IMG/VR virus record: IMGVR_UViG_3300035698_007659
Location: 1-27,786 of that record
From: a virus
DNA length: 27,786 nucleotides
Direction: 5' to 3' (one strand)
Part shown: positions 1-27,786 of the stretch, piece after piece
Position numbering within the stretch: the stretch's first letter is position 1
Layout: each line of letters starts with the position of its first letter
The notes under the pieces: generated by a model
Told to the model about the DNA's origin: nothing
Databases searched by the model: none
Seen by the model: the letters and a program-made list of their open reading frames with translations, nothing else
Program-made: the position numbers and the translations under genes

Positions 1-104
1 GTAGGCTGTAGAATATCTACTACATCTAAGTAGGCTTCTTCACCATACTGTAGGATACCTGACAGAATTGCTCGTTCAGCAGCTGCGTTTACCAAAACGG
101 CCAT
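1..104 (-). CDS. dnaB: DnaB-type replicative helicase, N-terminal fragment (cut by window edge)
   Basis: The first 34 codons of a gene that runs off the left edge. The translation starts MAVLVNAAAERAILSGILQY and continues GEEAYLDVVDIL. This matches the start of the N-terminal helical domain of DnaB helicases, where an ERA(V/I)L-G-(L/I)L pattern is followed by an acidic stretch and D-(I/V)-L. DnaB unwinds the replication fork and this domain contacts primase. The ATG lies two bases after the stop of the zinc-finger gene at 107-670, so the two are probably co-translated. The ATPase domain is not visible, so the call rests on the short N-terminal match and on the recombination genes directly upstream. 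Confidence 0.6.
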   Translation of the reverse strand, partial: MAVLVNAAAERAILSGILQYGEEAYLDVVDILQP

Positions 105-106
105 TT

Positions 107-670
107 TTATCCATGTCTTCTAGAAGATGCGCAATCATTACACGTAAAGACGGCCCCTTCATCAGGGTCCATATACACTAGGCTTTGGTCAATATCAAAA
201 ATATACCCACAAACCTTACATTCGGCTTCTACCAACGCCTGCCTGCCCATTCTTGGGGTGGGGGCGTACTCAAGATACTTCGAGTTCTTCTCTTTGTCTT
301 GATGGAAGGCTGCCATGTCTTCGAACTTATTTTTTCTGGGGGAAGAGGTATCAATAGCTTCCCTTGACGCAAACTTTTTACGTTGAGGCTTATCTTGACC
401 TCGCCTCTTGACGGCAGGACCTTCGGGTCTTCTCCGTTTTCCTCTGGCTCCCTGTTTTATAGTAGGGGCGGATTCGTCCCCGTCAAGGACCCTTTTGCGG
501 GAAGCTCTTTTTATTTGTTTGGCGACCTTTTCAGGTACGGTTCGTCGTTGGGTTTGTTCGGCCAGTTTCAACACCAACCTTTCTACTCGTACCCAATCCT
601 CATCATTCAGCTCATCGAATGCCTTCTTTAGGACTTCGCTTGCTTCCTCATTCTCATTATTCTTACTCAT
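107..670 (-). CDS. Basic protein with C-terminal zinc finger, unknown function
   Basis: A 187-residue protein with three visible parts. The first 45 residues are acidic and helical. The middle (about 45-115) is very rich in Lys and Arg, with runs such as KRRRPEG and PQRKK, and is probably disordered and nucleic-acid binding. The last 40 residues hold a C-x2-C ... C-x2-C pair (CKVC and CNDC) that looks like a zinc ribbon. The start overlaps the end of the upstream gene by 8 bp and its stop is two bases before the dnaB-like start. The position between recombination genes and the helicase suggests a DNA-binding accessory role such as helicase loading, but no family is recognised. Confidence 0.7.
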   Translation of the reverse strand: MSKNNENEEASEVLKKAFDELNDEDWVRVERLVLKLAEQTQRRTVPEKVAKQIKRASRKRVLDGDESAPTIKQGARGKRRRPEGPAVKRRGQDKPQRKKFASREAIDTSSPRKNKFEDMAAFHQDKEKNSKYLEYAPTPRMGRQALVEAECKVCGYIFDIDQSLVYMDPDEGAVFTCNDCASSRRHG

Positions 671-1172
671 ATCTTTTACTCATTTTACCACGTTGTATAG
701 CTATCAGGGTGTCCGATAGGTTTTTGATGGAACTAGCCAGGTAGACTAGCCTCGATATTCGTTGCTCTGCCTTTTTCTGTATGGCCCTTAGGACTTGGGC
801 GTAAGTATTCTCCTTGCAGATTAGGGAGACCTTCACATCATACTTCATATATTTGTCGTAGCTATCTAGTTCGGATGATACCGCATCTTCCAGTTGGGTA
901 GACGCCCATTTTTCCCTGGCAATCTCCCTATTAGATTCTCTCTGAATATAGAAGGAGAACTGGGCTAGTCTATATGCGACGGCCCCACATTGTTCAACTG
1001 AGATAGCCTCAATAACATCTCTATCCCAAGTAAAATATTCGTTGAGTTCATCATCACTGCCGGGAGGAACATGGGCTGGTAGTCCAATACCACGCTCATA
1101 TTCGTCTAGCAGGTCAACTGCTCTCTGCATCTTCTCCGCAGCTCGCTCTTTGGATTCGCTGTTTCCACTCAT
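663..1172 (-). CDS. Helical protein, possible UvsY-like recombination mediator
   Basis: A 169-residue, almost wholly helical protein with no cysteine motifs or membrane segments. The C-terminal half (about 95-160) alternates Lys/Asp/Glu with hydrophobic residues. It ends in a long helix in the style of the C-terminal region of T4 UvsY, which loads the UvsX recombinase on ssDNA. Two genes upstream in the same direction is a RecA/UvsX-like ATPase, and downstream is a DnaB-type helicase, so the context fits. The sequence similarity to UvsY is only a loose pattern seen by eye. The start overlaps the preceding nuclease gene by 59 bp. A later Met at codon 15 is possible but has a poorly spaced Shine-Dalgarno. 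Confidence 0.6.
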   Translation of the reverse strand: MSGNSESKERAAEKMQRAVDLLDEYERGIGLPAHVPPGSDDELNEYFTWDRDVIEAISVEQCGAVAYRLAQFSFYIQRESNREIAREKWASTQLEDAVSSELDSYDKYMKYDVKVSLICKENTYAQVLRAIQKKAEQRISRLVYLASSIKNLSDTLIAIQRGKMSKRYE

Positions 1173-1545
1173 TTTCAGTCTCGTTATATGGGAGTTCTAC
1201 CACTATGATATTGTTGAGGCGACACCACTCTAACTTATCCCTATCTCTTTGCCTATGAGAAATAAAGTTGGCCCTGGTCTGATGGAAGTGGGCACTAAAA
1301 TTATAGTGTTGTTGTCCATGAACCTCTACGGCAATCTTATACATAGGAATGTAAAAGTCTAAGTAGAGAGTAGTATACCCAGTGGGGATAGGCACCTCCT
1401 CTTTAAAAGGGATGGTTGGAAAAACATGCCTAATACAGGCCCTTCCTATCTTATGTAGGCCCGATGTAGTTCTATGTCCATCACCAGCCACATAACCTCT
1501 TACCTTCCACTCAAGAGGCTGCCCCGTCAGAGTCACTATCTTCAT
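1114..1545 (-). CDS. PD-(D/E)XK / Vsr-like endonuclease
   Basis: A 143-residue protein with the core of a Vsr/DUF559-type nuclease. The segment YLDFYIPMYKIAVEVHGQQH gives the catalytic Asp, a beta strand and the E-V-x-G-x-x-H motif. It is followed by a basic helix (RDRDKLEWCRLNN) and the strand IIVVELPY. Proteins of this fold act as mismatch-type or free-standing homing nucleases. The family usually has EVDG where this has EVHG. The gene overlaps the end of the RecA-like gene (35 bp) and the start of the next gene (59 bp), so it looks wedged between two recombination genes. ATG at 1545 is preferred over ATG at 1551 because GGGG lies 7 bases ahead of the former but too close to the latter. Confidence 0.7.
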   Translation of the reverse strand: MKIVTLTGQPLEWKVRGYVAGDGHRTTSGLHKIGRACIRHVFPTIPFKEEVPIPTGYTTLYLDFYIPMYKIAVEVHGQQHYNFSAHFHQTRANFISHRQRDRDKLEWCRLNNIIVVELPYNETENEWKQRIQRASCGEDAESS

Positions 1546-2620
1546 CGGCATACCCCATCATCTCTCTATATTGCTTATTGAGTTCCACATATAGGTCTGG
1601 ATTCTCCAGCAGGTGTTTCCTACAGTTCTCCAAGCCTTGCAGTTTTGTTCCGTCTGGAAATGTATACCAAGACCCACCTTTTGTTATTAGGCCCAAGTCT
1701 CCAGCCACCTCAATCATCTCAGACTCCTTATCTATGCCGTAGCCATAACGCAATAGACTATCACATTTGGTTCCAGGTGGGCCTAAGGCTGACCAATCGC
1801 AATTCCAGTGAACATACTGGCCAATCTGAGTACCTGATTTTGGGTCATCTTTGGAGCCGCCAATTCTCCAGGCAGTTTTGTGGGTCGCCCTCAACTTAAT
1901 GTCTGAGTGATATTGGATTTTTGTCCCACCCGTCTCACTTCTAGAGCTGCCAAACCCGCTAGTATTAGCTACTACATGAGTTACGCCAAGAACAATGGCA
2001 TTATTCATGATGATAACTGGCTGGGTACGAGTTAACATATCAGATAGAATAGAGGTATAGTTATCTCTAAACTTAGAGCCTACTCCACTATCTAATCTTG
2101 TCTGAGTACACAGGGCTGAGAACGAGTCGAATACGAAGATGGCGCCTGGAATCTGATGGACTAGTCGCTCAAAGATACCAGCATGTTTCTCGGCAGTAAG
2201 AAAATTATCTGGCGTAGACTCAATAATAGTGAACCGCTCAGGAGAAGTGTCCAGGTGAGTAATACCTTTAAGGTCTCTACTTTGAACTCTCATTTCTATA
2301 TTATGAAAGAATATGTGGCGAGAGCCATGAGAAGAATCATTCTCTGGTTTTTGGGCCATACCAGCAAAATGTAGACATGCCGATGTCTTGCCCACCTTAG
2401 CAGGACCACTATAGATAGAGATAGTTCCCTCTGGAACCCCTCCTCCTAACATCAAATCCATCTTTGGACTAAAAGAGATAGTTTTTCTCTTTCTGCCTAT
2501 CATGTCATTACCAGAGATAAAGATGTCGCTACCAAAGTCCTTATGTAGTCCCTTCAAAATGTCTCCAACAGACATAGTTTTACTAACATCTGGAACGGCC
2601 ACAGCCTTTTTCTTACCCAT
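1511..2620 (-). CDS. RecA/UvsX-like recombinase ATPase
   Basis: A 369-residue RecA-fold ATPase that would pair homologous DNA strands in recombination-dependent replication. The Walker A motif GPAKVGKTS is at residues 72-80, preceded by the RecA-type lead-in LGGGVPEGTISIYSG. The Walker B strand IFVFD is at 161-165 and is followed by SFSAL. The C-terminus is acidic (DEDSDSDG), as in many RecA and UvsX proteins. Length is close to T4 UvsX (about 390). GAGG lies six bases before the ATG. The nuclease, possible mediator, zinc-finger protein and DnaB-type helicase follow directly, making a replication/recombination operon. RadA- or KaiC-type ATPases are the alternative, but no extra zinc finger or Lon domain is present. 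Confidence 0.88.
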   Translation of the reverse strand: MGKKKAVAVPDVSKTMSVGDILKGLHKDFGSDIFISGNDMIGRKRKTISFSPKMDLMLGGGVPEGTISIYSGPAKVGKTSACLHFAGMAQKPENDSSHGSRHIFFHNIEMRVQSRDLKGITHLDTSPERFTIIESTPDNFLTAEKHAGIFERLVHQIPGAIFVFDSFSALCTQTRLDSGVGSKFRDNYTSILSDMLTRTQPVIIMNNAIVLGVTHVVANTSGFGSSRSETGGTKIQYHSDIKLRATHKTAWRIGGSKDDPKSGTQIGQYVHWNCDWSALGPPGTKCDSLLRYGYGIDKESEMIEVAGDLGLITKGGSWYTFPDGTKLQGLENCRKHLLENPDLYVELNKQYREMMGYADEDSDSDGAAS

Positions 2621-3089
2621 CTTCTACCTCATCCAATTCATATAGTCTGGAAAGCGCATTCTTCTTAATAATCCTAGTCCTACACACCGTGTCAACCGTC
2701 TGTCTGTCCACCTTTTTCTGAGAACTATTCTCCATAGCCATCATGAATCTCTTCCTGTCAGTATCCACCAATTTTTGAGCATACTCAATCTTAGGTTTTA
2801 CCCAAGCGGCTCTCAACGAATAGATACGTGGATTATCATGTAGTACGTGAACTAGTGCCCTCAGGTCATATCGTTTTAATAGGGCGTTGACAGAGCGGGT
2901 CTGAGACTTAAACTCTTTTTCCCACTCTGTAATATGCCAGAAAAAAATAGGCAGGGTCTTACCCTCTAAACTAGCCTTCCTCTCGCACAATAACTCTATA
3001 AGATATTGGGCTCCCGTTACAAACTTACCTGGTGAATACTTAGAGGGATACCCTCTTTTATCGGTCTGTTCATACCATAAGGATGACAT
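2613..3089 (-). CDS. Unknown protein upstream of the RecA-like gene
   Basis: A 158-residue protein that I cannot assign. It starts MSSLWYEQTDKRGYPSKYSP, contains a Trp/Phe-rich strand-helix stretch (LPIFFWHITEWEKEF), and ends in a charged helical region. ATG at 3089 is chosen because it lies one base after the stop of the preceding gene (3091). The reading frame stays open up to a GTG at 3155, but that start would give a 65 bp overlap. The gene overlaps the RecA-like start by 8 bp, so a role in replication or recombination is plausible from position only. Confidence 0.65.
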   Translation of the reverse strand: MSSLWYEQTDKRGYPSKYSPGKFVTGAQYLIELLCERKASLEGKTLPIFFWHITEWEKEFKSQTRSVNALLKRYDLRALVHVLHDNPRIYSLRAAWVKPKIEYAQKLVDTDRKRFMMAMENSSQKKVDRQTVDTVCRTRIIKKNALSRLYELDEVEDG

Positions 3090-3090
3090 G

Positions 3091-3783
3091 TTATTTGTAG
3101 GTCCCTGTCTTTGGTTGGAAGATATTGCCAGCCCTACCCGAATCTCTATGTCCACTTAACCTGTCATTACGGTTAGCATCGGCCAAGGCAGAGGCTGCCC
3201 CTGTCATAATTGCAACTGCCGGCTTGTCTGTTTGAGGATTATTAGTCTGCGTGACCATATGGTCCTTCACATTGAGCTGACGTAGACAAAAGGCAAACAT
3301 TTCCTCGGCGTTACGGGGCTGCCTATTCAACAACTTCTCTGCCCTAGTTAGCAACTCTTTCGCCTTAGTATTGTTCAGACCTACGCCAGCTAGACGTAGC
3401 AGGGTCTCCTTGCGAATCTCCGTCGAGATACCTATCTTGGCCTTCCCCTTATTCTCCAGTCGCTGCTTAATCAACTCCTTACTACTAATCACCTTGTTGC
3501 CCCTATCAGAGACAACCTCCTCAAGTTCCTGTTCTGGGTCGGGAGTTCCCTCTTCTATGTCATCCCACACCTCTTCTACCGCCTCGCCATTCCCCACTCT
3601 TTCCAGTCTAACCTTCACGACGGTCTCAATCAGACTGTCTAACTCCCTGGTTATATAATTCTTTACTGCCTGACCATTATTCCTATCCAGAGCTTCTTCT
3701 ATCTCTACGACACTCTTACCGTCCGTAATCATGCCCTGAATAGCATACTTTTCCACTTGCGTTAATGTACCTTTGGTCGTCAT
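3091..3783 (-). CDS. Putative DNA-binding protein with N-terminal helix-turn-helix
   Basis: A 230-residue protein. Residues 6-46 (TLTQVEKYAIQGMITDGKSV onward) have the spacing of a helix-turn-helix like those in small phage regulators and terminase small subunits. An acidic linker (about 70-95, rich in Glu and Asp), a helical middle and a flexible C-terminus rich in Gly, Ala and Asn follow. AGGGACG sits about 9 bases before the ATG. The start and the stop of the upstream gene share the base at 3783. It is the first member of the recombination block whose DNA-binding nature is visible. Which DNA it binds is unknown. Confidence 0.6.
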   Translation of the reverse strand: MTTKGTLTQVEKYAIQGMITDGKSVVEIEEALDRNNGQAVKNYITRELDSLIETVVKVRLERVGNGEAVEEVWDDIEEGTPDPEQELEEVVSDRGNKVISSKELIKQRLENKGKAKIGISTEIRKETLLRLAGVGLNNTKAKELLTRAEKLLNRQPRNAEEMFAFCLRQLNVKDHMVTQTNNPQTDKPAVAIMTGAASALADANRNDRLSGHRDSGRAGNIFQPKTGTYK

Positions 3784-4244
3784 TATAGTACGTCCCTTTG
3801 TGCGTTAGATAGGTGTCTTGTGTTCTTCGTTTTTAAGAACTCTAAATAAAATTCGAAACATCGTTGAGATACGGGTATCCAATTTAGTTTGGCTCTACCC
3901 ATACGGACAGGATTAGTAATCTTTCCTGTATTTTCATACATACTGATTGGACTATACAGTCGCCCCCCACTCTCAGCCTTAATAGCATAGGAAACCTTGC
4001 CATTGAAGGAGGTCCTCTTAGCCAGGGCGTCGTTAGCGTCCTCAGCGTATTCTATTTGTCCGTCCTCAAACTCAACGTCATAGAGGATAGGAAGCTGGTC
4101 TTCTGTAAAGTCGTGCTGTTTACCCAGTATAGTATAGACCACTTGAGTCTTAGGGCTCTCACCCATGCACTGCTTTGACTTAGTAGGGTTGGGAGAATAG
4201 GTACACTCTTCGAGTGGAACCCTATGTGTTTTTTGATTGGACAT
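3783..4244 (-). CDS. Unknown 153-residue protein
   Basis: No family recognised. The N-terminus holds two Cys and several Lys/Pro (ECTYSPNPTKSKQC), followed by a region of predicted beta strands alternating with acidic turns. The C-terminal third is helical and aromatic (QRCFEFYLEFL). It is soluble, with no signal peptide or membrane segment. The 47 bp between this start and the upstream zinc-ribbon gene contain TCTATAGAAAGAAG but no convincing promoter. The Shine-Dalgarno is weak (AGAAG). Confidence 0.6.
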   Translation of the reverse strand: MSNQKTHRVPLEECTYSPNPTKSKQCMGESPKTQVVYTILGKQHDFTEDQLPILYDVEFEDGQIEYAEDANDALAKRTSFNGKVSYAIKAESGGRLYSPISMYENTGKITNPVRMGRAKLNWIPVSQRCFEFYLEFLKTKNTRHLSNAQRDVL

Positions 4245-4291
4245 ATTAGTGTTTCTTCTTTCTATAGAAGAGGAAGGTGATAAAGGAAAGG

Positions 4292-4630
4292 TTATCTACC
4301 AGCTATCTCCCTACCCCTGGTCATACCATCAGGCAAGTCTTTAGTTGGTTTCGCATTTTTGTATTCGTTATGCTTGATAGTTAATGACTTCTTATGGTCT
4401 TCAGTCATTTTGTCTGAATTAGAGTCGGCAATATTCCCAACGGTCCTACCTTTAGAGTAGGCTATAAGTGGGTCGCAGATTCTCTTAGTAACGCTGTTAC
4501 TACTATCGCATTTAGGGCAGGAAATTTGTCTGGCAGAAGAAGAAATGTATTCTTGGATACGCATATCCTTGTTGAATTGTTCTCCGCAACCACCGGTCTC
4601 TGTATCACAGAGGAAAAGGTAAGTGGGCAT
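4292..4630 (-). CDS. FmdB-type zinc-ribbon protein
   Basis: A 112-residue protein beginning MPTYLFLC with cysteines at about 8 and 15, then CPKC near residue 38. This is the pattern of the short FmdB-family zinc ribbon (MPxYxFxC ... CPxC). The rest is polar and likely disordered, ending with basic residues. Such proteins are common in phages and have no agreed function. An intrinsic terminator lies upstream (4650-4687), and the short leader contains TATAAT only 5 bases before the ATG, which is too close to serve as a normal -10 box. AGGTG lies about 10 bases before the start. Confidence 0.7.
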   Translation of the reverse strand: MPTYLFLCDTETGGCGEQFNKDMRIQEYISSSARQISCPKCDSSNSVTKRICDPLIAYSKGRTVGNIADSNSDKMTEDHKKSLTIKHNEYKNAKPTKDLPDGMTRGREIAGR

Positions 4631-4649
4631 TTGTATTATACACCTGTTT

Positions 4650-4687
4650 AAAAGAAAAGGGGAGAATATACGAGATACTCTCCCCTT
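4650..4687 (-). terminator. Intrinsic terminator after the HNH gene
   Basis: On the minus strand the arms AAGGGGAGA (4687-4679) and TCTCCCCTT (4665-4657) form a 9 bp stem with a 13-nt loop, followed by TTTTCTTTT. It lies four bases after the stop of the HNH gene and before the zinc-ribbon gene, so it would end transcripts from the PhoH promoter. Confidence 0.85.
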
Positions 4688-4690
4688 GGT

Positions 4691-5284
4691 TTAATGGGTC
4701 GTCACTAAGTGTTTGTATACTGGGGTTAGATAGGGCTCCCACTCAACGGGAATAGGGGCCCAGGGATTGAACCCTAGTATGAATTGGCCGATTGGGGGCT
4801 CCACTGGTTGCCTTCTTAGTTGCATACCAGCTTCCTTTGGGGTCCTATCAGCCTTCCTATGGTTACAGGGATGACAGCAAGTAACAATATTCTGCCAGTT
4901 CGTAGGAGTTCCAGCATATCTCTCACGTTTCCAGACGGACCTAGGAATTACGTGGTCATATGTAAGATGTCTCATAGAACTGTTTGTCTGACCACAATAT
5001 TGGCAGGTGAGATGGTCCCTTAAAAAAACATGCTTCCTAGAGAACGGCACGCTCTTAGTCTTTCTCTTCACATACTTAGGGCACACACAGACGGCAGGAA
5101 TAGGATATTTCTTACCGTTCGCCCCTTGAATGTAATCGTTCTTAAAGAAGTCGATGACCTCTAGACCCTTATTATAGCTAGTCTGATGCACAATAGATAG
5201 GCGTACAGCCCTCTTCCATGAAATGATGGAGATAGGTCTATAGTCAGCATTTAGAACCAAACTCTTTGCGTTTCTTTTTTTCAT
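4691..5284 (-). CDS. HNH endonuclease
   Basis: A 197-residue HNH nuclease of the IscB/5-methylcytosine-type subgroup common in phages and bacteria. The N-terminal strand SLVLNADYRPISIISW is typical of this subgroup. The HNH core follows: zinc-binding C94-x2-C97, the D110-H111 pair in LTYDHVIPRS, N132, then the CxxC of CCHPCNHRK (137-140). The ATG at 5284 is preferred over the open frame up to 5311 because GAGGA is spaced 8 bases before it. It overlaps the PhoH gene by 41 bp, and a terminator follows. It may be a free-standing homing nuclease or take part in DNA processing; terminase-linked HNH proteins differ in context. Confidence 0.85.
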   Translation of the reverse strand: MKKRNAKSLVLNADYRPISIISWKRAVRLSIVHQTSYNKGLEVIDFFKNDYIQGANGKKYPIPAVCVCPKYVKRKTKSVPFSRKHVFLRDHLTCQYCGQTNSSMRHLTYDHVIPRSVWKRERYAGTPTNWQNIVTCCHPCNHRKADRTPKEAGMQLRRQPVEPPIGQFILGFNPWAPIPVEWEPYLTPVYKHLVTTH

Positions 5285-6035
5285 TCTCAAAGTCCTCGAC
5301 AGACAGCACAAAATCAGTAACCAATTGCTCTCTTACAATATCCGAATTGTCCAGGATTCCTATCCCGGCACTGGACCCTCCCCTAATCATTCTGGGGATG
5401 ATATCATGGGTCAGCCAACTCAACGCACACTCATGTCCAACATTTAGGTCTGATTGGGTGGAGTCACCAGTGATAACTATTTTAGACCCAGGGGCAAACC
5501 TAGTAATAAGCATAGTCATCTGCTTAATGGTGGTATTCTGGCACTCATCAGCGATAACAAAGCTGTTGTAGAAGTTCCACCCTCTCATAAAGGCGAACGG
5601 AACAACCTCAATCTTCTCTTCGCCCAACCATTGCTTGATTAGTTCGGGCTTAATAAAGTGACCCATCTCATTATAGATAGGCTTCAAGAAGGGCTTCAAC
5701 TTTTGATTAATATCACCAGGTAGAGTGCCTGCCTTTTCTCCAGCTTGCACCATTGGTCTAGTAAGAATAATCTTTTCGAACTCATTATGATATAGGCCAA
5801 GAATAGCTTTAGCCACAGCTAGATAGGTCTTACCTGTACCCGCAGGCCCAGTACACACAGTCAGTTTGTTTCTATCAATCGACTGTAAGTAGGTTTTTTG
5901 ATTGGGCGTTTTAGCTTCTACAGCATGTCTATATAGCTTGTTGGTACGAACAACTTCTCGCTCTTGAGACTGCTGCTCTCGGAAAGCCTGGGGAACATCG
6001 CGAGTATAACTACGTCTTTTTCTTTTTCTGTTCAT
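5244..6035 (-). CDS. phoH: PhoH-like P-loop ATPase
   Basis: A 263-residue PhoH-family protein, a single-domain helicase-like ATPase found in many marine and freshwater phages. Seen in the sequence: Walker A GPAGTGKT at 63-70, the family signature LTRPMVQAGEKAGTLPGD (91-108), Walker B VIADE at 160-164 followed by CQN, and TGDSTQ as sensor. The first 30 residues are very basic. Function in phages is unproven; RNA-related roles have been proposed. A near-consensus promoter lies directly upstream (6051-6079), so the gene heads a short transcript PhoH-HNH that ends at the terminator at 4650-4687. Confidence 0.93.
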   Translation of the reverse strand: MNRKRKRRSYTRDVPQAFREQQSQEREVVRTNKLYRHAVEAKTPNQKTYLQSIDRNKLTVCTGPAGTGKTYLAVAKAILGLYHNEFEKIILTRPMVQAGEKAGTLPGDINQKLKPFLKPIYNEMGHFIKPELIKQWLGEEKIEVVPFAFMRGWNFYNSFVIADECQNTTIKQMTMLITRFAPGSKIVITGDSTQSDLNVGHECALSWLTHDIIPRMIRGGSSAGIGILDNSDIVREQLVTDFVLSVEDFENEKKKRKEFGSKC

Positions 6036-6050
6036 GCAGTGGGACCTGAC

Positions 6051-6079
6051 ATTTTAGTAGATAAGGAGAACTTTGTCAA
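6051..6079 (-). promoter_or_regulatory. Sigma70-type promoter for phoH
   Basis: Minus strand: TTGACA (6079-6074), a 17 bp spacer, TAAAAT (6056-6051). The -35 is perfect, the -10 has one mismatch and the spacer is optimal. The predicted start lies near 6044, giving a leader of about 9 nt before the ATG at 6035. The same CCCTTGACA(A/T) context occurs in the promoters at 10642 and 25561. Confidence 0.85.
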
Positions 6080-6095
6080 GGGAGTAAATCTAGAA

Positions 6096-8552
6096 TTAAC
6101 ATTTTGACCAGCCGCAAGAGGGGCATGTTAAGCATCCTTCTTGACGAATGAGCTTACCTTTGCAGCTATCACATTCTTCACCATGTACTTCCGTACCATC
6201 TTTAATATATTTCTTTAATGCCCTAGCAATAGACTTAGAGAAAGAATCTAAACTACCCTTTGTCTTTTCTAGTTGATGCACCAAGAATTCTATATTGGTT
6301 CCATGTCTCAGGCCGGACGATATTAGTCTTGTAACTATCTCTTCCTCTGGTTCGCAGAACGCAGTAATCGGGGAGAGTTCAGAGTCATCTTCAAAGACGG
6401 CCTTGTACTGCTTTCTCCCCTTCTTCATAACTACACCCGTCTTTATTTTACTTCCAACCACACCATTTTTTCCTGCAAATACTTCATAGGGGTCACCCTC
6501 AAACAGTCCTACAATAACGAAGTAGGGAGTACCCTTCACAGTAATATGATGAACGTCGCAAGCCAACTCCTTAGGTCTCTTAGGAGAAATAGTCTTTGCG
6601 ATACCTGTCTTTTTGGCTATCAACACGCCGGTACGACAGTTCTGTCTATATACCGTCATACCCTTACATCCCGACTTCCAAGACTCCAGATAGATTTCAG
6701 CAACCTTATCTTCCGTTACGTCTTCTGGTAGGTTAATTGTACTACTAATGGAGTGGTCAATATGCCTTTGAGCAGCAGCCTGTAGCCTAACCCTATTCTT
6801 CCAGTCGATGTCTGGAGAGCAGGCCCCATGATAGGGAGACTTAGTTACATCCTTCTCCCCGGTAACTTTCATCCATAGTTCAACACCAGGATGATAGACT
6901 TCGAACTCCATCCAATGGTCACCTAGGGCATCAGTAAAATCAGTCCTAAATCCATTGTCTCCTGGATTACCCTTTTTACGCCTAATCATAGAGATTAAGA
7001 AGAGGGGCTCAATACCTGAGGTCGTTCCATGTAGCCTATATTCAACACCGTCTATGTAAACAATAAGGCAGGCTTGAGTGCTAGTAGTACCAGTGGGGGC
7101 TGTAGTCAGACAGGCAATGTTTCGCCGCCCATACTTCTTCATATCTTTCCATAGCTGAGGGTCGTCCTTTTTAATCCTCAGCAAGAAGGGGTTGTTCTTT
7201 TCCTTCTCATGGTTCCAGACAGGGAAGGGTCCCAACTCTTTTGCCATATCTACTGAACTACGATAGACGCCAAGTTTCAACTCTTTATAAATCAACTCGG
7301 TCATCTCAATAGACTCTTCCGTCCCATACTTGATGTGTAGGGCGGCCAAAGTATCTCCTAGAGCAGTAATACCCGTTCCAGTTCTACGTCCGTCCACACA
7401 AGCAATTCGAACTTTCTTCCAAGTGTTAAGTTCGGCCTGTTTAATGTCGGCGTCTTCGGGGTCTGCTTGAATCTTCGCAATGATTCTGTCAATAGACTCA
7501 ACCTCTAGGTCAACAATGTCATCCATGATTCGCTGAGCGATAATAACATCGGCCCTAAACCTCTCCATATTGAATTTGGCATTTGGTAAGAAATGATTAT
7601 CAACATACTGGAATAGGTTAAGTACTAAGAGCCTACATGAATCTAGCGCTGATAAAAATATTTCGCTGCATGGATTACTGCATATCGTTTTAAAACCAAC
7701 ATCAGCATAACAATCAGCCGGACTTTCTTTAATAACATTGTCAATGAACTGTAGGCCGGGCTCTGCGTTCTTCCAGGCGTTATGAACAGCGGCGTTCCAA
7801 ATGTCCCTAGCCTTAACTCTTCGTACTATAGAAGGAGTAGAACTATCAACGGGCCATCTTTGTTCGTAGTCGTCATCATTCTCAACAGCAGTGAGGAATT
7901 CATCGGTATATTGGACACTAACATTCGCCCCTGTTACCTTTGTTCTATCGTTCTTAACTGTAATAAATGATAGGATATCAGGGTGATGTACGTTAAGGGT
8001 CAACATGAGGGCTCCACGCCGCCCGCTCTGACCAACCTCCCTTATAGAGTTAGAATATCTTTCCATCCATGACACAATACCTGTACTGGTTCTAGAAGAA
8101 TTCTGAGTAGGAGTACCTGCTGGTCTAAGCCTATCTAAAGAAATGCCAATGCCGCCCCTACGCTTTGAGATTTGGACTAGCTGCTCGTCAGCCTGCATGA
8201 TGCCGCCATAAGAATCGTCTGGTGATGGCAGAACAAAACAGTTAGATAGGCTAACATATTGGTGGGTATTTCCAATGCCGTAGAGGGGGCTTCCCTGCGG
8301 AATAATCTTCGCAAAGAACTTGAGGTAGCCATATATCTCGTCGAAAGTAAGGGGCTTAGCGAACTTATTCTTCTCTACCCTGGCCAGTTCTTTTGCAATC
8401 CTGATATGGATATCGTTTGGGGTAGTCTCTAGTAGTTGATTATCATTGTTCCTCAACAGGTATTTATCTACGCAGGCTCTAGCTGATAGGTCGTTGCCAA
8501 AATAAGCCTTAGACGTTTCTAAAACTTCCTCGTAGGTGCGTTGCTTACTCAT
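6096..8552 (-). CDS. nrdJ: Class II (B12-dependent) ribonucleoside-diphosphate/triphosphate reductase
   Basis: An 818-residue class II ribonucleotide reductase, which makes dNTP precursors using adenosylcobalamin and so works with or without oxygen. Seen: SNCFVLPSP with a redox-type Cys at 105, the RRGGIGISLDRLRP segment, and the radical-site loop N293-P-C295-S-E297. Further on are TAPTGTTS of the barrel finger and a C-terminal cysteine cluster with two CxxC pairs (CDSC, CPSC) ending in GWSKC, as in the NrdJ tail that relays electrons. No separate small subunit is seen, as expected for class II. The ATG follows directly on the stop of the upstream gene. The stop is just before the phoH promoter. 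Confidence 0.93.
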   Translation of the reverse strand: MSKQRTYEEVLETSKAYFGNDLSARACVDKYLLRNNDNQLLETTPNDIHIRIAKELARVEKNKFAKPLTFDEIYGYLKFFAKIIPQGSPLYGIGNTHQYVSLSNCFVLPSPDDSYGGIMQADEQLVQISKRRGGIGISLDRLRPAGTPTQNSSRTSTGIVSWMERYSNSIREVGQSGRRGALMLTLNVHHPDILSFITVKNDRTKVTGANVSVQYTDEFLTAVENDDDYEQRWPVDSSTPSIVRRVKARDIWNAAVHNAWKNAEPGLQFIDNVIKESPADCYADVGFKTICSNPCSEIFLSALDSCRLLVLNLFQYVDNHFLPNAKFNMERFRADVIIAQRIMDDIVDLEVESIDRIIAKIQADPEDADIKQAELNTWKKVRIACVDGRRTGTGITALGDTLAALHIKYGTEESIEMTELIYKELKLGVYRSSVDMAKELGPFPVWNHEKEKNNPFLLRIKKDDPQLWKDMKKYGRRNIACLTTAPTGTTSTQACLIVYIDGVEYRLHGTTSGIEPLFLISMIRRKKGNPGDNGFRTDFTDALGDHWMEFEVYHPGVELWMKVTGEKDVTKSPYHGACSPDIDWKNRVRLQAAAQRHIDHSISSTINLPEDVTEDKVAEIYLESWKSGCKGMTVYRQNCRTGVLIAKKTGIAKTISPKRPKELACDVHHITVKGTPYFVIVGLFEGDPYEVFAGKNGVVGSKIKTGVVMKKGRKQYKAVFEDDSELSPITAFCEPEEEIVTRLISSGLRHGTNIEFLVHQLEKTKGSLDSFSKSIARALKKYIKDGTEVHGEECDSCKGKLIRQEGCLTCPSCGWSKC

Positions 8553-8879
8553 TTAGTTACTGGCCTTGGTGTCACGATTCAATTGTTTGGTTTCTGCATA
8601 TCCAGCAGCTTCCTTCGCTATCTTATCTGCCTCCTTACCAGTGAGCAAATTTTCCTGTCGAGGTTTTCCTGACCCCTTTTTGTTTTTATGGTCCTTGGAC
8701 TTCAGAGCATTTCTACCCGGCCCATTCCCATTCATCCAGGTCCTCCAACACTCAAAGCCGGTGCCCGTCACGGTCTTAGCAGACCCTACGATATCACCCT
8801 TGGCATTTTTCGGATAGAAGGTGAGTTCAATAGGCGAGTTTCTTACTTCGCCCCCATCTGGATTGTCTAAGACACTCAT
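8553..8879 (-). CDS. Small unknown protein before the ribonucleotide reductase
   Basis: A 108-residue polar protein that I do not recognise. It has a beta-rich N-terminal part with FECWRTWMNG near residue 45, and a Lys-rich tail likely to be disordered. Its stop codon abuts the reductase ATG, so translation is probably coupled. AGGA is 7 bases before its ATG. It is the first gene after the terminator at 8901-8934, but no clear promoter is visible in the 20 bp between them. Confidence 0.6.
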   Translation of the reverse strand: MSVLDNPDGGEVRNSPIELTFYPKNAKGDIVGSAKTVTGTGFECWRTWMNGNGPGRNALKSKDHKNKKGSGKPRQENLLTGKEADKIAKEAAGYAETKQLNRDTKASN

Positions 8880-8900
8880 TTAATTTTCCTATAGATAGAC

Positions 8901-8934
8901 ATAAAGAAAAGGCCCCCCAAATATTTGGGGAGCC
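8901..8934 (-). terminator. Intrinsic terminator
   Basis: On the minus strand GGCTCCCCAA, a 4-nt loop ATAT and TTGGGGGGCC form a stem of nine paired bases with one mismatch, followed by TTTTCTT. It lies downstream of the noncoding segment that follows dCMP deaminase. Confidence 0.85.
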
Positions 8935-9148
8935 TTGTAAATTTTTAAGCGGCACTATTAGATATGGAGATATTACCACGATTAATTTTTCTGCCTCTCA
9001 ATGAAGCTTACTATCGTAGGTTAAACCATAAAAGGCTGGAGGCAGTACCGCTTTAACGAGTATGAACCTAATCGTAGGTTATCTACGTTTTTTAGACTCC
9101 AGCACTATTTAGATATACACCATCTGGAGGTGTCTCGCCTGTAGGTTT
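8935..9148 (-). ncRNA. Candidate structured noncoding RNA or 3' UTR element
   Basis: A 214 bp stretch without a credible gene, between the dCMP deaminase stop and an intrinsic terminator. It contains nested complementary arms: AAGCGG (8947-8952) with CCGCTT (9048-9053), and inside them CTGCCTC (8991-8997) with GAGGCAG (9039-9045). It also holds two copies of ATCGTAGGTT (9013-9022 and 9071-9080). Nested helices plus a terminator at the 3' end are what an independent small RNA or a structured 3' end would show. No known RNA family is recognised. Confidence 0.4.
8952..9116. repeat. Direct repeats flanking the noncoding segment
   Basis: GCACTATTAGATAT at 8952-8965 recurs as GCACTATTTAGATAT at 9102-9116 (one inserted T). 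Between them lie the two 10-base copies of ATCGTAGGTT. The repeats may be binding sites or traces of a local duplication. Confidence 0.6.
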
Positions 9149-9583
9149 TTACAGATATTCGAAAACGACCTCATTAGCCCTGAAATTATCAATTGCCCTA
9201 TCCATAATTTCTGCCCATCTGCCCGCCTTGTTCTGGGGCATTTCTGGTGCATATACATACTTGATACCCGCCCTAATAATTCTCTCTGAACATTCCAGAC
9301 AGGGAGAGAGAGGCCACACAAATAGATGGTAGTCCACAAGGCAGTTTACGGAAAACTGAATAGCATTAATTTCCGCATGAACTATTTTGGACAGCTTAAT
9401 CGACCTATTCAGATAGTCAGCAGGCAGGTCAAGGTCTCCCGCTGGAAACCCATTGAAACCAACTGAGGCAATAGACTTATCAGGGCGAACTATAACGCAC
9501 CCACACTTAGTAGAGGGGTCCTTTGACCATCCGCCCACTTCCTTTGCTAGGCCCAGAAATCTATACTTCCATTTTTCGTTCAA
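9149..9583 (-). CDS. dCMP deaminase
   Basis: A 144-residue cytidine/deoxycytidylate deaminase that would turn dCMP into dUMP, the substrate of the phage thymidylate synthase. The zinc site is complete: H69-A-E71 with the catalytic Glu, and P-C95-L-E-C98. The family N-terminal signature SKDPSTKCGCVIV is at 20-32 and the GFNGFP loop follows. The family domain begins only a few residues from the start, so the TTG at 9583 is the likely start codon; no in-frame ATG is available. The Shine-Dalgarno is weak. Transcription probably continues from the protease gene upstream and ends at 8901-8934. Confidence 0.9.
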   Translation of the reverse strand: MNEKWKYRFLGLAKEVGGWSKDPSTKCGCVIVRPDKSIASVGFNGFPAGDLDLPADYLNRSIKLSKIVHAEINAIQFSVNCLVDYHLFVWPLSPCLECSERIIRAGIKYVYAPEMPQNKAGRWAEIMDRAIDNFRANEVVFEYL

Positions 9584-9655
9584 TGTAGTCTTTCAACGCT
9601 TGGTCTTGCAGTAGAAACCCCACCATGAATATTTCTTTCTGCCAGACTCTTCATC

Positions 9656-10579
9656 TTATTTTTTGGTAGATTCAGAAAAACTAATCCCAACATCCTCAAC
9701 CCTACTAGCATCCTTCAAATCTTTTAGGGTGGGCATTTTAGCAGATGGGTCCAAGGCCCATTCTGCGTCCACGCTTTTAGCCCATTCTCTCATTCGTCTC
9801 ACAGGGACTATAAAGTTGAAGCCTTCTCCAGCGCCTCTTACTAGCATTCCCACATACTCTCCTTGATTATCTTTCCATTGAGAGTTATCGTTCCTTGCAA
9901 GGAAGACTCCACCACCGGATGAACCAGGAAATGCAGTAGCTGTAGTCTGGTCAAAGACAGTACCGTCTCCACTACCTAACTGGATGACTCTGCCTTGTTG
10001 AGAATAGACCCCACTAGTCATAGAGTTGGCGCCAATCTGTCCGAGCAGAGACCCCACATGAAATAGATTGGTGCCTAGTTCGGGAATTCTCTCTTCCAGG
10101 TAAAATGTGGCCGACTTGTCTACAAAGCCTAGCTTACGAACCATTAGAAGGGCTAGGTCTTCACCCTCATACGCGTCAGAATAGCGAATCACCTTGGCAT
10201 CCATCTTATATTCGCCAATTCTCCGACCACCCTCAGTTAGTTCCTGAACAATTTGGGCGTCTCGGAATTCCACCAACTGTCTGTTGGTCCCCGTCTTAGG
10301 GTCGATTACAGTGCGAACCTCTCTCAGATTATCAATTACGTGAGCTGCTGTCCACACAAAGTTAACCTTAACTGTTTCGTCACTCTCACCATCTAGCTTT
10401 ACTTCACGGGTAATTAGTACTCCAGAACCCTGACCCCCACCACCATCAGTATCTGACGACTTAATGGTTACTGAAATGTCTTGAAGGTGTTGAGCTACGC
10501 CATCTTGAGCTAAACCTACGCCTGCGATACATACTAATAGGACCAAACTAGTTACAAATGATTGAAGTCTCATAAACAA
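9656..10579 (-). CDS. Secreted trypsin-like serine protease
   Basis: A 307-residue protein with an N-terminal signal peptide: a short basic start, then a hydrophobic core SLVLLVCIAGVGLA and a likely cut after AQ near residue 25. It is followed by a chymotrypsin-fold domain. The catalytic triad is visible: H80 in WTAAHVID, D141 in GEDLALL, S221 in FPGSSGGGVF. A Gly-rich stretch (45-53) precedes the first strand of the fold. There is no PDZ domain, so it is not a full HtrA. AGGAG lies 8 bases before the ATG and a near-consensus promoter sits at 10642-10669. An exported active protease on a phage is unusual. It could act in the host periplasm, on other phages' receptors or on host surface proteins. 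Confidence 0.88.
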   Translation of the reverse strand: MFMRLQSFVTSLVLLVCIAGVGLAQDGVAQHLQDISVTIKSSDTDGGGGQGSGVLITREVKLDGESDETVKVNFVWTAAHVIDNLREVRTVIDPKTGTNRQLVEFRDAQIVQELTEGGRRIGEYKMDAKVIRYSDAYEGEDLALLMVRKLGFVDKSATFYLEERIPELGTNLFHVGSLLGQIGANSMTSGVYSQQGRVIQLGSGDGTVFDQTTATAFPGSSGGGVFLARNDNSQWKDNQGEYVGMLVRGAGEGFNFIVPVRRMREWAKSVDAEWALDPSAKMPTLKDLKDASRVEDVGISFSESTKK

Positions 10580-10641
10580 TACTCCTAATACTGAGACCTA
10601 TTACGGGAGGCTCACACAATGCGAACCTTCTTGCCAATCAC

Positions 10642-10669
10642 ATTTTAGGGGATATCCGAGATTTGTCAA
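10642..10669 (-). promoter_or_regulatory. Sigma70-type promoter for the secreted protease
   Basis: Minus strand: TTGACA (10669-10664), a 16 bp spacer, TAAAAT (10647-10642). Predicted start near 10635, giving a leader of about 55 nt. The -35 overlaps the stop codon region of the upstream NlpC/P60-like gene. It shares the CCCTTGACAAA context with the phoH promoter. Confidence 0.8.
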
Positions 10670-11355
10670 GGGTCAAGTGTAAAAAGATAGGAAAGTCTGG
10701 GAGATTGAGCTATGTCTCCAGGCTCAGTCCAGTCATCAGACTTATTCTTTGTTAGGTCGTACCCATTACTATTAAACGAATAGGAGACGGCGGTACTACA
10801 CACAGGGTAGACAATTTCTGATACAGTATCAAGTTGAAGGCTTTCCGTATCCATAAAAAGCCTGAAAAAAGCCAAGTTATGCTTAGCAATCCACCATATG
10901 CGTTGCCACCCATAGGGCAGTCCAGTCATTTTTCTCATAGTTTTAGTAACAGTGCGAGAATTAATCTCACGTCTCTCTAAGGTGGGCTCTAACGTCTCAA
11001 CATTAAGTTTCCACTCAGAACAAAAGGTTACTGGGCGATACACATCAATTTTACCTGGGTTTTCTTCTACCTGCCTCCACAGATTAACAGCTCTACCTCC
11101 TCCACCAGCATTCTTATTAAACAGAGAGGCTACAGGACCACCCTCTTTAAACTCTACACACTCCAAGATGCCCTCTGCGGTATTGTCTTCGTAGACCCAG
11201 GAGGCCAATCCCACATGAGTATAAGAGCTTTTGCTGGCCCTAGAGATGAAGTAGCTGGCCCAACTAGACCCACGAAACAACAAAACGTCCGCCTCATTAA
11301 TGAAGGGTTTTGCGTCTATGTATGAAACATATATCTTATTCTCTTGATAGCCCAT
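10666..11355 (-). CDS. Permuted NlpC/P60 (YiiX-like) papain-fold hydrolase
   Basis: A 229-residue protein with the circularly permuted NlpC/P60 arrangement, in which the catalytic His comes before the Cys. ADVLLFRGSSWASYFISRAS with YTHVGL places H47 at the end of the first motif. The catalytic Cys is C186 in VYPVCSTAVSYSF. YiiX/YebB relatives have been linked to amide or lipid hydrolysis and in bacteria to cell-wall or membrane processes. No signal peptide is visible. It follows a terminator (11369-11406) and a probable virion protein, so a role in lysis or entry is possible but unproven. Confidence 0.75.
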   Translation of the reverse strand: MGYQENKIYVSYIDAKPFINEADVLLFRGSSWASYFISRASKSSYTHVGLASWVYEDNTAEGILECVEFKEGGPVASLFNKNAGGGGRAVNLWRQVEENPGKIDVYRPVTFCSEWKLNVETLEPTLERREINSRTVTKTMRKMTGLPYGWQRIWWIAKHNLAFFRLFMDTESLQLDTVSEIVYPVCSTAVSYSFNSNGYDLTKNKSDDWTEPGDIAQSPRLSYLFTLDP

Positions 11356-11368
11356 TTAAGTCTCGACA

Positions 11369-11406
11369 TAAAAATAGGCTGACGACCATGAAGACCGTCA
11401 GCCTTA
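11369..11406 (-). terminator. Intrinsic terminator after the probable virion protein
   Basis: Minus strand: AGGCTGACG (11404-11396) pairs with CGTCAGCCT (11384-11376) across an 11-nt loop and is followed by ATTTTT. It lies about 20 bases after the stop of the gene at 11427-12311. Confidence 0.85.
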
Positions 11407-11426
11407 TTGAAAAATTAAGGTAAAAA

Positions 11427-12311
11427 TTAACCAGTTTTTGCGGTGTAATCCACAAGGATGGTTCCATCACCAGTAGTAGTACCAGCCTTCTGATTACCAG
11501 ACTGCTTGTATACAAGTTCACCAGGGATGGCCCTGGTTGGGGTGGCTGCATGGTCAGCAGTACCATCCGTCACAGTATTGCCACCAACGTCACCAATGCT
11601 ATCATCAGCCGTAGTTGGTGCGGTTGACCAAACGCCACTATACTCATTCCAATAGCCAGCACGAATAGCAGTTGCTACCTTGGTAGTCCTGCCATGTTCG
11701 ACCTTGTGGATGGAACGCCTAATAGCATAGTCTGAGGAGCCGCTTCTTAGAAGTGTACTAGCAGTACCCCTTAAGGTAACGCTACTTAGTCTACGAGCCA
11801 AATAATTACCCGCTGTCATAACGGCAAAAGTACCAGTGACTGTACCATAAGTCAAGGTGCCTGCTCCAGAAGCATACTTCTTGTCTGTGACAAAGCTGTT
11901 TGCGTCTGGAAGGCTAACCACCCTTTGTGGTCCGCTCAAAATACCGTTTGAGTCTGCTACAATAACACTGGTTCCCACAGTTAGGCCATGAGAAGACTTA
12001 GTGTAGTCAGTTAGACCACTAGCTGAGGCAGCAGATGTAATAGCGGTAGTACCACTAAAGTCTGCGCTTTGTACGCCTTGACGAGCGCTAACCAATACTT
12101 GTGAGCCAAAGATAGTTCTGCCACCGTCACCAATAGCAATACGAGACATGCCCGCACTAGAAGTACTAGCAGAAGTACCAAGGTTTGTTGCTCTACCTAC
12201 ATTCAGGGTAGGTTGGCTACTCGCCCCTACCGCTACGCCAGCCGTAGTAAAATAGTCATTACCAGCGGCTGGATTTACAATCTTATAACTTGTGATGTCT
12301 TTTGTGCCCAT
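11427..12311 (-). CDS. Probable virion structural protein (Ser/Thr/Gly/Ala-rich)
   Basis: A 294-residue protein of low-complexity composition, rich in Ser, Thr, Gly, Ala and Val and poor in Lys and Cys. Short beta strands are separated by small-residue loops, as in head-decoration, fiber or tail surface proteins. A stretch at about 100-150 resembles the repeated beta-sandwich modules of capsid-surface or tail proteins. No signature motif is recognised. It has its own terminator downstream and a 73 bp leader upstream that includes TATAAT (12384-12389 on the plus strand as ATTATA) without a matching -35. This isolated unit suggests high or late expression, fitting a structural gene. Confidence 0.55.
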   Translation of the reverse strand: MGTKDITSYKIVNPAAGNDYFTTAGVAVGASSQPTLNVGRATNLGTSASTSSAGMSRIAIGDGGRTIFGSQVLVSARQGVQSADFSGTTAITSAASASGLTDYTKSSHGLTVGTSVIVADSNGILSGPQRVVSLPDANSFVTDKKYASGAGTLTYGTVTGTFAVMTAGNYLARRLSSVTLRGTASTLLRSGSSDYAIRRSIHKVEHGRTTKVATAIRAGYWNEYSGVWSTAPTTADDSIGDVGGNTVTDGTADHAATPTRAIPGELVYKQSGNQKAGTTTGDGTILVDYTAKTG

Positions 12312-12384
12312 TAGATTTTCTCTTTATATATGAGGCTAAAACACCTATCCTAAAATCCCTACGATAAGGTCCTGGTCCATTTCA

Positions 12385-13026
12385 TTATACACCAAAAAGG
12401 GTGTTGGCCGTATGAATGGAGTTGATTCTTATGCCGTACAAGTCTGCCAACTTAGCTATCCGATATTGTTCAGGGGACATATAGCCCCCATTACTAATGA
12501 CTTTTAGCTTACTAATTTTAGCTATTTCGTGGCAACAAATCAGGTTATTGCTAAACGTGTCGATTCTATGTCCGGTGGAAGGAAGCATGAACTCTATGCC
12601 CAGGGAGTCTATGAGCCTCACCGTATCAAAAAATAGTTCCATGTCAGAATATATGCGATACTCCATCATTACCCTGAGCTGAACATTATGGGTGCTACAT
12701 ACCTTTAGACAACTCTCCAGGTCTATTAGTAGCTTATCCGTTTTCTTATTTATGACCAATGAATGGTTAATCACTAAGTCTATGGTGTTCGCCCCCTTCC
12801 TAATAGAGGAAAGGATGGCGTGCTGTCTTACATCTGTCTCTGACGCCCCACTAGGAAAGTCAATTGGAGTAGCCAGTACCATGTCCGTCAAGTATTCTCT
12901 AGATTCAGCAACATAGGAGGGTAATACCACACTACCATTTAGGTGTAGTTTTACTGCGGTAAACACAGACTCTCTATTCTCTTCTTCAGTTGTTGTCTTA
13001 TTCAGGTGCGCTAGTTCTACATACAT
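12385..13026 (-). CDS. DeoC-like (deoxyribose-phosphate aldolase family) protein lacking the catalytic lysines
   Basis: A 213-residue TIM-barrel protein aligned by eye to DeoC. The order DFPSGASETDV (57-66), KGANTIDLVIN (77-87), RVMMEYRIYSD (118-128), EFMLPSTGHR (145-154) and KVISNGG (175-181) follows DeoC strand by strand. DeoC makes or splits deoxyribose-5-phosphate through a Schiff-base Lys in the motif F-(I/V)-K-T-S-T-G; here that residue is Leu148. The second active-site Lys of the GFKPAGG motif is Ile177 here. The Asp of the DxVxN strand (D83) is kept. It therefore probably does not work as an aldolase and may bind a sugar phosphate or have another role. It lies directly downstream of the ClpP-like gene. 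Confidence 0.75.
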   Translation of the reverse strand: MYVELAHLNKTTTEEENRESVFTAVKLHLNGSVVLPSYVAESREYLTDMVLATPIDFPSGASETDVRQHAILSSIRKGANTIDLVINHSLVINKKTDKLLIDLESCLKVCSTHNVQLRVMMEYRIYSDMELFFDTVRLIDSLGIEFMLPSTGHRIDTFSNNLICCHEIAKISKLKVISNGGYMSPEQYRIAKLADLYGIRINSIHTANTLFGV

Positions 13027-13027
13027 A

Positions 13028-13702
13028 TTAGTCTGTGACGTTCAATAGAGTATCAATATTTTCATATCCTACGTCGCCCAGAACAGCATCTGCAAAGCCA
13101 TAATATACAGCCTCTCTTGCTGTCAAGTACCATTCCTGCTTCTTATCTATCTTCGTTTGAATGCCCTTCAATATAGCCTTATCTTCTTTACCCTGCCAGA
13201 ATTCCCCATGCTTAGCCCTGTCTACGTAGATATCCATCATAACACGGTTGGCCCTTTTAATTTCTTCGGCCCAAGAAAGGAACCCTTTTATGGTGTCTCC
13301 ATTAGCAGTTTGTCCTTCGTGAATCATTAGGCAGGTGTTGGGCATCATCACTCTGTAGTCGGCAGCCTGAAAAATAATGCTGCTCATAGAGGTCACATTA
13401 GAGTAGGCCAGTATGGTAGTTGGAGCCGCACAAGTCTTAATGGCGTCAAAAATTCCCATACCATACCACCAATCACCCCCCATAGTTAGGGAGTGGATAA
13501 GAATAGGATTTTTATTTTGGGCAGAAAGAAAATTAATGTTTTTGGCGAACGTCGAACACATACGGAAATCCACACCAGGTTCTTCTATGTCGAAGAAGCC
13601 GTGTAGATATATTTCCCTGGTTAGAATGTGAAGGCCATACTCATGTATAACGGAAACTACTTCGTTTTTCGACGAAATATTCCCTCTAGTTTTAGGGGGC
13701 AT
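13028..13702 (-). CDS. ClpP-like serine protease
   Basis: A 224-residue ClpP/crotonase-fold protease. Seen: strand and loop ILIHSLTMGGDWWYGMGIFD (67-86), the nucleophile S105 in SNVTSMSSIIFQAAD (family pattern A-S-M-G), H128 in CLMIHEG, and the C-terminal LTAREAVYYGFADAVLG. The third triad residue cannot be assigned with certainty. Phage ClpP-like proteins can act as prohead proteases or replace or alter host Clp proteolysis. No ClpX-type partner or capsid gene is visible in this window, so the role is open. AGGAG is 8 bases before the ATG, supporting this start despite a 46 bp overlap with the upstream gene. Confidence 0.85.
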   Translation of the reverse strand: MPPKTRGNISSKNEVVSVIHEYGLHILTREIYLHGFFDIEEPGVDFRMCSTFAKNINFLSAQNKNPILIHSLTMGGDWWYGMGIFDAIKTCAAPTTILAYSNVTSMSSIIFQAADYRVMMPNTCLMIHEGQTANGDTIKGFLSWAEEIKRANRVMMDIYVDRAKHGEFWQGKEDKAILKGIQTKIDKKQEWYLTAREAVYYGFADAVLGDVGYENIDTLLNVTD

Positions 13703-14259
13703 GGGGCTTTCTCCTGATGTTCTAGGTAGGATGAAACTCGGTGGTTAATACAGTTGAGAACCTCCCTGTCTTTGAAGAGACGGCCAATACCAATCCTAAC
13801 TCTATAGCGAGTGTAGACCGTTTGGCTTTCTACCCCTTCTACATCATCAATAAGCTGGATAATCTTTCGGCTAATGGGGAAATTAGTGTACCCAAGCCAG
13901 AAGTTAAAGACCTTACTGGGATTACTCTCCTCCGTCATAGGAATAAAGCCGAGTGGAGTGTGCATAATTTTTATGTTCTTACCAAAATCAGGTAGGAAGT
14001 CAACTCCCTCATCAATATTGTCCGAGGTAAACTTGGTGTCTTCGCCGTCAGGAGAGAGGGCTCCAGGCCACTCATCTTCGAGAAAGTTGTCTCCATAGGG
14101 GTCTTTCCATTTTTCCCAGGCAATAAATTTCTTGGGAGTCTCCCTGGTAACCTTATCGTTAGTTGAAATAACTTCAAAGTTGGTCCCAATAGCCATCTCA
14201 ATAGACTGTTGGGTCTGCTGTAGGGCTTCCATAGGGGAAATCTTCTTGTGATTTTTCAT
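13657..14259 (-). CDS. Unknown 200-residue protein
   Basis: No family recognised. The protein is soluble. It has a basic, helical N-terminus (MKNHKKISPMEALQQTQQSI), an acidic middle with many Asp and Pro (70-105), an aromatic segment (VFNFWLGYTNFPISRKI) near 117-133, and a basic C-terminus. The aromatic stretch, followed by VYTRYRVRIGIGRLF, looks like a compact alpha/beta domain. Its start follows the thymidylate synthase stop by 5 bp and its end overlaps the ClpP-like gene by 46 bp, so it belongs to the same operon. Confidence 0.6.
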   Translation of the reverse strand: MKNHKKISPMEALQQTQQSIEMAIGTNFEVISTNDKVTRETPKKFIAWEKWKDPYGDNFLEDEWPGALSPDGEDTKFTSDNIDEGVDFLPDFGKNIKIMHTPLGFIPMTEESNPSKVFNFWLGYTNFPISRKIIQLIDDVEGVESQTVYTRYRVRIGIGRLFKDREVLNCINHRVSSYLEHQEKAPCPLKLEGIFRRKTK

Positions 14260-14264
14260 ATTGT

Positions 14265-15245
14265 TTATACCGCCACCTTACCGAAGTCAATTTTACTTTG
14301 AGGGTTATATCCTGATAGCTCTACGTCTTGGTGCGTCCAGTCAAAGATAGAAGTGAAATTGGGCAGGGTTAATGTAGGAAAGGCTTGTGGGGTCCTTGAT
14401 AACTGTTCCTTTACTCCGTCAAGTTGATTCTCATAGATGTGGCAGTTACACAGCATACCGTTGAGGTTACCTGCTTGCATACCAGCTTCCTTAGCGAGTA
14501 GCTCTAATAGGAGGGCGTAACTGGCTATGTTACATGGTCCGCCAAGTGGTAAATCGCACGAACGCTGGCTCCAATGTAAGTTTAATACACCGTTTATGTG
14601 GGTGAGGAACCAAATAGTATGGCAAGGGAAGAGGGCCATCTGAGATAAATTCTTTACATCCCAAGCAGAACAGACCATTCTTCTATCATTTGGATTGGTC
14701 TTTAGAGTGTTGACTATGTGGGCTAGCTGGTCGCCCTCACTCAGCGAGGCCGGAGGGAAAGCTCTATTGTTGGGGCCTGCATAAGACCTACCGAATCTTC
14801 TCCATCCGTGAGAATAGCCAAGAGGTCCGAGGTCTTTTTCTTCTACTTGAGCCATTTTTCTTAGTTCGTCTGTAGAAAGGGGACCCTCTATATGGTCTTG
14901 GACATATTGCTCGTCCTCTCCTAAACATCCTTCTAAGCACATAGTCTGTCTATGTTCTATATCCTCAACCATGTCATTAACCTTGAAGGGATTTGCCCAG
15001 GCCGACCAAAACCCGCAACCTCTATCCTCATACCATTTCTTATCAGTAATACCCTTAATAAATCCCTCCAACTCCACCCTAATAGACTTAAATGCCATCT
15101 TCTTAGTAGTCAATAGAGGGAAACCCTCTCTCATGTCATGGCTAAAGTGTTGGTTCGCTACAGCAAAAGTGTCTATTCCAGTCCTATTAGACTGTCGGAC
15201 TCCCTTGCTAAGGGTATATTCCAAGATGTCCAGGTAGGCTTTCAT
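14265..15245 (-). CDS. thyA: Thymidylate synthase (ThyA type) with an internal insertion
   Basis: A 326-residue ThyA-family enzyme converting dUMP to dTMP with methylene-tetrahydrofolate. Seen: RTGIDTF and the GFPLLTTKKM loop (21-50), GPLGYSHGWRRFG (140-152), RRMVCSAWDV, the catalytic C208 in ALFPCHT, QRSCDLPLGGPCNIASYALL and a C-terminal PxxKI..VAV. N239 in GPCNIAS is the residue that selects dUMP; dCMP hydroxymethylases carry Asp there. It is about 60 residues longer than E. coli ThyA because of an insertion at about 85-138, between the WADE-equivalent WAN and LGP. ATG at 15245 overlaps the upstream stop as ATGA and has GGGGGAG ahead of it, so it is preferred over the frame-open codon at 15284. 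Confidence 0.93.
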   Translation of the reverse strand: MKAYLDILEYTLSKGVRQSNRTGIDTFAVANQHFSHDMREGFPLLTTKKMAFKSIRVELEGFIKGITDKKWYEDRGCGFWSAWANPFKVNDMVEDIEHRQTMCLEGCLGEDEQYVQDHIEGPLSTDELRKMAQVEEKDLGPLGYSHGWRRFGRSYAGPNNRAFPPASLSEGDQLAHIVNTLKTNPNDRRMVCSAWDVKNLSQMALFPCHTIWFLTHINGVLNLHWSQRSCDLPLGGPCNIASYALLLELLAKEAGMQAGNLNGMLCNCHIYENQLDGVKEQLSRTPQAFPTLTLPNFTSIFDWTHQDVELSGYNPQSKIDFGKVAV

Positions 15246-15691
15246 CTGGTGTCTCCCCCAAATACTTGGGAGGGCTTGATACAATCGTCATTGCTTTCCT
15301 TATAGAAGGATTCCCAAGACTTCATAATAGCCTTGCCAAACTCAGTATCCTCTACATTCTGGCAGCTCTGCCTGGTAATAATACCGGCGATGGTGGACTT
15401 CATTTCGCCCTCATTCAACTGATAGAGCATCCGACCTATGGCCATAGCCTCATCATTAGAGTTGACCCCATCGTCTATCTCTACAAGTATCTGACACTCA
15501 TTATTGCGAAACAAGACGACCTGGATTTGGGCGATAGAGTTTTCCGGCAAACTAGACAGCCCGAACTCTTCTACTGGGGGAGTCGCCTGCTCTTGAATAA
15601 GGGCAGCTTGCCGCTCCTTAATCTGATTGTCTGCGAGGTCATTGGCGGAAGGATAACTTCGCCCCACAAGGAACTCTAAAAATTTAATCAT
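15242..15691 (-). CDS. Unknown 149-residue protein upstream of thyA
   Basis: No recognised family. After a short aromatic N-terminus (MIKFLEFLVGRSYPS) comes a Gln/Glu/Pro-rich linker, then an alpha/beta domain with IAQIQVVLFRNNECQILVEI (two strands) and several helices. There is no signal peptide. The C-terminal stop overlaps the thyA start (ATGA), so translation is coupled. AGGA is 8 bases before the ATG. Confidence 0.65.
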   Translation of the reverse strand: MIKFLEFLVGRSYPSANDLADNQIKERQAALIQEQATPPVEEFGLSSLPENSIAQIQVVLFRNNECQILVEIDDGVNSNDEAMAIGRMLYQLNEGEMKSTIAGIITRQSCQNVEDTEFGKAIMKSWESFYKESNDDCIKPSQVFGGDTR

Positions 15692-15704
15692 GTTGTATGT
15701 CCTG

Positions 15705-16196
15705 TTAAAGGTTTATTTGTGCAACGATAGCCTCTTCCCTATCTTTAGGGGAGAGATTATCAATACGAGTGAATAGTGGGTCGTGAAAAATAACAGCTTT
15801 ATCGTAGAGGAAGATAGTAGCATTACCATCTCCCGCAGCCCCAATAATTCTTTTCGGTGTAGTTTCCTGTACCCATTTTCTGAGCAGTAAGGTATTAGCT
15901 ATATGAACCTCATCAGTAAGATGGGCCCATAAAGTAGAGGTAGTTATCATGATGCCACTGGCAGTGCCAGACTTAGGATTAAAGGTCTCTATCGCAATAT
16001 TCCCACTACGTATAGCATAGACATCGTTTTTGACCTCTATAGTAAAAGCCATGAGTCCGAGAATAGCGTCAATATCATGGCCAGAGAATTTCTTCCCCAC
16101 ATTCTGCCTGGATGAGACAATGTTGGTGCTGTCGAGTAAGGACATAACTAACCTTTCTCCTGCATCACCTATGGCTAAATCTTTTCTGATGGTCAT
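15705..16196 (-). CDS. PD-(D/E)XK nuclease, Holliday-junction-resolvase-like
   Basis: A 163-residue protein with the nuclease core of archaeal Hjc or phage resolvase-like enzymes. An N-terminal helix contains GDAGERLVMSLL (E14), then GHDIDAIL (D43), AFTIEVKND (E54, K56) and GNIAIE. The pattern E ... D ... E-x-K fits the catalytic set for metal-dependent phosphodiester cleavage. Function would be resolving branched recombination intermediates before packaging, by analogy. A restriction-like or Card1-like nuclease remains possible. Its ATG overlaps the TGA stop of the sigma factor gene. Confidence 0.72.
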   Translation of the reverse strand: MTIRKDLAIGDAGERLVMSLLDSTNIVSSRQNVGKKFSGHDIDAILGLMAFTIEVKNDVYAIRSGNIAIETFNPKSGTASGIMITTSTLWAHLTDEVHIANTLLLRKWVQETTPKRIIGAAGDGNATIFLYDKAVIFHDPLFTRIDNLSPKDREEAIVAQINL

Positions 16197-16828
16197 AGGC
16201 CCGCCCCCAGTCGTTTAATCTTATCGAGACCCCTCTCAACAGTCTGTCTAACCGCCTCCCTAGACGTACCAGCCTCATTAGCTATCTCTTGGAGGGTCCA
16301 ATCTTCCATGTAGTGGAGCTTAACATACCTCTCTTGTTGTTCGGTCAGGGCAGAACCCTTCAAAATTCTCTGTAGCATTAGGATATCTTCTTGTTGTAGG
16401 ATATCATGGTCTGGGCCGGGGTGGTCAGATGGAATCAGCTCATGTAGACTGACATCCTTATCAAAGTTGCCTATTACTTTGTCTAAAGAACTCAACTTAG
16501 GACTACTTACTCGCCTTCCAACATACGCCTGAATAGCCCAAATAGCGCACTGATTGCGATAGGCCCTTTTACTTCTCACTTTACCAGTAGAACTCTTATA
16601 GTTTGGGTCCCATCTCCAATCCGCTAGCATAATAGCCGTCGCGACATTAGAAATAGCATCCTCACTATTAATCATTTCCTGTGAAAGGCCCGGCCTATAC
16701 CTATCCCCAAATGTCCTGATAGTCTTCTTAGCTATGACCAGGTAACTATCCATAGACTCATAGTCATTATTGTCTGCGACCTCGTACTCAATCTTTTGGT
16801 CGCCGATACCCACGATGTCAACTGTCAT
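16193..16828 (-). CDS. Phage RNA polymerase sigma factor
   Basis: A 211-residue sigma70-family protein. The C-terminal region 4 is clear: ALTEQQERYVKLHYMEDWTL followed by QEIANEAGTSREAVRQTVERGLDKIKRL (about 155-207), a helix-turn-helix that recognises a -35 element. Residues 30-110 have the helical, Arg/Trp-rich character of region 2. The size is like T4 gp55 and other late-transcription sigma factors, which redirect host RNA polymerase to late promoters. AGGCGAAG precedes the ATG. Its promoter set is unknown; the four promoters seen here look like host sigma70 sites. Confidence 0.85.
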   Translation of the reverse strand: MTVDIVGIGDQKIEYEVADNNDYESMDSYLVIAKKTIRTFGDRYRPGLSQEMINSEDAISNVATAIMLADWRWDPNYKSSTGKVRSKRAYRNQCAIWAIQAYVGRRVSSPKLSSLDKVIGNFDKDVSLHELIPSDHPGPDHDILQQEDILMLQRILKGSALTEQQERYVKLHYMEDWTLQEIANEAGTSREAVRQTVERGLDKIKRLGAGL

Positions 16829-17942
16829 AGCTTCGCCTAATTTCTGTAGAGGATACGCATGGGTCTAAATATTCGTCATTGTCGAGAAAAGAGACTATGG
16901 AGGGGAGGATTGCCAGCCTATCATACCTATACAATGTATCCTTTCTAGGGAACACAATTAGTTTATGCTTTTTAAGGAGCATGGTCCTAATCAAAGTGTC
17001 AACATTTCCATATTTAGGGTCTTCCAACCTATTAAAGGTGTCTGCTCCCATCATATACTTGACTCCCTCTGGATAAATTTCACACTTCTGTAGGAAGAGA
17101 GGGGAGTTTGAAACTAGTACTCCTGCCAGCGGAATAGTGTGGGAGATAGCCCTGATAGTCAGTAGTCTGGTCTGTATATCCTTATAGTCTAGTTGGGGCT
17201 TATCCGTATTGGTCATAGAAATTTCTAACCAAACTGGTCGGCCACTATGTTTAGCTGCAACCTTCATCATTTCTATATGGCCGACATGAAGAGGATTGAA
17301 AGACCCTGGGAAAATAGTGTCGCCAGGCTGTAGGCCCTTACCCTTATAAATAATATGAGTAAAATCCTTTTGCCCAGACATAACAGAGCCAATATTTCCG
17401 CAATGAAATTGACTAATCTTAATGCTGTCTATCACATCAGGATGCAATACAGAGGAGTCCCCAGTATACCAGTACTCCATCATATGTAGAATGAAGTCCC
17501 GACAAAAATCTTCCTCATTCTCCCTAGTGCTTGGAACTTCAAATTTGTATGACGCCCCATACGTTCTGTCCCAACGGTGCCACGAGACATGGACCTCATG
17601 CCTTCTGCCCTCCCTCTCTTCCCTGTCCGTCAACCCCAGCTTTGCTGTAGCCCCAATGCCATTAGCCTCTGAAGGGTCCACCCCCAACTCTACACACCTA
17701 TTATAGGCGGCGACCGCCATTTTATTAGCACTATCCGCACAAGCATAGTGTTCTGGATAACAGCCCAATAGCTTACGAGTAGACTCCTGCCCATAATTAA
17801 CGAGACCCTCCACTAAATAGCTGGAAGCGCCCCCATACCTCAGTAGTTCTCCGAAGGCAGCCGTACCTCCCCCGGTTATTACAACTACACTTTTCTTTTC
17901 TGCTCGACATATGTTGCCTGCAACATTCTTAGAATTCTCCAT
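16818..17942 (-). CDS. Fusion of CinA/PncC-like domain and NMN adenylyltransferase
   Basis: A 374-residue two-domain protein. Residues about 15-155 resemble the CinA C-terminal (PncC) fold: VVVITGGGTAAFGELLRYGG, then ASSYLVEGLVNYGQES, a conserved ANKMAVAAYNRC helix and IGATAKLG. PncC deamidates NMN. However, the catalytic Ser of the usual E-S-C-T-G-G loop is absent (here VITGG). Residues about 205-374 are a nucleotidyltransferase of the NadD/NMNAT type: IFPGSFNPLHVGH (210-222) and the C-terminal SSTEIRRS. This domain makes NAD or its deamido form. It overlaps the sigma gene by 11 bp. A role in keeping NAD levels up during infection is inferred. Confidence 0.8.
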   Translation of the reverse strand: MENSKNVAGNICRAEKKSVVVITGGGTAAFGELLRYGGASSYLVEGLVNYGQESTRKLLGCYPEHYACADSANKMAVAAYNRCVELGVDPSEANGIGATAKLGLTDREEREGRRHEVHVSWHRWDRTYGASYKFEVPSTRENEEDFCRDFILHMMEYWYTGDSSVLHPDVIDSIKISQFHCGNIGSVMSGQKDFTHIIYKGKGLQPGDTIFPGSFNPLHVGHIEMMKVAAKHSGRPVWLEISMTNTDKPQLDYKDIQTRLLTIRAISHTIPLAGVLVSNSPLFLQKCEIYPEGVKYMMGADTFNRLEDPKYGNVDTLIRTMLLKKHKLIVFPRKDTLYRYDRLAILPSIVSFLDNDEYLDPCVSSTEIRRSYDS

Positions 17943-19027
17943 TATAAAAGTTCCGCCAACTTCCTTGCTGAATTAGTCCAACTAAATTCCTTAGCCGTAT
18001 CTACCCCAGCCTGATTAAACTTCCAATTCTCATAGACATTACGCATAGAGTCGGCCAAATCCTGTAATTGTTTGGGTCCTATATGAGCCCAAGACCCCTG
18101 ACCAAAAAACCACTTGCCGTCTACTGCGGGCTCTAATTCATCAACTTCAATCAATTCACAGTTGTCCTTAGTACAATACTCTGTTTGGGCCCCATAGTCC
18201 AGAGCAATAACGGGCTTGCCAACCGCCATCATTTCGAGAAGCTCCAAGTTCCAGCCCTCGGCTCTTGCGGGGAAGATACCTGCGTCGGCCCCTCTCATCA
18301 CATTGGCGATATCTAAGTGGGTAGGCTGACGACCCAAGAATTTAATGGAGTGGCCCATATCAGTATCTGTATAGAAGGATAGCCAGTCTCGTCTCTCGTC
18401 TGCCGATGCCCATAGCGACGCAAGCACATGTAGTTCTACATTATCATCAGGGCGAAAGGCCATATTATAGGCTTCGGCCAGGATATCGTGTCCCTTTCTA
18501 ACTTCCCACTTTCCTATGTTCAGAAAGACAAAGGGTTTCTTTGAATCTCGTTCTCGTAGCCCCTCTGAAAAGATAGAGGTATCTACCCCTAATGGCACAA
18601 CATTAGCCTTTCTACCCAACTCCTTCTCTATGATGGAGGCTGCCCACTTGGAGCAAACCACTAGCTCATCAGGGAACTTCAAGTGATGCTTCTCTATATC
18701 GCTAAAAGTATCAAGCTCGAAGATAGGCCATCCAATTTTTTGGCCGCCGCCAATCCAAGTATCCATACTGAATTGGTGCCACATACGAACACAGGGGGCC
18801 TCAGTAGGAAATAGAGGCATCTTATTACACAGGCCAATCAAGGTCTGACGTTCAGTTTGAGTATTGAAATAGGCATTACCCATAACATGGGAGTTAGCAA
18901 TATCATGGAAGTAGAGGTCTTGCCCAATACTGTGAAGTCCAAGGGCTACACCCATACTAGCAATACCATAGCCTGTGCCTTGTAGGGCACCCATAAAGAT
19001 TAGCTGTTTGCTGATGATAGTACCCAC
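17942..19027 (-). CDS. GT4-type glycosyltransferase
   Basis: A 361-residue GT-B fold glycosyltransferase. The N-terminal strand KQLIFMGALQGTGYGIASMG gives the first Rossmann strand and a Gly-rich loop. VVPLGVDTSIF, FLNIGKWEVRKGHDIL and AEGWNLELLEMMAVGKPVIA follow; the last carries the E-x7-E motif of family GT4. The substrate is unknown; phages use such enzymes to decorate DNA bases, virions or host surface glycans. GTG at 19027 keeps the first strand intact, while ATG at 18994 would remove it, so GTG is chosen despite a 28 bp overlap. The stop and the next start share TAATG. Confidence 0.85.
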   Translation of the reverse strand: MGTIISKQLIFMGALQGTGYGIASMGVALGLHSIGQDLYFHDIANSHVMGNAYFNTQTERQTLIGLCNKMPLFPTEAPCVRMWHQFSMDTWIGGGQKIGWPIFELDTFSDIEKHHLKFPDELVVCSKWAASIIEKELGRKANVVPLGVDTSIFSEGLRERDSKKPFVFLNIGKWEVRKGHDILAEAYNMAFRPDDNVELHVLASLWASADERRDWLSFYTDTDMGHSIKFLGRQPTHLDIANVMRGADAGIFPARAEGWNLELLEMMAVGKPVIALDYGAQTEYCTKDNCELIEVDELEPAVDGKWFFGQGSWAHIGPKQLQDLADSMRNVYENWKFNQAGVDTAKEFSWTNSARKLAELL

Positions 19028-19389
19028 CCTTGCTCATTGAGAGCATCTGTATCTATATCTTTTTCTACACGGGTCCCACTGATTAATCTAATAATACGGG
19101 CTACAGACCTTCCATCAACATCGGTTGTGAGGTATTCAAAATTCCAAAGTTCGCCTACAGGAGAAATGAGAGTAGTATAACGCGGTACTAGATGAGACCC
19201 TTGACGCAAAACGCCAGACCTAATAGACCAGCCAGAAGTAGTAGCAGTAGCCTCATCTTCATCTTCATCTTCAGCAAAATTACTCCACTGTTTACACAGT
19301 TCTACATACTGCACTCTCGCAATAAAGTCATTCTCCAACAAATCTTTTAGGCGAGCAAACTGCCTATCTATCATTTCATGTATTTCCAT
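19000..19389 (-). CDS. Unknown 129-residue protein
   Basis: No recognised family. An N-terminal helix (about 1-40, EIHEMIDRQFARLKDLL) is followed by an acidic run (EDEDEDEA), then a C-terminal beta-rich domain with Trp and Arg. AGGGAAG lies four bases before the ATG at 19389. No signal or membrane segment is present. It may be co-transcribed with the glycosyltransferase that overlaps its end. Confidence 0.6.
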   Translation of the reverse strand: MEIHEMIDRQFARLKDLLENDFIARVQYVELCKQWSNFAEDEDEDEATATTSGWSIRSGVLRQGSHLVPRYTTLISPVGELWNFEYLTTDVDGRSVARIIRLISGTRVEKDIDTDALNEQGWVLSSANS

Positions 19390-19441
19390 CAAACTTCCCT
19401 TTCTTTATTTTGTTGCTTCAGTAGAATTCTTATGTCGTGTT

Positions 19442-19633
19442 TTAAGGCCCTAACATCAGACCCGAATTTGAGTCGTCAATCGAGAGCGAACTATAGTCAA
19501 ATGGCTCCTTACCATTGAGGAGATAGTTAAGAGCCTCTTTTAAGGCCATAGACTGAACGTCCACAGGAAACCAAACCTTGACTCCCTTCTGCCAACTGAC
19601 ATCTCCCTTAATATGGAATATTTTACCCGCCAT
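19442..19633 (-). CDS. Small unknown protein (63 residues)
   Basis: A short soluble protein starting MAGKIFHIKGDVSWQKGVKV, with strands alternating with charged residues and an ending rich in Asp, Ser and Leu. AGGGG is 6 bases before the ATG, and the stop of a possible 21-codon gene lies two bases upstream, so it sits in a chain of tiny genes (19635-19878) after the RNA ligase. No family recognised. Confidence 0.55.
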   Translation of the reverse strand: MAGKIFHIKGDVSWQKGVKVWFPVDVQSMALKEALNYLLNGKEPFDYSSLSIDDSNSGLMLGP

Positions 19634-19634
19634 C

Positions 19635-19700
19635 TTAACCCCTATTCTCTCTAATTAGTCCCTGACCTTCAAGAAAGGCTATGGCCTGCTTCAAGTGCAT
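19635..19700 (-). CDS. Possible 21-codon gene
   Basis: ATG at 19700 opens MHLKQAIAFLEGQGLIRENR, which reads like a helix-turn-helix end. The same frame stays open upstream to a TGA in the 49-residue membrane gene without another ATG, and that upstream part (YDYDEFVSFET) also looks protein-like. It could therefore be the remnant of a larger gene. Low confidence. Confidence 0.25.
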   Translation of the reverse strand: MHLKQAIAFLEGQGLIRENRG

Positions 19701-19728
19701 GGTCTCAAAACTTACAAACTCATCATAA

Positions 19729-19878
19729 TCATATGTATGTCACCACAAACACAATAAAAGACACGCACACTACCAAGAGCTCTGTTATGTCCGTATAGTT
19801 ACCCCAACCGCTAACCCATTGAATAGTGGTATCAAGCAACCATAGAGACAGCAGAAGCCCCAATAAATAAATACTCAT
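19729..19878 (-). CDS. Small membrane protein (49 residues)
   Basis: Starts MSIYLLGLLLSLWLL and ends in ELLVVCVSFIVFVVTYI, giving two hydrophobic segments that fit two membrane helices joined by a short polar turn (TTIQWVSGWGNYTDIT). AGGGG is 8 bases before the ATG. It follows the RNA ligase stop by 11 bp. Phages often place such small membrane proteins in lysis or superinfection-exclusion roles, but nothing here identifies one. Confidence 0.5.
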   Translation of the reverse strand: MSIYLLGLLLSLWLLDTTIQWVSGWGNYTDITELLVVCVSFIVFVVTYI

Positions 19879-19889
19879 AGTCAGTACCC

Positions 19890-21020
19890 CTAATGTCCAT
19901 CAGTGGGATTCTTCCTACTAAGGTAGTCCGCACTAATTGACTTGAAGATAACTCGGCCAATCTTGGGGTCGGTTCTCTCAACCAGTGGAGTAATGACGAC
20001 GCCCTCCCTTCCTTTGAAACCTACCTTAACTCCCTCAAAGGTCGTCTTACCATTTGTAAGCTCCTCTATTTTAGAGGGGTCATAGGGACCTGTCCAGAGA
20101 ATAGGCACCATGGGAATACCGAATTGCACAAGATACCTTTTCTTTTCTGCATGACTCAGGTATTCTTCATTGACTGCAATATCAAAGGCGGCGAACCGTT
20201 TTTCTCCATTGGTCAGTCCATAGTTCATGTCTTGAACACCAGACCCAAAGATTTCTCCGAAGACAACTACGTTGGCCCCCTTATAATCCTTGCTAACCTT
20301 CTGGAGCATTAGGGGGATTTCTGGGTGCCATTTCAGGGGCTCAGCATAGAGACCTTCCATGGCACTTTTCTTCCTGGTATTATGGCTACCAACAACGACA
20401 AAGTGTTCGTCGTTTCCCTTAGCGGGGTCTACTACCCAGCCAGCACGAAAATTCGTGCCGTGGCACTTTTCAGTCACCACAACTCTCTCGCGAGTAGCTA
20501 GGACTTCTGGATAGTTCTTCCAGTTCTCAATGCTTGTATACTTATGGAAGGTAACCAGGTCTCTCTCTACGTCACCCTGAGTAGACTTAATGGGCGGCTC
20601 CCACTTAGTAATACCAAGCTCCAGTGCAATGTCGTCTACGAGGTCCCATCCAGTGAAGTTGGGAACGTCAGCCAAGCCAGCGACGATGGTTGCGTCGGTC
20701 GGAGTCATAATGGTTCCGTATGAGGGCTCCCCACGCAGACGAGCGGCCTTTACTCTACGGGCAGTAGGGCGTTCGTCCTCTGGCAGGCCGTCGTAGCCCT
20801 TGGGCAGCTCCGCTAGATAGTTGCCGATGCCCAGGTGTTCGTAGATGTGCTGGGGAAGGATGGCGTCAGGGGGAATATAGATTACATTGTCCCCTACCTT
20901 AAAGATATCCTTCTTGATAACGATTTGCCACCCCTTAATCTTCGCCAGAGCTAATCGGTCGGCCCCTGGGTGTTCCTTAACCTCTAGGATGGGAGTATAA
21001 TCAACAATGAGTTTTGACAT
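19890..21020 (-). CDS. Rnl5-type (DRB0094-like) RNA ligase
   Basis: A 376-residue ATP-dependent ligase of the nucleotidyltransferase superfamily with the layout of Deinococcus Rnl5: an OB-like N-terminal module (1-55; HPGADRLALAKIKGWQIVI) before the adenylyltransferase domain. Seen: motif I EKCHGTNFR with the nucleophile K185 and G188, motif IIIa VVFGEIFGSGVQ, motif IV REGVVITP, motif V VIFKSIS. Rnl5 enzymes seal 3'-OH/5'-phosphate nicks in RNA. Kinase, phosphoesterase, Ro60-like and tRNA genes lie upstream in the same direction, so tRNA or RNA repair is the likely job. AGGA lies 8 bases before the ATG. tRNA ligases of the T4 Rnl1 type differ in motif I context. Confidence 0.88.
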   Translation of the reverse strand: MSKLIVDYTPILEVKEHPGADRLALAKIKGWQIVIKKDIFKVGDNVIYIPPDAILPQHIYEHLGIGNYLAELPKGYDGLPEDERPTARRVKAARLRGEPSYGTIMTPTDATIVAGLADVPNFTGWDLVDDIALELGITKWEPPIKSTQGDVERDLVTFHKYTSIENWKNYPEVLATRERVVVTEKCHGTNFRAGWVVDPAKGNDEHFVVVGSHNTRKKSAMEGLYAEPLKWHPEIPLMLQKVSKDYKGANVVVFGEIFGSGVQDMNYGLTNGEKRFAAFDIAVNEEYLSHAEKKRYLVQFGIPMVPILWTGPYDPSKIEELTNGKTTFEGVKVGFKGREGVVITPLVERTDPKIGRVIFKSISADYLSRKNPTDGH

Positions 21021-21039
21021 TTGAATGTTCCTTTATTTA

Positions 21040-21552
21040 TTAACGCCCTGTAGAACCAAATCCGCCATCACCACGCTCAGTCTCATCCAGTTCGTCAACG
21101 AACGTGCAGGTCGCCTCATAGTTCTTCTGAATAATGAACTGGATAATGCGGTCGCCCTCAAAAACCCTCTTGACTTTTCCACTAAGGTTAATGAGTGAGA
21201 CTAACCATTCGCCTCGGTAGTCGGAATCAATAACTCCAGCCAGACGATGTACATTATCTACTGCCCCCATACCTGAACGGTCCCATAGGCAGGCCCCATA
21301 ACCATCCGGCACGGCAATGGCTAGTCCGGTGCGAAATACGTGAGACTTACCTGGCATCAAAGCAAACATGTATTTGTATTCAGTACAGTTAGGGCCACAC
21401 CCATTTACTGGAAGCTCCCTAAAAGAGGAGTCCCTGACTACATGAAGGTCCCATCCTATGCTGCCTGCTGCCCTAGTAGGAAGTTTAGCTTCCTCATGTA
21501 ACTTCTTACATTCAACTCTAATCATATCCCATTCCCACATATCATCAGACAT
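21040..21552 (-). CDS. dut: dUTPase
   Basis: A 170-residue trimeric-type dUTP pyrophosphatase, which removes dUTP and supplies dUMP for thymidylate synthase. All five motifs are seen: AAGSIGWDLH (I), DRSGMG (II), GVIDSDYRGEW (III), EGDRIIQFII (IV) and RGDGGFGSTGR (V). The loop between motifs I and II carries two Cys (NGCGPNC). The ATG lies after the tRNA-array terminator. AGGGG five bases before it is partly in a short hairpin (CCTGTAAGCAGG), which could limit translation. No promoter was seen between terminator and start, so expression may depend on read-through. Confidence 0.93.
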   Translation of the reverse strand: MSDDMWEWDMIRVECKKLHEEAKLPTRAAGSIGWDLHVVRDSSFRELPVNGCGPNCTEYKYMFALMPGKSHVFRTGLAIAVPDGYGACLWDRSGMGAVDNVHRLAGVIDSDYRGEWLVSLINLSGKVKRVFEGDRIIQFIIQKNYEATCTFVDELDETERGDGGFGSTGR

Positions 21553-21572
21553 AAAAACCCCTGCTTACAGGC

Positions 21573-21606
21573 ATAAAAAAAGCCTACACGTTTTCACATG
21601 TAGGCT
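21573..21606 (-). terminator. Intrinsic terminator of the tRNA array
   Basis: Minus strand AGCCTACA (21606-21599) pairs with TGTAGGCT (21588-21581) across a 10-nt loop and is followed by a run of Ts. It lies seven bases after the 3' end of tRNA-Ser(GGA). Confidence 0.92.
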
Positions 21607-21612
21607 GTTCAG

Positions 21613-21695
21613 CGGAAGACATGGGATTTGCACCCACAACCCGTCTTAGGGGCGACCGCTTTCCAGGCGGCTTGCTAACTACTCGCTTATCTTCC
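21613..21695 (-). tRNA. tRNA-Ser (anticodon GGA)
   Basis: Acceptor GGAAGAT/GTCTTCC with discriminator G, anticodon stem GCCGC/GCGGT with loop CTGGAAA (anticodon GGA, reads UCC/UCU), a long class II variable arm and T arm GTGGG/CCCAT. No CCA is encoded. The last tRNA before the terminator. Confidence 0.9.
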
Positions 21696-21821
21696 AAGCA
21701 TATCTAAAAATAAATAGGTATAAACACATATAGCTAAAGGTACTGGACAAGAATACAGGGCAAATAGTACCCACAATCCGTCCTTATCTATCTTAGCCAG
21801 GGCGAAGTTCATGATGTTCAT
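21687..21821 (-). CDS. Small membrane-type protein (44 residues) ending inside tRNA-Ser
   Basis: ATG at 21821 directly follows the TGA of the 41-residue gene upstream. It reads MNIMNFALAKIDKDGLWVLF and then a hydrophobic run (ALYSCPVPLAICVYTYLFL) fitting one membrane helix. Its TAA lies nine bases inside the tRNA-Ser gene. A coding role is plausible but unproven because the tRNA must be cut out of the same transcript. Confidence 0.4.
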   Translation of the reverse strand: MNIMNFALAKIDKDGLWVLFALYSCPVPLAICVYTYLFLDMLGR

Positions 21822-21947
21822 TCAATGAAACAATCCCTTGCAGGTAAAACCTTGCCTACGAGCATCGTCTCGTTTGGCGTCTAAAGATTCACCCTTTACT
21901 AATATCTGCTTACCACATCCAATACAAAATAGATATTCTTTACTCAT
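21822..21947 (-). CDS. Tiny zinc-binding-like protein (41 residues)
   Basis: Reads MSKEYLFCIGCGKQILVKGE, with C-x2-C at 8-11 and a further Cys at 36 (FTCKGL), then basic residues, as in small zinc-ribbon proteins of phages. It starts four bases after the 3' end of tRNA-Thr(GGT), and no obvious Shine-Dalgarno is present. Real gene status is likely but not certain. Confidence 0.5.
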   Translation of the reverse strand: MSKEYLFCIGCGKQILVKGESLDAKRDDARRQGFTCKGLFH

Positions 21948-21950
21948 AAG

Positions 21951-22023
21951 AGCCTTCGCTGAGAATCGAACTCAGACCTTTTCTATACCAAAGAAAAATG
22001 CACACCAGTATCACCACAAAGGC
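21951..22023 (-). tRNA. tRNA-Thr (anticodon GGT)
   Basis: Acceptor GCCTTTG/CGAAGGC (one G-U) with discriminator T, D arm GTG/CAT, anticodon stem TTTCT/AGAAA with loop TTGGTAT (anticodon GGT) and T arm CTGAG TTCGATT CTCAG. Five bases separate it from tRNA-Gln(TTG). Confidence 0.88.
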
Positions 22024-22028
22024 GTAAG

Positions 22029-22096
22029 CTGCGACCTTGAGAATCGGACTCAATTTGGGAGTTTCAAAGACTCCTACCTAGACCACTAGTGTCGCA
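22029..22096 (-). tRNA. tRNA-Gln (anticodon TTG), short D arm
   Basis: Acceptor TGCGACA/GGTCGCA (six pairs plus one A-G mismatch), discriminator G, anticodon stem GGAGT/ACTCC with loop CTTTGAA (anticodon TTG), T arm TTGAG/CTCAA with loop TCCGATT. Only 15 nt separate the acceptor and anticodon stems (CTAGTGGTCTAGGTA), fewer than usual. Confidence 0.8.
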
Positions 22097-22293
22097 ATAT
22101 GTGGTTGCCAAAGCCACCTGTTTTGTCCCACCACCAACCCGCAGTACGAAACCGTCTCCATACCACTAAAATTGCCCGTGTCCCGTACTGGCATACGGTC
22201 GTGGAGGTCTGTATCAGGGCTTTCGCCCTCTGGACCTCAGCTCTCCTACCAGGGAGAGCGGGGCGATAGTCGGCTACCGAAGTAACCAACAAG
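22097..22293 (-). ncRNA. Structured RNA with cloverleaf-like fold; candidate Y-like RNA
   Basis: The 197 bp between tRNA-Ile and tRNA-Gln contain no credible gene but many helices on the minus strand. There is a UUCG-capped hairpin (22287-22272). A hairpin GCTCTCC/GGAGAGC (22259-22240) has a CTGGTA loop resembling a tRNA D loop. A long hairpin GAGGTC/GACCTC (22238-22204) is capped by AGGGC-GAAA-GCCCT, and a fourth is CCGTA/TACGG (22198-22183). GCCC/GGGC (22264-22261 with 22177-22174) and ACTA/TAGT (22270-22267 with 22168-22165) can close the last three into a four-way junction. Bacterial Y RNAs that bind Ro60 contain tRNA-like modules, and a Ro60-like gene lies upstream. No family match could be tested. 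Confidence 0.45.
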
Positions 22294-22367
22294 TAGGAAG
22301 CCTGAAAATCGAATTCAGCACGTTCATGATATAAGCATGATTCCCTCAACCAGGGGGACCGCTTCCC
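22294..22367 (-). tRNA. tRNA-Ile (anticodon TAT)
   Basis: Acceptor GGGAAGC/GCTTCCT with discriminator A, D arm TCCC/GGGA, anticodon stem TCATG/CATGA with loop CTTATAT (anticodon TAT, reads AUA), T arm CTGAA TTCGATT TTCAG. A full canonical cloverleaf. Confidence 0.93.
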
Positions 22368-22408
22368 ATAATGCCTAAAGGAATGACCTCTAGGACTTTT
22401 GTTTCATC

Positions 22409-23032
22409 TTATTTACTAATGTTGTGTGTTTCTAACAACCCAATATCTTCCAAGCTCATTCTAGGTCCCGTAGGAGGCATTGCCTTTGGGTCGCCAGCAG
22501 GCAGTAGAACCCTCCTCAATACTTCTTCTGGGAACTCTTCAGTCAGTAGGAAGTTGCCCTTAGGCTCCTCACCACTATGACAATTTAAACATTTGTTCCT
22601 GCTAAACACATCCATTGGAGAGTCTGCAACTACATCCGCCCCGCCCACATTAATCAGCGTTCCCCTGGTTAGTTCGCCGCCAAAAAATCCGGTAACAGCG
22701 ACCAAGATAGCGGGGAGTGTAGCAGAAAGAAATCTGTATAGGGGGTTTTGCCATTTGTAATAGGCGACAACCGCGAGCAAATTAGTACAACAAGTTAGGA
22801 TACCGAGGGCTTGATGAACACTTAGTATCCAGGAGGCTGCATAGGCTCCGCTGGCCAGTAGTCCAAAGGTTACAGCTATAGGAGAGACAAGGGCTGAGGC
22901 TATAAGGCAGGTGAATGTAACCTGTGAGGAAATATGCTGCCTGTCTAGATATCGAAGCGTCTCAACTACGGCTGCAACTATAAGGAGGGCGACTGGGAAG
23001 TGAACGAGGGCTGCATGAACAAGGCCAAACAT
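22409..23032 (-). CDS. Membrane protein with DUF2231-like helices and C-terminal c-type heme segment
   Basis: A 207-residue protein. Residues 1-118 form four hydrophobic segments, the first with HAALVHFPVALLIV, a pattern like the DUF2231/predicted membrane domain that carries a conserved His in HFP. Residues 140-207 are a heme-binding tail: C148-L-N-C151-H152, then EPKGNFLL, LLPAGDPKAMPPTGPRMS and EDIGLLE. That order matches the planctomycete cytochrome C (PSCyt) type, in which MPP supplies a ligand Met (M185). It would put a covalent heme on the outer side of the inner membrane, so it depends on host heme-attachment machinery. The ATG is three bases after tRNA-Gln(CTG), whose 3' acceptor AGGATTA serves as Shine-Dalgarno. 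A host-derived metabolic gene seems likely. Confidence 0.8.
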   Translation of the reverse strand: MFGLVHAALVHFPVALLIVAAVVETLRYLDRQHISSQVTFTCLIASALVSPIAVTFGLLASGAYAASWILSVHQALGILTCCTNLLAVVAYYKWQNPLYRFLSATLPAILVAVTGFFGGELTRGTLINVGGADVVADSPMDVFSRNKCLNCHSGEEPKGNFLLTEEFPEEVLRRVLLPAGDPKAMPPTGPRMSLEDIGLLETHNISK

Positions 23033-23035
23033 AAG

Positions 23036-23106
23036 ATAATCCTAAAAGATTCGAACTTTTACTTACTGCGTCAGAGGCAAGCGTGCTACCATTACACTAA
23101 GGATTA
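23036..23106 (-). tRNA. tRNA-Gln (anticodon CTG)
   Basis: Acceptor TAATCCT/AGGATTA, D arm GTG/CAC with TAATGGTAG loop, anticodon stem CTTGC/GCAGT with loop CTCTGAC (anticodon CTG), T arm AAAAG TTCGAAT CTTTT. The discriminator is T, unusual for Gln. The downstream membrane gene starts three bases after it. Confidence 0.82.
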
Positions 23107-23120
23107 AGATAAAATGCTAG

Positions 23121-23189
23121 AGCCCCTATACAGTATCGCGCTGTATCACTCGCCGTACAAAAGCAAGGTGCTGACTTCAGCTTAGAGGC
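23121..23189 (-). tRNA. Degenerate tRNA-Thr-like gene (anticodon TGT) or tRNA mimic
   Basis: A cloverleaf can be drawn: acceptor GCCTCTA/TAGGGGC with discriminator T, small D arm GCTG/CAGC with a 4-nt loop AAGT, anticodon stem TTGCT/GGCGA with loop TTTGTAC (anticodon TGT), and T stem TACAG/CTGTA with loop CGCGATA. The D loop lacks GG and the T loop lacks TT. It is therefore either a decayed tRNA-Thr or an RNA that copies tRNA shape. The ends resemble the tRNA-Thr(GGT) acceptor (GCC...GGC-T). Confidence 0.5.
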
Positions 23190-23277
23190 TTCAAAAAAAA
23201 TAACAGTGCCAAGGGTGGAACGAAGATTCTTTGAGCATCACAAAGTTGCTGTATACTGGCGTGTTAGCGTTATTAAG
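23190..23277. other. Spacer between tRNA-Ser(TGA) and the tRNA-like gene
   Basis: Eighty-eight bases with no gene or clear helix. On the minus strand a run of eight Ts (23201-23194) precedes the tRNA-like gene by five bases, but no stem lies before it, so it is not called as a terminator. Confidence 0.5.
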
Positions 23278-23360
23278 CGGAGGAAAAAGGAGTCGAACCC
23301 TCATGTTTTACCATGGCCTAGCGTTCAAAACTAGTTGAGCACCAACGCTCGCTTTCCTCC
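23278..23360 (-). tRNA. tRNA-Ser (anticodon TGA)
   Basis: Acceptor GGAGGAA/TTCCTCC with discriminator G, D arm GAGC/GCTC with GTTGGT loop, anticodon stem CTAGT/GCTAG with loop TTTGAAC (anticodon TGA), long variable arm with CATG/CATG stem, T arm GAGGG/CCTTT with loop TTCGACT. Class II, as expected for Ser. Confidence 0.92.
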
Positions 23361-23438
23361 ATAACATCTCTATATATCCACCTTTAAAGTTAGAGTAGGT
23401 AGCTTTGTGGAAATTCTTAAAATCATATTCTAACATAG

Positions 23439-23510
23439 TAGGCAATAAAGGAATCGAACCTTTGTTTCCTGGATGTAAACCAGACGTACTCACCGCTGTA
23501 CGAATCGCCC
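23439..23510 (-). tRNA. tRNA-Val (anticodon TAC)
   Basis: Acceptor GGGCGAT/ATTGCCT (G-U pairs at positions 1 and 5), discriminator A, D arm GTAC/GTAC with AGCGGTGA loop, anticodon stem TCTGG/CCAGG with loop TTTACAT (anticodon TAC), T arm AAAGG TTCGATT CCTTT. First tRNA after the array promoter. Confidence 0.93.
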
Positions 23511-23622
23511 ATAAATTATGACAAGTAGTGAGCCGACAGAGGTTGTACATGTAGTCGTTTAAGCAAGGTATGTGGGCCTCGCACTCTGCATTCATAATCG
23601 TTTTGTTCTCTTCAACAAATAT
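23511..23622. other. Leader of the tRNA array
   Basis: The 112 bp between promoter and tRNA-Val. An ATG frame (23595 and on) continues through the tRNAs, has no good Shine-Dalgarno and is not called. No stable hairpin stands out, and it is probably removed during tRNA 5' processing. Confidence 0.5.
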
Positions 23623-23650
23623 ATTATACACTAAGCTGAGGAAAAGTCAA
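23623..23650 (-). promoter_or_regulatory. Sigma70-type promoter of the tRNA array
   Basis: Minus strand: TTGACT (23650-23645), 16 bp spacer, TATAAT (23628-23623). The -10 is perfect and the -35 has one mismatch. Start predicted near 23616. It heads the tRNA run that ends at the terminator at 21573-21606, about 2.0 kb later. Confidence 0.88.
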
Positions 23651-23746
23651 GCCCTGTTCGTAGTTTTTCAGGGATTTTCTCAAAAAGCAAGGCCAGGTTT
23701 TTCGTTCGGGGGAGCCCCACACTGACTTTCTTTTCTGCCAGACCTC

Positions 23747-23914
23747 TTAAAATTTCCCATTCTTTCTATCTGCTACTTCCCTAGCTCGCTCAGCCGTCAT
23801 GTGGTATGAGAGGCTGAGTCTGCGAGTGTTCAAGTCTAACAAATAATAGACCACCTTATTCGGGTCTTTCAGGTGGTTGGCTGGTAACTTAATATCTTGA
23901 ATGATATATCTCAT
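23747..23914 (-). CDS. Small unknown protein (55 residues) coupled to the Ro60-like gene
   Basis: The ATG overlaps the Ro60-like stop as ATGA, a clear sign of coupled translation. The protein starts MRYIIQDIKLPANHLKDPNK and continues VVYYLLDLNTRRL, then a basic helix (AERAREVADRKNG). It is compact, soluble and unrecognised. As the last gene before the tRNA promoter it may work with the Ro60-like protein. The 96 bp between its stop and the promoter hold no clear terminator. Confidence 0.65.
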   Translation of the reverse strand: MRYIIQDIKLPANHLKDPNKVVYYLLDLNTRRLSLSYHMTAERAREVADRKNGKF

Positions 23915-25506
23915 AGGGTCACCTTGTTAATTTCACTAGCGAAGTCGGTAGACTTTCCAGTCATAAAGTTGCTAATTACAGGCCACACACTATCAGTGAA
24001 GCCTCCAATGTTAAGGCAGTTCTGCCCATCAGAGACCTGAGTATCTCCATAGGGCTGAATATCAATACAGGCAAGCCTAGCATTATGGTTCCTCTTGCGG
24101 AACTTAGCCCACTCAGACGACATTTCTGTTACAGAAGCGGCCCCATACCAAACTACTTGGTCCCCAGGCTGTCTCAACCAAGACTGATTGTCGGAAACAT
24201 AGATGACGGCATCACCCTTCCAGTTGGTCTGGTTCAATAGACGAAGCCCTAGTTGGGCAGACGTACCACCGCCTACTCCACAGTTCTTAAACTTTTCAGA
24301 GTTGGTAGCTACAGAGTCACGGGGATTAACCTGTACCTCTTTAGCGTTGGTTGCCCAAGCAATGACTTTGCAGTTAGGGTTGGTTCTCACTAGAGAGGCT
24401 GCAATAAGGGCCGCAACATCTACGCAGGTGGTTTTTGTTACGTGTCCATTATATCCTGAGCTTCCCGTAACGGGACTGTGCATAGAGCCAGACAAGTCAA
24501 TACAGATGGCTACATTTGACCCCAAAGCTGGCACGTTCTCCGTAGCAATCTCAAGGGCGTCCTGCAACGCTAATGAAATCTCCATAGGAAGCCCAACAAT
24601 ATTCTGGAAGGTGGTCAACAACTGATAGGGGAAAGCATTACACTTTCGAACCTCGACAGGGTCCCTTAGTTTGTTAGCCAACTGGGTTGTCAGCTCCTTA
24701 TCCTCAAACACCCCATTCCTCTGAAGCATGTTCAAGTTCATGCGAAGGGTATTCCAAGGCATGTTGAGGGCGATTTGCTTCCAGTGGTCAGGAGTTAGGT
24801 TACAATTAGTGAGGGCTCTGAACTGCATATCTGGCAGGGCCCTACTGTTGTCCGCCTTGAAGGCTTCGAACTCTTGGGCGGTCGTAGCGAGTAGGGCAGG
24901 GTTGTACTCCTTACCTACAAGGTAGCCAAAGGTAGCCTCTTGAGAAGGGTTAGCTGGCTTAGGGTGAACCATTCTTAGAATATCTAGTACTGATGGGTTG
25001 GAGTGTCCAATAGAAGAGATGAATAGCTTGTTGTTAGACTGACTAGTAAGCCAGTTTTGCACCAACCCCTTAACGAGTGAGCCCAAAGACTTACGTCCAG
25101 TAACGCCTGACCGCAAAATCCTAATGAAGACGGTCAACATCTTCATATTGGTAATGACGCGAGGGAAAGTGCGAGTAAGAAGAGTTTGAGCCTCAACAGA
25201 GGTCTTTGCGCGAGCAGCCAACACTACCAACAGGTAGGCAGGAACGTCCTTCATCTTTGCGGTTTCGTGTCCGTAGACCGCCGCCTTAGCAATGAATTCG
25301 GAACGCACATTCTCTACTAGGGCCTGCACTCTCTCTAGCTGCTCTCCAGCGGACGCATAGTAGATACCATTGAAGGTTCCGGTGACCACATACTGACAGA
25401 GGGCATTTTCATCTGTAAAGGCATAGGCTTTTCCACCCGCTACATTAACGGTGTTGGTAGACTGACCTGAAGATAGCTTGGTATTGAACAATTGTTTGTT
25501 GACCAT
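23911..25506 (-). CDS. Ro60/TROVE-VWA RNA-binding protein
   Basis: A 531-residue Ro60 (Rsr) homolog. Residues about 25-320 form the TROVE helical-repeat ring that binds misfolded RNA ends and Y RNA: KMKDVPAYLLVVLAARA (84-100), GRKSLGSLVKGLVQNWL (137-153) and PSVLDILRMVHPKP (171-184) are family landmarks. Residues about 330-510 are a von Willebrand A domain with a full MIDAS: D337-L-S-G-S in CIDLSGSM, then GGGTSAQ and YVSDN. Ro60 checks and stabilises noncoding RNA. Length is close to bacterial Rsr. A strong promoter (25561-25588) and AGGA 9 bases ahead of the ATG point to its own expression. tRNAs, a candidate Y-like RNA, an RNA ligase and kinase/phosphoesterase genes surround it. Confidence 0.9.
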   Translation of the reverse strand: MVNKQLFNTKLSSGQSTNTVNVAGGKAYAFTDENALCQYVVTGTFNGIYYASAGEQLERVQALVENVRSEFIAKAAVYGHETAKMKDVPAYLLVVLAARAKTSVEAQTLLTRTFPRVITNMKMLTVFIRILRSGVTGRKSLGSLVKGLVQNWLTSQSNNKLFISSIGHSNPSVLDILRMVHPKPANPSQEATFGYLVGKEYNPALLATTAQEFEAFKADNSRALPDMQFRALTNCNLTPDHWKQIALNMPWNTLRMNLNMLQRNGVFEDKELTTQLANKLRDPVEVRKCNAFPYQLLTTFQNIVGLPMEISLALQDALEIATENVPALGSNVAICIDLSGSMHSPVTGSSGYNGHVTKTTCVDVAALIAASLVRTNPNCKVIAWATNAKEVQVNPRDSVATNSEKFKNCGVGGGTSAQLGLRLLNQTNWKGDAVIYVSDNQSWLRQPGDQVVWYGAASVTEMSSEWAKFRKRNHNARLACIDIQPYGDTQVSDGQNCLNIGGFTDSVWPVISNFMTGKSTDFASEINKVTL

Positions 25507-25560
25507 TTCAATTTTCCTAGTTGGGGTGAACTCTTCTTAATATCTTACTTTAACAAGTCT

Positions 25561-25588
25561 ATTATAGGGGTTGAAGCTCCAGAGTCAA
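25561..25588 (-). promoter_or_regulatory. Sigma70-type promoter of the Ro60-like gene
   Basis: Minus strand: TTGACT (25588-25583), 16 bp spacer, TATAAT (25566-25561). Predicted start near 25554, leader about 48 nt. The upstream context CCCCTTGACT resembles the phoH and protease promoters. Confidence 0.85.
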
Positions 25589-25604
25589 GGGGCGTCACCC
25601 ATTT

Positions 25605-26567
25605 TTAAACGAATTTTTCCGTCAGTTTCTGCATGTTCGTAGTACCAGACATACTTACGTTCTGTACTAGGCTCGCCGCAATACTAATATCATTAGTCTT
25701 ACGACCAGACAAACCCTTATGGTCTTCCACAGTCTTCAATATTTTGATAGAGGTTAGAATTTGCTCCTTACTAGAAACCTGAAAAGACTCCCTATTGTTT
25801 AGTCGAGCTGCCTCAGTATATACAACTAGCTCTGGCTTAGTCTTGATAACTCTATCTAGCACTACCTTGGATAGTCCTTGAACGGTGTGGCAGGCGGTAC
25901 CAGGCTTCACAGCCCTTAGGGTCTCCGTCAACTTACTGGGAATATAGTCTAAGGAAGGGTCGCAGTAGAAACCCCTCCAATCTTGAAGCTCCTTTGAGTC
26001 GTCTGCGTCTTCCCCCATCAATTCCTCCCATGTTCCAATCCCAGGTATAAACACTGCAGGAGAATGCTCAGCCAACATAGCGCAAGGAACAAAGTCTACA
26101 ATATCTTTCTTATGCTCTGCTGATAGCTCATCAATCCTAGATAAAATGTAGGCCCCAGCAGATTTCCCTTTACTAAAGTTAGCTGCGAACAGAGCCTTCG
26201 CCACCAATAGGTCCCCTTTATCCATATGGGCAATCAGTTTTACCCACTCATTATGAACAGCCTTACACCAATAGGGAGCGACCTTCTTTTTGAACCATGC
26301 TAAGGCAATATTTTCAGGAGCTGTACTAAGGGGAGAGTTAGGTCCTACTTTAAAGTCGCTCGTTAGATAATGATGAATGTCTTTAAATAGAGGGTAGAAG
26401 GCATAAGGGTTAAAATTACCATAAGTAGACATAGTTGAACTAGTTCTCTCAACATATTTGACTTGTGGGCCATCTAGGTATACGGAAGCACATTTATTAC
26501 CATAGTCTACCTTAAATCCCTTATAGTTCCCCATCTCATTCCTAATAACTTTACAGGACAAACCCAT
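25605..26567 (-). CDS. Unknown 320-residue protein in the RNA-repair block
   Basis: No family recognised. The first 40 residues alternate strands and turns (MGLSCKVIRNEMGNYKGFKV); the rest is mostly helical. Notable segments are Trp-rich (ALAWFKKKVAPYWCKAVHNEW, about 88-108), an acidic turn (GEDADDSKE) and a Lys-rich end (RKTNDISIAASL then MQKLTEKFV). No nucleotide-binding loop or membrane helix is visible. It lies between the phosphoesterase and the Ro60-like promoter and is co-directional with both. AGGA is 8 bases before the ATG. A role in the same RNA pathway is suggested by position only. Confidence 0.7.
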   Translation of the reverse strand: MGLSCKVIRNEMGNYKGFKVDYGNKCASVYLDGPQVKYVERTSSTMSTYGNFNPYAFYPLFKDIHHYLTSDFKVGPNSPLSTAPENIALAWFKKKVAPYWCKAVHNEWVKLIAHMDKGDLLVAKALFAANFSKGKSAGAYILSRIDELSAEHKKDIVDFVPCAMLAEHSPAVFIPGIGTWEELMGEDADDSKELQDWRGFYCDPSLDYIPSKLTETLRAVKPGTACHTVQGLSKVVLDRVIKTKPELVVYTEAARLNNRESFQVSSKEQILTSIKILKTVEDHKGLSGRKTNDISIAASLVQNVSMSGTTNMQKLTEKFV

Positions 26568-26577
26568 TTAATATTCC

Positions 26578-27159
26578 TTAGTGGTAAGAAGTATCTTTAT
26601 TATGATGGTCAACAGTAACCGGCTCAACCCCCTTAAACATATCCACAATATCGTCAAGCAACCAGGGCTTAAAGTCATTGTTGTCTACTACAACGTCAAG
26701 CTGTCGCCCGACCGTCTTGTAGTTTCCGTGGCAATGGCCAAACAAATTGATGGAGCCTCTCCCCACCTCATTCCACGAAGCAATAGGATAATGAAACATA
26801 CAGATAAGGACTCCCCGATGCCTCAGCTCATAGTAAGAGTGACAAGAAGAGAATAGGCCCTGTAGTTCAGGCTTCGTCTGGATGGCATGGTCATGGTTCC
26901 CATACAGGAAAATGATATTCTCGCAGTTAATCCTAGCTCGATGCTCCGGGATTAGCTTTTTATTACCAAAGGCAAAGTCGCCTAAATAAAATAGGGTGTC
27001 TTCTTTCTGCACGACCGCATTTATATTGTTGATGATTGTGTCGTTCATGGCTTCGATTGACTCGAAGTTTCGATAACCACCCTTCCATGTAGACATAGAG
27101 GGACCGCAAATATTCACATGATTTATGTGAAAATCTGAGCTGATATAGATATTACTCAT
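26578..27159 (-). CDS. Calcineurin-like metallophosphoesterase
   Basis: A 193-residue phosphoesterase of the calcineurin-like superfamily with all metal motifs: D9-F-H11 (SSDFHINH), G60-D61 (YLGDFAFG), G87-N-H-D-H91, H123 in MFHYPIA, and G141-H-C-H144. Such enzymes split phosphomonoesters or diesters. In bacterial Pnkp a domain of this family removes 2',3'-cyclic or 3' phosphates from RNA ends. Here it is a separate gene whose start overlaps the stop of the polynucleotide-kinase-like gene (TAATG). That pairing suggests end-healing of RNA, though other roles (cyclic nucleotide or phosphate turnover) cannot be excluded. Confidence 0.88.
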   Translation of the reverse strand: MSNIYISSDFHINHVNICGPSMSTWKGGYRNFESIEAMNDTIINNINAVVQKEDTLFYLGDFAFGNKKLIPEHRARINCENIIFLYGNHDHAIQTKPELQGLFSSCHSYYELRHRGVLICMFHYPIASWNEVGRGSINLFGHCHGNYKTVGRQLDVVVDNNDFKPWLLDDIVDMFKGVEPVTVDHHNKDTSYH

Positions 27160-27611
27160 TAATATTCTTTCTTCAATCTCTCTAACTTGCCCATAAACAA
27201 CTCAGGACTTTCATAGCGACCCAACATTCTCTCCAAGGTTTCCCTTGGAACATTATGAGTCCCCTTCACAATGAGCTGTTCGATATCAAAAGCCCACGGA
27301 GTAGTGGGTTCCACAACCACAATCTCATAGTTGGCTTTCAGAGCCATCTCGAAATAGGGCTTAGCCTCTTTGAAGGTAGTATTAGTATTATCTACAATCA
27401 CGTTGACTCCAGCGTCCACCAATTTCTGAGCCCGCCACTGAGTCCAAACGTGGGCGGCATGTAGCTTATCAATATCAAAGTAGTAGTTGTTATTGAAGGT
27501 GAAGTAGTCGTCAGCATTAATTACAACTGCGTTGTGAGTAACCGCACCAACTGCTGCTGCTGTCGATTTTCCGCACCCTGGGAGCCCCTTTAACAGTATC
27601 AACTTATTCAT
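27159..27611 (-). CDS. P-loop polynucleotide-kinase-like protein
   Basis: A 150-residue P-loop kinase. Walker A G9-L-P-G-C-G-K-S-T is near the start, NADDYF (32-37) matches the acidic substrate loop of 5'-polynucleotide kinases and N4BP2-type kinases, and VIVDNTNT (71-78) is the second strand motif. T4 Pnkp and bacterial Pnkp kinase domains share this arrangement. It would add a 5' phosphate to broken RNA so that the Rnl5-type ligase can seal it; this substrate is inferred. AGAGGA is about 8 bases before the ATG. Its stop shares a base with the phosphoesterase ATG. Confidence 0.82.
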   Translation of the reverse strand: MNKLILLKGLPGCGKSTAAAVGAVTHNAVVINADDYFTFNNNYYFDIDKLHAAHVWTQWRAQKLVDAGVNVIVDNTNTTFKEAKPYFEMALKANYEIVVVEPTTPWAFDIEQLIVKGTHNVPRETLERMLGRYESPELFMGKLERLKKEY

Positions 27612-27657
27612 TACTTAGTTCCTCTAATAGTAGGTCCATCATTTTGTCTCTTAGTAT

Positions 27658-27786
27658 TCATAAAGGAAGGTGTTCATGTCTAACTTCTCTTTTGTGGGCC
27701 ACACTAACTAAAGCCTCAGGGTCAACGTGGGGGCCATAAATCATCTTGCCCTTATACTTGAACTGCTCTTGGGCTTCGTGCATGAC
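27658..27786 (-). CDS. C-terminal fragment of unknown protein (cut by window edge)
   Basis: The last 42 codons of a gene entering from the right edge, ending YGPHVDPEALVSVAHKREVR then HEHLPL and TGA. The same frame continues without a further stop for 17 sense codons (ILRDKMMDLLLEELSNE) to a TAA beside the kinase start, and the continuation also looks protein-like. No function can be given. Confidence 0.5.
   Translation of the reverse strand, partial: VMHEAQEQFKYKGKMIYGPHVDPEALVSVAHKREVRHEHLPL

What the first reader, a model, noticed from the sequence alone, without database searches (positions are those of the whole stretch)
19890..27611. A phage RNA-repair and RNA-surveillance block with a Ro60-like protein
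A PNK-like kinase and a calcineurin-like phosphoesterase overlap by one base, resembling bacterial Pnkp split into two genes. Within 8 kb in the same direction lie a Ro60-like TROVE/VWA protein with an intact MIDAS, seven tRNAs, a candidate Y-like RNA and an Rnl5-type ligase with the nucleophile Lys. Together they could heal, seal, check and replace tRNAs cut by host anticodon nucleases. Ro60 together with a split Pnkp and Rnl5 in one phage would be an unusual combination.
Basis: partly seen in the sequence, partly recalled or inferred. Interest (0 to 1): 0.88.

Follow-up and report, generated by a model that had tools for sequence, protein, structure and literature searches.

The report
Phage RNA-repair genes beside a Ro60-like protein
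A fragment of a phage genome carries, within 8 kb, enzymes that look able to clean up and re-join broken RNA, a Ro60-like RNA-binding protein and a set of tRNA genes; each part and most pairings are already known from other phages, so this is a compact example of a known strategy rather than a new system.

Summary
The protein-coding observation holds. Window 19890-27611 (- strand) encodes an AAA_33/PNK-like kinase and a calcineurin-like phosphoesterase (PE) overlapping by one base, a full-length Ro60/TROVE-VWA protein with an intact MIDAS, and an Rnl5-type RNA ligase (TIGR02306, above its cut-off). tRNAs: five by ARAGORN, a sixth (Ser-UGA) well supported, a seventh degenerate. The Y-like RNA was not found: no Rfam YrlA match, and no match to covariance models built from phage Y RNAs.

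Among 45 clusters of kinase relatives, 30 have the PE within 2.2 kb and 26 an RNA ligase within 2.5 kb; 23 have both, always same strand. At least one other viral contig has a compact PE-kinase-Rnl5 operon. None of these clusters has Ro within 10 kb.

The combination is unusual but not unprecedented. Ro proteins occur in 167 phage records. Listeria phage P100 has Ro, RNA ligase and PE within 8.2 kb, Brevundimonas phage Bambus has Ro, Rnl5 and tRNAs within 9.3 kb, and one 634-kb phage record has all four genes, dispersed. A 2021 jumbo-phage survey already proposed this repair logic. 'Split Pnkp' is functional analogy. Verdict: new member of a known kind.

The parts
27159..27611 (-). PNK-like P-loop kinase, 150 aa (Walker A GLPGCGKST, NADDY motif)
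   Evidence: PF13671 3.7e-17, phrog_2071 4.8e-29, phrog_505 1.3e-16; 42% and 39% identical to kinases next to PE and RNA ligase in Vibrio phage Ceto and Pseudomonas phage Pyxpy01
26578..27159 (-). Stand-alone calcineurin-like phosphoesterase, 193 aa, overlapping the kinase by one base (TAATG)
   Evidence: phrog_547 1.7e-48; PDB 1xm7 aq_1665 4.6e-7; complete metal motifs
25605..26567 (-). Orphan protein of 320 aa between PE and Ro; no relative found
   Evidence: no hit in Pfam, PHROGs, NCBIfam, PADLOC, phages by tblastn at E<=1 or viral contigs; single-sequence AlphaFold pLDDT 38.5, unusable
25561..25588 (-). Promoter-like site TTGACT-16-TATAAT just upstream of the Ro gene
   Evidence: 11 of 12 consensus matches; the scan as a whole is not clearly above shuffles
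23911..25506 (-). Ro60/Rsr-like TROVE + VWA protein, 531 aa
   Evidence: AlphaFold model pLDDT 73.7 matches Ro60 structures, Foldseek E 5.7e-16 to 1.6e-13
23623..23650 (-). Promoter-like site TTGACT-16-TATAAT upstream of the tRNA array
   Evidence: 11 of 12 consensus matches
23438..23510 (-). tRNA-Val(UAC)
   Evidence: ARAGORN; Rfam 61.2 bits
23279..23360 (-). tRNA-Ser(UGA), missed by ARAGORN
   Evidence: Rfam tRNA-Sec model 30.0 bits, below gathering cut-off; acceptor, D, anticodon and T arms readable
23035..23106 (-). tRNA-Gln(CUG)
   Evidence: ARAGORN; Rfam 59.3 bits
22293..22367 (-). tRNA-Ile(UAU)
   Evidence: ARAGORN; not matched by Rfam
22098..22292 (-). Strongly structured GC-rich RNA candidate of unknown kind, not a Y RNA by the models used
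   Evidence: 22093-22295: dG -80.9 kcal/mol, z -2.98, 0 of 200 shuffles as stable; no Rfam hit
22029..22097 (-). Degenerate tRNA-Gln(UUG)-like cloverleaf (7th 'tRNA')
   Evidence: minimum-energy fold is a cloverleaf; not found by ARAGORN or Rfam; short D-loop and T-loop UCCGAUU
21950..22023 (-). tRNA-Thr(GGU)
   Evidence: ARAGORN; Rfam 46.8 bits
21612..21695 (-). tRNA-Ser(GGA)
   Evidence: ARAGORN; Rfam 26.3 bits
21581..21606 (-). Terminator-like hairpin with T run closing the tRNA array
   Evidence: 11 pairs followed by a run of T
19890..21020 (-). Rnl5-type RNA ligase, 376 aa (N-terminal OB domain, C-terminal nucleotidyltransferase; Lys185)
   Evidence: TIGR02306 178 bits > 151; PF21189 OB + PF09414; PDB Naegleria RNA ligase 5cot 6.5e-12

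Best explanation
The block is a set of neighbouring counter-attack genes of a large phage. The PE removes 2',3'-cyclic or 3' phosphates and the kinase phosphorylates 5'-OH ends left by host ribonucleases (healing); the Rnl5 ligase seals the resulting 3'-OH/5'-PO4 ends; phage tRNAs top up the tRNA pool. The Ro60-like protein binds misfolded or broken small RNAs through its ring and sorts them, probably keeping phage tRNAs and other structured RNAs fit for use or handing damaged ones to a host exonuclease. Shown: gene identities, intact catalytic motifs, and conserved clustering of relatives of the three enzymes in other phages. Inferred: biochemical activities, RNA as the substrate, the triggering nuclease, and any physical cooperation of Ro with the enzymes. 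Two separate promoter-like sites and a terminator suggest several transcription units, not one operon.
For: Family assignments. Conserved kinase-PE-ligase neighbourhood in relatives: 45 kinase clusters, PE in 30 (all within 2.2 kb although up to 10 kb flanks were searched), RNA ligase in 29 (26 within 2.5 kb), both within 3 kb in 23, all same strand. Control genes are far rarer: ThyA 5, Prs 5, NAMPT 5, PhoH 1, RNR 1, UvsX 0, dUTPase 0. Annotated examples: Vibrio phage Ceto, Pseudomonas phage Pyxpy01, Vibrio phage phiKT1024 with PE, ligase, kinase and a CCA-adding enzyme plus a Ro protein elsewhere. A viral contig with PE 6551-7204, kinase 7768-8286 and over-cut-off Rnl5 8601-9665. tRNAs lie near Ro in most phages read. 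Published reasoning that phages use ligase + kinase + phosphatase (calcineurin-like in some) + TROVE + tRNAs for RNA repair: PMC7824862 section 3.4.9.
Against: No Ro within 10 kb of any of the 45 kinase clusters. The three Ro relatives L101-L103 (38-43% identical to the window's) have no PE, kinase or ligase within 10 kb, and on their whole contigs only L101's has a PE and a weak kinase hit, both distant. So Ro is not a fixed partner of the cassette. No Y RNA in the window. The residue of T4 Pnkp known (from memory) as R38 is Phe in the window's kinase. Rnl5 enzymes are known (from memory) for sealing nicks in duplexes. No biochemistry.
Confidence: 0.6

Rival explanations
1. Kinase and PE act on small metabolites (nucleotides, NAD+-derived signals) as part of a nucleotide/NAD salvage or signal-clearing set; the RNA ligase, Ro and tRNAs are unrelated neighbours.
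For: In Ceto and Pyxpy01 the cassette is followed by PRPP synthetase and nicotinamide phosphoribosyltransferase, and both recur near the kinase in 5 of 45 clusters. The window itself has a CinA + nucleotidyltransferase-like protein at 16818-17942. The kinase belongs to a broad P-loop family that also hits metabolite kinases, and phrog_2071/547 profiles ring in many cellular genomes.
Against: RNA ligases are near the kinase in 26-29 of 45 clusters, five to six times as often as the NAD genes; phrog_505 polynucleotide kinase E 1.3e-16.
Confidence: 0.2
2. The three enzymes form the RNA-repair unit, but Ro belongs to a separate module with tRNAs (and, in other phages, a Y RNA) that controls tRNA/structured-RNA quality or decay; its closeness to the cassette here is accidental.
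For: Own promoter-like sites before Ro and before the tRNA array. Y RNAs of YrlA type near Ro in Gordonia Sixama and GMA2, Mycobacterium Myrna and ScoobyDoobyDoo, Microbacterium FuzzBuster and contig L102, and upstream in the tRNA array of Myxococcus Mx1. 0 of 45 kinase clusters with Ro.
Against: P100 and Bambus also place Ro within 10 kb of an RNA ligase (+PE or tRNAs); [quoted passage not shown]
Confidence: 0.45
3. The cassette mainly repairs nicked duplex RNA or RNA-DNA hybrids (the known Rnl5 preference) rather than tRNAs cut in the anticodon loop.
For: Ligase is a TIGR02306 equivalog of DRB0094 of D. radiodurans, an RNA ligase up-regulated by irradiation (PMC1274311); its duplex-nick preference is from memory.
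Against: Many sister cassettes carry Rnl1/Rnl2-like ligases in the same place, so the substrate of the cassette may not be set by the ligase class; the neighbouring tRNA array points to tRNAs.
Confidence: 0.2

Closest known systems
RNA-repair sets of jumbo phages (Iyer et al. 2021, PMC7824862)
   Same: ATP-dependent RNA ligase + polynucleotide kinase + phosphatase (calcineurin-like in some) + tRNAs, with a ROT/TROVE protein in a small subset; proposed as an answer to host tRNA cleavage
   Different: There the phosphatases are mostly HAD type, ligases mostly Rnl1/Rnl2, and the parts need not be clustered; here Rnl5 and all parts lie within 8 kb
Brevundimonas phage vB_BpoS-Bambus (ON529853)
   Same: Rnl5 ligase 207182-208381, three tRNAs and Ro 215065-216450 within 9.3 kb; phrog_547 PE at 171 kb
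   Different: Ro on the opposite strand, PE distant, no phrog_2071 kinase found
Listeria phage P100 / CKA15
   Same: Ro-like protein, RNA ligase and PE on one strand within 8.2 kb beside tRNAs; putative Y RNAs discussed for CKA15 (PMC12282133)
   Different: Ligase not Rnl5 over cut-off; no kinase found
Myxococcus phage Mx1 (OR576727)
   Same: Closest Ro among phage records (41% identity over 97%), in a tRNA array with a dUTPase nearby; Y RNA in the array
   Different: No Rnl5, phrog_547 or phrog_2071 match
Bacterial Pnkp/Hen1 and Pnkp1-Rnl-Hen1 complexes (PMC4411300)
   Same: Kinase, phosphatase and ligase functions joined for repair of ribotoxin-cleaved tRNA
   Different: No Hen1 recognised in the window; kinase, PE and ligase are separate proteins in variable gene order across phages; no sequence evidence of descent from Pnkp
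D. radiodurans Rsr and DRB0094 (Rnl5)
   Same: One organism with a Ro orthologue and an Rnl5 ligase, plus a polynucleotide kinase DRB0098 (PMC1274311, PMC1997131)
   Different: Not one compact block; phosphatase of HD type
Thermus phage phiLo Ro60 (PDB 9kop, 9l5y)
   Same: Solved structure of a phage Ro60; the window's model matches it
   Different: 18% identity; no phrog_547, phrog_2071 or Rnl5 found in phiLo

Membership tests
Ro60/Rsr (TROVE + VWA) | HEAT-repeat TROVE ring followed by VWA domain over the full length | tested here: met
   full-length match to phrog_850 and Rsr 2nvo; Foldseek prob 1.00 to Ro60 structures; Pfam TROVE itself below cut-off
Ro60/Rsr (TROVE + VWA) | Intact MIDAS (DxSxS...T...D) | tested here: met
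   D337, S339, S341, T415, D439 invariant
Ro60/Rsr (TROVE + VWA) | Cognate Y RNA | tested here: inconclusive
   none in the window by Rfam YrlA or models R1/R2; the contig is a fragment, so it may lie outside
Ro60/Rsr (TROVE + VWA) | RNA binding in vitro | not testable with these tools
   the conserved His181 of the HPKP motif aligns with a His of human and Xenopus Ro, only suggestive
Rnl5 RNA ligase (DRB0094 type) | N-terminal OB + C-terminal ligase domain, above curated cut-off | tested here: met
   TIGR02306 178 vs 151 bits; PF21189 and PF09414
Rnl5 RNA ligase (DRB0094 type) | Nucleotidyltransferase motifs with nucleophile Lys | tested here: met
   EKCHGTN (K185), FGEIFG, AAFDI, EGVVI, IFKSIS
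5'-polynucleotide kinase | P-loop and catalytic Asp | tested here: met
   GLPGCGKST, NADDY; phrog_505 1.3e-16
5'-polynucleotide kinase | Arg of the T4 Pnkp DDYR motif | tested here: not met
   NADDYF: Phe in place of Arg (R38 of T4 Pnkp from memory; not shown to define all PNKs)
5'-polynucleotide kinase | Activity on 5'-OH RNA | not testable with these tools
   needs the purified protein
Bacterial Pnkp (split) | Sequence kinship of the PE with the Pnkp phosphatase domain | tested here: inconclusive
   PE hits phrog_547 and 1xm7; no Pnkp among PDB hits
Bacterial Pnkp (split) | Hen1 partner gene | tested here: inconclusive
   no methyltransferase among the window proteins scanned; not every window protein was scanned and the contig is a fragment
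Bacterial Pnkp (split) | Fixed kinase-phosphatase-ligase order | tested here: not met
   order varies: ligase-kinase-PE (Ceto), PE-ligase-kinase (Pyxpy01, phiKT1024), PE-kinase-ligase
Phage PE-kinase-RNA ligase neighbourhood | Three genes close together on one strand | tested here: inconclusive
   kinase and PE adjacent as in relatives, but the ligase is 5.6 kb from the PE, farther than in nearly all relatives

The most novel reading that the evidence does not exclude
The block is one functional RNA-surveillance and repair unit in which a phage Ro60 that has lost or replaced its Y RNA (perhaps by the structured RNA at 22098-22292) delivers broken tRNAs to the phage's own healing and sealing enzymes, with the orphan 320-aa protein as a physical link.
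Probability: 0.07. Interest if true: 0.75.

Novelty: new member of a known kind. Interest (0 to 1): 0.36.

Why it matters
The role of Ro60 proteins in phages is unknown although 167 phage records carry one. A phage in which Ro lies beside healing and sealing enzymes and tRNAs is a convenient test case for whether Ro feeds repair or decay. The survey also shows a widely conserved phage PE-kinase-RNA ligase neighbourhood and recurring Y RNAs near phage Ro genes, both open to direct biochemical test.

Tried and rejected
Close relatives of the window's own Ro, kinase or ORF320 in viral contigs: none; the profile search with divergent Ro proteins had no usable pattern. ORF320: no homologue; single-sequence AlphaFold unusable, so no fold search. 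Y RNA in the window: folds of 23511-23632, 23111-23260 and 25507-25604 are no more stable than shuffles; YrlA and phage-specific models negative. 22093-22295 is strongly folded, but I rejected it as a Y RNA because it lacks the T-arm/D-arm module and any model match. Some R1/R2 hits in tRNA arrays were rejected as the T arm of one tRNA joined to the D arm of the next (e.g. L009:12589-12744). 'One operon' rejected: promoter-like sites and a terminator divide the block. PADLOC gave only partial matches to kinase and PE domains.
Full report
What is there. The window is a 27.8-kb viral contig with nearly all genes on the - strand. Read 5' to 3' on that strand, the block is: kinase (27611-27159), PE (27159-26578, one-base overlap TAATG), an orphan of 320 aa (26567-25605), a Ro60-like protein (25506-23911), a tRNA array with an inserted membrane/cytochrome-like gene (23510-21612), dUTPase (21552-21040) and an RNA ligase (21020-19890). 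The kinase is an AAA_33/PNK-like P-loop protein, the PE a phrog_547 calcineurin-like enzyme with all metal motifs, and the ligase a TIGR02306 (DRB0094, Rnl5) member above its curated cut-off. The Ro protein matches phrog_850, D. radiodurans Rsr and the vWA_Ro60 Pfam model. Its MIDAS residues are invariant among nine phage Ro proteins, and an AlphaFold model built with three viral relatives (pLDDT 73.7) finds Ro60 structures as its only PDB matches at E <= 0.001.

tRNAs and Y RNA. ARAGORN finds five tRNAs. A sixth, Ser(UGA), is seen through the tRNA-Sec model; a seventh Gln(UUG)-like cloverleaf is degenerate. No Y RNA was found: Rfam YrlA gives nothing in 21500-25600 up to E 10. Other Ro phages do carry one: Sixama 46.8 bits, GMA2 43.1, Mx1 32.0, ScoobyDoobyDoo 28.8, all below Rfam's gathering score of 69 but with low E-values in the first two. 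They have a tRNA module in permuted order (T arm, closed acceptor-like hairpin, D arm). Models R1 and R2 built from these found further copies next to Ro in FuzzBuster, Myrna and the Mx1-like contig L102, but nothing in the window. The best remaining structured RNA, 22093-22295 (z -2.98), is not a Y RNA by these tests. As the contig is a fragment, a Y RNA may lie outside it.

Do kinase and PE belong to RNA repair? Kinase relatives were collected from viral contigs and phages and their flanks searched with five PE, six ligase and four Ro queries. After clustering to 45 kinases, 30 have a PE, all within 2.2 kb, and 29 have an RNA ligase, 26 within 2.5 kb; 23 have both within 3 kb, and every one is on the kinase's strand. 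Genes of nucleotide and DNA metabolism are far rarer in the same flanks. Some contigs are related, so this is not a formal probability, but in the clusters with full 10-kb flanks all 15 PE genes lie within 2.2 kb of the kinase. The gene order differs between phages, which argues against descent from a split Pnkp and for an assembled cassette. One contig (L085) holds PE, kinase and over-cut-off Rnl5 within 3.1 kb, so the enzyme trio of this window has a precedent. In the window the ligase is separated from the kinase-PE pair by ORF320, Ro, tRNAs and dUTPase. The NAD-salvage genes beside the cassette in Ceto and Pyxpy01 keep a metabolite rival alive.

Is Ro part of it? Ro-like proteins occur in 167 of 50,697 phage records, the nearest being Myxococcus phage Mx1, and mostly sit near tRNAs. 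No kinase cluster has Ro within 10 kb, and the contigs of the three related Ro proteins L101-L103 lack Rnl5 and a nearby PE or kinase. Pairings do recur: P100 has Ro, RNA ligase and PE within 8.2 kb, Bambus has Rnl5, tRNAs and Ro within 9.3 kb, and phiKT1024 has both the cassette and Ro, far apart. The 634-kb phage LR745206 has all four genes, dispersed. Of the 16 other Ro phages examined with the four profiles it is the only one with all four at clear scores, so four-way clustering within 8 kb is rare in this sample but not a new functional combination.

Relation to the literature. The jumbo-phage survey PMC7824862 (section 3.4.9) describes ATP-dependent RNA ligases accompanied by polynucleotide kinases and phosphatases (calcineurin-like in a few), tRNAs, and a ROT/TROVE protein in a small subset, as repair of tRNAs cut by host RNases. 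Phage tRNAs as evaders of tRNA-cutting defence are also published (PMC10264068, listed, abstract only read). Bacterial Rsr and Y RNA genes occur in an RtcB repair operon induced by broken tRNAs (PMC7790460). A phage Ro60 structure (Thermus phage phiLo, 9kop/9l5y) is in the PDB. The finding therefore adds a compact member rather than a new kind.

Limits. No expression or activity data; the kinase lacks the Arg of the T4 Pnkp DDYR motif (that motif is recalled, not looked up); Rnl5's preference for duplex nicks is recalled, not tested; neighbourhood counts depend on tblastn sensitivity and on the contigs that the pattern scans happened to catch.

Noticed in passing
window 22409-23032 (-): Membrane protein with a DUF2231-like N-terminal part and a c-type cytochrome motif (CLNCH) at the C-terminal end, lying inside the tRNA array; odd for a phage.
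   Followed up: no
window 22093-22295 (-): GC-rich, strongly folded non-coding stretch (dG -80.9, z -2.98, 0 of 200 shuffles as stable) with no Rfam match and no BLAST relative in phages.
   Followed up: partly
window 16818-17942 (-): CinA-like N-terminal part fused to a cytidylyltransferase-like (possibly NMN adenylyltransferase) domain; possible NAD-related counter-defence.
   Followed up: no
window 25605-26567 (-): 320-aa orphan protein between PE and Ro, without any detectable relative in the libraries and collections searched.
   Followed up: partly
L009:12815-12962, L023:5134-5284, L025:2557-2721 and 2727-2883, L005:9710-9868, L027:2646-2739, L002:8235-8395, L102:11914-12066: YrlA-type Y RNAs near Ro genes in Gordonia, Mycobacterium, Microbacterium and Myxococcus phages and one metagenomic contig, two tandem copies in ScoobyDoobyDoo; none appears in the feature tables of the named phage records read.
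   Followed up: yes
L023:4719-5130, L009:11935-12356, L002:9732-10109: tmRNA genes in the Ro/tRNA regions of phages GMA2, Sixama and Mx1, not among the annotated features listed.
   Followed up: no
L023:5440-5496: Pistol ribozyme (56.8 bits) inside the tRNA array of Gordonia phage GMA2.
   Followed up: no
window 9656-10579 (-): Trypsin-like peptidase with a likely signal peptide, unusual as a phage gene.
   Followed up: no
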